Of a DNA stretch of 64,000 bases, positions 1 through 64,000 are shown in pieces. Numbering within the stretch: position 1 is the stretch's first letter; every line of letters starts with the position of its first letter. This DNA is from Janthinobacterium lividum (GTDB lineage Bacteria > Pseudomonadota > Gammaproteobacteria > Burkholderiales > Burkholderiaceae_D): assembly GCF_023509035.1 (NCBI RefSeq), contig NZ_CP075583.1:5084001-5148000 (forward strand), read 5' to 3'. The position numbers and the translations under genes are program-made. The notes under the pieces are model-generated. The model did not search any database, had not been told where the DNA came from, and saw nothing but the letters and a program-made list of their open reading frames with translations.

Positions 1-1220
1 CCAGGACTCTTGCCGGCGATGATCTCGTCGCGCCGCATGACCCAGTAATGACCATCCCTGGCCGGCGTCTCGCCATGGCGCAACGAATAGAATGGACGGA
101 ATTCCACCACGGATTCGCCCTGCGGCGTCTGCCGCACCAGCTTGACCGAGTCGATGGACTGCACCTCGAACGCATAGGCGCGGCGCGCATCGGCCAGCAC
201 GGGATAGCTGGCCGCCGTGTGCGTGAGGCGGATAGGCTCGCCGCGCTGGCGGAACAGGTTGACCACCGGCGTGCAGCCCAGCAGCAGGTTGTGCGTGTTC
301 ATCGTGCCCAGCAGGCGCGCCGTGTTCGAATCGGTGCGCAGGCCGCTCAGCGCCAGGTGCAAGGTGATGCGGCGGCAGCCGGACGGCAGCGCGGCGCACA
401 GCGCGCCGAGGTCCAGGTCAAAGAAATTGAATTTTTCGGGAAAGCAGAAATACTCGGTCAGCAGCCGGTAGGCCGGATGCGAGCGGGCGGAAAACGGAAT
501 CAGCGCATCGTCCTCGGCAAAACCGGCGCTGCGCACCGGAATGCCGTCGAGCGCGACCCAGCTGCCGCTGCCGTCCGCCTCAGCATAGGCCTTCACGGTG
601 CGCATGAACAGGGCGTCGCGCAGCGCAGCGCAAAACGAGGGCTGGCCATCGATGAACACGCGCAGCGACGCCAGTCCCAGCTGGCCCAGCGACAGCTGCG
701 CGGCGCTCGACTCGATGGTGATGCGCACGCCCGACGTGGCATTTGCGGGCAGCAGCACCTGTTCCGGCGCCTCGATGATGGCGGAAAACGCCGCATGCGT
801 GAGCGCCAGCGGTGCCACCGTCACGGGGTAGGCCGTGCGGAAGGTGCAGGCTACGCCCTTCACCGGGCGCGTCGTCAGCTCCGTGCCGCGGGCGATTTCC
901 GCAGGCGCCGTCAGTTGAGCCGCCGCGGCGGCGTAATCCATGCGCGCGATCGAGCACGAGGGAAAAGGCCGCAGATAATGCGGATACAGCACCTCGAACA
1001 GCGCTTCAGTGAACTCGGGATAATCGTCGTCGATGCGCTTCGAGATGCGCGAATTGAGCAGCGCGAAGGACTGGATCATGCGCTCGATGTGCGGGTCCTC
1101 GCACACCTCGCCGCCCATCAGCAGGCGGCCGGCGATCTTCGGGTAGCGCTCGGAAAACTCACGCGAATAGCGGCGCAGGAAACCCAGTTCGCGCTCGTAG
1201 TAGGGCAGCAATTCTTCCAA
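1..1220 (-). CDS. tssF: T6SS baseplate subunit TssF (3' end outside window)
   Basis: TssF (VasA/ImpG family) is a wedge component of the T6SS baseplate, acting in the cytoplasm with TssE, TssG and TssK. About 406 residues are visible with no stop before the window edge. The N-terminus reads EELLPYYERELGFLRRYS, followed by FSERYPKIAGRLL and a DPHIERMIQSFALLNSRI segment, all typical of the family. I chose the TTG at 1220, two bases after the tssE stop, because it puts the start where family members begin; no ATG fits. It is the last visible gene of the leftward tssB-C-hcp-E-F arm, and tssG/tssH would be expected beyond the left edge. Confidence 0.93.
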   Translation of the reverse strand, partial: MEELLPYYERELGFLRRYSREFSERYPKIAGRLLMGGEVCEDPHIERMIQSFALLNSRISKRIDDDYPEFTEALFEVLYPHYLRPFPSCSIARMDYAAAAAQLTAPAEIARGTELTTRPVKGVACTFRTAYPVTVAPLALTHAAFSAIIEAPEQVLLPANATSGVRITIESSAAQLSLGQLGLASLRVFIDGQPSFCAALRDALFMRTVKAYAEADGSGSWVALDGIPVRSAGFAEDDALIPFSARSHPAYRLLTEYFCFPEKFNFFDLDLGALCAALPSGCRRITLHLALSGLRTDSNTARLLGTMNTHNLLLGCTPVVNLFRQRGEPIRLTHTAASYPVLADARRAYAFEVQSIDSVKLVRQTPQGESVVEFRPFYSLRHGETPARDGHYWVMRRDEIIAGKSP

Positions 1221-1222
1221 AG

Positions 1223-1714
1223 TCAGGCTCCCGTGGACGCGGCGCGGCGCCCCTTGCTGATCGTGTAATGCAGGCTGGAAGGCTGCAAGATGGCGTCGAA
1301 GCTGACCGGTTCGTGCGCCGCATGCACCACCAGCAGCGCGCTGATGGCGAAATTGAGGCGGTTGATCGAGCCTTCCTCGATTTCCAGCGATGCGCGCACC
1401 TGGCGCAAGCGCGGCTCGTGGCGGGCGATGGCCTTTTCGAGGCACTGGCAGATATAGGCGCGGTCGTCCGTGCTCGACAGGCTAAGCCCGGCGAAATCGT
1501 TCAAGCCGTAGGTGATGATCGACTTGCCGCACTCGGGAAAGGGTTTGAGCAGCGCCTCGGGCAGCACGGCGCGCGTGTTGAGCAGCGCTTCAAGATCGCG
1601 CGCCACGGTGTCTTTCAAGTCCTCGAGCGAGAGGCGCGAGACGGTGCCGCTGGAGGCGCCGTGCACGGGCGTATCCATCAGGCGGTCGAACAGGCCCGGC
1701 GTAAAACCTTTCAT
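1223..1714 (-). CDS. tssE: T6SS baseplate subunit TssE (gp25-like)
   Basis: TssE is the gp25-like T6SS baseplate protein that helps start sheath polymerisation. The 163-aa protein begins MKGFTPGLFDRLMD and contains a central LSLEDLKDTVARDLEALLNTR segment and SIITYGLNDFAGLSLSS, matching gp25/TssE. The C-terminal half carries the conserved core IARHEPRLRQVRASLE followed by a hydrophobic strand. Length is normal for the family. It lies between hcp and tssF and is separated from hcp by a strong stem-loop at 1766-1791, so its expression may be lower than that of hcp. Confidence 0.93.
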   Translation of the reverse strand: MKGFTPGLFDRLMDTPVHGASSGTVSRLSLEDLKDTVARDLEALLNTRAVLPEALLKPFPECGKSIITYGLNDFAGLSLSSTDDRAYICQCLEKAIARHEPRLRQVRASLEIEEGSINRLNFAISALLVVHAAHEPVSFDAILQPSSLHYTISKGRRAASTGA

Positions 1715-1765
1715 GGGCTTCCCGTTTCATGGGTGGCGTGGACACCGCTGCCGGCGGCCAGGAAA

Positions 1766-1791
1766 GCCAGCGGCGGCAGCGCGCCGCTGGC
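1766..1791. terminator. Stem-loop between hcp and tssE
   Basis: A perfect 10-bp inverted repeat (GCCAGCGGCG and its complement, 6-base loop) lies in the 95-bp gap between hcp and tssE. There is no T-run on either side, so it is not a canonical intrinsic terminator. It could stabilise the 3' end of a short hcp message or attenuate read-through into tssE-tssF; Hcp is normally needed in much larger amounts than baseplate proteins. Confidence 0.5.
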
Positions 1792-1809
1792 ATACGCGGT
1801 CAGATACGG

Positions 1810-2301
1810 TCAGGCTGTCTTGTTGGCCGACAGATCCCAGCCGCCGGAGGTGTTACCACCCGAACCGCCACCCACTTTTTGCTGCGTGTACTTCCACTTG
1901 ACCTTCGAATACTTGAGTGCCAGGTCTTCGCCGAGAATGTCGCCCGCGGCCACCGATGGCGCCACGCTGCTGATCATCACATTCTCCAGTTCGATTTCGA
2001 AGTACTTGATGCGTTCGCCCTGGCCATCGGCGCGCAGGAACTCGAGCTTGGCTTTCGGGATGGTCTTGCCCGAGGAGCAAGTTTGCAGCAGCAAGGGACT
2101 GGCAAGATCGGCCATCTTGGCGATGACGATATCCTTGTGCTCGGTACGTTCGGCGGTATGGCCGCCGCCCGTCGAGGCGGTCGCCGATTTGGGTTGCAAT
2201 ACTTGCCACTGGACCGACTTGCATTCGATCCAATCTTTGTGGCTGTTATCCGTGGATTCGCCTTTGATGCCATCAATTTGCAAGTATACGTCGATTGCCA
2301 T
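1810..2301 (-). CDS. hcp: T6SS inner-tube protein Hcp (TssD)
   Basis: Hcp forms the stacked hexameric tube that is propelled with VgrG out of the cell. The 163-aa protein starts MAIDVYLQIDGIKGES, has the hydrophilic HKDWIECKSVQWQV strand, and GGHTAERTEHKDIVIAKMADLASPLLLQ, all hallmarks of the Hcp1 family; the C-terminus is a short Gly/Ser tail. A clear ribosome binding site (AAAGGA, about 5 bases upstream) supports the ATG at 2301. It lies directly downstream of tssB-tssC, the usual order in Burkholderiales T6SS loci. Confidence 0.96.
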   Translation of the reverse strand: MAIDVYLQIDGIKGESTDNSHKDWIECKSVQWQVLQPKSATASTGGGHTAERTEHKDIVIAKMADLASPLLLQTCSSGKTIPKAKLEFLRADGQGERIKYFEIELENVMISSVAPSVAAGDILGEDLALKYSKVKWKYTQQKVGGGSGGNTSGGWDLSANKTA

Positions 2302-2334
2302 GTTATTCCTTTCAAGGGAGTGAAGAAAAATACA

Positions 2335-3819
2335 TTACGATTTGGTCGACTGCGGAAGCTCCGCGACCAAACGGAGTGAAACGGACAATTCGTCCAGCTG
2401 GAAATGCGGACGCAAGAAGGACACGGCGCGGTACACGCCGGGCCGGCCCGGCACTTCCGACACCTGCACCGACGCTTCGCGCAGCGGAAACTGCGCTTTC
2501 TGTTCTTGGCTGGCGTTATCGTCGAGCAACACGTACTGCGTCAGCCAGCGGTTGAGGAAATCTTCCACGTTGGAGGCGGCGGCAAAGCTGCCGATCTTGT
2601 CGCGCATCATGGCCTTCATGTAGTGGGCGATGCGCGACACGGCGAAGATGTATTGCAGCTGCGCCGACAGCACGGCGTTCGCGTTGGCGGCGTCGGTATT
2701 GTATTTTTTCGCCTTCTGCGCCGACTGGGCGCCGAAGAACGCGGCATAGTCCGTGTTCTTGCAGTGCACGAGGGAGATGAAGCCCAGGTCGCTCAATTCC
2801 TTTTCGCGGCGGTCCGTGATGGCGATCTCGGTCGGGCATTTCAGCGCCACCTCGCCCTCGTCCGTCTTGAAGGTATGCGTCGGCAAGTCTTCTACCAGGC
2901 CGCCGCCCTCCACGCCGCGGATCGCCGCGCACCAGCCGTAATCCTCGAAGGCGGCCGTCAGCTTGGTGCCGAAAGCGTAGGCAGCGTTGCACCACAGGTA
3001 TTTCTGATGATCGGTGCCGTCGACGTCCTCGACGAAATTGAAGCCGTCGACGGTGGCGCCATCGAGCGGATTGAACGGCAACCGGCCCAGGAAGCGTGGC
3101 AAGGTCAGACCCACGTAGCGCGCGTCTTCCGATTCGCGCAAGGATTTCCACTTCGCATACTCGACCGTGTCGAATACCTTGGCCAGGTCGCGCGGCTTGC
3201 CCAGATCGCTGTAGCTTTCCAGGCCAAACAGTTCTGGCGACGCGGACGAGATGAACGGCGCGTGCGCGGCGGCGGCCACATGCGACATCTGTTCGATGAA
3301 ATACATGTCTTCCGGCTGGCGGCTGAATTCGAAGTCGCCCAGCAAGGTGCCGAACGGCGCCCCGCCAAAGGTGCCGAATTCCTCTTCGTAGACCTTTTTG
3401 AACATGGTCGACTGGTCAAACTCCAGCGCGCTCTGGAAATCCTTGACCAGTTCGCGCTTGGTGGCGTTCATCATCTTGATTTTCAGATTCGTGCCGGTGG
3501 CCGTGTTCTTCACCAGGTAATGCAGGCCCGTCCAGCTGCTTTCCAGCTTCTGGAATTCGGGCGCGTGCATGATGGCGCTGAGCTGCGCGGAAATGAGCTG
3601 GTCCAGTTCGGCCACGCGGGCATCGATGGTGGCGGCCAGGTTATTCGATACCACCACCGTGCCATCCATGACCTGGCTGACCAGTTCGGAAATCAGATCC
3701 TTGGCGCGGGCGTGTTCGACGCTGGACTTGGCCACCTTGCTCTGCTCGACGATCTGGTCGAGCAAGTCGATTTCGGCGGTGCCGGCGGCGCTCAATGCGG
3801 GAGTCAGTTGTGCGGACAT
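2335..3819 (-). CDS. tssC: T6SS contractile sheath large subunit TssC
   Basis: TssC (VipB) pairs with TssB to form the contractile sheath around the Hcp tube. I start at the ATG at 3819 (MSAQLTPALSAAG), one base after the tssB stop, giving 494 aa, the normal size; a longer in-frame extension would run into tssB. Conserved blocks include WTGLHYLVKNT, FGTLLGDFEF, PFISSASPELFGL, and near the C-terminus RIAHYMKAMMRDKIG. The sequence ends with the typical LDELSVSLRLVAELP strand that engages neighbouring sheath subunits. Confidence 0.96.
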   Translation of the reverse strand: MSAQLTPALSAAGTAEIDLLDQIVEQSKVAKSSVEHARAKDLISELVSQVMDGTVVVSNNLAATIDARVAELDQLISAQLSAIMHAPEFQKLESSWTGLHYLVKNTATGTNLKIKMMNATKRELVKDFQSALEFDQSTMFKKVYEEEFGTFGGAPFGTLLGDFEFSRQPEDMYFIEQMSHVAAAAHAPFISSASPELFGLESYSDLGKPRDLAKVFDTVEYAKWKSLRESEDARYVGLTLPRFLGRLPFNPLDGATVDGFNFVEDVDGTDHQKYLWCNAAYAFGTKLTAAFEDYGWCAAIRGVEGGGLVEDLPTHTFKTDEGEVALKCPTEIAITDRREKELSDLGFISLVHCKNTDYAAFFGAQSAQKAKKYNTDAANANAVLSAQLQYIFAVSRIAHYMKAMMRDKIGSFAAASNVEDFLNRWLTQYVLLDDNASQEQKAQFPLREASVQVSEVPGRPGVYRAVSFLRPHFQLDELSVSLRLVAELPQSTKS

Positions 3820-3820
3820 A

Positions 3821-4329
3821 TCAATCTTTCCTGACGTGGGAATGTTGTTCCAGCTGGGCCAGTTTTTCCGTGCTGTTGAGCACGTCATTCAGGATGTCTT
3901 CCAGCTTGTCGTTGCCGGCCAGCTTGTTGCGCAGGTCGGCCAGCTTGGTGCGCGCCTCGAGCAGCTTGCGCAGCGGCTCGACCTGCTCGACCACCGCTTC
4001 GGGGCGGAAATCGGCGATCGCGCGAAATTTCAGCTCGACGCCGAACTGGCCGCCACCGGCGCCCAGTTCATTGGGCACGCGGAAGGTGGCGCGCGGCTCG
4101 ATGCCCTTCATCACTTCATCGAAATTATCGCGGTCGATATCGACGAACTTGCGGTCCTTCAGGCGCTTTTGCTCGAGTTCGGAATTGCCGCCGAAATCAC
4201 CCACCACGCCCACCACGAAGGGCAGCTCCTTGTTTTCGATGGCGTCGCCGATCTCGACGTCATAGGTCATCTGCACGCGTGGCGGGCGTACCTTTTGCAA
4301 GCGCTTCTGCACACTATCTTTTTCGACAT
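3821..4329 (-). CDS. tssB: T6SS sheath small subunit TssB, apparent frameshift at codons 3-4
   Basis: TssB (VipA) is the small sheath subunit. The body reads DSVQKRLQKVRPPRVQMTYD and later NELGAGGGQFGVELKF, unmistakable for the family. The expected start is the ATG at 4329, which has an AAGGGG ribosome binding site and begins Met-Ser-Lys-Lys, but the run of five A (4319-4323, minus strand) puts it out of frame. One more A would give exactly 169 aa starting MSKKDSVQK. Without correction the only upstream in-frame start is a TTG at 4345 with no ribosome binding site. The single-base loss is either a sequencing indel or a real lesion at the very start of the gene. Confidence 0.88.
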
Positions 4330-4403
4330 GACATCCCCTTCCCAAAATGTTGGCGGCATCGGCGATGCGCCTGTTGAACTGCGGCGTACCCGCGCCTGGC
4401 TGG

Positions 4404-4976
4404 CTACTTCAGGGCATTGAATGGATTGGCGCTGCCCTCATCGGCAGTGCGCTTGCTTGGCTGCTTACGGGATGCGCGCACGGGCGGCTTGTCCGGCGGC
4501 GGCACCAGCACGGTTTCGCCCAGGCTCTCGCGCAGCAGCTTGGCCAGGTCCTGCGATTCCGCACGCAGCGGACCGGACAGGTTGTTCTGACGGCTCAGGT
4601 CGGCCAGCGCCCGCGTCGACAGGCGCAGTCCGCTGATGGCGATCACGCTGTTGGCCAGTTTGTCGGCAGGATCGCGCACCAGCACTTCCTGGGCATTAAG
4701 GATGGCTTCACCATACTGGCCGGCATCGTAGCGGCTTTGCGCCATGCGCACCCAGGGCTGCTTGTCGGCGGGCGCCGCGGCGGCGGCCTCCTGCCACAGC
4801 GCCAGCGCCGCCGCCTTGTTGCCCGTGTCCACCGCCTGCGTGGCCTTGGCCATCAGCTCTTCCAAGGTCGGCGCCACGACGGGCGGCGCTTTGGCCACCG
4901 GCGCCGTACTGCAGGCGCTGAGGGTAAAAGCACAGGCAATAACTGCAAGAGTGCGTAGCGAAACCGAGCGTGTCAT
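4404..4976 (-). CDS. TPR-containing lipoprotein of the T6SS locus
   Basis: A 190-aa protein with a signal sequence ending in a lipobox (FTLSAC), so probably lipidated at Cys22 and anchored in an outer membrane leaflet. The mature part has TPR-like helices (AALALWQEAAAAAPADKQPWVRMAQSRYDAGQYGEAI) and a basic, proline-rich tail. The ATG at 4976 has AAGGA 9 bases upstream. It is the first gene of the tssB arm. It is not an obvious TssJ: TssJ is a beta-sandwich lipoprotein without TPRs. No TssJ is visible in the window, so whether this protein substitutes for or supplements it cannot be said. Confidence 0.8.
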   Translation of the reverse strand: MTRSVSLRTLAVIACAFTLSACSTAPVAKAPPVVAPTLEELMAKATQAVDTGNKAAALALWQEAAAAAPADKQPWVRMAQSRYDAGQYGEAILNAQEVLVRDPADKLANSVIAISGLRLSTRALADLSRQNNLSGPLRAESQDLAKLLRESLGETVLVPPPDKPPVRASRKQPSKRTADEGSANPFNALK

Positions 4977-5265
4977 GTTGAGCTTTCCTTCAAAAAAGAA
5001 GACCGTTTTGGGGACTGAAAAGTTGCTTTTTATAGTTGCCAATTATTTATTTTCCGGAGCGTAGCATGATTTGAAAATTCACTGCGTTCAATAGAAAATA
5101 CGCGAAAACTCACACTTCTGATGCTAAAAACCTACAGTACGCACCATTCTTCAAGATAATGTTAAGGTTCTTGCAGTTGCGAAAAAAGCACCAAGTTGCG
5201 CGATGCGAGGCATGATTTTCAGTCGCTGCCGCGCGCCTCACTGTGTCTGGTATAGAGGGCAATCC
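4977..5265. promoter_or_regulatory. Divergent T6SS promoter region
   Basis: This 289-bp gap separates the two divergent T6SS arms (lipoprotein-tssB leftward, tssK rightward) and is distinctly more AT-rich than its surroundings. Promoters for both arms must lie here. I see no convincing sigma-54 -24/-12 pair; a TATAGA hexamer at about 5250 lies too close to the tssK start to be assigned with confidence. Confidence 0.5.
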
Positions 5266-6613
5266 ATGAGCATGGCAAACAAATTGTTATGGGGCGAAGG
5301 GCTGTTCCTGCGGCCCCAGCATTTCCAGCAGCAAGACCAGTATCACGAGCAGCGCCTGCACGAGAGCGTCAAGGCGCTGCATCCATATGCGTGGGGAGTA
5401 AAACCAGCTGCAGATCGACCGCGATGCGCTGGCCAACAACAGCTTGCGCCTGCTGGAACTGTCGCTGGTCTTCCAGGACGGCGAAATCTACAATGCTGCC
5501 GGAAGCGATGAACTGCCCGACGCGCTCGACCTGGGCAACTTGCCATCGTCGCTGCAATCGGTGACTTTCCACGCCGCCTTGCCGGCTTTCAAGCCATTCG
5601 GCGGCAACTTCGCCGCCAGCGGCCAGCCCAACAACGCGGCGCGCTACGCCCAGGCCAATCTCAGCACGCCGGACCTGTACACCCAGGCCGCGCAGGCCGA
5701 ACTGACCTACCTGAAAAAAACCCTGCGCCTGGTCGCCGATTCCGAACCACGCGATTCCTACGTCAGCTTCCCCCTGCTGCGCCTGCGGCGCCTGTCGACG
5801 GGCGGCTTTGAGCAAGATCCGGCCTTCGTGCCCCCCAGCCTGTCCATCCGCAGCGCGCCCCTGCTGTTCCTGCAGTTGCGCCGCCTGATCGACGCGCTGC
5901 AGGCCAAGGTCAACGCGCTGTATGGGCATCACCGCGAGCCGAGCAAGAGCGTGATCGAATTTCGCTCCGGCGACATGTCCTCGTTCTGGCTGCTGCACAC
6001 GGCCAGCGCGGCCTACGCCTCGCTCAGCCATTACTTCCATCATCCGGCGCTGCATCCGGAGCGGCTGTACGAACAGCTGCTGGCCCTGGCGGGCGGCTTG
6101 ATGACCTTTTCAAGAAGCCATGCGCTGGCCGACCTGCCGCCGTACCGGCATGCAGATCCCGGACCGTCGTTCGCCCAGCTGCACGCCATGATCCGCGAAT
6201 TGCTCGACACCGTGATCTCGTCGAAATACTTCGCCATCGCGCTGACGGAAACCAAGCCGTCCTACCATCACGGCAAGCTGGACTCGGAAAAGATCGATGC
6301 CAAGACGGCGTTCTACCTGGGCGTGTCCGCCGACATGGCCGGTGTGGAACTGGTCGACGTGGTGCCGCTGCGCTTCAAGGTGGGCGCGCCGGACGATGTG
6401 GAAAAATTCGTCCTGTCCGCCCTGCCCGGGGTGCGTCTGCAGCATGCGCCGCAGGTGCCGGCCGCCGTGCCGGTGCGCCCCGACATGTTTTACTTCACCA
6501 TCGAGGCCAAGGGCCAGATGTACGAACGCATGCTGCAGGCACAGTCGCTGCTGGTCTACGTCCCTTCCGGCATGCGTGAACTGAAACTCGAACTTGTCGC
6601 CGTCACTTCCTGA
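5266..6613 (+). pseudogene. tssK: T6SS baseplate-membrane connector TssK, one-base frameshift
   Basis: TssK trimers link the T6SS baseplate to the TssL/TssM membrane complex. The N-terminus MSMANKLLWGEGLFLRPQHF starts at the ATG at 5266 (GAGGG ribosome binding site), and the frame runs in family-like sequence to HPYAWGV at 5400. After AAAACC at 5400-5405 the similarity moves by one base: LQIDRDALANNSLRLLELSL continues to the stop at 6613. Removing one base in 5400-5405 gives 448 aa, the family's usual length, so the gene looks complete apart from one extra base. It is followed 9 bases later by tssL. Confidence 0.9.
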
Positions 6614-6622
6614 GGTCTAACG

Positions 6623-7404
6623 ATGCACTCCAGCGCTCCCCCTTCCCTGATGTCCGGCAGCCAGGCCGCCTATGCCTCCAGCATGGCTGCCGGTCCCGGC
6701 ACCGAACACACCTTGATGGACTTGATGTACGACGGTTTTTACGCCCTGTTCATGCTGAAGAACGGCAGCGGGCCGCAAGACAATGCCGATTTCATCAGCA
6801 AGATGACGCACTTCCTCGATGAGTTCGGCCGCGGCGCGAAAAACAGGGCGCGTCGGCGGACGACATCGACGCCGCAAAATATGCGTTCTGCGCGGCCGTC
6901 GATGAAATCATCCTGCGCTCGCCCTACAGCATCCGCGACGCATGGGCGCGGCGGCCGTTGCAGCTGGTGCTGTTCGGCGACCAGCTGGCCGGCGAAAACT
7001 TCTTCATCCGCCTCGAAGCGCTGCGCGCGCGCGGCAGTGCGCACCTGCAGGCGCTCGAGGTATTCCACATGTGCCTGCTGCTGGGTTTCCAGGGCCGCTA
7101 TATCCTCGAAGGCCCGGAAAAACTCAACTACCTGACGGCGCGCCTGGGCGACGAAATCGCCCAGATGAAGGGCAAGAAAACCGGCTTCGCCCCGCATGCG
7201 GAGCGGCCCGACCAGATCATCCACAAGCTGCGCAACAACGTGCCGCCATGGGTGCTGTGTTCGGTGTTCGCCCTGATCTGCGCACTGGGTTACCTGGGGC
7301 TGCGCACCATGCTGGCCAAACAGACGGAAGCGCAGATCAATGCCTACAACGACATCGTCAAGCTGGCGCCGCGCGTGGCTAACCTGAGCATTACCCTGCC
7401 GTGA
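6623..7404 (+). pseudogene. tssL: T6SS membrane-complex protein TssL (DotU/IcmH), one-base frameshift
   Basis: TssL is an inner-membrane component of the T6SS envelope complex. The first frame reads TLMDLMYDGFYALFMLKNGS and FISKMTHFLDEFGRGAK; after the run of five A at 6839-6843 the family sequence continues one base out, with LVLFGDQLAGENFFIRLEAL and CLLLGFQGRYILEG. Adding one A gives 260 aa. A single C-terminal transmembrane segment (WVLCSVFALICALGYLGL) ends the protein; there is no OmpA-like extension. The stop overlaps the vgrG start (TGATG). A tssM gene would be expected next but vgrG follows instead. Confidence 0.88.
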
Positions 7405-10400
7405 TGGGCGGCGCACAACCAGCCCCCGCGGCAACGGGCCAGTTCGGCACCGGCCTGAGCCAGCATGCACGGCTCATCACCCTGGCCACGGCCCAGCAGT
7501 CCGGGCAGCCGGAATCGCTGATGGCGGAACAATTCGAGGGCCGCGAGGCCGTCAATGAACTGTTCCGCTTCGAAGTCGATGCCCTGAGCACCGCGGCCAA
7601 CCTGGACCTGGCCTCCTTCATCGGCGAGGAAATGACGCTTTGCCTGCTGCAGCCCGACGGCAGCCAGCGCGCCTGGCACGGCATCTGCACCGATTGCGCC
7701 TGGCTGGGCGCCGACGGCGGCGTGGCGCGCTACCGGCTGCGCCTCGAGCCGGCCCTGGCCCTGCTGCAGTTGCGCCGCGACAGTTATATTTTCCAGGACA
7801 AGAATGCGCGCGACATCGTCACGGAGCTGCTGGCCGACTACCCGCAGCTGCGCTTCGAATTTGACGTCAGCCAGGCGCTGGCCACGCGCGCCATCTGCAC
7901 CCAGTACCGCGAAAGCGACTTCGCATTCTTCGCGCGCCTGCTGGCCGCCGAAGGCCTGAGCTGGCGCTTCGAGCACGACCAGCCCGGCGGCGCGCAGGAA
8001 GGCGGCGATGGCCAGGCACAGGCCAGGCACAAACTGGTGATCTTCGACAGCAAGGCCACCGCGCCGCAGACGCCGGGTGGCGCCGACATGCGCTTTCACG
8101 GCGTGCGCGCCACCGATACCGACGACGCCATCGACCGCTTCGGCGCGCGCCGCCAGGTGCAATCGAATGCCGTCAGCATCAGCAGCTGGGACCCGGCGCA
8201 GGTGACGGCGCCCGCCGCCGAGCAGGTCTCCAGCCTGGAGGCCGGGCAGTTGCCGCAACTGGCCGTGTATGACGGCGCCGGCGAGCGCCTGCACGCCGAT
8301 CGCGCGGCGGCAGGGCCGCACAGCGAGCGCATGCTGCAAGCCCTGGAACTCGACAACAAGCAGTTCGATGGCGCCGGCGCCGTGCGCCGCCTGGCCGCCG
8401 GCCACGCCATGCGCCTGCTGCAGCACGAGCAGCATGCCGATGGCGCCAACGCATTCACCGTGCTGTGGGCCGAGCACCAGGCGCGCAACAATACGGGGCC
8501 GGCCGGCGCCGGCCTGGGCGACATGCTGTCGAAACTGGCCAAAACGGCCGGCCTGGGTGGCGTCGCCGACTGGATCGCCGGCCAGATCGAACCGGGCACC
8601 TACCGCAACCGCTTCGGCTGCGTGCGCGCCAGCGTGCCCATCGTGCCGCGCGCCACCGCCGCGCGCGCGCCGGCCGTGGCGCTGGGTCCGCAGACGGCGC
8701 TGGTGGTGGGGCTGGCCGACAGCGTGGCCACCACGGGCCGCGATCACCAGGTGCGCATCCAGTTTGCCTGGCAGCGCGGCAGCGCCGCCAATCCGGGCGG
8801 CCTGGCTCACAACACCGACCAGCAGGGCAACGCGCCCGGCAACGAGGCGTCCGGCGCCTGGGTGCGCGTGGCCGAAGCGCTGGCCGGCCCGAACTGGGGC
8901 TCGCAATTCACGCCGCGCCTCGGCACTGAAGTGCTGGTCGACTTCATCGAGGGCGACATGGACCGCCCGCTGGTCGTCGCCCAGCTCTACACGGGCAGCG
9001 ACACGCCACCGTATGCGGCCGGCGAGAATTCGGGCGTCAACCACGCGGGCGTCCTGTCGGGCATGCACAGCCACAATTTCGACGGCGCTGGCTACAACCA
9101 GTGGGTACTGGACGATACCCAGGGCCAGCTGCGCACCCGGCTCGCTTCGAGCAGCGCCGCCACCGAACTCAATCTGGGCTACCTGGTGCAGCAAGGCGCC
9201 AACTCGGCGCAACGGGGCAGCTATCGCGGCAGCGGCTTTGAATTGCGCACGGATGCCTGGGCCATGCTGCGCGCCGGCGAAGGCATGCTGATCTCGACCA
9301 CGGCGCGCGCGCGCCAGGGCGCCAGCGTGGCGTCGAGCCAGTTCGACACCAAGGAAGCGCTGGCACTGCTGCGCGGCGCCTGTGAACTGAGCAAGACGGT
9401 GGCGACGTCGGCAAGCCAGCAAAAAGCCCTCGTCAGCAAGGATGCGAACCAGGCGCAGCTGGACATGGCGGCGCAGATCGACCCGCAGCAGGACGGCAAG
9501 TACCAGGCCAATGTCGGCGGCCAGGAAGCCAGCAAGGCGGGCAGCGGCACGCGTGCGCCCGATACGGCGCAGCCCGTGGAACGTTACGCCCAGCCGCTCG
9601 TGCTGATGGAGTCGCCCAGCAGCATCAACTGGGCCACGCCGGCGTCGACCGTGCTGTTCGCGGGCCAGCAACTGCACTGGACGGCGCAGGCCGACCTGCA
9701 CATGACGGCCGGCCAGACGATCGCCTCGGTGGCGGCCAACGCGGTCACGCTGTTCAGTCAGGAAGGCGGCATCAAGGCCGTCGCGGGCAACGGTCCCGTC
9801 TCGCTCGAAGCGCATACCGACCAGCTGGAAATCCTCGCCGACCAAGCCGTCACGGTGATCTCCGTGAGCGACAGCATCGACATCAAGGCCAACCAGAAAA
9901 TCGTCCTGCAGGCGGGACAATCGTCGATCACGCTCGAAGGCGGCGACATCACCTTCCGCTGCCCCGGTCATTTTACGGTCAAGGGCGGGCAGCATGTCTT
10001 CAACGGCGGTGCCAGCGTCGCCGCCGGCCTGCCACCGTTGCCGGACAGCCGCTTGAAACTGTTCGACGAAGGCTTCGTGCTGAAAGACCGCGACACGGGT
10101 GAACTGATGCCGCGCCAGCCGTATCGCGTCAAGCGCGCCGACGGCAGTTTCGAAACGGGCATGACGGACGCCAGGGGCTTGACCCACATCGTGGCGGCTG
10201 CCGCCGTCGAGGCGCTGGTGATCGAACTGCTCAAATCGCCGGGCCAGGTGCCCGAGACGGAGGACAGCCCGCCCCCTGCGCCAACGTCGGACACGCGCTC
10301 CAAGGCGCCCGCGCCCGGCACAACGGCCAAGACGCCGCCCAAACCCGAGCCGAAATTCAAGGAAACGGGTACTTCCAGCACCAGCCCCGTCGATAACAAA

Positions 10401-11219
10401 CAGCGCAAGGAAGTGCTGATCAAGCGCCCCGCCTGCTGGATCGCCGATTATGAAAAGGAGATTAGCGTCTCCAGCGTACCGCGCTACAACAACACCTTCG
10501 GCGCCAGCGGCGCGCCGCATAACTATTTCGACAACGTGCGCTACAAGATCTACGTGCCCGTCAAGTCGAATACCGGCATCATCGCCGAATTGCGCGTCAA
10601 GGTGATCACGGTGCTCGAGCCGGCCGACCAGGCGCTGGAAGACCGCGAGAAAGGTACCCCACAGGCCGCCACGCGGGCCAAGCAGCGCGCCGCCGTCATC
10701 AAATACGTCAAGGGCATCGCCACCACGGGGCTGGAAAGCCACTGGAACAATAAATTCCAGATGAAGATCAGCGATCCGGAATGCGGCACGCGCATCCTGC
10801 CCATCGTCTACCGCGTCGTTTATGTGGAGAGCAACGAGCACTACATCATGCAGATCCACAAACGCTACGACCGCGAAAGCGTGACGGGTACCATCATCGA
10901 CGTGTCCGCTTCGACCGATGGCCAGATACACGCACATGAATTCGGTCACTGCTATGGCCTGCCGGATGAATACTCGTATGTGGAAGGCGACGACGAGACC
11001 GTCAAATACAAGAAACCGGACGGCAGCTGGGATGCGCCCGTGCCTTCGCTCTCGGACGATGAGGAACCGGTACCGGCCGCCGCCAACATCATGAACTCGG
11101 CCGGCTCCATCGTCATCCGTGACCGGCATGCCTGGCAGATCGCCATCGAAGTACAGGAATTGCTACGGACGAAAATAGGACGGAAGATCAAATGCGATAT
11201 CATCCTGAACGGCTCCTAA
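7404..11219 (+). CDS. vgrG: Evolved VgrG (TssI) with C-terminal zinc-metallopeptidase-like domain
   Basis: A 1271-aa spike protein. Residues 1 to about 620 are the gp27/gp5-like VgrG core (REAVNELFRFEVDALS, QYRESDFAFFARLLAAEGLSW, GSQFTPRLGTEVLVDFIEGD). A DUF2345-type segment spans about 730-880, then a Pro/Thr/Lys-rich linker near 950-1000. The last roughly 270 residues form an extra domain with HEFGHCYGLPDEY at 1178-1190, an HExxHxxGxxD zinc signature with H1178, E1179, H1182 and D1188 as candidate ligands or catalyst. VgrG2b of Pseudomonas aeruginosa is a known metallopeptidase VgrG effector acting in the periplasm, so a similar antibacterial role is likely. The start ATG overlaps the tssL stop; the GTG one codon upstream is less likely. 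Confidence 0.92.
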   Translation: MGGAQPAPAATGQFGTGLSQHARLITLATAQQSGQPESLMAEQFEGREAVNELFRFEVDALSTAANLDLASFIGEEMTLCLLQPDGSQRAWHGICTDCAWLGADGGVARYRLRLEPALALLQLRRDSYIFQDKNARDIVTELLADYPQLRFEFDVSQALATRAICTQYRESDFAFFARLLAAEGLSWRFEHDQPGGAQEGGDGQAQARHKLVIFDSKATAPQTPGGADMRFHGVRATDTDDAIDRFGARRQVQSNAVSISSWDPAQVTAPAAEQVSSLEAGQLPQLAVYDGAGERLHADRAAAGPHSERMLQALELDNKQFDGAGAVRRLAAGHAMRLLQHEQHADGANAFTVLWAEHQARNNTGPAGAGLGDMLSKLAKTAGLGGVADWIAGQIEPGTYRNRFGCVRASVPIVPRATAARAPAVALGPQTALVVGLADSVATTGRDHQVRIQFAWQRGSAANPGGLAHNTDQQGNAPGNEASGAWVRVAEALAGPNWGSQFTPRLGTEVLVDFIEGDMDRPLVVAQLYTGSDTPPYAAGENSGVNHAGVLSGMHSHNFDGAGYNQWVLDDTQGQLRTRLASSSAATELNLGYLVQQGANSAQRGSYRGSGFELRTDAWAMLRAGEGMLISTTARARQGASVASSQFDTKEALALLRGACELSKTVATSASQQKALVSKDANQAQLDMAAQIDPQQDGKYQANVGGQEASKAGSGTRAPDTAQPVERYAQPLVLMESPSSINWATPASTVLFAGQQLHWTAQADLHMTAGQTIASVAANAVTLFSQEGGIKAVAGNGPVSLEAHTDQLEILADQAVTVISVSDSIDIKANQKIVLQAGQSSITLEGGDITFRCPGHFTVKGGQHVFNGGASVAAGLPPLPDSRLKLFDEGFVLKDRDTGELMPRQPYRVKRADGSFETGMTDARGLTHIVAAAAVEALVIELLKSPGQVPETEDSPPPAPTSDTRSKAPAPGTTAKTPPKPEPKFKETGTSSTSPVDNKQRKEVLIKRPACWIADYEKEISVSSVPRYNNTFGASGAPHNYFDNVRYKIYVPVKSNTGIIAELRVKVITVLEPADQALEDREKGTPQAATRAKQRAAVIKYVKGIATTGLESHWNNKFQMKISDPECGTRILPIVYRVVYVESNEHYIMQIHKRYDRESVTGTIIDVSASTDGQIHAHEFGHCYGLPDEYSYVEGDDETVKYKKPDGSWDAPVPSLSDDEEPVPAAANIMNSAGSIVIRDRHAWQIAIEVQELLRTKIGRKIKCDIILNGS

Positions 11220-11725
11220 TCGCACTGCTCGCAGTGTCCCTACAACTCCCAGGAAACGCCATGCCGAACGAAATCCTCTCCATCAGCGCCCACTGCATCG
11301 ATAATCCGGCCTGCATTTTCACGGGCAGCGACATGCGCATCGAGGTGGTCATCAAGAATATCGGCAATGGGGAAGTCGGCTATCCGCTCCAATACATGCA
11401 AGCGCGGGGGCCCAATATGCGCCTGATCGACAACGTGAGCGAACAAAGCCAGGTATTGAAGACGGGCCTGGCGAATCATGCGCTCAAGCGCGCCTTCACC
11501 ACCATCGCGCCGGGCCAGTCGATTGCGCTGCAAAGCGTCATCAAGCATACGGAGCTGCGCATGTTCCGTACGGAATTTGTCGATGTGACGGCCGACATCG
11601 GCGTCTCGGCCGGCATCCAGACGGCGGGTAGCGAGGAAGCGCTGCCCTTCAAGGGCGGGGCCAGCCTGAAGATCATCGGCAGGGATACGCTCGAACGCGA
11701 GGCGCAGCGGCGACAAGACCGCTAG
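11192..11725 (+). CDS. Probable periplasmic immunity protein for the VgrG effector
   Basis: A 177-aa protein I do not recognise from any named family. The first 23 residues (RLLIALLAVSLQLPGNA) form a plausible Sec signal peptide; the mature part has beta-rich segments and two cysteines close together (HCIDNPACIF). It overlaps the end of vgrG by 28 bp and has its own ribosome binding site (GGAAG). An internal ATG at 11262 also has one (AGGAAA) and would drop the signal peptide. Overlap with an effector VgrG, small size and predicted export match the pattern of PA0261, the periplasmic immunity protein of VgrG2b. Function is inferred from context only. Confidence 0.72.
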   Translation: MRYHPERLLIALLAVSLQLPGNAMPNEILSISAHCIDNPACIFTGSDMRIEVVIKNIGNGEVGYPLQYMQARGPNMRLIDNVSEQSQVLKTGLANHALKRAFTTIAPGQSIALQSVIKHTELRMFRTEFVDVTADIGVSAGIQTAGSEEALPFKGGASLKIIGRDTLEREAQRRQDR

Positions 11726-12867
11726 CGCGCCTGCGCGCCCGCATGCAACTGGCGCCAGAACGGCGCGGTGGGCCAGCGCTGCTCCCAACCGTAATACTGC
11801 TGGCGCTGCGCCAGATACTGCGCATGGCGCTGCGCCACCGTATGCGCCACCGCGTCCAGCGTGGCGTGGCCGGCGATGGCGCCCGCGGCCGCCATGCCGT
11901 TGGCGAGCGCCTTGACGATGCCTTGCGACGTGACGGGATCGTAGGCCGAGGCCGCGTCGCCGATGGCCAGCCAGCCGTCGCCATGCAGTTGGTCGAGGCA
12001 GTAGGACGGCGCGGGAAAACTCTGCACGCCACCTGCCAGCGGCGCAGCACCGCGGGCCAGCACAGCCGTGTTGGGCGCGGCCGCCAGCCATGCCAGCCAG
12101 TGTCCGGCATGCTGCAGGCGCCGCGCCTTGACGGTGGCCGCATCGCTATAGAACGCCAGCAGCAAGGTGGCGTCGGGCAGATGGGCCCCATACCACCAGC
12201 CATGTTCAACCGCTTCCAGGTGCGTCAGGCCGGAACGGCGACCATCGGACGCCGCGAAGCGCATGGCCAGGCACACGAGCGGCAGCGTTTCCACCTTGCG
12301 GCTGCCGCGCTGGCGCGCGAAGACGGCGCGCGTGCCGCTGGCGTCGACCACCAGGTCGGCATGGATGGTGGCCGGTCGCCGGTGCACCGGATCACCCAGC
12401 ATCAATTCCAGGGCAAAGCCGCCGCCTTGCGCCGGAACCGACGCGGCCAGGCTGGCGCGCATCAGCACTTCCGCCCCGCGCAGGCGCGCCTGGCGCGCCA
12501 GGAAGCCATTGAACCTGGCGCGCTCCAGGTGCCAGCCGTGGCCCAGCGGATGCAGCAGCGCGTCGTTGTAGCCGCGCTTGTCGCTGCCCCACCAGGAACA
12601 GCTGCCATGGCAAGGCGCGTGCGCCTCGGCGAAAAATTCCTGCGCAATGCCCAGCGCCTGGAACAAACGGTTGGCTTCGGGCGGGATGCTCTCGCCGATG
12701 CGAAAGTGCGTGTAATCGCCCGCCTCGATCACCAGCACATCATGTACACCATGCTGCGCCAGCGCCAGCGCGCAGGCGCAGCCAGCCGGGCCGCCGCCGA
12801 TGATGGCGACCCGGTAGCGCTGCCGCGACGGCCCCGCCGCAGCGGAGCTTTCTGCCTGCGCCGGCAT
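11722..12867 (-). CDS. lodB: LodB-like FAD-dependent oxidoreductase
   Basis: A 381-aa flavoprotein with an N-terminal Rossmann FAD motif (YRVAIIGGGPAGCACALALAQHG) and the halogenase-like segments FRIGESIPPEANRLFQALG and GDAASAYDPVTSQGIVKAL. LodB-type flavoproteins are required for post-translational formation of the cysteine tryptophylquinone cofactor of LodA-like oxidases. The start at 12867 overlaps the lodA stop (TGATG), strongly suggesting translational coupling and a shared job. An upstream in-frame start would extend into lodA and is less likely. Its stop overlaps the convergent immunity-gene stop within one CTAG. Confidence 0.85.
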   Translation of the reverse strand: MPAQAESSAAAGPSRQRYRVAIIGGGPAGCACALALAQHGVHDVLVIEAGDYTHFRIGESIPPEANRLFQALGIAQEFFAEAHAPCHGSCSWWGSDKRGYNDALLHPLGHGWHLERARFNGFLARQARLRGAEVLMRASLAASVPAQGGGFALELMLGDPVHRRPATIHADLVVDASGTRAVFARQRGSRKVETLPLVCLAMRFAASDGRRSGLTHLEAVEHGWWYGAHLPDATLLLAFYSDAATVKARRLQHAGHWLAWLAAAPNTAVLARGAAPLAGGVQSFPAPSYCLDQLHGDGWLAIGDAASAYDPVTSQGIVKALANGMAAAGAIAGHATLDAVAHTVAQRHAQYLAQRQQYYGWEQRWPTAPFWRQLHAGAQAR

Positions 12868-15044
12868 CAGAGTTTCGGCTTCGGCCGGTACACCTTGTCG
12901 ATGGCCGTGTTGCGCCAATACTCGACCAGGTTGCTTTCATCACTGTCGAACAGGCTTTCCACTTCCAGGTAGTAATCCTTGCAGATGGCCTTCTCGCCAG
13001 CCTTGCGCGCAATCGCCGTGCTTTGCACGACCACGCCGATGCGGTGCCAGTTCAGCAGGAACTGCGCGCGGTCCTGGTAACGGCCCACATGCATGGCGGG
13101 CCGGTCGATTTCCGCATTTTCCGGGGTAGTCGACGGCACTTCATCGGCCCGCGTGCCCTTGCCGCGCACGGAGTAGCGCGACGTCCCCAATTCGCCGCCA
13201 TTGGCGACGACGTCGTCGTACGTGTACACGGCCACGGGCCGCTGCGCCGGCCAGGAGGAATACAGCAAGGTATTGTAGCCATTGCCCTTGAGCGCCGTGG
13301 CGGCATCGATCGCCTGCTGGTTATTGAGCACCGTGCCGCCGGGATTTGGATCGGGCAAATGCGTGGCGCACGAGTTGTAATCGGTATGCCACGGCAAGGC
13401 CATGAACTTCGACACGTCGCCGGGCTGCACCTCGCCGCCGCCGCGCAGCGGCATATAGCCGGTGCCGAGAAAGGGCTGGTCCCTGACGGCGGCCGAGTAA
13501 TCGAGATGCTGTGCATTGATGCGAAACGGGCCGCCAGCGTCATGGCGCCGCCACGCTTGCCGGTACAGGCCGGGGTCGCGCACGATAAAACCCATCTCGA
13601 TGCCGGGGCTGTAGCGGCCGCCCAGGCAGTTGAACAGGACCGTACGGTCTAGCGCTTCGCCCGCGCCCAGCAGGAAATTGCCGCTGTCGGCCACATAATG
13701 GCCATGCGCCCATTGATCCATGAAAAAATACTGGGCGCGGGTCAGTGTCAGCAGGCTGCTGCCCGCATCACCCAGCGACAGCGGCATTTGCGGCTTCAGC
13801 GACGGCGCGCCCGTCTGGTCGGGATGGCGGATGAAATTCATGATCGGGTAGGTCAGGCCTTCGGCCTTCATCTTGCCCAGCAAGTCGTGCTCCTTGATCG
13901 CCCTGGGCGGCAGGCTGGTCGTCCATCGCTGCAGCGATGCCGCGCGCAGGATGGGCTGGACATCGGTGCTGAAGTTGCTCTGGTAGCCCGTCTGGTAGCT
14001 GCCATCGGCATACACGGCCGGCCGCAGCGCCATCTTTTCCAACCAGGTGCAATACAGGTCATCCCACAGCGATACGACGTTCGCCGTTTGCGGCGCATAC
14101 GACGGGTCGCTGGACACCACCCAGGCGCTGCCCTCGACGGCGCGCGCCGTGCCGTCGGCGAAAAGCAGCATGGCCGTGACGGGACCATCGGCCACGTCAT
14201 CGAACCAGTTGTCGTTGTTGACATTGTCGTGCAGGACGGTGGCGGCCGAATAATTGCCTTGCGCGTCAAAGCCGCAGGCCTTGCCATAGCCGCCCAGCAC
14301 CAGCAGGCGTCCGTTCTTTTCCGTCGTGATGGCGCCCAACGACGCGATGATGGCGCCTGGGCCCTGCGCCGGCGCGCCAGGCTGCCCGCCGCGCGGGAAC
14401 GACACGGGATAGTCGGGCAGGCTGCGCACGGCGCCGCTGGCCGCATCCGCGCACGACGGCGGCGTGGCGGCGTCAAACTGCTGCACGGCCTGGCGCGATG
14501 CCTGCACGGCGCGCGGTCCGGGGTCGATGACCAGCAGCTTCAGGCGCAGCGGGTCGGCCGGCGTGCCGAAGTGGGGCGAGCCGCGCTCGCCGAAATCCCG
14601 ATTGCGCAGGGCTGGCGCGCGCTGCTTGTCGAACGGCGCCACGCCTTCCCCGCCCTCCCAGCTATTGGCTTTCTTATTGGCCATATGCACGGTCCAGACG
14701 ATGTCCTTGACGATCTTGCCGTCGACCATGCTGCCGATGGCCACTTCGGCCGCCGCCCCCCGCCTGCCCAGCGGATAGCTTTCCACGCCGTCCGCTGCGT
14801 CGAACGCATACTGGTAAATCCGGAAGCGGGCCGCCTGCCGCTTGAGCTTTCCACTGGCGTCACGCAACTCGCTGCTGGCGATGGTCGTGTCTTCCGTGCC
14901 GGGCCGGATCGGCAAGCCTCCCGTGCCATCCTGGCCATCGAGCGGCATGCCGGCCAGGCTTTCCGGGCCCAGATAGTATTCTTCGCTATTGCCGACGCGG
15001 GCGATGCCGATGGTCGGGTGAATTCTCAAACCTGTGTATGCCAT
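12867..15044 (-). CDS. lodA: LodA/GoxA-like quinoprotein amino acid oxidase
   Basis: A 725-aa protein of the LodA family (lysine epsilon-oxidase, glycine oxidase), which deaminates amino acids and releases H2O2 using a cysteine tryptophylquinone cofactor. It begins LRIHPTIGIARVGNSEEYYLGPE, a family hallmark, and carries QWAHGHY (Trp445) and NCLGGRYSPGIEM (Cys473) in the conserved C-terminal half. I cannot assign with certainty which Trp and Cys form the cross-link. No signal peptide is seen, as in LodA, which is nevertheless found outside cells. Substrate cannot be read from the sequence. The partner flavoprotein follows directly. Confidence 0.9.
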   Translation of the reverse strand: MAYTGLRIHPTIGIARVGNSEEYYLGPESLAGMPLDGQDGTGGLPIRPGTEDTTIASSELRDASGKLKRQAARFRIYQYAFDAADGVESYPLGRRGAAAEVAIGSMVDGKIVKDIVWTVHMANKKANSWEGGEGVAPFDKQRAPALRNRDFGERGSPHFGTPADPLRLKLLVIDPGPRAVQASRQAVQQFDAATPPSCADAASGAVRSLPDYPVSFPRGGQPGAPAQGPGAIIASLGAITTEKNGRLLVLGGYGKACGFDAQGNYSAATVLHDNVNNDNWFDDVADGPVTAMLLFADGTARAVEGSAWVVSSDPSYAPQTANVVSLWDDLYCTWLEKMALRPAVYADGSYQTGYQSNFSTDVQPILRAASLQRWTTSLPPRAIKEHDLLGKMKAEGLTYPIMNFIRHPDQTGAPSLKPQMPLSLGDAGSSLLTLTRAQYFFMDQWAHGHYVADSGNFLLGAGEALDRTVLFNCLGGRYSPGIEMGFIVRDPGLYRQAWRRHDAGGPFRINAQHLDYSAAVRDQPFLGTGYMPLRGGGEVQPGDVSKFMALPWHTDYNSCATHLPDPNPGGTVLNNQQAIDAATALKGNGYNTLLYSSWPAQRPVAVYTYDDVVANGGELGTSRYSVRGKGTRADEVPSTTPENAEIDRPAMHVGRYQDRAQFLLNWHRIGVVVQSTAIARKAGEKAICKDYYLEVESLFDSDESNLVEYWRNTAIDKVYRPKPKL

Positions 15045-15089
15045 GCTGAACTCCTGATACTCAAGGGTGTCTGTGAAGTGCCCAACGCG

Positions 15090-15449
15090 TCACGGCTGCA
15101 TGCCTTCCCTGACCCACTGGTCGAAGATATCGATGCCCTCCTGCGGCATCGGGCCGTCGGGCGGCATCGGATGCGGCGCGGACATGACATACTCGCCTTC
15201 CCGCCCTCCCGGTGCGCGCAGGCGGTGCCCGGCATCCACCAGCCACTTTTCGTTGCGGCCGTCATAGTCGTAACCGTGGATGGCCACCTGGATTTGCCAG
15301 GCAAATGCCTTTACGCTCGCATAGTCGTTCAGGTACAGGCGCTGCACGCCCGTCGACTCGGGGTTCGACAGCTTGATCTTGTTCATGTCGGCCACATAAC
15401 GGGAAAACAGGCCCTGCACATCGCGCTTGAAGCTGGTCCGTTCGCTCAT
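15090..15449 (-). CDS. Uncharacterised 119-aa protein of the oxidase operon
   Basis: A small soluble protein without signal peptide or transmembrane segment. It begins TSFKRDVQGLFSRYVADMNKI and ends in a proline/methionine-rich stretch followed by IDIFDQWVREGMQP. The layout (an N-terminal helix with D-x-x-x-L-F, a C-terminal W-x-x-x-G) reminds me of a short domain seen beside or fused to tyrosinase-type oxidases, but this is from memory and weak. Its ATG overlaps the tyrosinase stop by 4 bp and lodA starts 45 bp later, so it is translated as part of the operon. A chaperone or accessory subunit for tyrosinase or LodA is possible. Confidence 0.7.
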   Translation of the reverse strand: MSERTSFKRDVQGLFSRYVADMNKIKLSNPESTGVQRLYLNDYASVKAFAWQIQVAIHGYDYDGRNEKWLVDAGHRLRAPGGREGEYVMSAPHPMPPDGPMPQEGIDIFDQWVREGMQP

Positions 15450-17152
15450 GGCTTGCTCTCCTCATACGTGGGTTCGGCAGGTTTGCGGCGGTCGACGACC
15501 CGGATCACGGGCGTGGAAAAATCGCCTTGCCGTATCAGGCCGCGGCCCTTGTCATTGGTGGTGATGGCGGCCGTGACGCGCCAGGCCTGCCCGCGCTTTT
15601 TGGGCACCAGGCTGTCGACGATGCCGGTGATATCCGTTTCGATGACATACTTGTCATGCTGGTGGGTGCCGGACAAGGCCCAGTGGCTGGTGCTGGTGAC
15701 CAGATAGCGGTCGCGGAACGACTTGTCACCGATGCGCGCACTCACGCTGGCGGGATACATGTAGATATCAGCCTGAAAACTGTAGTCTTCGTCCGCATGC
15801 GCGCGGTCCAGCACCATGTTGGCCCGCTTGTCGCTGGCCACCCGCCGCGCCGGTATCTTGTAGGCAGCTGTCACGGTGAGGTCGGGCCTGGCAACCGCGC
15901 CATCGGCCGCATCGTCGCTGAGCAGGGCGGCGAACAGGCTTTTCTGGTTGGCGCCGAACACAAAGCCCGCTTGCTGGTGCCGGTCGATCAAGGCCTGGAT
16001 ATCCTTCTTGCGGGCAAACTCGCCGCCATAGCGTGGCTGGAAGCCATAGCCCTGCCGGATCGTGTCGAAGTACAGGTCCGCCTGGCCCATGTTGGCCGTG
16101 TAGTCGCCCGAATCGCTGCGCTGGTCATCGCCGCTGCCGGTGTTCCAGCCGATCGGCCGGCGCAGGCTGGCGTCCTGCTCGCTGCGCATGTAGCTGGTGC
16201 GCCCGCTGCCGCGTATGCCGGCATCGCCATGCTCGTCCAGCCACTTCTCGAAACTGTAATCGAGAAAATTATGGAAGGCATAAAACAGCGGATCAAGGCC
16301 GGCCGTGACGTTGTCGCCCATATTGCCGCCCATGTAGGTGGCGTGCATATGATTGTGAATCTTCGTCTCCAGGTTGCCGCCGCCCAGGCTGCCGTATTCA
16401 TCGCCGCCGAAATCGGCCCAATCCATGTAGTAGATCTGATAGGCCAGCAAGTTGGGCGAAGCCGTGGCCAGCGAACTGTCGAGCCCCTCCCTCTTGCGCG
16501 TGGCGTCATACAGCGGTGAATCGACGTCCTCGAACGCTTTCGGATAGCGCACGCCAGAAGGCTTGCGGGTGAAATTCCAGTACGGCAGCGCGACGTTGCG
16601 CGTGCTGGGGCCCCGTTCACCGTTCGGGTCGGCTGCCTGCAAGGCTTGCTCATAAAAGTACAGCTGCGCCCGGTGCCATTGCAGGAAGGTGTTTTTCTGG
16701 TGTTCGCACTCGCCCGGGAATTCCTCGTGGGCGTTGTCCTCGGTCGCCACCTTGTCAATAAAATAGGCAACGTCACAGCTGTTGCGCGTCGGATCGCCCA
16801 GTAACTGCTTCAGCCTGTCGCCAGGCAAGGCCGCCTGGCGGTCATTGAAGACGTCGACGGAGGTGCAGTTATGCACCCACGCTTGCCACAGGAAGCCGCG
16901 CCGGTCGTATACGTTTTCCTGGCTCTTGCGTTTCATCTCGCTCACCGCATGCTTGAAGGCATCAAGCTCGGCCGGGGTCAGCTCATCGATATTCTTGCGG
17001 TAGCGCACGACGCGTGCGCCCTGCTCCGCCTGGGCCAGCGGCTCGGGGGCGCAGCGTGCGACAGCCAGGTCGCCCGTGCCGGCGCCAGCATGGCCACCGG
17101 CGAGCGCGAAGCCGGCCAGCAAGGAAAAGGTCAAGGTTTTCATGCGTAACAT
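15446..17152 (-). CDS. Secreted tyrosinase (binuclear copper oxidase)
   Basis: A 568-aa tyrosinase-family enzyme that would oxidise phenols to quinones with a type-3 dicopper centre. Copper-A candidates are H94 (WVHNC), H151 (EHQKN) and H160 (FLQWHRAQLYFYE); copper-B candidates are H266/H270 (KIHNHMH) and H294 (DPLFYAFHNFLDY). A signal peptide ends near residue 23 (LLAGFALAGGHAGA), so it is probably exported. The ATG at 17152 has GGAG 9 bases upstream; the upstream extension is arginine-rich and unlikely to be coding. The C-terminal third (about 430-560) is a beta-rich extension. It follows the multicopper oxidase gene. Confidence 0.9.
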   Translation of the reverse strand: MLRMKTLTFSLLAGFALAGGHAGAGTGDLAVARCAPEPLAQAEQGARVVRYRKNIDELTPAELDAFKHAVSEMKRKSQENVYDRRGFLWQAWVHNCTSVDVFNDRQAALPGDRLKQLLGDPTRNSCDVAYFIDKVATEDNAHEEFPGECEHQKNTFLQWHRAQLYFYEQALQAADPNGERGPSTRNVALPYWNFTRKPSGVRYPKAFEDVDSPLYDATRKREGLDSSLATASPNLLAYQIYYMDWADFGGDEYGSLGGGNLETKIHNHMHATYMGGNMGDNVTAGLDPLFYAFHNFLDYSFEKWLDEHGDAGIRGSGRTSYMRSEQDASLRRPIGWNTGSGDDQRSDSGDYTANMGQADLYFDTIRQGYGFQPRYGGEFARKKDIQALIDRHQQAGFVFGANQKSLFAALLSDDAADGAVARPDLTVTAAYKIPARRVASDKRANMVLDRAHADEDYSFQADIYMYPASVSARIGDKSFRDRYLVTSTSHWALSGTHQHDKYVIETDITGIVDSLVPKKRGQAWRVTAAITTNDKGRGLIRQGDFSTPVIRVVDRRKPAEPTYEESKP

Positions 17153-17219
17153 GGGCAGTTGCTCCAGAGGCAGGTTGGGAGAGGCGGCAGCGCGGCAGGC
17201 GCGCTGCCGCCAGGAACGG

Positions 17220-19265
17220 TCAGTGTCCGTGTCCGCCCGCGTCGCCGCCACCCTTGCCATCCGGCAGTACCACCTTGACGTTCTGCATCATGCCCTGGTC
17301 TTCATGTTCGAGGATGTGGCAATGCAGCACGTATTCGCCGATGTAGCGCTGATAACGCGTGGCAATCTCGATCTTGTGGTTCTCCATCACCAGCAAGGTG
17401 TCTTTCCACGTGCCGATCAGATCCTTGTACTGCGCATCGACCGTGCCGCCGTCGGTGCGGGTGATGCCGATGATCTGGAAGGGGTTGACGTGGATATGGA
17501 AGGGATGGTTGCCATTCTTCGACGCAAGCTCCCAAATCTGCTCGGTGCCCAGCACCAGCGTGTGGTCCACGCGGTGCGGATCATAGACATACTTCATCTC
17601 GGGGGTCGGTGAGTCTTCCGGCTTGCCTTCCACCATGAAACGGGTCTTGTCGTCCACCTTGGCAATGTTGAAGGTCGCGTACTCTTTCGTCTTGCCGCGC
17701 ATCGCGTCCTTTGCCGCCTCGCTGAAGCTGGCATGCGGGACGAACTTGCCGAGCTTGAGACCATTCTCCAGGTCGCCAAGGATGGTGCTCTTGACGCTAT
17801 CGGGCAACTGGGCGCCGGGCAGGCTCTTGACGGCATTGCGCAGCTCGGCCAGCAGGAAATCGCGCGGCGACTCGCCCGCCCTGGCGCGGGCCGATGCCTT
17901 GGCATTGGTCTTGGCGGCGATCACGCCGATCAGGCGCGTGTTGTTGACATCATGCATTGTCGTCATGTTGTTGACGTTGGTTTCCGCATACACGCAATAG
18001 GCGCCGGCTTTCGGCAGCGAAAACAGGATATCGCTGCGGTAGCCCGGTTGCAGGTAATTGAGCGTCTTGGGGATGATCCTGTCGTGCGTCAAGCCGTCGC
18101 TGGCCACCTCGAACTGCGTGACGTCCTCGCCATCGCACAACTCCATCACGTCCTTGTCCTGGTTGGCCACGCTGAGCGCCTTGAACAGTTTTTGCGGATC
18201 ATTCGCGCGGCGGATGCGCAGCACCACGGTTGCCTGGAAACCCGTGTCGATCATGCGCCAGCGGTACAGGCGCTGCGTCTTCATCTCCAGCACAGGCTGC
18301 ACCTTGCCGTTGACCGAGGTATAGCGGCCCGACTTCAGCCAGGCATTCGGATCGTCGACCTGGGCGAAATCCTCGAGCACGCCTACCCCGTCCGTGGCGC
18401 ACGGCTTCGTCGGTGTCAGGCTGTTGCTGGGGCAGTCATAGGGAATTTGCTGCAGCAGCATCACTTCGCCGGCGCTGCCGCTGCCATCGTCGGGCTGGAA
18501 GTGTTTCAGCACGACGTCGAGGTCGCCATTCGCCGTGGCCGTCGGATAACGGTCGCCTTCGACTACCAGCGCCCCGGCCATGCCGCTGGCGACCTGCATC
18601 GCCGTCGCGCCATGCTGGTGCGGGTGATACCAGAACGTGCCAGCCGGATGGTCAATGGGAATATTGTATTCATACTCGAAATCTACATCCGGCTTGATCG
18701 ATATCAGCACGTTGTCGCTATTGCCCGAAGGCGAGACCCATAAGCCATGCGAATGCAGATTGGTGTCGTTGAAGCAGCCGCGCGGGCGTGCCGCATTGAT
18801 ATCTTTTGTAGCGCACTGCTCGGCCGGCAGCGCCGGCAACTGGTTGTACAGTTTGAAGCGCACGGTCTGCCCCGGCGCCATCACCACGGTGGGTGCCATG
18901 AAGGTGGCTGCATTCTCGTCGCGCCCATCGAGCGCCAGGCCGTTCGTCTGCTGGTAGGAACGCAGGCGCACCTTGTCATGCTTGGCCGTGGTCGGGTTAT
19001 AGATGGTGCCGTTGGCATAGCGGATGTACAGGTCGTACGACTTTTCGTACTCGTCGCGCTTGCTCGCCGCGCGGTTCGCGGGCCTGGCGCGCGCCTTCAG
19101 TTTCGGCGGCTCCTGCAGCAGGCGCAGCTCGAGTTTGGGCACGGACTTCAGGTTCAGGTCGAGATTCAGATTGACCGTGGTGTCCGCGGCGAAGGCGGCG
19201 CCGCAGGCAAACGGCATGGCGGCCAGGCACAGCGACACATAGCTGCGGGGAAGGCGATTGGACAT
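17220..19265 (-). CDS. Secreted multicopper oxidase (laccase-like)
   Basis: A 681-aa multicopper oxidase with all four copper-binding motifs: HSHGLW (from H171), WYHPHQHG (H214-H218), HPFHIH, and the C-terminal HCHILEHEDQGMM; Met after the last motif suggests a conventional type-1 site. A signal peptide covers residues 1-27 (LCLAAMPFACGAAFA). The ATG at 19265 has a strong GAGGAG ribosome binding site. An inserted region of about 120 residues (near 450-560) lies before the last cupredoxin domain. It would oxidise phenols or metals and reduce O2 to water. It is the first gene of the five-gene oxidase operon. Confidence 0.92.
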   Translation of the reverse strand: MSNRLPRSYVSLCLAAMPFACGAAFAADTTVNLNLDLNLKSVPKLELRLLQEPPKLKARARPANRAASKRDEYEKSYDLYIRYANGTIYNPTTAKHDKVRLRSYQQTNGLALDGRDENAATFMAPTVVMAPGQTVRFKLYNQLPALPAEQCATKDINAARPRGCFNDTNLHSHGLWVSPSGNSDNVLISIKPDVDFEYEYNIPIDHPAGTFWYHPHQHGATAMQVASGMAGALVVEGDRYPTATANGDLDVVLKHFQPDDGSGSAGEVMLLQQIPYDCPSNSLTPTKPCATDGVGVLEDFAQVDDPNAWLKSGRYTSVNGKVQPVLEMKTQRLYRWRMIDTGFQATVVLRIRRANDPQKLFKALSVANQDKDVMELCDGEDVTQFEVASDGLTHDRIIPKTLNYLQPGYRSDILFSLPKAGAYCVYAETNVNNMTTMHDVNNTRLIGVIAAKTNAKASARARAGESPRDFLLAELRNAVKSLPGAQLPDSVKSTILGDLENGLKLGKFVPHASFSEAAKDAMRGKTKEYATFNIAKVDDKTRFMVEGKPEDSPTPEMKYVYDPHRVDHTLVLGTEQIWELASKNGNHPFHIHVNPFQIIGITRTDGGTVDAQYKDLIGTWKDTLLVMENHKIEIATRYQRYIGEYVLHCHILEHEDQGMMQNVKVVLPDGKGGGDAGGHGH

Positions 19266-19594
19266 GACAACTCCTCGATTGGACTCGGCAATGGAAGCAT
19301 GGCTGGGCATGCGTATTTTTTTAATTAGTAACATTGCCATTATCCATAATGACAAAGAGTCAATACTCACACTAAGTCACTTGTTGTATTTATTGCTGAG
19401 AAAGACGGGGGTAGGAATGGGGGGACTGATGTGGGCTGATGCGATGGGAGCGCTTGCCGCTAGTGCCTGAGATGAGGGGACGGCGTTGGCGCGCTGCGCG
19501 GCCAACGTGCCGCGCGGAGCGCGGTGGTTGGGCGATTCGGAGAGGGCTGGGCCGGCACGGCCCAGCCCTTCGAATCCCACCGTTCCGTCCAGAC
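19266..19594. other. Intergenic region upstream of the oxidase operon
   Basis: About 330 bp without a gene. The first 120 bp are AT-rich and should hold the promoter of the leftward oxidase operon. Further right lie a perfect 10-bp inverted repeat at 19544-19568 (GGGCTGGGCC arms) and, directly after it, a 15-base match to the 3' end of tRNA-Ser (19569-19583) in the opposite orientation to the real tRNA gene. Confidence 0.5.
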
Positions 19595-19626
19595 AAAAAA
19601 AAGCCTCCCGCAGGGGAGGCTTTTTT
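19595..19626. terminator. Bidirectional intrinsic terminator after tRNA-Ser
   Basis: A GC-rich hairpin (GCCTCCC paired with GGGAGGC) is flanked by an A-run on the left and a T-run on the right, so it can stop transcription in both directions. It lies just 3' of the leftward tRNA-Ser gene. Confidence 0.85.
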
Positions 19627-19635
19627 ATTTGATTC

Positions 19636-19728
19636 TGGCGGAGACGGTGGGATTCGAACCCACGATACAGGTATAAGCCGTATGCATCCTTAGCAGGGAT
19701 GTGCCTTCGGCCACTCGGCCACGTCTCC
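19636..19728 (-). tRNA. tRNA-Ser(GCT)
   Basis: A 93-nt class II tRNA on the minus strand beginning GGAGACGTGGCCGAGTGG, with anticodon GCT in the loop CTGCTAA, a long variable arm, the T-loop GGTTCGAATCCC and an encoded CCA end. It decodes AGC/AGU serine codons. A bidirectional terminator follows it. Confidence 0.97.
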
Positions 19729-19838
19729 TAGCTGATTACTCAACTATGTCTCTGTAGCTAACTGCGCTGCAGCGACGAACGTCATAATATCGACTGCCCC
19801 CCCTTTGGTCAAGGGCGTGGGGCAATATTTTTGGATAT

Positions 19839-21086
19839 TTAAGCTTTTTCCAGCTCGAACGCTTTATGCAGCGCGCGCACGGCCAGTTCCATGTACTTTT
19901 CATCGATCAGCACGGAGATCTTGATCTCGGAAGTGGAGATCATCATGATGTTGATGCCCTCTTCCGACAGGGTACGGAACATTTGCGATGCCACACCAAC
20001 ATGGCTGCGCATGCCCACGCCGACGACGGACAGTTTCGACACCTTGGCGTCGCCCGTGATGCTGGCCGCGCCCAGCGCTTCGCGGTTCGCTTCCAGCACG
20101 GCCAGCGCGCGCGTATATTCGCCGCGCGAGACGGTGAAGGTGAAGTCCGTTTTACCGTCTACCGACTGATTCTGTATGATCATGTCGACTTCGATATTCG
20201 CGTCCGCCACTGGTCCCAGGATGTGGTACGCCACGCCTGGGCGGTCGGGCACGCCGAGCACGGTGATTTTGGCTTCATCGCGGTTGAAGGCGATGCCGGA
20301 GATGACTGCTTGTTCCATGTTTGTATCTTCCTCAAACGAAATCAGGGTGCCTGAATTGGCTTCTATTTCCAGCGGCAACATCGGGTCGGTCAGCGACGAC
20401 AGCACGCGCGTGGGCACGCGGTAGTTGCCGGCAAATTCCACCGAACGCGTTTGCAGCACTTTGGAGCCCAGCGAAGCCAGTTCCAGCATTTCTTCAAAGG
20501 TAATGGTCTTCAGGCGGCGCGCCTCGGAGACCACGCGCGGGTCGGTCGTGTAGACGCCGTCGACGTCGGTGAAGATCAGGCATTCGGCCGCCTTCATGGC
20601 GGCGGCAATCGCCACTGCCGACGTGTCCGAACCGCCGCGGCCCAGAGTCGCGATGTTGTCGTGTTCGTCGACGCCCTGGAAACCGGTAATGATGACAATC
20701 TTGCCCGCATCGAGGTCACGTTTGACTTTTTCGTCATCGATCGACTGGATGCGTGCCTTGGTAAAGGCGGAATCGGTCTTGATCGCGACTTGCCAGCCAG
20801 CATAGGATACGGCTTGTTTGCCGATCGCCAGCAGTGCCATCGACAATAGGCCGACGGACACTTGTTCGCCTGTCGAGGCGATCATGTCAAGTTCACGGGG
20901 ATCGGGTTGATCCATGATTTCCTTGGCCAGTCCAATCAGGCGGTTGGTTTCGCCCGACATGGCGGATGGCACCACCACGATTTGATGCCCAGCGTCGTGC
21001 CACTTGGCAACGCGCTTGGCGACATTCTTGATACGGTCAGTCGAGCCCATCGACGTACCGCCATATTTGTGGACGATTAAAGCCAT
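19839..21086 (-). CDS. lysC: Aspartate kinase
   Basis: Aspartokinase phosphorylates aspartate, the first step to lysine, threonine, methionine and diaminopimelate. The 415-aa protein begins ALIVHKYGGTSMGSTDRIKN, the kinase signature, and contains GFQGVDEHDNIATLGRGGSDTSAVA. The C-terminal third holds two ACT domains (from about 265), the region of feedback inhibition, ending with EEGINIMMISTSEIKISVLI. The ATG at 21086 gives the usual family start. It is a monofunctional enzyme of the length expected for betaproteobacteria. Confidence 0.97.
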   Translation of the reverse strand: MALIVHKYGGTSMGSTDRIKNVAKRVAKWHDAGHQIVVVPSAMSGETNRLIGLAKEIMDQPDPRELDMIASTGEQVSVGLLSMALLAIGKQAVSYAGWQVAIKTDSAFTKARIQSIDDEKVKRDLDAGKIVIITGFQGVDEHDNIATLGRGGSDTSAVAIAAAMKAAECLIFTDVDGVYTTDPRVVSEARRLKTITFEEMLELASLGSKVLQTRSVEFAGNYRVPTRVLSSLTDPMLPLEIEANSGTLISFEEDTNMEQAVISGIAFNRDEAKITVLGVPDRPGVAYHILGPVADANIEVDMIIQNQSVDGKTDFTFTVSRGEYTRALAVLEANREALGAASITGDAKVSKLSVVGVGMRSHVGVASQMFRTLSEEGINIMMISTSEIKISVLIDEKYMELAVRALHKAFELEKA

Positions 21087-21282
21087 AAGAGTGAAGTTTC
21101 CGCTCAAGAAGAATAAAAAAGGAGGGCTTTACTCTACATGCCGCAATGCAAAATAACAAGCTAAAAAGCGCATTAGCTCATACCGATTGCGCATATGGAA
21201 ATAACCAATCCATGCAGTCGGGAGCGCATGGGCAGCCACTTGGCGGCCACCCCGGGAATGGCCGTAGCGGCCGCCCTTACGC

Positions 21283-22701
21283 TCAGCAGGAGACCCAGCG
21301 CAAGGCGACGCGGGGACGATCCAGCAGACTCAGGCAGTGGCAATCGAGACCAATCCCCGCCGCGAACAGCAATTGTTGCGCCGCACAGACAAGGGGCAGG
21401 CGTTCGCGTTCCCAGGCGGGCACGTCAAACGCCTGATAATGGTATTTCAAGCTCTTCGTGGGACGGTTCAAGGCCAGTTTCAGGCGCTCGCCGCCCTGGC
21501 GGAAGTCAATGGTCAAGGTCTGTGCCTGCAACCAGGCAATATCGATGCCCTGGCCGCCCTCTTCCACCGCGTCGAAATGCAGCACGCCGCCATACGCGGG
21601 AAACGCCAGGCTCGCTTCGCCCTGCCAGGTAAATTGCTGGCTGGCTTTTTCCAGCCCGGGGATATTCGCGTCGCTCTTGTCGCGCATGCCGGCCAGGTCA
21701 TTCAGCTTCGGCGTCAGGTACAGCCGGTCGCGGTGGCGCCGCACGTGGCATTCGGGATGCGTGACCAGCAGTTGCGCATCGGGCCGCGCCTCTAAAAGTT
21801 GCGCCAGCATTTCCGCCAGCCATGCCGTCGATGGCATGCGCAAGCCGCGCGTGCCAAACCAGTGGCGCAGCAGGTTGTAGCAGCGGTCCGCGCTCAGCTC
21901 GCGCAATTTCGCCAGCTCGATGCAATCGCCGTCCAGACAGTTTGCCAGATCCTGCGTCGCCAGTTCCGTCAGCAGGCGCTGCGCCGACTGGGCATGCTGG
22001 GCACTGCGGGCGAAACGTTCCTGGAAACCGGGAAAGGCCTGCGCCAGCACGGGCATCACCTGGTGCCGCAAGGCATTGCGGGCGAAACGGGGATCATCGT
22101 TCGATTCATCGTGGATGTGCGCAATCGCATGTTGCGCCACATACGCTTCGAGCTGCCTGCGCGACACGGGCAGCAGCGGGCGCGCCATCACCAGGTCCGG
22201 ATTGCCCAGCAGCTCGGGGGCGCTGTTGGCGCCATCCATGCCGGACAGGCCCGCCGTGCCGGAGCCGCGCAGCAATTGCAGCAGCACCGTTTCAGCCTGG
22301 TCATCCTGGTGGTGGGCCGTGAGCAGCAGACGCACGCCGTGCGTGGCGCACAACTCGCCCAGGGCCGCGTAACGGCGCTTCCGGCCCGCCTCTTCCGTGC
22401 CCGTCTTCGCATTCTTTTCCAAGGTGACCTTGCGTGCCTCGAAGGCGATGCCCATGCCGGCACACAACTGCTCGCAGTGCGCCAGCCAGGCGTCCGCATT
22501 CGGGCTCAGGCCGTGGTGCACGTGTAAGGCGTAAAGAAACACTCCCTGCTCTTGCGCCCAGGCATGCGCCAGGTGCAGCAGGGCCGAGGAATCGAGGCCG
22601 CCGCTCAGGGCGATGCCTATCGTCTCGCCGGCTTGCGGTCCGCAGGTTTCCAGTGCGCGGGCGAAGATGTCGGGCACGGTGGCGGTTTGTTGCTTTTTCA
22701 T
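21283..22701 (-). CDS. tilS: tRNA(Ile)-lysidine synthase
   Basis: TilS converts the wobble cytidine of tRNA-Ile(CAU) to lysidine using lysine and ATP, so AUA is read as isoleucine. The 472-aa protein has the PP-loop ATP motif IALSGGLDSSALLHLAHAW near residue 30 (SGGxDS) and TAHHQDDQAETVLLQLLRG. The C-terminal TilS domain ends with FRQGGERLKLALNRPTKSLKY. The ATG at 22701 (MKKQQ) is preferred; upstream codons are not conserved. It sits between accA and lysC, an arrangement common in Burkholderiales. Confidence 0.95.
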   Translation of the reverse strand: MKKQQTATVPDIFARALETCGPQAGETIGIALSGGLDSSALLHLAHAWAQEQGVFLYALHVHHGLSPNADAWLAHCEQLCAGMGIAFEARKVTLEKNAKTGTEEAGRKRRYAALGELCATHGVRLLLTAHHQDDQAETVLLQLLRGSGTAGLSGMDGANSAPELLGNPDLVMARPLLPVSRRQLEAYVAQHAIAHIHDESNDDPRFARNALRHQVMPVLAQAFPGFQERFARSAQHAQSAQRLLTELATQDLANCLDGDCIELAKLRELSADRCYNLLRHWFGTRGLRMPSTAWLAEMLAQLLEARPDAQLLVTHPECHVRRHRDRLYLTPKLNDLAGMRDKSDANIPGLEKASQQFTWQGEASLAFPAYGGVLHFDAVEEGGQGIDIAWLQAQTLTIDFRQGGERLKLALNRPTKSLKYHYQAFDVPAWERERLPLVCAAQQLLFAAGIGLDCHCLSLLDRPRVALRWVSC

Positions 22702-22801
22702 ATGACTCCTGGAATGCAAAGAGGGACAGGTGGCCAAACGTATGGATCCGTTTAGCTGCCTGTCCCTGGTGTTCTTGCTGCCGGTCTGCGCCGGCGATCG
22801 C

Positions 22802-23776
22802 TTACTCGCTCGGGGTGGTTTCCTTGAACTTGCCGTAGCTCAGCAGTTTTTCATGGCGCGCGGCCAGCAGGTCCTTGGTTTTCATGCCGTGGAACTGGCG
22901 CAGGGTGTCGGCCAGTGCGCGCTTGAGCAAGGTCGCCATCTGTTTCGGATCGCGGTGGGCGCCGCCCAGCGGTTCGTTGATGATCTTGTCGATCAGGCCC
23001 ATGGCTTTCAGGCGGTGGGCAGTCAAACCCAGCGCTTCGGCCGCGTCGGAGGCGCGCTCGGCGCTCTTCCACAGAATCGAGGCGCAGCCTTCCGGCGAAA
23101 TCACGGCATAGGTCGAGTATTGCAGCATCAGCACGGCATCGCCCACGGCAATGGCCAGCGCGCCGCCGGAACCGCCTTCACCGATGATGGTGGCGATCAG
23201 CGGCACTTTCAGTTCAGCCATCACGTACAGGTTATGGCCGATGGCTTCCGACTGGCCGCGCTCTTCCGCGTCGATACCGGGGAAGGCGCCTGGCGTGTCG
23301 ACGAAGGTGAAGATGGGCAAGTTGAACTTTTCAGCCACTTTCATCAGGCGCATGGCCTTGCGGTAGCCTTCCGGTTTCGGCATACCGAAATTGCGCATGG
23401 CGCGCTCTTTCGTGTCGCGGCCCTTTTGATGGCCGATGACCATGCACGGCTGGCCGTTGAAGCGGGCCAGGCCGCCGACGACGGACAGATCGTCCGCGTA
23501 GCTGCGGTCGCCATGCAATTCGTGGAAATCGGTAAAGATTTCATTCACGTAATCCATGGTGTAGGGGCGCTGCGGGTGGCGCGCGATCTGCGCCACTTGC
23601 CAAGGCGTCAGCTTGGCGTAGATATCTTTGGTCAGCTGCTGGCTCTTCTTGGCCAGGCGGTCGATCTCTTCCGAGATGTCGACGGCCGAATCGTCTTGCA
23701 CGAAGCGCAACTCTTCGATCTTGGAATCGAGTTCCGCGATCGGCTGTTCAAAATTGAGGAAAGTCGTTTTAGTCAT
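22802..23776 (-). CDS. accA: Acetyl-CoA carboxylase carboxyltransferase subunit alpha
   Basis: AccA forms, with AccD, the carboxyltransferase that makes malonyl-CoA for fatty acid synthesis. The 324-aa protein starts [22 protein letters not shown] and includes [36 protein letters not shown] and [15 protein letters not shown], all conserved around the CoA site. The ATG at 23776 gives the normal family length. It lies between the DNA glycosylase gene and tilS, all leftward. Confidence 0.97.
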
Positions 23777-23830
23777 TGTACCTCCAGGTTTTACCGGCCA
23801 CGGCGCCAGGGCGCGCGGCGTCATCTATGT

Positions 23831-24544
23831 TTATTTTACCGTACCGGCTGCTGCGCCGGGGGCTGCATCGGGTGCGGCAGGGGCGGCTGCAGGGTCGAGA
23901 CTGCGCCACAGATACCACGTCGCCACGGTGCGCCACGGTTCCCAATTGGCGGAAACCTCGCGCGCATCGCTGCGGGAAACTGGCTCGCCGGAGAAATAAT
24001 TGACGCTGATGCCCTGGATCAAACCGGGGTCGTCGAGCGGCAAGACATTCGGCCGGAGCAGATTAAATATCAAAAACATCTCGGCTGTCCAGCGGCCGAT
24101 GCCGCGGATCTGCACCAGTTCGGCGATGACGGCTTCGTCATCCATCTGGTCCCACTGGCTCGCGTGCACGCGCTTGGCCTTGAAATGGTCAGCCAGGTCG
24201 AGGATGTATTCGGTCTTGCGTTTGGACAAGCCGCAGGCAGACAGTTGCTCGGCGCCTGCCTTCAATACTTGCGAAGGCGTGCATTTCGGGCAAGCCAGCA
24301 GCAGCTTTTTCCAAGCAGCATCCGCCGCCTTGGGTGTGATCTGCTGCCCCACCAGCGAACGGGCCAGGGTAGTAAACGGGTCGCTATGGCCGACCAGGTG
24401 CAGGTCGCCAAATTGCGGGATGAGCTTTTTCATGATGCGGTCGCGCTTCATCAGCTCGATCTTCGCCTCTTCCCAGTAATGCGGCACCTGGATCACCTGC
24501 GCCACCACCGGGGCTTCCCCGTTTTCCCTGGACGTTGGCATCAT
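23831..24544 (-). CDS. DNA-3-methyladenine glycosylase, HhH-GPD (AlkA-like)
   Basis: A 237-aa base-excision repair enzyme of the HhH-GPD superfamily that would remove alkylated purines. It shows [22 protein letters not shown], the helix-hairpin-helix [18 protein letters not shown], and LPLDDPGL with the likely catalytic aspartate. The C-terminal tail after WRSLDP is a low-complexity Ala/Pro stretch. The gene starts with ATGATG overlapping the cysS stop by 4 bp, so it is probably translated by coupling with cysS. No Ada-type domain is attached. Confidence 0.9.
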
Positions 24545-25938
24545 GCGCGGCGCCAGTTGGTCGAGCCGTCAGGCTTGTCTTCAAGAATGATGCCCGCCGC
24601 CAACAGTTCAGCGCGGATCTTGTCGGACTGCGCGAAGTCGCGTGCTTTTTTCGCCGCGCTGCGCGCCGCAATCGCCGCTTCGATGCCGGCCGCCTCGTCG
24701 ACGCCACCGGCGGCAGCGCCGACGGTCGCTTGCAGGAATTGCTGCGGCGTACGTTCCAGCAAACCGAACACGCCCGCCAGGCACTTCAATTGACGCGCCA
24801 GGGCTGGGGATTTGCTCTTGTTGACTTCCGTCGCCAGGTCGAACAGGGCAGCCACAGCCAGCGGCGTATTGAAATCGTCATCCATGGCCTCGGCCACGCG
24901 CACGGCATGCGCTTCGCTCCAGTCGATGGCGCCCTCTTCCACCGCCACGTCGGCCAGCGCCGTGTACAAGCGTGTCAAGGACAGGCGCGCGTCGTCGAGG
25001 TGCACGTCCGAGTAATTCAGGGGGCTGCGGTAGTGCGCGCGCAGGATGAAGAAGCGGATCACTTCGGCATCGAACTTTTGCAGCACTTCACGGATGGTGA
25101 AGAAGTTACCGAGCGACTTGGACATTTTTTCATTGTCCAGGCGCACGAAGCCGTTATGGATCCAATAATTCACGCTGGTATGGCCGAACGCGCCTTCGGA
25201 TTGGGCGATCTCGTTTTCGTGGTGCGGAAATTGCAAGTCCGCGCCGCCGCCGTGGATGTCGAACTGTTCACCGAGCAAGGCGCACGACATGGCCGAGCAC
25301 TCGATATGCCAGCCCGGGCGACCCTTGCCCCATTTCGAGTCCCATTTGACTTCTTCCGGTTCCGCATCCTTCGACGACTTCCACAGCACGAAGTCGAGCG
25401 GATCGCGCTTGCCCGTGTTCACGTCCACGCGCTCGCCCGCGCGCAGGTCGTCGAGCGACTTGCCCGACAGCTTGCCGTAGTGGGGGAAATTGCGCACGGC
25501 GTAATTAACGTCGCCATCCGCACCCTGGTAAGCGAGATCCTTCGCTTCCAGCTGCTCGATCAGGCGCAGCATCTGTGGCACGTATTCGGTGGCGCGCGGC
25601 GTGTGGTCGGGCGTCAGGATGCCCAGCGCGGCCGTGTCTTCATCCATGTACCGGGTGAAACGCGTCGTCAGCTGGGAAATCGTCTCGCCGTTTTCCACGG
25701 CGCGGCGGATGATCTTGTCGTCGATGTCCGTAATGTTGCGCACATAGGTAACGTCAAAACCGGAGGCTTTCAGCCAGCGGTAGATGACGTCGAAGGCCAT
25801 CATCATGCGCGCATGGCCGATATGGCAATAATCGTAGATGGTCATGCCGCACACGTACATGCGTACCTTGCCCGCTTCCATCGGGACGAATACCTGCTTT
25901 TCGCGAGCCAGGGTGTTGTAAATCTTTAGATTGCTCAT
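24541..25938 (-). CDS. cysS: Cysteinyl-tRNA synthetase
   Basis: CysRS charges tRNA-Cys. The 465-aa class I synthetase has the HIGH motif as [14 protein letters not shown], zinc-ligand residues in [10 protein letters not shown] and [13 protein letters not shown], and the KMSKS loop as [18 protein letters not shown]. The ATG at 25938 ([10 protein letters not shown]) gives the family start; the longer in-frame extension is not conserved. It is the first gene of a leftward run cysS-glycosylase-accA-tilS. Confidence 0.97.
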
Positions 25939-26013
25939 CGTGCTTTGCAAGTGAAGCGGCCGCCAGCCTGGCAAAACGACAGACAGGCGCGGACACCAGG
26001 GGTGCCGCGCCAC

Positions 26014-26216
26014 TGAACTGCCGTGTGCGCCGAGACTGTACGACCCGCTATATTGTTGTTCTTGTTTGTTAGAATTAGGGCGTTAGCGGTCAAGTATAAC
26101 ATTGATAAAAACCATACTGGCCCGATATGAATCAGGTTTTTACGATGTTCAACCGAATTTTCACATCTTTACAATTAAAGCAAGTTTAAAGAAAAATAAC
26201 GATCAAGGACGCCTTC
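26014..26216. promoter_or_regulatory. Divergent promoter region between cysS and ppiA
   Basis: About 200 bp, AT-rich compared with the flanking genes, separating leftward cysS from the rightward cyclophilin pair. Promoters for both directions are expected here, but I see no pair of hexamers strong enough to assign. Confidence 0.4.
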
Positions 26217-26854
26217 ATGCAAGAAATCAAATCGAAACGCCTGTCTTTCCTGGCCCGCTTTTGCACCCTGTTTGCCGGCCTGACCCTGGGCAGCGCCGTC
26301 GTGGCAGCCGCACCTGCCCCCCTTCGGCTGCCCTCGACCCCACGCCGCACGTGGCCCTGAAAACCAGCATGGGCGAGATCGTGCTGGAACTGGACCAGGA
26401 AAAAGCGCCCCTAAGCGTGGCCAATTTCTTACAGTACGTCAAGAGTGGTTACTACAAAGGCACCGTGTTTCATCGCGTCATCGACGGCTTCATGATACAG
26501 GGCGGCGGCTTCGACAAGAACATGAAGCAGAAAGCCACCAAGGCGCCGATCAAGAATGAAGCGCAAAACGGCTTGCAAAACGTTACCTACAGCATCGCCA
26601 TGGCACGCACGGGCGACCCGCATTCGGCCACCGCGCAATTCTTCATCAACGTCAACGACAATGGCCCGCTCGACTACCCTGGCCGCGACGGCTTCGGCTA
26701 CACGGTGTTCGGCAAGGTCGTCAGCGGCATGGACGTGGTCGACAAGATCAAGGCCGTTCCCGTGGCGGACAAGGGCCCGCACCAGAACGTGCCGGTTACC
26801 CCCGTGGTGATCGAATCGGCGACTTTACTCAAGTCCGCGCCCGCAAAACTGTAA
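26217..26854 (+). pseudogene. ppiA: Periplasmic peptidyl-prolyl isomerase (cyclophilin), one-base frameshift
   Basis: A cyclophilin that would catalyse proline cis-trans isomerisation in the periplasm. The ATG at 26217 has AAGGA upstream and encodes a signal peptide ([21 protein letters not shown]). At the run of six C (26317-26322) the frame breaks; one more C would join it to [20 protein letters not shown] and give 212 aa. The catalytic domain is intact: [49 protein letters not shown]. The paralogue ppiB follows 71 bp downstream. Confidence 0.85.
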
Positions 26855-26925
26855 AATAGCGTTTTTGCGGCCCTGAACCACGGGGGCCGTTGAATCATTT
26901 ATCATCCAATTTATTAAGGATCATC

Positions 26926-27417
26926 ATGACCTCCGTCATCATCACCACCAATCTGGGCAAGATCACCGCTGAACTGGACGCCGAGAAAGCGCCGAAAACG
27001 GTTGCCAACTTCCTGGCCTACATGAAAGCCGGTCACTACGACAACACGATTTTCCACCGCGTCATCGACGGCTTCATGATCCAGGGCGGCGGTTTCGAGC
27101 CAGGCATGAAACAAAAGCCAGCCGACACCACCGTGGAAAACGAAGCCAAAAACGGCCTGAAAAACGATACGTACACGCTGGCCATGGCCCGCACGTCAGA
27201 TCCGCACTCGGCATCGGCCCAGTTCTTCATCAACATCAAGAACAACAGCTTCCTCGACTATCCAGGCCAGGACGGCTGGGGCTACGCCGTATTCGGTAAA
27301 GTCACCGAAGGCAAGGAAGTCGTCGACGCCATCCGCGCCGTGAAAACCTCGCGCGCCGGCATGTTCGCCGATGTGCCAGTGACGGACGTCATCATCGAGA
27401 AGGTAGAAGCCGCTTAA
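26926..27417 (+). CDS. ppiB: Cytoplasmic peptidyl-prolyl isomerase (cyclophilin B)
   Basis: A 163-aa cyclophilin without a signal peptide, so cytoplasmic. It shares [20 protein letters not shown] and MARTSDPHSASAQFFINIK with the preceding ppiA and is probably its paralogue. The active-site Arg (FHRVIDGF) and Gln (AQFFI) are present. The ATG at 26926 has AAGGA 6 bases upstream. It precedes lpxH, a gene order frequent in Burkholderiales. Confidence 0.95.
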   Translation: MTSVIITTNLGKITAELDAEKAPKTVANFLAYMKAGHYDNTIFHRVIDGFMIQGGGFEPGMKQKPADTTVENEAKNGLKNDTYTLAMARTSDPHSASAQFFINIKNNSFLDYPGQDGWGYAVFGKVTEGKEVVDAIRAVKTSRAGMFADVPVTDVIIEKVEAA

Positions 27418-27497
27418 TCAGGCTCTGGCATCATGAATAACAGGCATTGCAGCGTTTTCGCCTCTCCATGCACTTCACTTTTTGGGAGCGTTGAACG

Positions 27498-28259
27498 ATG
27501 ACAATGCCTGCCGCACTCTTTATTTCCGACCTGCATCTGCAGAGCTCGCACCCGCGCACCAGTGCCGCGTTTCTTTCTTTCCTGGAACACCATGCGCAAT
27601 ATGCGCAAGCGCTGTATCTATTAGGCGACCTGTTCGAATACTGGGCCGGTGACGATGACCTGGAAGACCCGTTCAATGCGCGCATGACGGCCGCCATCCG
27701 CGCCGTCAGCGATGCTGGCGTGCACGTGTACTGGATCGCCGGCAACCGCGACTTTCTTGTCGGCTCCGGATTTGCCGCCGCCGCCGGTGCTACCCTGCTC
27801 AGCGAACCGCACGTGGCCACGATTGCCGGCCAGCGCATCGTCTTGCTGCATGGCGACGCCGAATGCACGAAAGACGTGCAATACATGGAGTTCCGCGCCA
27901 TGGTGCGCCAGCCCGCCTGGCAAAAACAGTTTCTCTCCATGCCGCTGGCGCAGCGCAAGGCCATCATCGATGGCTTGCGTCAAAGCAGCCGCGAGCACAA
28001 TGGCGAAAAATCCATGGACATCATGGATGTCACCGCCGACGCTGTCGCGCAAGTGTTTGCCGAACACGCCAGCACCGTCATGATTCACGGCCATACGCAC
28101 CGCCCCGCCCTGCACCAGGTCGACAATACCTTGCGCTATGTCTTGCCTGACTGGGAATGCGACGTGACTGCGCCGGAACAGGCACGCGGCGGCTGGATCG
28201 CCATCGATGCGCACGGCAATATCACGCGCCACGATCTCAGCGGCAACATCATCGACTAG
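27498..28259 (+). CDS. lpxH: UDP-2,3-diacylglucosamine diphosphatase
   Basis: LpxH hydrolyses UDP-2,3-diacylglucosamine to lipid X in lipid A synthesis, peripheral to the inner membrane. The 253-aa protein has the metallophosphoesterase metal-binding motifs FISDLHL near the start, LLGDLFEYW, GNRDFL, HGDAEC, and the C-terminal HGHTHRPALH. The DLHL start and length match the family. It follows ppiB with an 80-bp gap. Confidence 0.95.
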   Translation: MTMPAALFISDLHLQSSHPRTSAAFLSFLEHHAQYAQALYLLGDLFEYWAGDDDLEDPFNARMTAAIRAVSDAGVHVYWIAGNRDFLVGSGFAAAAGATLLSEPHVATIAGQRIVLLHGDAECTKDVQYMEFRAMVRQPAWQKQFLSMPLAQRKAIIDGLRQSSREHNGEKSMDIMDVTADAVAQVFAEHASTVMIHGHTHRPALHQVDNTLRYVLPDWECDVTAPEQARGGWIAIDAHGNITRHDLSGNIID

Positions 28260-28328
28260 GCCTGCGCCGACCACCGCACGGGCGTTTGTCCGATAGCCGC
28301 GCCCGCCTGACCTTGCTGTAATGGCGCC

Positions 28329-29048
28329 ATGCATACTGTTTACATCGGCACGGCCGGCTGGAGCCTTTCCAGCGCCGCCGCCAGCCACTTCCCCCGCGAT
28401 GGCAGCCACCTGCAGCGCTATGCTCAGGTGCTTGACTGCGTGGAAATCAACAGCTCCTTCTACCGCCCGCACCAGCCCGTCACTTACGCGCGCTGGGCTG
28501 CCAGCGTGCCTGAGCACTTCCGCTTCAGCGTGAAATTGCCACGCAGCATCACGCACGAACGGCGTTTGCGCGACTATGCGGCCGAACTGGATCGCTTTGC
28601 GGGGGAAGTCTTGCAACTGGGCACAAAACTGGGCTGCGTGCTGGTGCAGCTACCGCCCAGCCTGCGTTTCGATGTGGACGTGGCCGCCGCATTTTTCCAT
28701 GCGCTGCGCCAACGCTTCGGCGGCATGCTCGCTTGCGAAGCGCGCCACCCCAGCTGGTTCGAGGCAGGCGCGACCGAGCTGTTAACGCTGCAGCGCATCA
28801 CGCGCGTGCGCGCCGATCCGCCTGCGGGACAGCCGGGCCCGCACGTGCCGACGACGAGCGTGGCCTACCTGCGCTTGCACGGCAGCCCGAAAATATACTA
28901 TTCGGACTATCCGGCAGATTACCTCGCGGCGCTGGCCGCCGAATTGCGCACACCAGCGCACGCGGGCAGCTGGTGCATCTTCGACAACACGGCGGCCGGG
29001 GCCGCCCTGTTCAATGCGCTGGACTTACACGCACAGATCAGCGCCTAG
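28329..29048 (+). CDS. DUF72 family protein (YecE-like)
   Basis: A 239-aa protein of the DUF72 family, TIM-barrel-like proteins of unknown biochemical role. Recognisable parts are YIGTAGWSLS at the N-terminus, CVEINSSFYRPHQPVTYARW, FRFSVKLPRSITHE, and YLRLHGSPKIYYSDY. The stop codon overlaps that of the convergent NHL lipoprotein by four bases. Nothing nearby explains its role. Confidence 0.85.
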   Translation: MHTVYIGTAGWSLSSAAASHFPRDGSHLQRYAQVLDCVEINSSFYRPHQPVTYARWAASVPEHFRFSVKLPRSITHERRLRDYAAELDRFAGEVLQLGTKLGCVLVQLPPSLRFDVDVAAAFFHALRQRFGGMLACEARHPSWFEAGATELLTLQRITRVRADPPAGQPGPHVPTTSVAYLRLHGSPKIYYSDYPADYLAALAAELRTPAHAGSWCIFDNTAAGAALFNALDLHAQISA

Positions 29049-31306
29049 GGCAACGGCGTCTGCAGCACCGCCTGGGTCGTGAAACCGTACAAGGTACCGT
29101 TGCCGAAGGCGAGGATACTGATGTCCGGATGGCCCCATGCCAATGCTGGCGTGGAAATGACGCCAGCCGTATTGATCTTGCGCACCCAGCCTTGGCCGCT
29201 CAGGTACAGATTGTCGCTCGTATCGAAGGCCAGGCTGGGCGCCCCCGAAAACGGCAAGCCGCCTACGCCTGGCGGACCATCGCCGCCGCTGCCCTTGTTG
29301 AGGGTACCGGCAAAAACGCTGGCCTTGCCCGTGCGATCGGCCCTGAAGACGACTTGATGCACATTATCGTCAAAATACAGATTGCCCTTGCTGTCAAAAA
29401 CCAAGCTGCCCGGGTCCATATACTCCCAGCCATACCCCGTGTCGCCCAGCGAGCGCATCATGGACTCAAATGACAGGAACGCCGAGAACGTTCCGCCGGG
29501 AGGGCGGCGGAAGATGCCGTCGGGGCCCCAGCCCAGCCAGGCCATATAGCCCTCCTTGTCGATCGCCAGCCGATACTGCAAAGGTTTGCCGGTGCCGACA
29601 GGTAAAGCTTCCTGTGTCGAGACCTGGCCATCCTTGCTGATCTTGCGCAGGTTAAACGTAGTGCCAGCAGCTGTCTTGTCAGCAAAATAAACGGCACCAT
29701 CCTTGTCGCAGGCTATCGCGACAGGACCAAGCATCGTCGCGCTTGCGCGCGGCCCGTCATTGCTGCCTGCCTGGCCGGCAATACCCGCGTAGACACTGAA
29801 AGCTCCGTCCGGCGTCACACGGCGCAACACCTTGTTTGTCATATCGAGCAAATAGACGTTGCCCGCAGGATCGCTGCACATGCCCGAGCTACCCACGTAA
29901 CCCACGCGGGCCGCCCCGCCGACAGCTTCGGTCACCCCCATATTGCCCGGCATGAAAGGCATGGCGGACAACACCTTTGTCGCATCGAACCGGACCAACC
30001 GGTGCTTGTTGGCATCGTGGACTATCATGCCGCCTGAAGACTCCAGCAACAGGGAATTGAGATACGTCCAGCCGGCGGAAGCGCCAGCCGCATCGGTCAC
30101 CGTCCCGCCAACCAAGGTAGTCACGTCACCATCCGGCGTCATGCGGCGGATAGCGGTGGCGTCAGCCACCAGCACATTGCCGTCACGGTCGGCCGCCATG
30201 CCGCGAATATTGCGGAAGCTGGCGGCGGCGCCTTTGCCATCCTCGCTCACACGCTTGTTACTTCCCGCAACCACGACGGCCACTCCCTGCTGCCAACGAT
30301 ATATCCGGCTGCCAATCCCGTCGCTGAAGTAGATCGTGCCGCTGGCATCGACGGCCAGTTGCGACGGGGATTTCTTGAACCCCTTGCCATCGACCAGCGT
30401 CTCGGAACTGACGAGTCCCGCGGGCGTCACCCGGCGAATCATTTGCCGCTCAGCATCAGCAAGCAGGACATCGCCATTACTATCCATGGCCATGCCCGTA
30501 GTCCAGCCGAATTGCGCCAGTGCACCTTGCCCATCAGCGACCACTGCTTCCGAAGCAGACCAGTCGCACGCCGCGCTGCGCTGTCCTGCGACCGTGCTGA
30601 CCACGCCGGCTGGCGTAATCTTGCGCAAGAGGGCATTGCAATTGTCGAAAAGATACAGATTCGCCGCGCGATCGATGACCAGGGTCGAAATCCCGCCACT
30701 CATGTGGAAAGTGGCTGCGGTTGCGGCGCCATCGTCGGCGCCTGGCTTGCCAGAAATGCCCGCGTACACGCTCAAGGCGCCGGCAGGCGTGACCTTATGG
30801 ATGACTTGTCGCACAGCATCGGCGATGTAATAGTTGCCGGTCACATCCTGCACCATGCCGGACACATTCTGGATTTTCTCCTGCACGCCCGCCAGCACAA
30901 CTGGCAGGCAACGCACGGCGAGCGTGTTGACGTCCGCATTGCCCACCGTCGCTGCAGCTTTCGCAATGATGCACCCCAGGCCTTCCGACGTGCTGTCGAT
31001 CTTGCCTTCATAACTGGCGCCAGCCGCCAGCTTGCCCGCAAAATTAAAGGCGCCGTTGGCGGTGATGGTGACTTTGTCGCTGCCGTTCGCCAGCACCACC
31101 TGGGCGCCAGGAACCAGGCCGCTGACCGTGCCGCCCACCAGGTAGCGCGGCGCTTCGGTAGCCGGTACGATGGGTGCCGTGGGGGTGCCAGAATCACCGG
31201 AACCGCCTCCACAGGCGCTCAGTCCAGCCAACAGGACAGCACCAGAGCCGGCACGCCTGAACAGGATTTGCAATTTGCCATATCGATTTATCATTGCTGC
31301 TTTCAT
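29045..31306 (-). CDS. NHL-repeat beta-propeller lipoprotein
   Basis: A lipoprotein of about 753 aa with lipobox LLAGLSAC followed by a GGGSGDSG linker, so probably outer-membrane anchored. Residues after about 140 contain many NHL-type blades with the pattern I-x-K-V-T-P-A-G-x-x-S-V-Y-A-G and x-P-x-G-x-A-x-D-x-x-G-N-V-Y; at least ten can be seen, enough for one or two propellers. Such proteins often bind protein or carbohydrate. The start is uncertain: ATG 31306 lacks a good ribosome binding site, and a TTG at 31354 or the ATG at 31294 are alternatives. It is divergent from the GntR operon. Confidence 0.78.
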   Translation of the reverse strand: MKAAMINRYGKLQILFRRAGSGAVLLAGLSACGGGSGDSGTPTAPIVPATEAPRYLVGGTVSGLVPGAQVVLANGSDKVTITANGAFNFAGKLAAGASYEGKIDSTSEGLGCIIAKAAATVGNADVNTLAVRCLPVVLAGVQEKIQNVSGMVQDVTGNYYIADAVRQVIHKVTPAGALSVYAGISGKPGADDGAATAATFHMSGGISTLVIDRAANLYLFDNCNALLRKITPAGVVSTVAGQRSAACDWSASEAVVADGQGALAQFGWTTGMAMDSNGDVLLADAERQMIRRVTPAGLVSSETLVDGKGFKKSPSQLAVDASGTIYFSDGIGSRIYRWQQGVAVVVAGSNKRVSEDGKGAAASFRNIRGMAADRDGNVLVADATAIRRMTPDGDVTTLVGGTVTDAAGASAGWTYLNSLLLESSGGMIVHDANKHRLVRFDATKVLSAMPFMPGNMGVTEAVGGAARVGYVGSSGMCSDPAGNVYLLDMTNKVLRRVTPDGAFSVYAGIAGQAGSNDGPRASATMLGPVAIACDKDGAVYFADKTAAGTTFNLRKISKDGQVSTQEALPVGTGKPLQYRLAIDKEGYMAWLGWGPDGIFRRPPGGTFSAFLSFESMMRSLGDTGYGWEYMDPGSLVFDSKGNLYFDDNVHQVVFRADRTGKASVFAGTLNKGSGGDGPPGVGGLPFSGAPSLAFDTSDNLYLSGQGWVRKINTAGVISTPALAWGHPDISILAFGNGTLYGFTTQAVLQTPLP

Positions 31307-31400
31307 GGTTACCAGCGACGACTTCCGCCAAAAGTTATCAAGTAAGATTCTCAAACACGCAACATTATAGTTTCCTTATGGATAGAAAAACATGAATATG

Positions 31401-31438
31401 TTGACATTTGAATTTTTACTGTTATAGTTAACTACAAC
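31401..31438 (+). promoter_or_regulatory. Sigma-70 promoter with palindromic operator for the GntR-ABC operon
   Basis: TTGACA at 31401-31406 and TATAGT at 31423-31428 with a 16-bp spacer form a good promoter. The -10 lies inside GTTATAGTTAACTACAAC (31421-31438), an 18-bp near-perfect palindrome (16 of 18 positions symmetric) centred on TAGTTAACTA. A dimeric GntR/YtrA-type repressor encoded just downstream would block RNA polymerase here, giving autoregulation. Confidence 0.7.
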
Positions 31439-31465
31439 ACCAACTCAATACATCACGGAGCTTCG

Positions 31466-31525
31466 ATGCCTACAGCATTTTTCACGCGCCGCACCGCCCC
31501 GCCGTTGTCGGAGCGTATCCCATGA
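31466..31525 (+). CDS. Possible 19-aa leader peptide upstream of gntR
   Basis: An ATG at 31466 preceded by CACGGAG opens a 19-codon frame (MPTAFFTRRTAPPLSERIP) whose stop overlaps the gntR start as ATGA. The good ribosome binding site and exact overlap suggest it is translated and coupled to gntR, which itself has no strong ribosome binding site. It is too short to compare with families. Confidence 0.4.
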   Translation: MPTAFFTRRTAPPLSERIP

Positions 31526-31902
31526 GCACGGAATGGAACGACAATAGCCCCATCTACCGCCAGCTCAAGGCCAGGGTGGTGGGCATGATGCTCGATGGCG
31601 TGCTGCAGTCTGGCGACGCCTTGCCTTCGGTGCGCCAGGTGGCGGCCGATTATCAATTGAATCCCATCACGGTTTCGCGCGCCTATCAGGAACTGGTCGA
31701 CGATGCCCTGGTGGAAAAACGCAGAGGACTCGGTATGTACGTCTTGGAAGGCGCCCGCGACAAATTGCTGGCCAGTGAACGCGAGCGCTTCCTGCGCGAA
31801 GAATGGCCGGCCTTGCTGGAACACATCACCCGCCTGGGCTTGGACCTCGAGCAACTACTGCAAGCGAGCCGCAACGGCGGCGCACACGGAGAGAACGCAT
31901 GA
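31522..31902 (+). CDS. GntR-family transcriptional regulator, YtrA subfamily
   Basis: A 126-aa regulator. The N-terminal winged helix includes PIYRQLKARVVGMMLDGVLQSGDALPSVRQVAADYQLNPITVSRAYQELVDDALVEKRRG, a textbook GntR DNA-binding domain; the C-terminal part is only about 50 residues, typical of YtrA regulators that control ABC-2 transporters. It overlaps the downstream ATPase gene by 4 bp (ATGA). The palindrome over its promoter is the likely operator. Confidence 0.92.
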   Translation: MSTEWNDNSPIYRQLKARVVGMMLDGVLQSGDALPSVRQVAADYQLNPITVSRAYQELVDDALVEKRRGLGMYVLEGARDKLLASERERFLREEWPALLEHITRLGLDLEQLLQASRNGGAHGENA

Positions 31903-32771
31903 ATGCATTGAACAAGGACAGCGTCATCAGCGCGCGCGGCCTGCGCAAGCAATATGGCAAGCAGGTGGCCATTGCCGACATCAGCTTCGATATCGCGCCG
32001 GGGCGCATCGTTGGCTTGATCGGGCCTAACGGTTCCGGCAAGACCACTACCCTGAAAGCCATCCTGGGCCTGACGGGCTTCGAGGGCGAGCTGTCGGTGC
32101 TGGGCCGCGATCCCCGCGTGCAGCGCGACGCGCTGATGGAAGACGTGTGCTTCATCGCCGACGTGGCCATCCTGCCGGGCTGGCTGCGCGTGGCCGACGC
32201 CATCGATTTCGTTGCCGGCGTGCATACACGTTTCGACCGCAGCAAGGCCGAACGCTACCTGGCCCACACCAAACTGTCGCCGAAGATGAAGGTCAAGGCC
32301 ATGTCGAAAGGCATGGTGGTGCAGCTGCACCTGGCACTGGTGATGGCCATCGACGCCAAGCTGCTGGTGCTCGACGAGCCGACCCTGGGCCTGGACATTC
32401 TGTACCGCAAGCAGTTCTACCAGAACCTGCTGGAAGACTATTTCGATGAAAACAAGACCATCGTCATCACCACGCACCAGATCGAGGAAGTGGAACACAT
32501 CCTCAGCGACCTGATGTTCATCCGTGACGGCAAGATCGTGCTGGCCTCGAGCATGGAAGAGGTGGGCGAGCGCTATAGCGAGGTGATGGTGGGCCCGCAG
32601 CACGTCAATCCGGCGCGCGCCCTGCAGCCGATCAGCGAACGCAGCGTGTTCGGCAAGTCGGTGATGCTGTTCGATGGCGTCGCCCGCACCCAACTGGCCG
32701 CCCTGGGCGAAGTACGCACGCCCAGCCTGGCTGACCTGTTTGTCGCGACCATGAAAGGATCGTACCAATGA
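31899..32771 (+). CDS. ABC transporter ATP-binding protein (YtrB-like)
   Basis: A 290-aa ATPase of an ABC-2 type exporter. Walker A is GPNGSGKTTTLKA (near residue 49), Walker B is LLVLDEPTLGLD, and the switch histidine is in TTHQIEEVEH. The signature loop reads MSKGMVVQLHLAL in place of LSGGQ, as in YtrB-type proteins. It overlaps both neighbours by 4 bp, so regulator, ATPase and permease form one operon. The substrate is unknown; YtrA-regulated systems are often tied to envelope stress. Confidence 0.92.
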   Translation: MNALNKDSVISARGLRKQYGKQVAIADISFDIAPGRIVGLIGPNGSGKTTTLKAILGLTGFEGELSVLGRDPRVQRDALMEDVCFIADVAILPGWLRVADAIDFVAGVHTRFDRSKAERYLAHTKLSPKMKVKAMSKGMVVQLHLALVMAIDAKLLVLDEPTLGLDILYRKQFYQNLLEDYFDENKTIVITTHQIEEVEHILSDLMFIRDGKIVLASSMEEVGERYSEVMVGPQHVNPARALQPISERSVFGKSVMLFDGVARTQLAALGEVRTPSLADLFVATMKGSYQ

Positions 32772-33769
32772 GTATTTCCCCTGCAAACAAGATGCAATGG
32801 CTGATCCGGCGTGAGTTGTGGGAACACAAGGGCATGCTGGTGTGGACGCCTGCCCTGATCGGCGTCGTCATGACGGTGCTGGGCGCCCTGATGGCGGCCG
32901 CGACCGTCGCAAAGAGCAAAATGCACACGGCGCTCATCGTCAATGGCGAGGAAATTTCCTGGAGCACCGTCTTCAATACGCGCACCTTTGGCCCGCGCCG
33001 CACGGAATTCATCGACGCCGTCGCCAACAACTACACGTACGCGGCTGCGCCGCTGTTCCTGGCACTGGGCTTCCTGGTGTTTTTCTATTGCCTGAGCGCC
33101 CTGCATGACGACCGCCGCGACCGCAGCGTGCTGTTCTGGAAATCGCTGCCCGTCTCGGACACGCAGACGGTGCTGTCAAAAGCGGCCATCGCCCTGCTGG
33201 TCGCGCCGCTGATCGTGGCCGCCGCCGCCAGCCTGACTTCGCTGGCCCTGATCCTCATCCTGAGCGGCGTGCTGGCGGCCAACGGCATCCACGTGTTTGC
33301 CGAACTGCTCGGCTCTTCCGGCCTGTATCTGGGACCGCTGCGCGTGTTTGGCTTGCTGCCCGTGTATTGCCTGTGGGCCTTGCCGACGGTGGGCTGGCTG
33401 CTGATGGTATCGAGCTGGGCCAAGTCGAAAGTCTTCGTGTGGGCCGTCGGCGTGCCCTTGCTGCTGCTGATCCTGACAGTCTGGGCCGGCAAGCTGACGC
33501 AGACGGAAAACGATCTCAGCTGGATACAGATGAATGTCATCGGGCGCGCCCTGCTGGGCACTCTCCCCGGCAGCTGGTACCTGTTCGAGCCGGAACTGCT
33601 GCCGCGCATGCACGCCATGGCAGAAGGGGGATCGCACATGACACGCATCGATGTGTTCAGCAATTCCTGGTCCAGCCTGGCCTTGCCAGCCGCCTGGCTG
33701 GGCGCAGCGGCAGGCGCGGCGCTGATTTACGCCGCCATCCGCCTGCGAAGCTGGCGCGAGGAAGGCTGA
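32768..33769 (+). CDS. ABC-2 transporter permease
   Basis: A 333-aa membrane protein with about six hydrophobic segments (near residues 25-45, 95-115, 140-175, 195-215, 230-250, 305-325). The segment LSALHDDRRDRSVLFWKSLPVSDTQTVLSK is typical of ABC-2 permeases, where a cytosolic loop couples to the ATPase. It is the last gene of the GntR operon, followed by a terminator. Confidence 0.88.
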   Translation: MSISPANKMQWLIRRELWEHKGMLVWTPALIGVVMTVLGALMAAATVAKSKMHTALIVNGEEISWSTVFNTRTFGPRRTEFIDAVANNYTYAAAPLFLALGFLVFFYCLSALHDDRRDRSVLFWKSLPVSDTQTVLSKAAIALLVAPLIVAAAASLTSLALILILSGVLAANGIHVFAELLGSSGLYLGPLRVFGLLPVYCLWALPTVGWLLMVSSWAKSKVFVWAVGVPLLLLILTVWAGKLTQTENDLSWIQMNVIGRALLGTLPGSWYLFEPELLPRMHAMAEGGSHMTRIDVFSNSWSSLALPAAWLGAAAGAALIYAAIRLRSWREEG

Positions 33770-33796
33770 CAGCGCAATATCATCACTACCCCATAC

Positions 33797-33823
33797 AAAA
33801 CGCCCCGCCCGCCGGGGCGTTTT
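33797..33823 (+). terminator. Intrinsic terminator of the GntR-ABC operon
   Basis: A stem-loop with arms AAAACGCCCCG and CGGGGCGTTTT and a short loop, ending in a T-run, lies 28 bp after the permease stop. It can act in both directions because the left arm starts with an A-run. Confidence 0.85.
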
Positions 33824-34530
33824 CCATTTTCACTTCATTCAGGCCCCTGAAATAATAACTACTTTACTGATAGTTATTATGAAGGCCCCTTCACACGTAA
33901 AGACTATTCAATTGATAGCGTTAAATAGATATAAAAATTACAAATAATTATTTCTATCGTATTTTATTAGTAATCACATTTAATAATCGACAGGCAAAAA
34001 AACAACAACTAGCAATTCGATAGCAAGATCCTTTTTTGGATGAAAGCCGCATAAATACTGGAGCACGGAAGCAGACTCAGCCGAATAGCCCGATTTCGTG
34101 ACAATCTGTGATTATTCGCTAGTGAAAGTATTGACAGAATAGTGTCATGGAAAATGATCAAAATAAAATTGAAAGTTTCAAAATTGAAACTACCATCAGA
34201 GTGAAAGCAAGTGCATGCCTCGTGCAAATACAGCTACCTGCCAGTGCGCATCGCATGATCAGCCAGTTGTCAGCGCAGCAAAATACAGGAAAACGGCGAC
34301 ACATCAAACAAATATAAAAATAACATTTTTAATACGACTGAAGAAGCGCTCTCTTCCGCCAGCGTTTTTTTTCCACTTATGTTTTACTTGCCACTATCAA
34401 CATCGGAAACACCAAAGTTCAACCACGGCCCAAGCCTCGCCGGAGCAAGCAAGGAATCGAAACAGATTATTGATTTTTTATTATTTTTAGAAAATTCGAC
34501 GAATACATAACCTTTTCCGGAGACTTTCAA
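33824..34530 (+). promoter_or_regulatory. AT-rich leader and promoter region of the giant surface protein
   Basis: About 700 bp without a convincing gene, clearly AT-rich against a GC-rich background. TTGACA at 34131-34136 and AATGAT at 34153-34158 (16-bp spacer) could be the promoter. Just downstream, AGTTTCAAAATTGAAACT (34174-34191) is a perfect inverted repeat with 8-bp arms, a candidate operator. If this promoter is used, the 5' untranslated leader is about 365 nt. AT-rich DNA before a surface protein is a usual target for H-NS/MvaT-type silencing. GGAG 8 bases before 34531 is the ribosome binding site. Confidence 0.55.
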
Positions 34531-37500
34531 ATGGCCACTACCCAAAATCCAGCACAAGTTCCCGTCAATGCCGAAGGCGCTGCCGCCAAGATCACGACGC
34601 CCGCAAAAAAAGCCGTCAATCCAAAAAATGGCGACCGCAAGCAGTATGACGAAGACGAACTGATAAAAGGGACCGATGCCAGCGCGACCATGCCGCCTGA
34701 AAATGTCGTGGAAGTCACGGGAAGCGCCGATAGCGGCAATGCCGGCGCACTGGGCGCGGCGGCCGCTGTGGCTGCAGCCGCTGCGGCAGCGGGAGGCGGT
34801 GGCGCGGCCGCTGGCCAGGCCGGCAACGGCAGCGCCGACCTCGGCACGCCGCAAAGCGATAACAATGGCGGCGCCGCTGGTGCGGCGGGCACAGGTGCAG
34901 GCGCCGCCGGCATCCCCAGCGGCAGTGTCGTGGATGTCGCCGGGGCGTCGGCTGGCGCGGGTGGTGGCGCCGGCGTCGGCGCTGCGGGTGGCCTGGGCGG
35001 ACTTGGCGTGCTGGGCGCGCTCGGCGGCCTTGGTCTGGTTGCCGCCGCAGCAGGCGGTGGCGGCGGAGGCGGCGCCGCAGCTGGCGGCGCCGACACAGGT
35101 GGCACGGGTACAGGTGGCACGGGCACAGGTGGCACGGGTACAGGAGGAACGGGCGGCACGGGTAACGGTGGCACGGGTACGGGCGGCACCGGCGGTACGG
35201 GTGGCTCGACCGGCGGCCAGGGTGGTACGGGAAATCAATCCACCACCATCCCCGTCACCGACGCGGCCGTGCTGGCCGCCGCCGCAGCCGCGGCCGCCGC
35301 CGCCAATGCCCTGGCCGATGACGCCAGCGCCGCTGCGGCAGCAGCCACGGCAGCAGCTTCGCTGGCGGCGGCGAATGCCGCCATCCTGGCTGACCAACTG
35401 GCGGCACAAGCCGCCGCTGCAGCGGCGGCAGCCTTGCTCGCTGCCAATAGCGCCACCAGCGACGATGCACTGGCAGTCAGCACGGCCGCTGTCGTCCCGG
35501 GCGCACAAGCGGCCGCTACCGTCGCCACGAATGACGACAACGCAGCCGCTGCCGCTGCCGCTACCGCCGCCATATCCCAGGCCGCCGCCACGTCGGCGCA
35601 AAATGACGATGCGGCTGCCGTCACGGCCGCCGCCAACGCCGCCGCCGCGCACGCCGCGGCCGATGCGGCGCAAACACAAGCGGATCAGACCAACGCCCCG
35701 GCATTGCAAGCCATCGCCGATGCAGCCGACGTGGTCGCCACTGCAGCCAACACCCAGGCGGCGCTGACCGATGCGGCGGCGCTGGGTGTCATCTCGGCCA
35801 ATGATGCCGCCGCTGCCGCTGCCGCCACGGCCTTGGCCAATGCCACGGACGCCGCCGCGCTGGATCTGGCGGCAACGGCTGCCGCCAATGCCGCCGTCGC
35901 GGCAGGCATACAAGCCAGCCTGACGGATGCCGCCGCCCTCGCGCTCGTCTCCGATGCCGATGCTGCCGATGCCGCCGCTGCCGCCAGCGTGGCCGCCGCC
36001 ACCGATGCCGCCGCCCTGACCGCCGCCTCGAATGCGGCCGCCACCGCGGCAGCGAATGCGGCAAGCAACGCCAATGCCAGCGACGCCGCAGCACTGGGCA
36101 TTGCCGCCACGGCAGCAGCGAATGCTGCCGTGGCAGCCGCCACGCAAGCAGGACTCACCGACGCCGTGACGCTGACCATGGCAGCGGACGCCGCTGCCGG
36201 CGTTGCCGCCTGGGACGCCTCGATCGCCAACGCCACCGACGCCGTCGACCTGCAAGCCGCCGCCGACGCGGCCGCGACAAACGCCGCCAATGCCCAGACG
36301 CAAGCGAACATGACGGACGCGCCCACCCTGGGTCTGATCGCCGACGCCGCCACCCTGGCGTCGGACGCCGCTCAACTCCAGGCCGGCCTGACCGACGCGG
36401 CTGCGCTGGCCGTGATTTCCGATGCCGACGCCGCGGCAGCGGCGGCTGCCGCCTTGGCCGCCAGTAGCGATGCCGCCGCGCTCGACGCAGCAGCAGCCCT
36501 TGCCGCCACCGTGGCAGCGAATGCCGTCGTCACCGCCAGTCTGAGCGACGCAGCCGCCCTGCAAATCACGGCCGATGCAGCGGCCAGCACAGCCGCCAGC
36601 GCCGCCACGCAAGCGGCATTGACGGACGCCGCCGCCCTGCAAGTGATTTCCGACGCCGATGCCGCCGCCGCGCTGGCAGCGCAAACGACGGCCAACCAGA
36701 CGGACGCGGCCGCCCTCGCCGCTGCCGACGCAGCCGCCGCCAGCGATGCTGCCAATGCACAGACAGTCGCCGACCAGACCGATGTCGTGGCCTTGCAGCA
36801 AGCGGCCGACCAGGCCGATGCCGATGCGGCCGCCGCCAATGCGCAAGCCAGTCTGCTGGACGTCAATGTTGCCCTGAATGCGTTCAATCTGGCCAACCTC
36901 GCTGCCCTGGCCGCCAACGTCACGGCGGGCCAGACCAGCGTCATCGACCTGACGGCCACCGTCAATGCCTTGCAGCTCGGTGCCGATGGCGCCGATGCCG
37001 ATGCCAACCTGACAGACGCCCTCCTCCTTGCCGGCATCTCTGCCGCCGATGCGCTGACGGCGGCTGGCTTGCAAGTCACCGCCAACCTGACCGACGCCGG
37101 AGCGCTCATCAGCGCGGCCGCCGCTGCCGTCTCGGCGGCGGAAACGGCCGCCCTGCTGGGCGGGATCGATATCTCGGCCGTCAGCGCAGCTGCCGCGGCA
37201 CAGGCCGCAGCCACCACTGCGGCCGCCGCTGCCGCTCTGACGGATGCGGGCGCACTGGGACTGGTTTCCACTGCCGATGCCGCCGCTGAACTTGCCGCCC
37301 AGACTGCTGTCACCACCTTGACCGCCGCCAATACGCTGGTGCAAAACGCCCTGGCCACGGCACAATTCGTGGCCAACCAGACCGATGCCGTAGCCCTGGG
37401 CCTGGTGTCGTCGGCCGCCGACGCGGCTGCGGCTGCGGCCGTCACGACCGCTGGCCAGACCGATGCCATCGCGCTGAGCCTCATCTCGAACGCCGATGCG

Positions 37501-40500
37501 CTGGTCGCTACCTCTGCCGCCAGCCTGGCGGCGCTGACGGATGCCACTGCACTGGGACTCATTTCCACGGCAGACGCGACCGCCGCCGCCGCCTTGCAGG
37601 CAACGGCCAACCTGACGGATGCCGCTGCCCTGGGCCTGCTCGCCACGGTCGCCGCCGCGGCCGCCAATACGGCGACGAATGTTGCCAACCTGACCGACGC
37701 CGTGGCTCTGGGCACCGTCTCGGCGGCCGCCACCACGGCCGCCAACACGGCTGCCGCCACGGCCGCGCTGACGGACGCCACGGCCTTGGGCCTGGTCGCC
37801 ACGGCCGACGCGGCTGCCGCTGCGGCCCTGCAAACGACAGCCAACCTGACCGATGCGGTGGCGCTGGGCCTCGTCTCGACGGCCGCCAACACGGCCGCCA
37901 GCGCCGCTGCCGCCGTCGCCAACCTGACCGATGCCGTGGCCCTGGGCACCGTTTCAACGGCCGCCACGGCCGCCGCCAACACGGCAGCGGCCACGGCAGC
38001 ACTGACCGACGCTGTCGCCCTGGGCTTGACGGCGACCGTCGACGCGGCTGCCGCCACCGCTGCGCAAACGACGGCCAACCTGACGGACGCCGTCGCCCTG
38101 GGCCTGGTAGCGACCGTGAATGCCACCGCCGCTACGGCCGCCGCCACCGTCGCTGGCCTCACCGATGCCGTCCTGCTGGGCACAGCCCATACGCTCGACG
38201 TCACGGCCGCCACCGTGGCGGCCACCAAGGCAGCTTTGACGGATGCCGCCGCCCTGACCACCATCGCCAACAACGACGCCGCGAATGCCACCGCCCTGGC
38301 CGCCTATTCGACCGCGCACCCATTGGACCTGGTGGCAGCGCTGGCAGCCACCGTCGCCGCCACCACGGCGGGCTTGTCTCGCACCGCAGCGCTGGCGGCG
38401 CAAGCCGATGATGCGACGGCCGCCTCGACAGCAGCGACGGCCGCAGCGTCCCTGACAGCCCTGAACAATGCGCTCGCGGCCGACAATGCCGCCACTGCCG
38501 CCGCCACCCTGGCCCTGACTTCCCAGGCGGCAGCCACGGCGGCACAACTGGACGACACGCTCGCGGCCACTGCCGCCGGCGTGGCTGCCACCTCGCTGGC
38601 AGCGGCCCAGGCGGCGCAGGCGGCCGACACCGCCGCCGCCGCGACGGCCGCGACGGCAGCCAACGCCCTGGCCTCCCTGAATGCCGCCCTGCAAGCGGAC
38701 GCGAATGCGGCCGCCACGGCCGCCGCCGCCGTGACGGCGAGCGCGGCTACCGCTACCGCCATCGCCGACGATCTGGCGGCTGCGACGGCCGCCACTGTCG
38801 CCAACGTCTCGCAAGCGGCCGCGCAAGCGGCGCAACTGGCAGACAACGCCGCCGCCAGCGCCGCCACCATCGCCGCCAACGCGCTGGCCGCCCTGAATGC
38901 GGCCCTGGCCGACGATGCGGCTGCGGCTGCGGCTATACTGAACTCCACCAACGCCACGGCCGCCGCCGTCGCCGCTACCGCCGCCGACACGGCGGCCGCG
39001 GCAGCCGCCGCCGTGGCAGCCATCTCGGCCGCCGCCACGCAGCACGCACAAGCGGACGATATCGCCGCCGCCGCCGCCGCCCTCACGGCTGCCATCTCGC
39101 TGGCAGCCACGCAGGCCGCGCAGGCAGCCGATCTCGCCGTCGGTACGACCGCGACGGCGGCAGCGAACGCGCTGGCCGCACTGAACCAGGCCCTGGCCGA
39201 CGACGGCGCTGCTGCGGCAGCCAGCACGGCGGCCAGCAATGCGCAAGCGGCCCTGAACGCGGCCACGGCAACACTCAATGCGGCAATCTTGACGGCCAGC
39301 ACCTCGCTCGCCGCCACCAATGCCGCCGTGGGCGCCGACGCCACGGCGGCCAGCACGGCGGCCGCTGCAGCCGCCGCACAACTCCTTGCCGATGCCGCGC
39401 TGGCGGCCGATGCAGGGCTGGCCGCACTCGCGACGGCAGCCAACAATGCACTGGCAGCAGCCAGCGCGGCGCTGGCTGCCGACGATGCCGCCGCCAATGC
39501 CGCGCATACGGCGGCCCTCTCAGCTGCGGCCACCCTGGCGGCGCAACTGGCCGACACGGCGGCCCTCAACGCCCATGCCGCGCTGAATGCGGCCATCGCC
39601 AACCTGAACGCCGCCGTGACGGCCGATACCAACGCCACGGATGCCAACAATGACAGGACGCTGAAACTGAACCTCCTCCTCACCGCCCAGGGTGCGGCCG
39701 ATGATGCGGCCCAGGCCAATGCCAATGCGGCGGCGGCCCATGCGGCGCTGGCGGCGGCCCAGGCCGACGATGCGGCGGCGGCCACCGCTGCCGCGAATGC
39801 GATTGCGGCGCATGCGGCGGCGGTCGCGGCGCAAAATGCCGATGCCGCCGCGGCAGCGGCGGCAACGCAAGCGGCAATCTCGCTGGCCGCCACCCTCAAT
39901 GCCCAGGCGGACGACGCCACCGCGGCAGCGGCCGCCACGGCCGCCGCCAATGCGCAACTGGCGCTGAATGCAGCCCTGGCCGCCGACGCCGACGTCGCCG
40001 CCACCGCCGCTGCGGCAGCCGCCGCCCAGCTGGCGGCACAAAACGCGCATGACGCCGATGCAGCGGCAGCGGCAGCGGCGGTCGCGGCAGCCATTACCCT
40101 GGCAGCCACGCAAGCGGCGCAGGCCGATGACGCGGCAGCCGCACTGGCAGCGGCCAACGCCGCCAACGCCCAGGCAGCACACAACGCCGCCGTCGCCGAC
40201 GACCAGGCCGCAGCAGACGCTGCCGCAACCGCAGCGCTGGCGCAAGCGGCTGCCACGGCCGCTGCGGCAGCCGATGCCGCAGCCACCGCCAGCGCCGCGG
40301 CAGCGGCATCCGCACTGCTCGCCGCACAGGCAGCACAAGCCGACGACACGGCCGCCAACCAGGCAGCGGCGAATGCCGCCGCCGCCACCGCAGCGCACAC
40401 GGCAGCCATCGCCGCCGATGCCCTCGCGGTCAGCACGGCGGCAACAGCGGCCACTGCCCTGGCGGCAGCTACGGCAGCACAGAACGACGATGACGCCGCA

Positions 40501-41589
40501 GCGGCAGCTGCCGCCCAGGCCGCCGCCTCGCTGGCCCTGACCCAAGCGGCACAGGCCGACGATGCGGCAGCAGCAGCTGCCACCATCAGCGCCAACAATG
40601 CGGCCGCCGCCGCGCTGGCCGCCCATGCCGCCGATGCGGCGGCACCGCTGGCACAGGCACAGGCAGCCGCTTCCCTGCTGGCCCTGCAAGCGGCGCAAGC
40701 CGACGATGCCGCAGCCGCCAGCGCCGCAGCGGCTGCGGCGCAAGCGCATGCCAATGCGAATGCCGCGTATGCGGACGACGCGGCGGCAGCCCAGGCCCAT
40801 GCCGACGCGCAGGCTGCCGATGCAGCCCTGGCGCAAGCGAACACCATCGCCGCGCAGACCGACGCCAGCGCCCTGGCCGTCGTGGCGAATGCGGATGCGG
40901 CCCACGCCGCCGCCGTGCAAGCCATCGCCGACCAGACCGATGCCGTGGCGCTCACGCAGGCCGCCAATGCGGCGGCGGCGGCTGCGCTGGCAGCGGCGAA
41001 TACGGCCGCCCTGACGGACGCCAGCGCCCTGCACCTGGCCGCCGATGCGGCGGCCGCCGCCGCCCTGCAAGCGCAGGCGCAGGCGGACCTGACGGACGCC
41101 GGCTCGCTGACGGTAACGGCGAATGCCGATGCCGCAGCGGCAGCAGCAGCCCAGGCCCACGCCGACCTGACGGACGCGAGCCAGCTGTTCGTTCTGAGCC
41201 AGAATGCCCTGCACAACCCGCTGACGGTGGCCGACTTCAGCACCGGCCTGCCAGCCGCCGGCGGTGACGTCATCGACATGTCCGCCATCGCCCACCTGAC
41301 GGCGTCCGTGGCGGTGGGCGTCAACGTGGGCACGGACTTCAGCAACAACAACCTGTTCATCTTCGACGGCACATCCGTGTCGATCGGCGCGGCGGCCAGC
41401 GCCATCGCGGCCGACAACAGCGTCTTGTCGGGTCAGGGCTACATCGTCATCGCCGATGCGCAAAACAGCGGCGCAGTGACGGTGTATCACTCGAGTGACC
41501 TGAGCAACGCCAACGCCATCGACACGGCGCTGGTGCTGCTGAGCGGGGTGAACATCACGCAACTGACGGCGGCCAACTTCGTCGTCTGA
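34531..41589 (+). CDS. Giant alanine-rich repeat protein, probable T1SS-secreted adhesin
   Basis: A 2352-aa very acidic, alanine-dominated protein. Residues 1-60 are polar; about 70-190 are Ala/Gly-rich with a glycine-zipper-like GGLGGLGVLGALGGLGLV; about 190-235 are TGGTGTGG repeats. Two repeat types follow: a 26-residue unit of the form LTDAVALGLVSTAANTAA... (about 385-1210, again 2108-2225) and a 23-24-residue unit built on ADDAAAAAAATAA (about 245-385 and 1290-2100). The last 125 residues form a distinct beta-rich domain ending NITQLTAANFVV, like C-terminal T1SS signals. No Sec signal is present. TolC, ABC and HlyD-like genes follow, so the protein is probably their substrate. Function as a surface or biofilm adhesin is inferred. 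Confidence 0.8.
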   Translation: MATTQNPAQVPVNAEGAAAKITTPAKKAVNPKNGDRKQYDEDELIKGTDASATMPPENVVEVTGSADSGNAGALGAAAAVAAAAAAAGGGGAAAGQAGNGSADLGTPQSDNNGGAAGAAGTGAGAAGIPSGSVVDVAGASAGAGGGAGVGAAGGLGGLGVLGALGGLGLVAAAAGGGGGGGAAAGGADTGGTGTGGTGTGGTGTGGTGGTGNGGTGTGGTGGTGGSTGGQGGTGNQSTTIPVTDAAVLAAAAAAAAAANALADDASAAAAAATAAASLAAANAAILADQLAAQAAAAAAAALLAANSATSDDALAVSTAAVVPGAQAAATVATNDDNAAAAAAATAAISQAAATSAQNDDAAAVTAAANAAAAHAAADAAQTQADQTNAPALQAIADAADVVATAANTQAALTDAAALGVISANDAAAAAAATALANATDAAALDLAATAAANAAVAAGIQASLTDAAALALVSDADAADAAAAASVAAATDAAALTAASNAAATAAANAASNANASDAAALGIAATAAANAAVAAATQAGLTDAVTLTMAADAAAGVAAWDASIANATDAVDLQAAADAAATNAANAQTQANMTDAPTLGLIADAATLASDAAQLQAGLTDAAALAVISDADAAAAAAAALAASSDAAALDAAAALAATVAANAVVTASLSDAAALQITADAAASTAASAATQAALTDAAALQVISDADAAAALAAQTTANQTDAAALAAADAAAASDAANAQTVADQTDVVALQQAADQADADAAAANAQASLLDVNVALNAFNLANLAALAANVTAGQTSVIDLTATVNALQLGADGADADANLTDALLLAGISAADALTAAGLQVTANLTDAGALISAAAAAVSAAETAALLGGIDISAVSAAAAAQAAATTAAAAAALTDAGALGLVSTADAAAELAAQTAVTTLTAANTLVQNALATAQFVANQTDAVALGLVSSAADAAAAAAVTTAGQTDAIALSLISNADALVATSAASLAALTDATALGLISTADATAAAALQATANLTDAAALGLLATVAAAAANTATNVANLTDAVALGTVSAAATTAANTAAATAALTDATALGLVATADAAAAAALQTTANLTDAVALGLVSTAANTAASAAAAVANLTDAVALGTVSTAATAAANTAAATAALTDAVALGLTATVDAAAATAAQTTANLTDAVALGLVATVNATAATAAATVAGLTDAVLLGTAHTLDVTAATVAATKAALTDAAALTTIANNDAANATALAAYSTAHPLDLVAALAATVAATTAGLSRTAALAAQADDATAASTAATAAASLTALNNALAADNAATAAATLALTSQAAATAAQLDDTLAATAAGVAATSLAAAQAAQAADTAAAATAATAANALASLNAALQADANAAATAAAAVTASAATATAIADDLAAATAATVANVSQAAAQAAQLADNAAASAATIAANALAALNAALADDAAAAAAILNSTNATAAAVAATAADTAAAAAAAVAAISAAATQHAQADDIAAAAAALTAAISLAATQAAQAADLAVGTTATAAANALAALNQALADDGAAAAASTAASNAQAALNAATATLNAAILTASTSLAATNAAVGADATAASTAAAAAAAQLLADAALAADAGLAALATAANNALAAASAALAADDAAANAAHTAALSAAATLAAQLADTAALNAHAALNAAIANLNAAVTADTNATDANNDRTLKLNLLLTAQGAADDAAQANANAAAAHAALAAAQADDAAAATAAANAIAAHAAAVAAQNADAAAAAAATQAAISLAATLNAQADDATAAAAATAAANAQLALNAALAADADVAATAAAAAAAQLAAQNAHDADAAAAAAAVAAAITLAATQAAQADDAAAALAAANAANAQAAHNAAVADDQAAADAAATAALAQAAATAAAAADAAATASAAAAASALLAAQAAQADDTAANQAAANAAAATAAHTAAIAADALAVSTAATAATALAAATAAQNDDDAAAAAAAQAAASLALTQAAQADDAAAAAATISANNAAAAALAAHAADAAAPLAQAQAAASLLALQAAQADDAAAASAAAAAAQAHANANAAYADDAAAAQAHADAQAADAALAQANTIAAQTDASALAVVANADAAHAAAVQAIADQTDAVALTQAANAAAAAALAAANTAALTDASALHLAADAAAAAALQAQAQADLTDAGSLTVTANADAAAAAAAQAHADLTDASQLFVLSQNALHNPLTVADFSTGLPAAGGDVIDMSAIAHLTASVAVGVNVGTDFSNNNLFIFDGTSVSIGAAASAIAADNSVLSGQGYIVIADAQNSGAVTVYHSSDLSNANAIDTALVLLSGVNITQLTAANFVV

Positions 41590-41603
41590 GGCAGGGCATC
41601 CAC

Positions 41604-41655
41604 GCCAGGCGCCGCGCCTGGCACGGCAGCGGGAGCGCAAAGCAGCGCGCTCCCG
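41604..41655 (+). other. Two stem-loops between the giant gene and the secretion genes
   Basis: In the 110-bp gap, GCCAGGCG/CGCCTGGC forms an 8-bp stem (41604-41622) and CGGGAGCGC/GCGCTCCCG forms a second (about 41629-41655). Neither has a T-run. They could dampen read-through or protect the long adhesin message, letting one promoter give much adhesin and less transporter. Confidence 0.5.
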
Positions 41656-41699
41656 CCATACCTTGAAATGCGTCAGGCCTCGGGCCGGAAAAATACGGG

Positions 41700-42992
41700 A
41701 TGAGATTACGCGGTTTCCCAGCATTGTCCTTACTGCCACGCATCGCGGCCTTGCTGGCGTCCGTGGCCATGGCATCGGCATCCTCTTTCGCCGGCGCCCA
41801 GGGCGCCACCGCCTGGAGCTTCGACCAGGTCTTGCAGCAGGCGCTGCAAAGCCATCCCGCCGTCCAGGGCAAGCGTTCGGCGCAGGCAGCCGCGCGCGCC
41901 GAACTCGATGGCGCGCAATGGCAGCGCTTTCCCAGCCTGTCGGCCGAAGTGCCCACCGGTTCGCAGGAAACGGGCGGCGTGGTGCGCATCGAGCAGCCGC
42001 TGTGGAGCGGCGGACGCATCGACGCCGGCATCGATGCCGCCGGCAGCCGGGTCGACGCGGCCGGCGCCGCCATCGAGGAAGAACGCCTGACCCTTTCCCT
42101 GCGCGTGATCGCAGCCTACACGGAAGCGCTGCGCCAGACGGCGCGCGTGCGCTCGGCGGAGGCGGGCCTGGCCGAGCACCAGCGCCTGCTGGACATGATC
42201 AAGCGCCGCGTGGTGCAGTCGGTCAGTTCGCAGACGGACCAGCGCCTGGCCGAGTCGCGCGCCTACCAGGCTGCCAACGACGTGTCGAATGCGCGCCAGG
42301 CGCTGGAAAACGCGCTGGCGCAGCTGTCGCAACTGGCCGGCAAACCCGTGCGCCTCGTCAGCGCCACGGGCATCGGCGTGGGCGAACCGCTGCCCGACGC
42401 CAGCCTGGAACGGGTCATGCGCCAGGCCATCGACTACTCCCCCACCCTGCACCGCCTCGATTTCGAGGCGCAGGCAGCCGATTCCGAGATCACCCTGCAG
42501 CGCTCGGCCTACATGCCGAAAGTCGTGCTGCGCATGGAAAAACCGACAGGCGGCATCAATGCCGACAACCGTACGCGCGCCATGCTGGTGCTGCAGGCGC
42601 AGCCGGGCGCCGGCCTGTCGGCCAAGGCTGGCGTGGATGCCGCCGTGGCCCGGCGCGAAGGCGCGCGCGCCGCGCACGACGTGGCCGAACGCGAGGTGCG
42701 CGAACGATTCACGCTGGACTGGAACGAGGCCGAAGCGAGCCGCCAGCGCCTGGGCAACGCGGGCGAGGCCAGCACCACCTCGACGCAGGTATTCGAATCG
42801 TATGCGCGCCAGTACGTGATCGGCCGCAAGAGCTGGAACGACGTGCTCAACGCCGTGCGCGAAGCGACCCAGGCGCAGTTTTCGCTGGAAGACACGCGCG
42901 CGCAGGCCATTGCCGCCAGCCTGCGCCTGGCAGCACAAACGGGCACCCTGGCCGGGCGCACGGCGCCATCAGGCCTGGCGCGCCCGAATTGA
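41700..42992 (+). CDS. TolC-family outer-membrane channel of a type I secretion system
   Basis: A 430-aa outer-membrane efflux protein with a signal peptide (LPRIAALLASVAMASASSFAGA). The mature part begins SFDQVLQQALQSHPAVQGKRSA and shows the two homologous helical repeats of TolC proteins, with RIEQPLWSGGRIDAGID at the first beta-barrel strand. It resembles the LapE/AggA group used for large adhesins. It lies first in the secretion gene set, 110 bp after the giant protein. Confidence 0.9.
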   Translation: MRLRGFPALSLLPRIAALLASVAMASASSFAGAQGATAWSFDQVLQQALQSHPAVQGKRSAQAAARAELDGAQWQRFPSLSAEVPTGSQETGGVVRIEQPLWSGGRIDAGIDAAGSRVDAAGAAIEEERLTLSLRVIAAYTEALRQTARVRSAEAGLAEHQRLLDMIKRRVVQSVSSQTDQRLAESRAYQAANDVSNARQALENALAQLSQLAGKPVRLVSATGIGVGEPLPDASLERVMRQAIDYSPTLHRLDFEAQAADSEITLQRSAYMPKVVLRMEKPTGGINADNRTRAMLVLQAQPGAGLSAKAGVDAAVARREGARAAHDVAEREVRERFTLDWNEAEASRQRLGNAGEASTTSTQVFESYARQYVIGRKSWNDVLNAVREATQAQFSLEDTRAQAIAASLRLAAQTGTLAGRTAPSGLARPN

Positions 42993-43019
42993 CACCGACA
43001 TATGCCAACAGGAGACAGC

Positions 43020-45151
43020 GTGGATACCTCCCTCAAACATGGCTTGCTGACACTCATCGAGCGCGCCGCCCGCCTGGCAGGCCAGCACGTGCCCGCCGCG
43101 CGCCTGGCCGACCTGCAACGCCAGCTCGATGACGTCGACGACAGCGCCCCCCCGCCATGGTCCTGACCACCTTCTGGCAGGCGGCCGGGCTGGAAGGCGC
43201 GGCGCGCCCGCTGCACGAGCCGACGCCGGGTGAGCTGCCGTTCGCCGTCTATAGCGCCAGCACGGGCTGGGGCTTGCTGCAGTCGCGCGGCGCCGACGGC
43301 GCCTGGCGCGGCGAAGGCGTCGATGGGCGCACCTTGCAACTGGCCTCGCTGGCCGGCCTGGCTTGCGTGGCCCTGCCGCGCCGCAGCGAAAAAAGCGGCG
43401 CCCGCCCCGGCGCCTTGGGCCTGGTGCGCAACGCCCTGTGGCTGAAGAAAAGCGTGTTTGTCGACGCCGTGCTGGCCACCGCGCTGGTGACCCTGCTGAC
43501 CATGGCCACCTCGCTGTTCTCCATGCAGGTGTACGACCGCGTGATCCCGAACCAGAGCTTCAGCACCTTGTGGGTGCTGGTGGTGGGCGTGGCCCTGTCG
43601 ATCGGCCTGGAATTCATCCTCAAGCAAGTGCGCAGCCGCATCGTCGACCACTCGTGCAATGACGTCGACCATGAATTATCCGAGTGGTTTTTCCAGCGCA
43701 TGCTCGGCATCCGCATGGAGGTCCGCCCCGCTTCCGTCGGCACCCTGGCGGCGCAAGTGAAGGGCTTTGAAATGGTGCGCGGCGTGCTCACGTCGACGTC
43801 GCTGTTCGTGCTGACGGACGTGCCCTTCGCCCTGATTTTTCTCGCCATGATCACCATCATCGGCGGTTGGCTGGTGGTCGTGCCGCTGGTGGCCCTGCCA
43901 CTGGCCCTCGTGTGCGGCCTGATGTTCCAGCGCGCCATCGAGAATCACACGCGCAAGAATCTCAACGCCAGCAACCGCAAGGCCGGCTTGCTGGTGGAAG
44001 CCGTCGATGGCGTCGAAACGCTCAAGGGCAGCAGCGCCGAATGGATGATGCAGGCGCGCTGGGCCGAACTGGTGGCCGAGAGCAGCCACGCGGAGCAGAA
44101 TATCCGCGACTATGCGGCCCTGTCGCAAAACATCACGGCCGCCTTCCAGCAACTGACCAACGTGGCGCTGATCTCCATGGGTGCGTGGTTCGTGGCGGAA
44201 AACCAGATGACCATGGGCGCCCTGATGGCTTGCACCATCATCAGCAACCGCGCCCTGATGCCCATCGTGCAGCTGCCCGCCGTGATGGTGCAGTGGGCGC
44301 ATGCGCGCGCCTCGATCGACGGCCTGGAACAGGTCATCAGCCTGCCCAACGAAGCGGACAACGCGCAGTTCGCGCTGACGCCGCGCAGCCTCGATACGGG
44401 ACTGCGCTTCGAACGCATCCGCTTTACGTATGGCGGCGCGCAAAAGGTGGCGCTGGAAGCGGAAAGCCTGGCCATCCGCCCCGGCGAAAGAGTCGGCCTG
44501 GTGGGCGCCATCGGTTCGGGCAAGAGCACTCTGCTGAAACTGGCCTCGGGCCTGTACCAGCCGGCCGAGGGGAAAGCCTACCTGGGCGACGTCGACATGG
44601 CCCTGCTGGCGCCGGCCGTGGTGCGCGAAATGGTCGGCTACCTGCCGCAGGAAACGCGCCTCTTCAGCGGCACCCTGCGCGACAACCTGTTATTGGGACT
44701 GGCCGACCCGGGCGAGGAAGCGATCCTGGCGGCGGCCAGGCGCACGGGCCTGATCGAGCTGATACTGGGCCAGCCACGCGGACTGGCGCTGGGCATCACC
44801 GAAGGCGGACGCGGCGTGTCGGGCGGCCAGCGGCAATTGATCGCCGTCACGCGCCTGCTGCTGGCCAAGCCGCGCATCTGGCTGCTCGATGAACCGACGG
44901 GCGCCATGGATGCGAAAACGGAAGCGCGCATCGTGGGGCTATTGGGCGAACTGGCGGCCGAAGGCGTGACCATGGTCGCCACCACGCACAAGAACGCCCT
45001 CTTGCCGCTGCTCGACCGCCTGGTGGTGCTGCAGGCGGGACGGGTGCTGCTCGACGGCCCGCGCGACTTTGTCCTGGCCAAGCTGTCGGGCAAGCCGCAG
45101 GCCGTACCCAGTCCCGCAACTGCGCCGGTGGCGCAAGGAGCCGTCGCATGA
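43020..45151 (+). pseudogene. Type I secretion ABC exporter (LapB-like), one-base frameshift
   Basis: An inner-membrane ABC exporter with an N-terminal degenerate C39-like domain, a membrane domain and an ATPase. The GTG at 43020 follows AGGAGA and encodes SLKHGLLTLIERAARLAGQHV; the frame ends at 43166 because a run of seven C (43147-43153) is one base short. With one more C it joins the downstream frame and gives 710 aa, close to LapB-type exporters. The membrane part includes LFSMQVYDRVIPNQSFSTLW. Walker A is GAIGSGKSTLL, the signature VSGGQRQL, Walker B IWLLDEPTG. If the break is real, an ATG at 43157 would still make a 664-aa protein without most of the C39-like domain. Confidence 0.88.
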
Positions 45152-46317
45152 AGCTGGCCAAGGTCGAGACGCGGGAAGAGGCCAAACGGGGCCGGCTGCT
45201 GATCTGGAGCTGCACGCTAGCGCTGGCTTGTGTCATCGCCTGGGCTTCGTGGGCCGAGCTGGACCAGGTCACGCGCGCCAACGGCCAGGTGATCGCCAGT
45301 TCGCGCAACCAGATCATCCAGGTGGCCGATGGCGGCGTGCTGGCCGAGCTGCGCGTGCATGAAGGCAGCGTGGTGAAAAAGGGCGAACTGCTGGCGCGCT
45401 TCGACCGCACGCGGGCCGAGACGAGCTACCTGGAAAGCACGGCCAAGGCGGCCGGGCTGAAGGCGGCCGTGGCGCGACTGCAGGCGGAAGTGTTTGGCGG
45501 CGCGCCGAAGTTCCCGTCCGAATTGCAGGCGTTCCCGGAATTTCGCGCCAACCAGCTGGCCCTGTTCAGCAAGCGCCAGGGCGCCGTGCAAGCGGAAGTG
45601 AGCTCGCTGGAAAGCGCCATGAAGCTGATCAAGGAAGAGCTGGAAATGAATTTGCCGCTGCTGGAAACGGGGGATGTCAGCCGCGCCGAGGTGCTGAAAC
45701 TGCGGCGCCAGGTGGTCGACATCCAGGCACAGATCACCAACCGGCGCAACAAATACCTGCAAGACAGCCAGACGGACCTGGTGAAAGCCCAGGAAGACCT
45801 GGCCGGCGTGCTGCAGACGGTGACGCAGCGCAAGGAGCAGCTTGGCTCGACGGACATTTACGCGCCCACCGACGGCATCGTGCGCAATGTGCGTCTCACC
45901 ACCCTGGGCGGCGTGGCCAAGCCGGGCGAGGAAATCCTGCAGATCGTGCCCACGGACGATGACCTGATCATCGAGGCAAAAGTCAAACCGGCCGACATCG
46001 CCTTCATCAAGCCCGGCCTGCCCACGGCCGTGAAACTCGACGCCTATGACTACGGCATCTACGGGCGTTTGCGCGGCACCGTCAGCTACATCAGCGCGGA
46101 CACTTTAAATGAAGACAACAAGGGCAACGAGCAGCCGTACTACCGCGTGCAGATCAAGACCAGCGGGCGCAATCTGATGGGCAAGAATGGCGAGCCGATC
46201 TTGATCCAGCCCGGCATGACGGCCACCGTGGAAATCAACACGGGACGCAAAACGGTCTTGCGCTACCTGACGAAACCGATCACCAAGACGTTTTCAGAGT
46301 CGATGGGGGAGCGCTGA
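45148..46317 (+). CDS. HlyD-family periplasmic adaptor of the type I secretion system
   Basis: A 389-aa membrane-fusion protein linking the ABC exporter to the TolC-like channel. One N-terminal transmembrane helix (LLIWSCTLALACVIAWASWAEL) is followed by ANGQVIASSRNQIIQVADGGVLAELRVHEGSVVKKGELLARFD (lipoyl-like domain), a coiled-coil hairpin (about 100-230) and YAPTDGIVRNVRLTTLGGV returning strand. It ends with IKTGR-type MTATVEINTGRKTVLRYL. Its ATG overlaps the ABC stop by 4 bp. No LapD/LapG-type protease genes are visible nearby. Confidence 0.93.
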   Translation: MKLAKVETREEAKRGRLLIWSCTLALACVIAWASWAELDQVTRANGQVIASSRNQIIQVADGGVLAELRVHEGSVVKKGELLARFDRTRAETSYLESTAKAAGLKAAVARLQAEVFGGAPKFPSELQAFPEFRANQLALFSKRQGAVQAEVSSLESAMKLIKEELEMNLPLLETGDVSRAEVLKLRRQVVDIQAQITNRRNKYLQDSQTDLVKAQEDLAGVLQTVTQRKEQLGSTDIYAPTDGIVRNVRLTTLGGVAKPGEEILQIVPTDDDLIIEAKVKPADIAFIKPGLPTAVKLDAYDYGIYGRLRGTVSYISADTLNEDNKGNEQPYYRVQIKTSGRNLMGKNGEPILIQPGMTATVEINTGRKTVLRYLTKPITKTFSESMGER

Positions 46318-46345
46318 CGCAGCGGGCTACGTCAGCCGGCCGGCT

Positions 46346-46990
46346 TCAGGCGGCCGGTTTCAATTGACCAATGACGCTCGCCACCTTGGCGGTAATCATG
46401 TCGACCGCAGGGCCATTGGCGCCATGCGGCAAAATGACATCGGCATTGCGCTTGGTGGGCTCGATGAATTGCTTGTGCATCGGGCGTACTGTTTCCAGAT
46501 ACTGCTCGATGACGCTTTCGACCGAGCGACCGCGTTCGGTGATATCGCGTTGCATGCGGCGGATGAAGCGCACGTCGGAGGCCGTATCGACAAAGATCTT
46601 CAGCGACATCATGTTGCGCAAGTCTTCGTCATACAAGGCAAACAGGCCTTCGATCACGATCACCGGCGCCGGCTTGACTGGAATGGTCCTGTTGGAGCGA
46701 TTGTGCAGCGTGAAATCGTACTCCGGCATCTCGATCGCCTCGCCATTGCGCAAGGCCTGGATATGCTGCACCAGCAATGGCCACTCGAACGCCTGCGGAT
46801 GGTCGTAATTCTGCTGGCGGCGAACTTCAGGGGAGAGATGGGTTTGGTCGCAGTAGTAGTCGTCCTGCATCACGACCGAGACCATGTCGGCGCCAAAGGA
46901 CGCCAGCACCTGCTGTGATACGGTTGACTTGCCACTGCCGCTTCCGCCAGCGACACCAATAACAAACGGTTGGAAGGAAATATTATTCAT
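46346..46990 (-). CDS. udk: Uridine kinase
   Basis: Uridine/cytidine kinase of pyrimidine salvage. The 214-aa protein has a P-loop (GVAGGSGSGKSTVSQ), DDYYCDQTHLSPEVR, and NYDHPQAFEWPLL, matching Udk, plus PVIVIEGLFALYDEDLR as Walker B region. The ATG at 46990 (MNNISFQPFVI) is chosen as the family start. It is convergent with the T1SS operon, 28 bp away. Confidence 0.95.
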   Translation of the reverse strand: MNNISFQPFVIGVAGGSGSGKSTVSQQVLASFGADMVSVVMQDDYYCDQTHLSPEVRRQQNYDHPQAFEWPLLVQHIQALRNGEAIEMPEYDFTLHNRSNRTIPVKPAPVIVIEGLFALYDEDLRNMMSLKIFVDTASDVRFIRRMQRDITERGRSVESVIEQYLETVRPMHKQFIEPTKRNADVILPHGANGPAVDMITAKVASVIGQLKPAA

Positions 46991-47049
46991 GCCGAATGAT
47001 ACCGGAAACGCGACCGGACTGACAGGGAGCGGCTGAAAAGCCGGGCCTG

Positions 47050-47553
47050 TCACGCGCCATGCATCAGCCGCGCATACAGCTCGGCCACACGCTCTGCCGT
47101 GATGCCGTCGCGCTGTTCGATGGCCAGCGGATGCTCCGTCGGCTCCAGCTCGATGGACGGGCGCACGCCATCGTCGCGCAGATGGACGCGGGTTTTCAGG
47201 TTCAGGGTATCCGGGTACACGGGCAGTTGCGTACTGAGCCAGCCGAAAAAGGGACCGATGTGCGCCCGCTGCGCGTCATTGAAGCAGGCATCCCAGGAGT
47301 CGAAGCTCTCGCCGCTCAGTGACACCCACACGCCCCAGCTGAACGGCTCATCCGAGCCATGCACGGGGATGTCGATGGTGGCGCGCACGAAGCAGTGTGC
47401 TTCGTCGACGATGCAGGCGTCGCTGTCGAGCTGGCAGCGCGCTTCGCGCTCGGCGGGCGCCATCTGCTCATACAGCCACGGCGCATCGGCGCCGAAGCTG
47501 GGCATGCCCGTGTGGGTCTCGCCGCAGGAGCGGCACAGGAAGGAAAAACTCAT
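47050..47553 (-). CDS. DUF2199 domain protein
   Basis: A 167-aa cytoplasmic protein of the DUF2199 family, function unknown. It starts SFSFLCRSCGETHTGMPSFGADAP with a C-x-x-C pair, and has the conserved FSWGVWVSLSGESFDSWDACF. It is 59 bp from udk and divergent from the DUF4240 gene. Confidence 0.85.
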   Translation of the reverse strand: MSFSFLCRSCGETHTGMPSFGADAPWLYEQMAPAEREARCQLDSDACIVDEAHCFVRATIDIPVHGSDEPFSWGVWVSLSGESFDSWDACFNDAQRAHIGPFFGWLSTQLPVYPDTLNLKTRVHLRDDGVRPSIELEPTEHPLAIEQRDGITAERVAELYARLMHGA

Positions 47554-47724
47554 GCGTGAAGGCCGCCTATTCGAATTGTTTGTGGTGTTGAATGCAAAGA
47601 GTTACTTAGGAAACGGTGCGCTTGGTATTCGAGCAAGATGATATTCTAAACAATCTCAAGATGCACAGACGGGGTGAATCGCGCCACCGGCATTGCATGC
47701 TTGACCTCTTACTAGGAATTAACA

Positions 47725-48174
47725 ATGAACGAAGAAAAATTTTGGCAGCTGATAGAGCAGATCGACCGTGAGGCCCTGGAAGACGGTGACGCCGATGCCG
47801 CAGTGGAACCATTGACCGAAGCGCTCGCCGAATTGCCGGTCAAGGACATCAAGGGCTTCGAGGAGTGCCTGGCTCAGGCACTGTACAAACTCGATGGCAA
47901 GGTGTTTGCGGACCATGCCGGTGCATCAGGAAAGTCGGACGACGGTTTCCTGTATGCGCGCTGTTTCGTTGTCGGCTCGGGCAAGGTCACCTATGACAGC
48001 GTTCTGGCCAACCCCACACTGATGCCCGATCAAACGGACGACTGCCTGGAAGAACTGTTGAGCGTCGCTCCCGAGGCCTGGTCCGAGAAGACAGGGCGTG
48101 ACACCGATGACTGGGATTTTACCGCCAGCGTCGATTATGAAACCGGAAGCAATTCCGCTGCCTGGCCTGGCTAA
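47725..48174 (+). CDS. DUF4240 domain protein
   Basis: A 149-aa protein starting MNEEKFWQLIEQIDREAL, the pattern of DUF4240 proteins, and ending DWDFTASVDYETGSNSAAWPG. Function is unknown. AGGAATTAACA precedes the ATG. It overlaps the next TPR gene by 38 bp in another frame. Confidence 0.78.
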   Translation: MNEEKFWQLIEQIDREALEDGDADAAVEPLTEALAELPVKDIKGFEECLAQALYKLDGKVFADHAGASGKSDDGFLYARCFVVGSGKVTYDSVLANPTLMPDQTDDCLEELLSVAPEAWSEKTGRDTDDWDFTASVDYETGSNSAAWPG

Positions 48175-48550
48175 GGCGGCAATGGACGCCATCGCCGCAA
48201 GCAAGGCGCATATCAAGCTGGCCGAAGGCGATGCCGGGCAATGGGATGTGCACATGGCGGCAGCTGAAGCCGTGTTGCGCAGCGCCTTGCAAGCGGCCCA
48301 GCAAGACACCGCCCTGCTCACTTGCCTGGGCGCCGTGCTGTGTGACCAGGGTAAGTACAGGGAAGCCGTCAACTTACTGGAAACGGCGCTCAAGCTGGGC
48401 TCGACGGACTGCCATACCCATTACAACCTTGGGGTGGCCCTGGCGGGACTGGCAAAACCCCGCAAGGCCATGGCGCAATTTGGCAAGGCGCAGGGCCTTG
48501 CCGCTTCCAGACTGACCTGGACCGCCTATTTCGACCCGCAGGCCCTGTAG
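48137..48550 (+). CDS. Small TPR protein
   Basis: A 137-aa protein with three to four tetratricopeptide-like helix pairs (TALLTCLGAVLCDQGKYREAVNLLETALKLG, HTHYNLGVALAGLAKPRKAMAQFGKA). The start at 48137 lies inside the DUF4240 gene and lacks a clear ribosome binding site, so translation is probably coupled. TPRs mediate protein contacts; its partner is unknown. Confidence 0.68.
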   Translation: MKPEAIPLPGLAKAAMDAIAASKAHIKLAEGDAGQWDVHMAAAEAVLRSALQAAQQDTALLTCLGAVLCDQGKYREAVNLLETALKLGSTDCHTHYNLGVALAGLAKPRKAMAQFGKAQGLAASRLTWTAYFDPQAL

Positions 48551-48566
48551 GCGCTTGCCCGGAAAA

Positions 48567-49265
48567 CTATTCGAACTGCTTGCGGAATGCCTCGAACTGC
48601 GCCGCCAGGCCATCGAAGTCGCTGCGCAATTGCAGCACTTCCTGTTCCAGCTGGGCCACCCTGCTGCCCTGCTGCGGCGCGCTGACGGCGCCCGCAAAAC
48701 CGGCTGCCGTCTCGCTCTGCGCCAGCGCTTCCTCGCCGCCCAGCAAGTGGCCGTAGCGCGGTTCCTTGGCGCCGGGGGCGACAGCCAGCTTGGCCACCAG
48801 CGGCGGGTATTTGTCAATCAGGAACTGCAGGCCCGATTCCACTTCCGCCACCGACTTGAATTCATGCACACGGCCACTGCGGCTGCGGATTTCGCCCGCC
48901 GTCTGCAAGCCGCGCAGCATCAATATCGTCAGGATGGCCAGCTTGTCCTGTTCCAGCGACCACTTGATGCGCATGCGGTGTTCGTACTTGGCGACCCGTG
49001 CGCCGGCCTGCGTGATGCCGTTGACGAACTTGCGCTGCATCAGGCGCTGCAGCACATCGTAGACGGTTTCTTCCGACAGGGCCATGACGGGGTCGCGGCT
49101 GGACAACTGGTTACAGCCGTTGGTCAGCGCGTTGAGCGACAGCGGGTAGCTGTCCGGCGTCAGCGCTTCCTTTTCGGCCAGCACGGCCAGCACGCGGATC
49201 TCAAAGGGGTCGAGCAGATTCGGATTGTCAGTGCTTTTTTCGCCTGCCGTCACATCAGTGTTCAT
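48567..49265 (-). CDS. yceH: YceH family protein (DUF480)
   Basis: A 232-aa protein of the YceH/DUF480 family. Residues 25-180 contain two winged-helix-like units (FEIRVLAVLAEKEALTPDSYPLSLNALTNGCNQLSSRDPV, and ILTILMLRGLQTAGEIRSRSGRVHEF). The C-terminus is a short coiled coil (VAQLEQEVLQLRSDFDGLAAQFEAF). Its biochemical role is not established. It starts 10 bp after cysE. Confidence 0.9.
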   Translation of the reverse strand: MNTDVTAGEKSTDNPNLLDPFEIRVLAVLAEKEALTPDSYPLSLNALTNGCNQLSSRDPVMALSEETVYDVLQRLMQRKFVNGITQAGARVAKYEHRMRIKWSLEQDKLAILTILMLRGLQTAGEIRSRSGRVHEFKSVAEVESGLQFLIDKYPPLVAKLAVAPGAKEPRYGHLLGGEEALAQSETAAGFAGAVSAPQQGSRVAQLEQEVLQLRSDFDGLAAQFEAFRKQFE

Positions 49266-49275
49266 GCCTATATCC

Positions 49276-50025
49276 TTAATCAACCAGCTTGTTCATTTGC
49301 TCGGAATCGAATTTATCACACTCGGGCACGCCCTGGCAGCAGATGCCCGCCGCCTTCAGGGTGGCGAGGATGGTTTCGATGCGCTGTTCCTGTGCCACGG
49401 CATGCGTGATCAAGCCTTGCAGGGCTTTCGACAGCGGGTCGTCGCCGTTCGGCGTCACGCCATACGCGGCGAACAGGTGGGCCGTGCTGCCCTCGCGCAG
49501 GGCGCTGACATCCTTTTGCACGATGTGCGCGGGGTTGCCGACCGCCGTGGCGCCCGATGGCACGGGTTTGAGCAGCACGGCGTTCGAGCCTACCTTGGCG
49601 TACTCGCCCACCGTGAAACTGCCCAGCACCTGAGCGCCGGCGCCGACAATGACGCCGCGTTCCAGGGTCGGATGGCGCTTGCTGCCGCTGTGCAGCGAGG
49701 TGCCGCCCAGGGTCACGCCCTGGTAAATGGTGCAGTCATCGCCAACGACGGCCGTCTCGCCGATCACCACGCCGAAGCCATGGTCGATGAAGACGCGCCG
49801 GCCGATGACCGCGCCCGGATGGATCTCGATGCCCGTGATGATACGGGCGATATATGAAATGAAGCGCCCTACCCACTTCATGTGCCGCCTCCAGCACCAG
49901 TGCGCCCAGCCATGCATGACGATGGCGTGCAGGCCAGGATAACAGGTCAGCACCTCCCAGCCATTGCGGGCGGCGGGGTCACGTTCAATGATGCTGTTGA
50001 TATCTTCGCGCAGGTGGTGGAACAT
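49276..50025 (-). CDS. cysE: Serine O-acetyltransferase
   Basis: CysE acetylates serine, the first step of cysteine synthesis. The 249-aa protein begins FHHLREDINSIIERDPAARNGWEVLTCYPGLHA and has left-handed beta-helix hexapeptides (IHPGAVIGRRVFIDHGFGVVIGETAVVGDDCTIYQGVTLGG) with the catalytic His in that stretch. The C-terminus is longer than in E. coli and holds ICCQGVPECDK, as in betaproteobacterial members. The ATG at 50025 is chosen by similarity to family starts. Confidence 0.94.
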   Translation of the reverse strand: MFHHLREDINSIIERDPAARNGWEVLTCYPGLHAIVMHGWAHWCWRRHMKWVGRFISYIARIITGIEIHPGAVIGRRVFIDHGFGVVIGETAVVGDDCTIYQGVTLGGTSLHSGSKRHPTLERGVIVGAGAQVLGSFTVGEYAKVGSNAVLLKPVPSGATAVGNPAHIVQKDVSALREGSTAHLFAAYGVTPNGDDPLSKALQGLITHAVAQEQRIETILATLKAAGICCQGVPECDKFDSEQMNKLVD

Positions 50026-50100
50026 AAGACGGATTTCTGAATAGGTAAGAGACAAGACGCAAATGGTAGCGTATTCGGCGGCGTGCTGCCGGAGAGGCAG

Positions 50101-50130
50101 ATAAACAACCGCCGCCTCAAGGGCGGCGGC
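50101..50130 (-). terminator. Intrinsic terminator of the rnr-rlmB operon
   Basis: CCGCCGCC and GGCGGCGG pair over a 5-base loop; on the minus strand the stem is followed by TTGTTTAT. It lies 34 bp after the rlmB stop and upstream of cysE, so it separates the two leftward units. Confidence 0.75.
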
Positions 50131-50163
50131 TCAAAGAAGCGCTACAAAACGTTCAGGACGTTT

Positions 50164-50907
50164 TTAAGCTTCTACAGCAATCCGCTGGCGGCGGGCTTCG
50201 TACAGACACACGCCGGAAGCGACCGACACGTTCAGACTCTCGACGGAGCCGAACATCGGGATGCTGACGAGGATGTCGCAGGTGTCGCGCGTCAAACGGC
50301 GCATGCCTTCGCCTTCGGAACCCATGACGAGGGCCGTCGGGCCCGTGAAATCGGCTTCGTACAAGCCTTTTTCGCCGTCATCCGAGGTGCCAATCAGCCA
50401 GATGCCGCGTTCCTTGAGTTCACGCATGGTGCGCGCCAGATTCGTCACGGTGATGTACGGGACGGTTTCGGCGGCGCCGCTGGCGACCTTGGCGGCCGTG
50501 GCGTTCAAGCCCACGGCGCGGTCCTTCGGCACGATGACGGCATGTGCGCCGACGCCGTCGGCCACGCGCAGGCAGGCGCCCAGGTTGTGCGGGTCGGTGA
50601 TGCCGTCGAGTATCAACAGCAGCGGCGGGCCGTCGATGGCGTCCAGCAGCTCATCGAGATTGCGCGCCAGCGACAATTGCGAGGCGAAGGCGATCACGCC
50701 CTGGTGGCGGCGCGTGCCGACGATCTTGTCCAGACGCGACGAGTCGACGGGCATGACGCGCACGTTGGCCGCCTTGGCGGCGGCGATCATGTCCTTCATG
50801 CGGCCGTCGACGCGGCTGGCATCGACGAAAATTTCTTCCACGGACGACGCTTCGTGACGCAAACGCGAGGTGACGGCGTGGAAGCCGAAAATCATTTTAT
50901 TCTTCAT
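50164..50907 (-). CDS. rlmB: 23S rRNA (guanosine-2'-O-)-methyltransferase
   Basis: RlmB methylates the ribose of G2251 in the 23S rRNA P-loop. The 247-aa SPOUT enzyme has an N-terminal L30e-like domain ([12 protein letters not shown]) and the knot motifs [39 protein letters not shown] and ISIPMFG-type [19 protein letters not shown]. It lies 16 bp after rnr, a pairing conserved in many proteobacteria. Confidence 0.95.
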
Positions 50908-50922
50908 GTGTTATCGCTTCTT

Positions 50923-53475
50923 TTAACGCTTGCTTTTGCTTGTTTTTGATACAGTTTTTGCTGCACGTGGTGCCGCCGCGGCGGGTGCCGCGGCTGGTTT
51001 CTTGCTGCGCTTCGGCGCGGCGGCCTTGGGAGCTGCCGCCTTAGGGGCTTCCTTCAGGGCTGCCTTGGCTGCAGGCTTGGCGCCGTTGGAGCGGCCACCG
51101 GAACCATTGCCAGCCTTGCCGCCGGTGTTAACGCTGGCCTTGATCTCATGGCGCTGCTCGGTCGCGGGACCGGGCTTGACCATGGATTTCTTTTCGCCCT
51201 TGCGCTTGCCGCCGCCGTTCGTCTTGGCTGGCGCTTCTTCGCCCGCCAGTTCCGCATCGGTGACCAGACGCAGGTCGATCTTGCGCGTTTCCAGGTCGAC
51301 ACGCGCCACTTGCACCGTCAGACGGTCGGTCAATTGATAACGTTTTCCCGTGCGTTCGCCGCGCAATTCATGGCGCGCATCGTCGTACTGGAAGTAATCG
51401 GTGCCCAGCTCGGTGACGTGCACCAGGCCTTCGACAAACAGGGTGTCGAGCTGCACGAACACGCCGAACGTGGTCACGCCCGTGATGGTGCCAGTGAATT
51501 CCTCGCCCAGTTTGTCTTGCATGAAGTAGCACTTCAGCCAGGCTTCCACGTCGCGCGACGCTTCGTCGGCGCGGCGCTCGTTGGCCGAGCAATGCACGCC
51601 CAGCGCGTCCCAGATCGTCAGGTCCGTCTTCTTCGGCTTGCCGTCGGCCTTGTCCTTCGCCTGCTGCTTGCGCGTGGCGTTCGACACGTTCGTGTTCAAC
51701 ACGACCTTATCGGACAGCTTCGGCTCGTATTTCTTGCCTTGCAAGATGGCCTTGATGGCGCGGTGCGTCAGCAAGTCGGGATAGCGGCGGATCGGGCTGG
51801 TGAAGTGGGCATACGCCTCGTAGGCCAGACCGAAGTGGCCGATATTGTCCGGGCTGTAGACGGCTTGCTGCATCGAACGCAGCAGCATCGTTTGCAGCAG
51901 GGCCGCATCAGGACGCGCCTTGATCTGCTGCATCAGAGTCTGATAATCGGATGCCGACGGCGTGTCGCCGCCCGTCAGGTTCAGGCCGACTTGCTTGAGG
52001 AAGGTGCGCACTTGCGTGAGCTTTTCCTTGGTCGGGCTGGCGTGAATGCGGTAGGTGCCTGGATGCTTGTTACGCAGCAACAAATCGGCCGCGCAGACGT
52101 TGGCCGCCAGCATGCACTCTTCGATGATCTTGTGCGCTTCGTTGCGCGTGCGGGGAATGATCTTTTCGATCTTGCCAGCCGTATTACAGACGATATAGGT
52201 TTCCGTCGTCTCGAAATCGATGGCACCCCGCTCCGTGCGTGCTTTCAGCAAGGCGCGGTAGACGGCTTCCAGGTTTTGCAAATGCGGCAGGATGTCCGCG
52301 CGGCGTGCCGCTTCGGGTCCCTTGGTGTTGCCCAGCACGGCAGCGACTTCGTCATACGTGAGGCGCGCGGCCGAATGGATCACGGCCGGGTAAAACTGGT
52401 AAGCCTTGAGTTCGCCCTTGTCGCTGACGACGGCGTCGCAGACGAGGGTCAAACGGTCGACGGCCGGGTTCAGCGAGCACAGGCCATTCGACAGTTTTTC
52501 CGGCAGCATCGGGATCACGCGGCGCGGGAAATACACGGACGTACTGCGCTCCAACGCGTCGATATCGAGCGCGTCGTTCGGTTTCACGTAATGGCTGACG
52601 TCGGCAATCGCCACGATCAGGCGGAAGCAGTTGGCGCGGCCGATCTTGACGGGTTCGCAATACACGGCATCGTCGAAATCACGCGCGTCTTCGCCGTCGA
52701 TGGTAACGAGTGGCACGTCGCGCAGGTCAACACGGTCTTTCAGGTCGGCGTCGCGCACTTCGAACGGCAGTTTTTCTGCCTGTTTCAGGGCGGCGGCGGA
52801 GAAGATGTGCGGCACGTTGAACTTGCGCACGGCAATTTCAATTTCCATGCCGGGATCATCGAGCGCACCGAGCACTTCGACGATCTTGCCGACTGGCTGC
52901 TTGAAGCGCATTGGTTGCTCGGTCAGCTCGACGCTGACGATCTGGCCGGCCTTCGCCTTGCCCACCGAACCGGTCACCAGAATGTCCTGGCCGATGCGCT
53001 GGTCTTCCGGCGCCACGACCCAGGTGCCGTTTTCCTGAATCAGGCGGCCGATGACGTGGCTATTGGCGCGGTAAGTGACTTCCACGATCGTACCTTCAGG
53101 GCGGCCGCGGCGGTCCGTGCCGACGATGCGGGCCATGACCTTGTCGCCATGCAGTACTTTCTGCATTTCTTTCTCAGGCAGGAACAGGTCGGCGCTGGCG
53201 TCGTCGGGAATGACAAAGCCGAAGCCATCGCGGTGGCTGGTGACGCGACCGGCGACTAGCGCGCTCTGGTCGGCCAGGCTGAAAATACCGCTGGCGTCAG
53301 ACTTCAGCTGGCCGTCGCGCTCCATCGCCTTCAGGCGACGGACCAGGACATCCATGGAATCGGCATGCACTTGCAGCGTTTTCCCGAGAGACTGCGGGTC
53401 GAGAGGCGCGTTGACGCTGCGGAATATGCCGAGAATGTCCTCCCGGCTGGGGATGGTGTGGGTATTTTGGCTCAA
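50923..53475 (-). CDS. rnr: Ribonuclease R
   Basis: RNase R is a 3'-5' exoribonuclease that degrades structured RNA. The 850-aa protein has N-terminal helix-turn-helix (PSREDILGIFRSV), two cold-shock domains, the RNB catalytic core (VTIDGEDARDFDDAVYCE, with the conserved Asp cluster; YPDLLTHRAIKAIL), and an S1 domain (FTGTITGVTTFGVFVQLD). The tail (last about 120 residues) is Lys/Ala-rich and probably binds RNA. The only usable start is TTG at 53475 without a clear ribosome binding site; no in-frame start lies upstream before a stop. Confidence 0.95.
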   Translation of the reverse strand: MSQNTHTIPSREDILGIFRSVNAPLDPQSLGKTLQVHADSMDVLVRRLKAMERDGQLKSDASGIFSLADQSALVAGRVTSHRDGFGFVIPDDASADLFLPEKEMQKVLHGDKVMARIVGTDRRGRPEGTIVEVTYRANSHVIGRLIQENGTWVVAPEDQRIGQDILVTGSVGKAKAGQIVSVELTEQPMRFKQPVGKIVEVLGALDDPGMEIEIAVRKFNVPHIFSAAALKQAEKLPFEVRDADLKDRVDLRDVPLVTIDGEDARDFDDAVYCEPVKIGRANCFRLIVAIADVSHYVKPNDALDIDALERSTSVYFPRRVIPMLPEKLSNGLCSLNPAVDRLTLVCDAVVSDKGELKAYQFYPAVIHSAARLTYDEVAAVLGNTKGPEAARRADILPHLQNLEAVYRALLKARTERGAIDFETTETYIVCNTAGKIEKIIPRTRNEAHKIIEECMLAANVCAADLLLRNKHPGTYRIHASPTKEKLTQVRTFLKQVGLNLTGGDTPSASDYQTLMQQIKARPDAALLQTMLLRSMQQAVYSPDNIGHFGLAYEAYAHFTSPIRRYPDLLTHRAIKAILQGKKYEPKLSDKVVLNTNVSNATRKQQAKDKADGKPKKTDLTIWDALGVHCSANERRADEASRDVEAWLKCYFMQDKLGEEFTGTITGVTTFGVFVQLDTLFVEGLVHVTELGTDYFQYDDARHELRGERTGKRYQLTDRLTVQVARVDLETRKIDLRLVTDAELAGEEAPAKTNGGGKRKGEKKSMVKPGPATEQRHEIKASVNTGGKAGNGSGGRSNGAKPAAKAALKEAPKAAAPKAAAPKRSKKPAAAPAAAAPRAAKTVSKTSKSKR

Positions 53476-53528
53476 AAGTATTTCTATAGTTGTTATTGAC
53501 AGTGATCAAACGGAAGACAAAGACCGAT

Positions 53529-53560
53529 GACATCACCGTCAATATTGACACGGTGATGTC
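53529..53560. promoter_or_regulatory. Long inverted repeat upstream of rnr
   Basis: GACATCACCGT (53529-53539) and its perfect complement (53550-53560) flank a centre that is itself part of the palindrome GTCAATATTGAC (53538-53549). It lies 54 bp upstream of rnr and could be an operator or an RNA hairpin in the rnr leader. Confidence 0.5.
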
Positions 53561-53665
53561 CGGTAGTGTACCGGAGGACGCCTTGATTTGCCTAACGGAC
53601 AGCGTAGCGGAAACCGAACATGTACCCCGCCGATGAAAAAAAAGGAGAAAAGCTGCGCAATGCAT

Positions 53666-53693
53666 TTGACTTCGGCAAATATTGCTCTATAAT
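53666..53693 (+). promoter_or_regulatory. Promoter upstream of the first tRNA-Leu
   Basis: TTGACT (53666-53671) and TATAAT (53688-53693) with a 16-bp spacer, pointing toward the tRNA-Leu genes. A second TATAAT at 53807-53812 with a weak upstream element lies about 72 bp from the tRNA and may be an additional start. Confidence 0.65.
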
Positions 53694-53884
53694 CCTGGTC
53701 TCTTGCAGCGACAAACCCTCAAAGGAATGCAGTTGCAGGAAAGCGGTACAGGGTTGATGTGCAGTATGGAGCGAAAGCTCATCTGGCGCAAAACTCTTCA
53801 AGTCGCTATAATAGCAGAATTGTTGTGAAGTTATTTTTCAACAAGTACTCGAGCAGCAAAGTAGTAAGTCACAGCAGCATCAGT

Positions 53885-53969
53885 GCCCACGTGGCGGAAT
53901 TGGTAGACGCGCATGGTTCAGGTCCATGTGCCTTCGGGTGTAGGGGTTCGAGTCCCTTCGTGGGCACCA
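53885..53969 (+). tRNA. tRNA-Leu(CAG), copy 1
   Basis: An 85-nt class II tRNA starting GCCCACGTGGCGGAATTGG, anticodon CAG in the loop TTCAGGT, long variable arm with CTTCGGG loop, T-loop GGTTCGAGTCC and encoded CCA. It decodes CUG, the commonest leucine codon in high-GC genomes. It has its own terminator. Confidence 0.97.
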
Positions 53970-53988
53970 TTACCTAATTCGCAAAAAG

Positions 53989-54020
53989 GCCGCAAACTTT
54001 CACGAGTTTGCGGCTTTTTT
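53989..54020 (+). terminator. Terminator after tRNA-Leu copy 1
   Basis: GCCGCAAACT and AGTTTGCGGC form a 10-bp stem with a 6-base loop followed by six T. A near-identical hairpin follows copy 4. Confidence 0.9.
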
Positions 54021-54219
54021 CATTTCCGCGACGAAAATCCCCCTCCCTTCGGCCAGTCGGCCAGTCAGCCGGACTGCGGCAAGCAGACAGCACGGCACAC
54101 CCACGGACAGCAACCTGCGGGAAACGCTGAAAAAACAGGCAGATTTAAGCTTTTTTCATAGGGAACAGCCCTTTTCAGGCGAAAAAACATGTTTCTTGAA
54201 GAAAAGTGCAAAATGTTGA

Positions 54220-54248
54220 TTGACCGAATGCGCGCCAGCCCTTATGAT
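54220..54248 (+). promoter_or_regulatory. Promoter of tRNA-Leu copies 2-4
   Basis: TTGACC (54220-54225), a 17-bp spacer and TATGAT (54243-54248) form a good promoter about 42 bp before copy 2. It is needed because copy 1 is followed by a full terminator. Confidence 0.68.
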
Positions 54249-54297
54249 TTTGTCCTCGCTGCAGAACACGCAGCGACAAGCAGCAAGCAGTAACAAT

Positions 54298-54382
54298 GCC
54301 CACGTGGCGGAATTGGTAGACGCGCATGGTTCAGGTCCATGTGCCTTCGGGTGTAGGGGTTCGAGTCCCTTCGTGGGCACCA
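54298..54382 (+). tRNA. tRNA-Leu(CAG), copy 2
   Basis: Identical in sequence over its 85 nt to copy 1, anticodon CAG, encoded CCA. First gene of the second transcription unit. Confidence 0.97.
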
Positions 54383-54450
54383 CCAGCAACAAGTTGTCGA
54401 TTGTTGTGATCCGCAGTAAAGTAGCAGATAGCAGTAACAAGCAGCACAAT

Positions 54451-54535
54451 GCCCACGTGGCGGAATTGGTAGACGCGCATGGTTCAGGTCCATGTGCCTT
54501 CGGGTGTAGGGGTTCGAGTCCCTTCGTGGGCACCA
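54451..54535 (+). tRNA. tRNA-Leu(CAG), copy 3
   Basis: Identical to the other copies, separated from copy 2 by 68 bp whose last part (CAAGCAG-rich) resembles the leaders of copies 2 and 4. Confidence 0.97.
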
Positions 54536-54613
54536 CCAACAACGGGTTGTTTTCGTTGTAGTCCGCAGTACAGTAGTGAGATACAGCAGTCATCAGCAGC
54601 AAGCAGCATCAGT

Positions 54614-54698
54614 GCCCACGTGGCGGAATTGGTAGACGCGCATGGTTCAGGTCCATGTGCCTTCGGGTGTAGGGGTTCGAGTCCCTTCGTGGGCACCA
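54614..54698 (+). tRNA. tRNA-Leu(CAG), copy 4
   Basis: Identical to the other copies. Its flanks on both sides match those of copy 1 (GCAGCATCAGT before; CATTACCTAATTCGCAAAAA after, then the same terminator). Confidence 0.97.
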
Positions 54699-54717
54699 TT
54701 ACCTAATTCGCAAAAAA

Positions 54718-54749
54718 GCCGCAAACTTTCACGAGTTTGCGGCTTTTTT
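54718..54749 (+). terminator. Terminator after tRNA-Leu copy 4
   Basis: Same GCCGCAAACT/AGTTTGCGGC hairpin and T-run as after copy 1, ending the second tRNA unit. It also faces the convergent qorB gene. Confidence 0.9.
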
Positions 54750-54797
54750 CATTTCCGGATGCCGCGCGGCCTCCCCGCTTACGGCACCCTCCCTCCC

Positions 54798-55649
54798 TTA
54801 TTTGCCCAGCGCCGCCTTGACGGCATTGGCCAGGGTCGTCGTCGGACGGCCAATCAGCGCGCTCAATTGCTTGCCATTGTCTTCCAGGCCGCCCTTGGCC
54901 GCGCCCGCATCGGAATCGGCCAGCAGATCGGCAAAGCCTTCCGGCACACCCACGCTCACCAGCGCCGCCTTGAAGTCCGCTTGTGGCAAGTCTTTATACG
55001 CAATCGCCTTGCCCGACTGGCGCGCCACTTCGGCCGCGTACTCGGCCAGGGTAAAGCCCTGGTCGCCAGCGAGTTCATAGATGGCTTGCGGCCGGGCCAC
55101 CGTCAGCACGGCAGCAGCAGCGGCAGCGTAATCGGCGCGCGCGGCCGACGAGAAGCGCCCGTTTTGCGCCGCGCCCAACACGACGCCGTGCTCGAGTACG
55201 GGCGCCAGGTGTTCCGTATGGTTTTCCTGGTACCAGCCGTTGCGCAGAAAAGTGTATGGCACTTTGGCTGCGCGAATGGCCGCTTCCGCGATCACGTGCT
55301 CGGCGGCCAGGCCCAGCGGCGACGTGTCGGCGTGCAAGACGCTGGTGTAGGCCAGCAGGGATACGCCGGCACGCTTGGCGGCGTCGATGACGTTCTGGTG
55401 CTGCTGCGCGCGCTGACCCACTTCGCTCGACGAAATCAGCAAGATCTTCGTTGCGCCTTTGAAAGCCGCATCGAGGCTGGCGCCGTCGTTGTAATCGGCC
55501 TGGCGCACTTGCACGCCCTGGGCAGCCAGGTCGGCGGCCTTGGCCGGGTTGCGCACGGCGGCGATGATGTTCGCTGCGGGGACGGATTTGAGCAGGTTGG
55601 CGATGACGTGCTGGCCCAGATTGCCTGTGGCGCCGGTGATGACGATCAT
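54798..55649 (-). CDS. qorB: NAD(P)-dependent quinone oxidoreductase-like protein (QorB/NmrA type)
   Basis: A 283-aa Rossmann-fold reductase of the atypical SDR group. It begins MIVITGATGNLGQHVIANLL (GxxGxxG) and shows RNGWYQENHTEHL, typical of QorB (YtfG) proteins that reduce quinones with NADPH. It is divergent from an HxlR regulator, the same pairing as ytfG-ytfH in E. coli. Substrate specificity is not visible. Quinones made by the oxidase operon at 11.7-19.3 kb could be one source, but that is speculation. Confidence 0.88.
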   Translation of the reverse strand: MIVITGATGNLGQHVIANLLKSVPAANIIAAVRNPAKAADLAAQGVQVRQADYNDGASLDAAFKGATKILLISSSEVGQRAQQHQNVIDAAKRAGVSLLAYTSVLHADTSPLGLAAEHVIAEAAIRAAKVPYTFLRNGWYQENHTEHLAPVLEHGVVLGAAQNGRFSSAARADYAAAAAAVLTVARPQAIYELAGDQGFTLAEYAAEVARQSGKAIAYKDLPQADFKAALVSVGVPEGFADLLADSDAGAAKGGLEDNGKQLSALIGRPTTTLANAVKAALGK

Positions 55650-55696
55650 GATTTCTCCTTGGAGGGTGGGTGGTAAGACCCTATAATAGGACTATT

Positions 55697-55731
55697 ACTT
55701 ACTTATTGTAAGTACGTACCTTTTGGTAAGT
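55697..55731. promoter_or_regulatory. HxlR operator candidate in the divergent promoter
   Basis: ACTTAC-TTATT-GTAAGT (55697-55713) is an inverted repeat, followed by the palindrome GTACGTAC-like core and a second GGTAAGT (55725-55731). Repeated GTAAGT half-sites in the 114-bp divergent gap suit binding of the dimeric HxlR regulator controlling both genes. Confidence 0.6.
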
Positions 55732-55763
55732 ATGAATTACACTAAAATTGAAGGCCAACTATC

Positions 55764-56192
55764 ATGTCCACAGACACTCCCGGCACCAGCCTGCGCGCCG
55801 CCCTCGCCCGGCAAAACCAGGGAGCGCACCTGCTGGCAGCCGCCTGCCCGTCGCGCGCCGTGCTCAGCCACCTGACCAGCCGCTGGGCCGTGCTGGTGCT
55901 GGTATTGCTGCTGAGCGGCACGCGGCGCTTCAGCGAACTGCGCCGGGAAGTGGGCGGCGTCAGCGAAAAAATGCTGGCGCAAACCCTGGAAGCACTGGCG
56001 GGCGACGGTTTCGTGCTGCGCCAGGCGTATCTGGTGATACCGCCCAAGGTGGAATACAGCCTCACGCCACTGGGACGCGAGGCGGCCGAACGCCTGGCCG
56101 TGCTGGTCGACTGGATCGAGGATAATTACCCGCGCATCGAACAGGCGCGCGCCGAACTGGCAATGGCACCCGCAGCGCAAAACGCCGCGTGA
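55764..56192 (+). CDS. HxlR-family transcriptional regulator
   Basis: A 142-aa winged-helix regulator. CPSRAVLSHLTSRWAVLVLVLLLSGTRRFSELRREVGGVSEKMLAQTLEALAGDGFV is the HxlR DNA-binding core; the Cys at its start (C31) is at the position used for redox or electrophile sensing in several members (QorR, HypR). Divergent qorB suggests it represses the reductase until quinones or other electrophiles modify the cysteine. Confidence 0.9.
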   Translation: MSTDTPGTSLRAALARQNQGAHLLAAACPSRAVLSHLTSRWAVLVLVLLLSGTRRFSELRREVGGVSEKMLAQTLEALAGDGFVLRQAYLVIPPKVEYSLTPLGREAAERLAVLVDWIEDNYPRIEQARAELAMAPAAQNAA

Positions 56193-56295
56193 ATGAGTGC
56201 TGCGATCCCTTGCTTTTGGTTATCAAGAATTATCGTTTACTCCTACTTGCCTTGATGTAATACTAGGCCCATGAAACGCTTGAGGGCGCGATACC

Positions 56296-58548
56296 ATGAA
56301 TCAGTTGATTTCTTCCATCGCCGACCGGGCCAAGGTGCTACTGGTCAGCAATTCGCCTAACGATGTGCGCGAGCTGCTGTATGTGCTGGACCGGCATAAC
56401 CTGGGCACGGGACTGGCGGGCGATATCGACGAAGGCGTGGAACTGGCGGCCGGCGGCACGGACCTGATCCTGCTCGATGCGGCGCTGGCGGGCACGAATA
56501 TTGGCGCCACCTGCATGCGCCTGCGCAATGCGGGCGGACGCCACGGCGTGCCGCTGCTGCTGATGTCGGCCACCCCCAGCGCCGAGGAACAGGGCCGCAG
56601 CGTGGGCGCCGGTGCCAGCGACTACATCAAGATGCCCTTCAATGCGCGCGACGTGGCGGAAAAAATCCTCATGGAACTGGCGCTGCACAAGGCCGAGACG
56701 CCCGCCGCCCGCCCCTTCGCCACTCCCGCCGCGCCGCCGCGCCCCTTGCACCCGCAAACGCTGGAAGTCAATTACCATTCCATCCTGGCCGGTTCGCCCG
56801 ACGCCGTGCTGCTGTTCGATATCGATAACCGCCTGCTGATCGATGCCAACCACCTGGCCGAAGAATTGTTCGACATGCCGCTGGCCGAACTGCTGCAAGG
56901 TGGCATGGAGCCGCTGTTTCCCCAGCATCAGAGCGATGGCCGCGCCTCGCCGCAGCTGCTGGAAGAAATGATCCGCGATACCTTGCAAGGCAAGATCGTC
57001 GTCTTCCGCGCCAGCTGCTGCCACCGCGACAGCCACCCGATCGCCTGCGAAATCCGGTTGATGCGCCTGTCCGTGCCGGGCCGCCAGCTCGTGCATGCGC
57101 GCATCATCGACTTGACCGAACGCAACCTCGCCGAAGCGATGCGCGCGGGCCAGAGCGCCCTGCTGGAAATGGTCGCCAAGGGCGCGCCCCTGATCCCCAC
57201 CCTGAACCAGCTGCTGCTGCTGATCGAAGGCCAGTCGCGCGGCGTGCTCTGCTCCATCATGCTGCTCGACGATGACGGCATCCACATGCACAGCGCAGCC
57301 GGCCCCAGCCTGCCGCCCGAATACATGGCCCTGCTCGAAGGCGTGGCCATCGGTCCCGGCGTGGGGTCTTGCGGCACGGCCATGTTCCTGCGCGAACCGG
57401 TGGAGGTCAGCGACATCATGCACGACCCGCTGTGGGCGCCCTACCGCGAGCTGGCGGCGCCGTTCGGCTTGCGCGCCTGCTGGTCGCGCCCCATCTTCGG
57501 CCAGGATGGCGCCGTGCTCGGCTCCTTCGCGATGTACTACCGCGAAGTACGCAAGCCCGATGCGCGCGACCTGGAACTGATCGACACGGCGACCGACCTG
57601 GCCGGCATCGCCATCGGCCGCATGCGCCACGAACGCGAACTGCAGCGCCACCGCGCCCACCTGGAAGAGCTGGTGGCCGAACGCACGGCGGCCCTGACGC
57701 AGGCCAAGGAACAGTCGGAACAAACAAACCTCGAGCTGGCCGCCGCGCTGGAGAACCTGTCCATCACGCAGGAAGAACTGGTGCGCCGCGACAAACTGGC
57801 CGCGCTGGGCGCGCTGGTGGCCGGCATCGCGCACGAACTCAATACGCCGATCGGCAACGGCCTGGTGGTGGCCACCACGATGGCCGAGCGCACGCGCGAG
57901 ATCCAGGCCAGCTTCCTCGATGGCTTGCGCCGCTCCGAACTGGGCGCCTACCTGACCCAGGCCAGCGAGGCCGACGCCATCATGCTACGCAACCTGCAAC
58001 GCGCCGCCGACCTGGTTTCGAGCTTCAAGCAGATCGCCGTCGACCGCGCCAGCTCGCAGCGCCGCCACTTCCTGCTGCGCCAGTTTGTCGCCGAGCTGAT
58101 GCTCCCCCTGTCCACGCCGCTCAAGGCCGCCGGCCTGAGCCTGACGCAGGACGTGCCGGACAGCCTGGCCATGGACAGCTATCCGGGTCCGCTGGGCCAG
58201 GTGCTGAGCAACCTGCTGGAAAACTGCCTGCGCCATGCCTTCGAGGGCCGCAGCGGCGGCAATATCGCCGTCACCGCGCACGGCAGCGACGACGGGCAGA
58301 CGATCACCCTGTCCATCAGCGATACGGGCGTGGGCATCGCCGCCGACGACCTGGCGCACGTCTACGACCCCTTCTTCACGACCAAGCTCGGTTCGGGCGG
58401 TTCGGGCCTGGGCCTGCATGTGGCGCACAACATCGTCACGGGCGTGCTGGGCGGCCATATCGACGCCACCAGCAGCACGGGCGCCACCAGCGGCACCACC
58501 TTCACCCTGCAACTGCCCGCTACGGCGCCGCAATCGCCCGCCCCCTGA
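56296..58548 (+). CDS. PAS-GAF sensor histidine kinase with degenerate N-terminal receiver
   Basis: A 750-aa soluble kinase. Residues 10-130 look like a receiver domain: D61 (LILLDAALAG) and IKMPF are present, but the usual acidic pair after the first strand is replaced (VLLVSNSPND), so phosphorylation is doubtful. A PAS domain spans about 155-285, a GAF domain about 290-445, a coiled coil about 450-500, then HisKA with H513 (LVAGIAHELNTPIGNG) and HATPase (NLLENCLRHAF, DTGVGIAADDL, GSGGSGLGLHVAHNI). No transmembrane helix is seen. No partner response regulator lies beside it. Confidence 0.9.
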   Translation: MNQLISSIADRAKVLLVSNSPNDVRELLYVLDRHNLGTGLAGDIDEGVELAAGGTDLILLDAALAGTNIGATCMRLRNAGGRHGVPLLLMSATPSAEEQGRSVGAGASDYIKMPFNARDVAEKILMELALHKAETPAARPFATPAAPPRPLHPQTLEVNYHSILAGSPDAVLLFDIDNRLLIDANHLAEELFDMPLAELLQGGMEPLFPQHQSDGRASPQLLEEMIRDTLQGKIVVFRASCCHRDSHPIACEIRLMRLSVPGRQLVHARIIDLTERNLAEAMRAGQSALLEMVAKGAPLIPTLNQLLLLIEGQSRGVLCSIMLLDDDGIHMHSAAGPSLPPEYMALLEGVAIGPGVGSCGTAMFLREPVEVSDIMHDPLWAPYRELAAPFGLRACWSRPIFGQDGAVLGSFAMYYREVRKPDARDLELIDTATDLAGIAIGRMRHERELQRHRAHLEELVAERTAALTQAKEQSEQTNLELAAALENLSITQEELVRRDKLAALGALVAGIAHELNTPIGNGLVVATTMAERTREIQASFLDGLRRSELGAYLTQASEADAIMLRNLQRAADLVSSFKQIAVDRASSQRRHFLLRQFVAELMLPLSTPLKAAGLSLTQDVPDSLAMDSYPGPLGQVLSNLLENCLRHAFEGRSGGNIAVTAHGSDDGQTITLSISDTGVGIAADDLAHVYDPFFTTKLGSGGSGLGLHVAHNIVTGVLGGHIDATSSTGATSGTTFTLQLPATAPQSPAP

Positions 58549-58595
58549 ATGGCAGGCGCGCTACAATGCCGGCAGGCTTTTCTTTCGGAGCACCT

Positions 58596-58790
58596 ATGAA
58601 ATACCTGATCGCCACGGCCCTGCTGGCTGTTTGCGCCTGCGCAATGGCTGGACCTGCCCCCTGGTACCAGTGGCGCAGCAAAATCGACGGCACCCTGTCG
58701 TGCGCCCAGTCGACCCTGGGATTTGGTTGGGAACTGGCCTCGGGGCCCTACAAAGATAGCCGTTGCGAAAAACCGGCGCTTGTTAAATAA
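58596..58790 (+). CDS. Small secreted protein
   Basis: A 64-aa protein with a signal peptide (KYLIATALLAVCACAMAG) and a mature part of about 45 residues holding two cysteines (LSCAQS, SRCEKP) that could form a disulphide. It begins at ATG 58596 after CGGAG. No family is recognised; it is rightward, 47 bp after the kinase. Confidence 0.65.
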   Translation: MKYLIATALLAVCACAMAGPAPWYQWRSKIDGTLSCAQSTLGFGWELASGPYKDSRCEKPALVK

Positions 58791-58897
58791 TGAGGCTATG
58801 ACCACACGGGGCACCGGCTTGAAAGCAAGCGATGGCAATGCGGCGTCGAAAGAGTATGGAACGATAAGAACGTATCTATTCAAACCGAGGAGACCAC

Positions 58898-59509
58898 ATG
58901 TTTACGAATCCCGAACAATTCGCATCGGCCACCAAGGCCCTGTTTGAATTCCAGCTGATGACTTTCAACACCCTCACCTCCAAGGCCGTGCAAGGCGTGG
59001 AACAGGTGCTGGCGCTGAATATGGCCACCGCCAGGTCCGGCATCGAAGATGGCCTTGCCGCCAGCAAGGAAATCAGCCAGGCCAAGGATCCGAAGGCCGC
59101 CATGGCCGCCGCCGCCGCCCAGCTGCAACCGGGCGTAGCCGGCGCTAAAGCATATAAACAACAACTCGACGACATCATCAAGGAAATCCACACGGAATTC
59201 ACCACGGCCGCCGAAGCCCATGTTGCCGAAGCGAAAAGCAATCTGAGCGCCCTGATCTACGACGTCACGAAAAACGTGCCGCCAGGCTCGGAAAACGCCG
59301 TGGCCATCGTCAAGGCCGCCATCGACAACGCCTTCCTCGGCTACGAAGAAGTCACCAAGGCCACGAAACAGGCCGTAAAGACCGTGGAAGAGCAGATCGC
59401 CAAGGCCAGCGCGCAAGTGGCGCAGGCCACGGAAAAGGCTACGGCCGGCGCACAAGCTGCGGCTGAAAAGGCAGCGCCTGCTGCCAAGCCAAAGGCTGCC
59501 AAGAAGTAA
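58898..59509 (+). CDS. phaP: Phasin family protein
   Basis: A 203-aa phasin, a surface protein of polyhydroxyalkanoate granules. It starts FTNPEQFASATKALFEFQLMTFNTLTSKAVQGVEQVLALN, the Phasin_2 signature, is almost wholly helical, and ends in a Lys/Ala/Pro-rich tail (KAAPAAKPKAAKK). A ribosome binding site (GAGGAGA) precedes the ATG. It implies the host stores PHA. Confidence 0.93.
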   Translation: MFTNPEQFASATKALFEFQLMTFNTLTSKAVQGVEQVLALNMATARSGIEDGLAASKEISQAKDPKAAMAAAAAQLQPGVAGAKAYKQQLDDIIKEIHTEFTTAAEAHVAEAKSNLSALIYDVTKNVPPGSENAVAIVKAAIDNAFLGYEEVTKATKQAVKTVEEQIAKASAQVAQATEKATAGAQAAAEKAAPAAKPKAAKK

Positions 59510-59521
59510 GTTGACTCAATG

Positions 59522-59550
59522 TGGGGTCAGACCCGCCGGGTCTGACCCCA
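59522..59550. repeat. GGGGTCAGACCC palindrome, likely dispersed repeat and terminator
   Basis: A perfect 13-bp inverted repeat with a 3-base loop (TGGGGTCAGACCC-GCC-complement) lies between the convergent phasin and regulator genes. I recall this core as a frequent dispersed element in Burkholderiales, but only one copy is seen here. The left half contains the regulator's stop codon. Confidence 0.6.
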
Positions 59551-60198
59551 GCCTTTGCATGGGCTCACCTCACCCGCTTGATCCGGTACACGCAGCGCCT
59601 CCCCCTCCAGCAGATATTCACTGCGTTCCACCGTGCAATCGTCCCCCAATACCCGTTGAAAGATGGCCAGCTCCGAGCGGCAGAAATTCTGGCACGCCGT
59701 GGCGGCCGCGCAAATCGGACAATGGTTTTCCACCAGCAAGACACTGCCATCGTCCTGCGGCTCGGCATGGGCCATATAGCCCTCGCCATCGCGCGCCCGC
59801 GCCAGGCTGTCCACTCGTTGCGCCAGCGCAAGCCGCAAGTCGACCAGCTTGGCATAGGCGGCTTCGCTGCTGCGTTCGCGCGCGCCGATCAGTTTATCGA
59901 GGCCTTCGTCGCCGAACAGGGTTTTGACTTGCGCTATCAATTCCAGGGTCAGGTCCGCATGGCGGTCGGGAAAGCGCGCGTGGCCCTGCTGCGTCAGCGC
60001 CCAGCGCCGCGACGGACGTCCCACCTTGTCGGCCACGTCCTCGAAAGCCACCAGGCCACGCTCCAGCGCCGCTTCCAGCTGCCGCCGCGCACCCATGGAC
60101 GTGATAGCGAGCAAGGCCGCCAGTTGCTGCGCCGTCTGCGGCCCGCGCATCTTCAGCAGGAACAGGGTCTGCTCCGACGTATTCATGCTCGCGCTCAT
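59527..60198 (-). CDS. SufR-like winged-helix regulator with C-terminal cysteine cluster
   Basis: A 223-aa regulator. Residues 5-75 form a winged helix (LKMRGPQTAQQLAALLAITSMGARRQLEAAL, GRPSRRWALTQQGHARFPD). The C-terminal domain has HCPICAAATACQNFC, a C-x2-C-x5-C-x3-C cluster as in SufR-type iron-sulfur regulators. Its last six residues (GQTRRV) are encoded by the palindrome at 59522-59550, which may have replaced the original end. Its ATG overlaps the MFS gene stop by 4 bp, so it follows the transporter in one unit. Confidence 0.85.
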   Translation of the reverse strand: MSASMNTSEQTLFLLKMRGPQTAQQLAALLAITSMGARRQLEAALERGLVAFEDVADKVGRPSRRWALTQQGHARFPDRHADLTLELIAQVKTLFGDEGLDKLIGARERSSEAAYAKLVDLRLALAQRVDSLARARDGEGYMAHAEPQDDGSVLLVENHCPICAAATACQNFCRSELAIFQRVLGDDCTVERSEYLLEGEALRVPDQAGEVSPCKGWGQTRRV

Positions 60199-61412
60199 GC
60201 CAGGGCTTTCGCGTCAACGGCTCCGTCCAGCTGGCGGCGCCAGGCCGCCATGCGCCACGCGGCCCAGGCGGCGGACAAGGCCCCCGCGACGAGGATCAGC
60301 CGCGTGTCGATCAGGGTCAGCACGGAGCCGCTCAGGGCGACGACGATGTTGGCAATGCAAAAGGTGGTGGCCAGCAAACCCATCACGGCGCCCTGCCCGT
60401 GCGCGCTGAAGCGTTCGGCGCACCAGCCCTGTATCACCGTGTTGTACAGTGCATTCGGAATGCCGAACAGCACGATGGCGGCGATGCCCACCCAGATATT
60501 GCCCAGCGCCAAGATCCCTACGGCCAACGCCACGCCGCACGCATACCAGCTGGCGCGCAGCAGCGGCGCGTGTCGGCTGGGACCGCCCGCCAGCAAGGAC
60601 GTGACCGTCATCGTGCCGCACAGGCCCACATTCACCCAGGCAATTTCCTGCGCATGGTAAGCGGCCGTTTCGACCAGCCACAGCGGATAAAACTCGTAAA
60701 AGCTGGCCACGCCGCAGGTCAGCGCCAGTTGCACGATGAACAGGGTGCGCAGCTCCTCATGGCGCAGCAAATTGAGCGAATGGCGGTCGCGCGCCACTTG
60801 CCACCACGACGTCGTCAATAGCGAGGGCGTTTCGCGCGGCAAACCGACGGCCACCAGCACGGCGACGAGCATCAGGGCGGCGGCGGCGATCCAGAACGGC
60901 ACCGTCACGCCCCAATGCAGGGTCGCGCCCGCCAAGATCGGGCCCACCAGCCAGCCCAGATAAAACGCACCGTTCAGCCAGGACATGGCGCGCAGGCGCA
61001 GCGGCCCCGTCAGCTGGTCGGCCAGCATGGCGCGCGCTACGGCGCCGTTACCTTCCAGCAAACCCGTGATGAAACGGGCGACGATGAATAGCGGATAGGA
61101 CTGGATCACCAGCGCCCATGCCGTGATGGCGTGGCCGATGGCGGCGCCCACGGCCGTGCGCATCAGCAAGGGGCGACGGCCATAACGATCGGACAGGGGA
61201 CCCAGCACGGCCGAGCCGATCAGCAAACCCAGCGGGTTGATGGTCAGCGCCAGACCGAACAACAGTTTGGATGGCAAACCGAGGAAATTGTTAAAGGCAT
61301 TCGGTGCTTCGGCGGCGAACAGGGGCGGCAGGATCGGATATGGCAGGGAGGCGCCTATGGTCGACAGCAGCGCCAGCAAACAGGCGGCGGAAATCAGGAT
61401 GATGTTTTTCAT
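60195..61412 (-). CDS. MFS transporter
   Basis: A 405-aa major facilitator with 12 hydrophobic segments. The motif A loop between TM2 and TM3 reads GPLSDRYGRRPLLM. The start ATG at 61412 (MKNIILISAACLLALL) begins directly with TM1; upstream in-frame sequence is not membrane-like. Substrate is unknown; drug or metabolite export are usual for this type. It shares an operon with the SufR-like regulator. Confidence 0.88.
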   Translation of the reverse strand: MKNIILISAACLLALLSTIGASLPYPILPPLFAAEAPNAFNNFLGLPSKLLFGLALTINPLGLLIGSAVLGPLSDRYGRRPLLMRTAVGAAIGHAITAWALVIQSYPLFIVARFITGLLEGNGAVARAMLADQLTGPLRLRAMSWLNGAFYLGWLVGPILAGATLHWGVTVPFWIAAAALMLVAVLVAVGLPRETPSLLTTSWWQVARDRHSLNLLRHEELRTLFIVQLALTCGVASFYEFYPLWLVETAAYHAQEIAWVNVGLCGTMTVTSLLAGGPSRHAPLLRASWYACGVALAVGILALGNIWVGIAAIVLFGIPNALYNTVIQGWCAERFSAHGQGAVMGLLATTFCIANIVVALSGSVLTLIDTRLILVAGALSAAWAAWRMAAWRRQLDGAVDAKALA

Positions 61413-61572
61413 GCGGGCTCGATGTATATTATCTGGCAAGACTACGTGACCATGCCACATAAGTAAACAAAAATGTTTATTAATTATGCCGGGCGCTGCC
61501 GCCATGACGCGAACCGTGCGCGCCATCGCCTCGGCTATCATGGCCCCATGAATCACCTTTAACAGGGCAAAC

Positions 61573-62277
61573 ATGACACTGTCAGAAATTGAACACCAAT
61601 ACGACTTCACCTATCCCGCACTGTACCGCCAGCTGGAGCGCGACGGCATGCTAGCCGTGGGTGAATATGGGCCCGACTGGTACAAGCTGGTCTATCCCAC
61701 CTTGACAGACCGACCCACCCTGCTGCTGCACGCGGACGATTTCGAATTGCTCAATATCGAGGCCGTTGCCGACGCCGTGGATACGCTGCTGGACGCGGAC
61801 GACTATCGGAAAATCGATCCCGCCTTCCGGTTCATCCCGTTCGCGCAAACGGGCGCCGGCGACCACTACTGCTTTTTCGTATCCGGCCAGCACGATGGCG
61901 AAATGCCCATCGTGCTGCTGTGGCATGACCAGAATGAAGCCCAGTATCTGGCGAAAAACCTGCACGACTTCCTGTTTCACATGTTGTTGAACAGCATGGC
62001 CGACCAGGATACGTACAACGAGGTCAGCGACGAGGAGTTCAGGGATCAACTGGCAAAAACCATGGGCACGCATGCGCGCTACCTCTCGTCGGAACAGGCG
62101 CAGATCCTGCAAACGCTACTGTCCAGGGACATCATCGATTACGACGTGCTGCTGCCGAAGGGCAGAAAAGAAGCGCACCGGGGCTTGCTGACCAATATCG
62201 AGCTGGCCAGCCTGCGCGAGGGAATGATTCCCTACGAAAAGTTCGACAGCTATTTTGCCTACAGCACGGCTGGCTGA
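61573..62277 (+). CDS. SMI1/KNR4 (SUKH) family protein
   Basis: A 234-aa SUKH-superfamily protein. It starts LSEIEHQYDFTYPALYRQLERDGML, followed by LLLHADDFELLNIEAVADAV and FIPFAQTGAGDHYCFFV, the conserved SUKH pattern with W/G residues. SUKH proteins are often immunity proteins of polymorphic toxins, but many have unknown cellular roles. No toxin gene is next to it here. Confidence 0.8.
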   Translation: MTLSEIEHQYDFTYPALYRQLERDGMLAVGEYGPDWYKLVYPTLTDRPTLLLHADDFELLNIEAVADAVDTLLDADDYRKIDPAFRFIPFAQTGAGDHYCFFVSGQHDGEMPIVLLWHDQNEAQYLAKNLHDFLFHMLLNSMADQDTYNEVSDEEFRDQLAKTMGTHARYLSSEQAQILQTLLSRDIIDYDVLLPKGRKEAHRGLLTNIELASLREGMIPYEKFDSYFAYSTAG

Positions 62278-62315
62278 ACATAATTCGCTGGGCAAGCGGC
62301 GGCTGAAGGTTTAAA

Positions 62316-62331
62316 CTGTATATAAACACAG
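62316..62331 (+). promoter_or_regulatory. LexA (SOS) box upstream of the FAN1-like gene
   Basis: CTGTATATAAACACAG fits CTGT-N8-ACAG, with outer flanks AA and TA close to the extended LexA consensus. It lies 39 bp before the nuclease start, where LexA would block transcription until DNA damage. Confidence 0.8.
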
Positions 62332-62370
62332 TAAAACCGATCGCCTTGCATCTTGCCCTATTATCCCCCC

Positions 62371-64000
62371 ATGTTGAGAGTCCTGGAAAATCCCCTGTAC
62401 TATCTGGATAATTTCCAGGATGTGCTGAGCTGGATCGGCGCGCGTTACGCCGATCTGCTGAGTGCTGAAGAAACGCGGTTCATCGCCGACTTCGGCGTAC
62501 TGCCGCAGCCGTCGCGCGCCCTGTTCGTGCGCCTCGTCATGCGCAAGGGCTGCCTGTTTCGCGCCAGCAAGCTCAATTACCCGGAAATCGGCGACACGCG
62601 CGCGGCCGCCCTGCCCTTGCTGGCCACGGGCTGGGTGGTGGCCGATCCCGTCATTGCGCTCGATGAGCTGTTCGACTTGCTGCTGAAAGCAGAAATCGCC
62701 CAGGCTTTCCACCTCGCCGCGCCCCTGAAAGCGGCGCGCAAGGCCGAGCAGCTCGACGCCTTGCGCGAACTGCATGTGGAAGCGAAACCGTTCTCCGCAT
62801 GGCATCCGGCCTGCACCGACGTGCTGTACCGCATCGGCTTGCAGCCCCTGTGCGACCGCCTGCGCCTGATTTACTTTGGCAATTATCACCAGGACTGGTC
62901 GGAATTCGTGCTGTCCGACCTAGGTGTGTACCAATACGAAAAAGTGGAATTCTCGCCGCAATCGCGCGGTTTTCGCACGCGCCAGGATATCGAGCACTAT
63001 GAAGTGCTGCACCAGTGCCGCGAACGCTACAACGACAGCGCACCGGCGGACGACGTGCTGCAGGAACTGGCGGCGCTGCCCTTGCCCGAGGACAATACCT
63101 GGCTGGCCAGCCGGCGCGACAAGCTGCGCTTCCAGATCGCCCAGCACCTGGAGAAATGCCAGGACTGGCCGGCCGCCTACCGCGCCTACGCCGATTGCCG
63201 CTATCCGGGTGCCCGGGGCCGCGCCATCCGCGTACTGGAAAAAGATGAACAGCCGCAAGCGGCCTATGAACGCCTGGTAATCGCCCTGGCCGCGCCGGAA
63301 AACGAAGCGGAACAGCAATTGCTGCTGCGCATGGCGCCCCGTTTGCGGCGCAAGCTGGGCCATGCGAAGCAGGCGGCCAATGCAGCCGCCGCCGTGGAGC
63401 GCATCGACCTGCGGCTGCCGTACCCTGAACAAGCGTGCTACGTGGAAGGGGTGGTGCAGCAACATCTGATGCAGGATGACGCGCCCGTGTATTACGTGGA
63501 AAACACCCTGATCAACTCGCTGTTCGGCCTGCTGTGCTGGCCCGCCATCTTCAAGGCCATGCCAGGCGCCTTCTTCCACCCGTTCCACCGTGGCCCGGCC
63601 GACCTGCACAGCGCCGATTTTTACCAGCGCCGCAGCAGCGATTTCGCCAGTTGCCTGGCGCAACTGGACGACGGCAGCTACCACGCAGCCATCCGCGCCA
63701 CCCATGCCGCCAAGCACGGCATCGTGTCGCCCTTCGTCAGCTGGGACGTGCTGGACGATGGCTTGCTGCACCTGGCGCTGGCCTGCATCCCGGCCGCGCA
63801 TTTGAAGAAGGCGTTTGAACGCATCTTGCTCGATATCAAAAGCAACCGCAGCGGCTTGCCTGACCTGATCCAGTTCTGGCCGGCCGAGCAGCGCTACCGC
63901 ATGATCGAAGTCAAGGGTCCGGGCGACCGCCTGCAAGACAACCAGCTGCGCTGGATCGCCTATTGCGCCGAGCACGCCATGCCCGTCAGCGTGTGCTACC
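62371..64000 (+). CDS. FAN1-type VRR-NUC structure-specific nuclease (3' end outside window)
   Basis: About 543 residues of a bacterial homologue of the Fanconi-associated nuclease FAN1, which cuts branched DNA in interstrand crosslink repair. Start ATG 62371 gives LRVLENPLYYLDNFQDVLSWI. A SAP-like/helical region (RLVMRKGCLFRASKLNYPEIG) precedes TPR-like helices (about 240-350). The VRR-NUC core near the end reads RSGLPDLIQFWP (catalytic Asp) and RMIEVKGPGDRLQDNQLRWI (Glu-x-Lys). Only the last few residues should be missing, as bacterial members are about 550-560 aa. A LexA box stands upstream. Confidence 0.9.
   Translation, partial: MLRVLENPLYYLDNFQDVLSWIGARYADLLSAEETRFIADFGVLPQPSRALFVRLVMRKGCLFRASKLNYPEIGDTRAAALPLLATGWVVADPVIALDELFDLLLKAEIAQAFHLAAPLKAARKAEQLDALRELHVEAKPFSAWHPACTDVLYRIGLQPLCDRLRLIYFGNYHQDWSEFVLSDLGVYQYEKVEFSPQSRGFRTRQDIEHYEVLHQCRERYNDSAPADDVLQELAALPLPEDNTWLASRRDKLRFQIAQHLEKCQDWPAAYRAYADCRYPGARGRAIRVLEKDEQPQAAYERLVIALAAPENEAEQQLLLRMAPRLRRKLGHAKQAANAAAAVERIDLRLPYPEQACYVEGVVQQHLMQDDAPVYYVENTLINSLFGLLCWPAIFKAMPGAFFHPFHRGPADLHSADFYQRRSSDFASCLAQLDDGSYHAAIRATHAAKHGIVSPFVSWDVLDDGLLHLALACIPAAHLKKAFERILLDIKSNRSGLPDLIQFWPAEQRYRMIEVKGPGDRLQDNQLRWIAYCAEHAMPVSVCY

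Follow-up and report, generated by a model that had tools for sequence, protein, structure and literature searches.

The window analysed here, a stretch of 64,000 nucleotides from Janthinobacterium lividum, carries a four-gene cassette (33770..46332, forward strand) that, as judged by blastn against genomes lacking it, behaves as a single unit of presence or absence, flanked by a permease gene and udk. The first of its genes (34531..41589, +) is an ATG ORF, preceded by GGAG, whose product of 2352 amino acids is predicted to be a giant alanine-rich T1SS substrate. The other three encode, on the same strand, a TolC-type outer membrane channel (41700..42992; PF02321, E 2.2e-37; TIGR01844, E 4.2e-36 and 124.8 bits, which is under the cut-off of 225), a T1SS ABC transporter of the LssB type (43157..45151; TIGR03375, E 6.6e-197 and 656 bits, slightly below the cut-off of 693.1), and an HlyD-type adaptor (45148..46317; TIGR01843, 319.9 bits against a cut-off of 208.65).

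The giant gene is preceded by a long A+T-rich region (33770..34530, +), and a sigma-70-like TTGACA site matching the consensus at 10 of 12 positions lies at 34131 (+) in a better-conserved part of it; sites called by consensus match alone numbered 7, with 1.8 expected. Two strong stem-loops (41604-41622 and 41629-41656, +) separate the giant gene from tolC. The 114 nt containing them fold at -56.3 kcal/mol (z -2.57; 2 of 200 shuffles were equally good), and visual comparison of 14 orthologs shows the second stem almost unchanged in 8 and modified in 4, while 2 have a different stem in its place. It is possible that these stem-loops form an attenuator or an mRNA stabiliser, and they may hold expression of the substrate above that of the exporter.

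Blastn alignments of five non-carrier loci (L091 and L095-L098) all end at 33769, and they resume at 46333 in four cases and at 46352 in L091. In another non-carrier, L092 of genome G008, a 49-codon remnant of the 3' end of hlyD (78% identical) is left between permease and udk; since this end remains, the cassette was lost in that lineage. The udk match of the same locus contains one in-frame TAG. Among 12 non-carriers, the permease gene was found in 10 and udk in 10, and the two matches lie 45-492 bp apart in 6, namely the five loci above and L092; among 19 loci of carriers and relatives, the fetched stretch contained the permease gene in 13 and udk in 10. Neither gene was found at L071, L073 and L085, although the stretch extends kilobases past the giant gene there, and the cassette can therefore also sit elsewhere.

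Janthinobacterium is a genus of soil and water bacteria. Among the 37 genomes of the genus that were searched, the C-terminal domain of the giant protein (E <= 0.01) and the ABC gene (E <= 1e-150) occur together in the same 21 and are both missing from the other 16, so that they are concordant in 37 of 37; the ABC gene also occurs in one genome of another family. The loci collected numbered 14, of which 13 are from Janthinobacterium and one from a Burkholderiaceae MAG. Two further features of the window were noted outside the cassette. Close to it, 29045-31354 (-) encodes a 769-aa protein that by eye has NHL-like repeated segments and a lipoprotein-like N-terminus, and at 53885-54698 four tRNA-Leu(CAG) genes stand in a row, 153-413 bp from start to start.

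A single alanine-dominated protein

The frame of the giant gene contains a single stop codon, located at its end, according to both the ORF list and the sequence. The protein has a mass of 211.2 kDa and a pI of 4.05, and consists of 44.7% Ala, 10.0% Thr, 8.8% Leu and 7.2% Asp. In its rod (aa 241-2215) Ala rises to 49.4%, and the charge is carried almost exclusively by Asp (152 Asp, as against 2 Glu, 2 Lys and 2 Arg); the rod has 6 Pro. A gene with a G+C content of 72.8% and long antisense frames might be taken for functionless low-complexity drift, a reading to which we give practically no credence. It is already contradicted by the conserved length and register of the orthologs, by the co-occurring transporter, and by the dN/dS values. 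The latter, computed for 5 of the 13 full-length orthologs, are 0.12, 0.14, 0.14, 0.24 and 0.24 over the whole gene (dS 0.34-1.32), and range from 0.04 to 0.28 in each sub-region, repeats included. Because of these values, we conclude that the frame is genuine and is kept by purifying selection, and the single 2352-aa protein described in an earlier note on this DNA stands.

The N-terminal part begins with a charged segment (34531..34725, +; aa 1-65) that ends in a conserved MPPENVVEVTG. By eye, a hydrophobic Gly/Ala segment followed by poly-Gly can be recognised further on (34987..35073, +; aa 153-181), and then comes a Gly-Thr linker (35086..35250, +; aa 186-240), which the alignment identified as the chief site of length variation among orthologs. 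This part had been described as glycine-zipper-like, and it is indeed glycine-rich (32% Gly in aa 1-240). NCBIfam contains models of retention modules and Bap prefixes; no retention module or Bap prefix was recognised in aa 1-245, which matched 0 NCBIfam families at E 0.1.

The rod is built of two repeat types, which the earlier note had described as interleaved. They form successive blocks instead, in the order ADD, LTDA, joint, ADD, LTDA. Periodicity delimits a first ADD-type block of about 6 units (35251..35706, +; aa 241-392), followed by an LTDA block of 26-aa units (35707..38316, +; aa 393-1262; about 33 units by length), which is also marked by its motif. A Pro-containing joint between both long blocks (38317..38397, +; aa 1263-1289) is conserved in the ortholog alignment, with an H, a P, a D and an L invariant in 14 of 14 sequences. 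The second ADD block, again delimited by periodicity, has about 34 units of 24 aa (38398..40845, +; aa 1290-2105), and the last LTDA units, about 4 by motif and AF2 model, lie at 40846..41172 (+; aa 2106-2214). The protein closes with a C-terminal domain of 138 aa (41173..41586, +; aa 2215-2352), whose homologues form the ends of T1SS substrates of the RTX/Ig type.

The periodicity of both long blocks is well above chance. At lag 26, non-Ala identity in the LTDA block is 0.47, with a maximum of 0.224 in 200 shuffles, and at lags 24 and 72 the ADD block reaches 0.34 and 0.42, with a shuffle maximum of 0.264. The unit length of 26 given earlier for LTDA was right, and the 23-24 given for ADD is corrected to mostly 24, with some units of 23 or 25; on a 24-residue ruler, the position of DD drifts by 2-4 residues. 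The pattern x[T/S]DAxxL occurs 35 times in the protein, and in these 35 LTDA units the positions fixed by the pattern (D3, A4 and L7) have an ortholog conservation of 0.98, the others of 0.70-0.96.

Typical repeat adhesins vary in repeat copy number. The 13 full-length orthologs are 64-93% identical, their length changes mostly in the Gly linker, and 10 of them have at most one gap column relative to the window after aa 245, so that the number of repeat units is nearly fixed. In L070 and L071 the 24 gap columns include a single insertion of 5 residues, and L062 (G018) has five repeat indels of 9-27 residues (+9, -26, -15, +11 and -27), which may be real or an assembly effect; the -26 corresponds to exactly one missing LTDA unit. 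The alignment comprises 13 of the 20 other carriers in the genus. Those left out have a broken frame (G011/L069), lie at a contig edge (G003/L072, G006/L075, G017/L076 and G024), contain 36 N within the gene (G016/L073) or come from a distant MAG (G027/L035), and the later carriers G149 and G313/L090 stand outside it. The L069 ortholog is split into overlapping frames of 1473 and 1902 codons, by a frame break or a sequencing error. In L073 the N occupy 9990-10025, just past the poly-Gly, inside a very short ortholog (536 aa including the gap) of a one-contig genome; since such a run marks a gap or a masked stretch, we do not trust the short length.

Fold of the two repeat types

Structure prediction gave contradictory answers for the rod. 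For aa 980-1420, AF2 drew the ADD part as long helices and the LTDA part as a beta-solenoid, with one strand run of 20-24 residues per 26-aa unit and 10-residue pLDDT means of 69-84. For aa 2050-2352, it drew both the ADD and the LTDA units present there as helices, at a low-confidence mean pLDDT of 52.3. The solenoid of the long LTDA block, and the low confidence of the helix models, count against a wholly helical rod. The solenoid raises the alternative that the LTDA blocks are beta-solenoids and the rod a fibre of mixed beta-solenoid and helix, which would also agree with the power of the averaged-unit hydrophobicity at periods 2.0 and 2.89, and with the by-eye resemblance of LTDA to an ITDAG motif that follows the RTX repeats of several of the related proteins P0001-P0006. 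On the other hand, the five AF2 models of aa 980-1420 differ widely in confidence (average pLDDT 69.7, 55.4, 51.7, 45.5 and 42.7), the LTDA units near the C-terminus were drawn as helix, LTDA contains 43% Ala, and Chou-Fasman values favour helix (1.15 vs 0.98). Moreover, Pratt et al. (2025) report that AF2 makes confident but unrealistic beta-solenoids of perfect repeats, and that the same artefact may affect near-perfect natural repeats (PMC11795689).

Because the AF2 solenoid belongs to this reported class of artefact, the conservation of each residue among the 13 orthologs was used as an independent signal. Its spectrum peaks at 95-100 degrees per residue in LTDA (z 4.8 against 60 shuffles) and at 105 degrees in ADD (z 5.9 against 60 shuffles), and at 160-180 degrees it falls below the shuffles in both (negative z). 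Over whole blocks, the top peaks lie at 97.0 degrees in LTDA (26/7 residues per turn) and at 105.0 degrees in ADD (24/7); LTDA has a second peak at 111 degrees, with a power of 9.4 vs 12.4. In 5000 permutations that kept the repeat but scrambled the order within it, the seventh harmonic had a p of 0.0032 in LTDA (0.04 when the maximum over harmonics is taken) and was equalled in none for ADD (0.0014 by the same measure). When non-Ala residues or large hydrophobics alone were considered, the seventh harmonic was not significant (p 0.07-0.55), and the averaged 26-aa conservation profile gave a p(max) of 0.097 with the 13 orthologs and of 0.023 with the two most divergent.

The controls were mixed. 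The hairpin of HlyD peaks weakly at 100 degrees (z 1.7) and rises again, to 1.6, at 150 degrees, its beta part peaks at 175-180 degrees (z 2.3-2.4), and the giant protein's own C-terminal domain is lowest at 100 degrees (z -2.1). TolC, a helical protein by its structure, nevertheless had no positive peak in its conservation spectrum. Along with the helical period, a conserved packing face was found: Ala makes up 74-77% of the most conserved face of ADD, as would suit helices packed tightly through Ala. The best reading of these patterns is that both repeat types would be helical, with conservation following seven turns per 24 or 26 residues and not beta periods, and we consider a beta-solenoid in the LTDA blocks unlikely. 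Conservation periodicity and part of the AF2 models in this way support the helical, acidic, Ala-rich rod proposed earlier, and the proposed dissimilarity to LapA-type beta repeats agrees with the lack of any Pfam or NCBIfam family match at E 0.1.

It should be noted that, for units of 24 and of 26, seven is simply the integer number of turns that comes closest to 3.6 residues per turn, and seven turns are therefore no proof of one continuous helix. If the rod were one, its 1975 residues (at 0.15 nm each) would give a fibre of up to about 0.3 micrometre. A giant intramolecular hairpin, with the LTDA arm lying on an ADD arm of about equal unit number, was considered and dropped, because repeats with 3.71 and 3.43 residues per turn would supercoil in opposite senses. 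Since AF2 gave one and the same repeat type a beta fold in the first of its blocks and a helical fold in the other, the protein offers a natural test case for the beta-solenoid bias of this program.

Exporter, C-terminal domain and possible function

The earlier note's proposal of a T1SS substrate agrees with the adjoining TolC, ABC and HlyD genes, with the concordant presence or absence of C-terminal domain and transporter in the 37 genus genomes searched, and with the homology of the C-terminus to RTX/Ig proteins; the protein would, then, be secreted by this exporter. Identity between the C-terminal domain and the ends of P0001-P0006, proteins with RTX and/or Ig-type domains, is 55-64%. That the C-terminus forms a separate domain, as had been suggested, is borne out, and its proposed beta-rich nature rests on the RTX-type relatives and a low-confidence model. 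A Pfam search with 12 C-terminal domains gave nothing significant (best E 0.038), and no credible match came from sequence searches of the PDB (best E 0.9 and 0.23). With a single C-terminal sequence as query, the domain was found in 28 of 392 genomes of the family, 23 in the genus and 5 outside it; with a C-terminal profile at 1e-10, samples of 398 phylum-wide and 399 order-wide genomes yielded the window's own genome alone. The domain is also present in proteins of a Gallionella MAG and of metagenomes, and therefore extends beyond the family. No relative was found in viral contigs.

The giant surface proteins exported by T1SS are usually portrayed as beta rods stiffened by Ca2+, and LapA, SiiE and MpAFP are giant adhesins of this RTX/Ig type. 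Outside the genus, L087 encodes such a protein, a giant of 4942 aa with 13 Ca_tandemer stretches (NF033510) and the same C-terminal domain, and beside it lie related TolC (54%) and ABC (64%) genes. The L087 stretch yielded no match to HlyD, while HlyD is present in those of L086, L088 and L089, whose large proteins likewise end in the C-terminal domain. The ABC genes beside the five relatives outside the genus are 63-68% identical to that of the window, and one of these relatives, L085, encodes an Ala-rich protein of 559 codons with the C-terminal domain. Because the beta rod of L087 and the Ala-rich L085 both adjoin related exporters, exporter and C-terminal domain appear to be common to beta rods and Ala-rich rods.

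The window protein shares further traits with the RTX/Ig-type giants, namely a charged N-terminus, a hydrophobic Gly/Ala and poly-Gly segment and a very long rod. It differs from them in that its rod is predicted to be Ala-rich helix, and it has no GGxGxD repeats (0 matches to GGxGx[DN] and 0 to GxGxD, so that the RTX nonapeptide GGxGxDxUx is not found), and no Ig, cadherin or Big domains. The beta-sandwich repeats of LapA/Bap-type adhesins (Ig, cadherin, Calx-beta) are likewise absent in Pfam and NCBIfam searches at E 0.1, and at this threshold no ligand-binding domain was recognised anywhere in the protein. LapG (PF06035) had 0 matches in the window's genome; a control search matched 1 of 14 genomes, that of a Caulobacter. 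As neither RTX repeats nor LapG were found, the calcium-driven folding and LapG release of LapA do not apply. Its exporter and C-terminus place the protein among the giant T1SS surface proteins, but in rod, calcium motif and release system it stands apart from RTX/LapA.

The reading we favour, with a probability of roughly 0.65, is that a dedicated T1SS serves this one giant substrate, in which a calcium-free, Ala-packed helical surface rod replaces the usual beta rod. By homology and from the established T1SS pathway, we infer that the C-terminal 138-aa domain would act as the export signal, and that the ABC-HlyD-TolC machine would thread the chain outward, C-terminus first. Outside the cell, both repeat types would fold, without calcium and without Ca2+-binding RTX repeats, into an Ala-packed alpha-helical and presumably stiff rod, as a coiled coil or a helix stack. 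The hydrophobic Gly/Ala segment near the N-terminus probably retains the protein inside or at the TolC pore, which would leave the rod on the cell. Such a long acidic surface fibre would most likely mediate contact between cells or with surfaces, or else scaffold the matrix, its helices doing what related systems do with Ca2+-stabilised Ig-like domains.

Against this reading, the searches recognised neither a retention module nor a release protease nor a domain for ligand binding. The same absences, including that of LapG from the window's genome, would fit a protein that is secreted and released, as a matrix protein or a silk-like coiled-coil fibre between cells, and is not a tethered adhesin. 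Honeybee silk, reported to be an Ala-rich tetrameric coiled coil (PMC12284834), is a secreted fibre protein of Ala-rich helices with small residues at packing positions, and the conserved ADD face is Ala-rich in the same way. It differs in being an unrelated animal protein, with coiled-coil regions of about 210 aa in four different chains and salt bridges on the outside (PMC12284834), whereas the blocks in the window exceed 800 aa and Asp is almost their sole charge. What speaks against release is that the hydrophobic Gly/Ala and poly-Gly layout recurs, by eye, in L035, L073, L085, P0007 and P0008, and even in L087, a giant of the Ig type, as would be expected of a shared retention device. We regard a released fibre as a minority possibility, though one to be taken seriously, and prefer the tethered helical rod.

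The Ala/Thr-rich helices also recall the type I antifreeze proteins, and an ice-binding or freeze-protection role had been raised in the earlier note. This option found no support, and we consider it very improbable. The units are of 24 and 26 residues, with no 11-residue Thr spacing (Thr pairs at lag 11 number 15 in LTDA and 4 in ADD, with 12.7 and 5.7 expected), and there is no family match in Pfam or NCBIfam.

More tentatively, and as a conjecture that is possible but goes well beyond the tethered rod, the protein may be the bacterial equivalent of coiled-coil silk, a helical fibre with an Ala core and no need of Ca2+. It would have originated within an adhesin system of the RTX/Ig type through a swap between beta and helical rods, the exporter and C-terminus being retained, with seven turns per unit in both repeats and a unit number fixed as a length ruler. 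If a helical, calcium-free rod is indeed carried on a related exporter and C-terminus, the exporter would prove able to accept very different rods, L087 and the window protein would form a natural pair for asking what the rod itself contributes, and the system would provide genetically encoded helical fibres that are very long and rich in Ala. Among titles and the starts of abstracts in the open-access literature, we found neither this protein nor a T1SS adhesin with a helical rod. The accessible part of an article on another Janthinobacterium strain counts three T1SS and names no such substrate (PMC8929069).

Relatives with much shorter rods were also found. L035, L085, P0007 and P0008 (451-640 aa, with L035 and L085 counted from stop to stop) have by eye the same N-terminal layout and C-terminal domain around a short Ala-rich middle, which in P0008 also contains Glu and Asp; they differ from the window protein in having at most a few recognisable units and no giant regular array. 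L035 and L085 adjoin a related T1SS, with ABC proteins 74% and 68% identical, and a collapse of repeats is possible in L035, which comes from a MAG. A search for homologs of the LTDA region listed none at 1e-10 among 8000 scored candidates; as the existing Janthinobacterium orthologs were likewise not listed, this is no evidence of absence. In several of P0001-P0006, by eye, ITDAG or a similar motif stands near the place of the last LTDA unit, and the ITDAG of RTX proteins is a possible origin of the LTDA unit.
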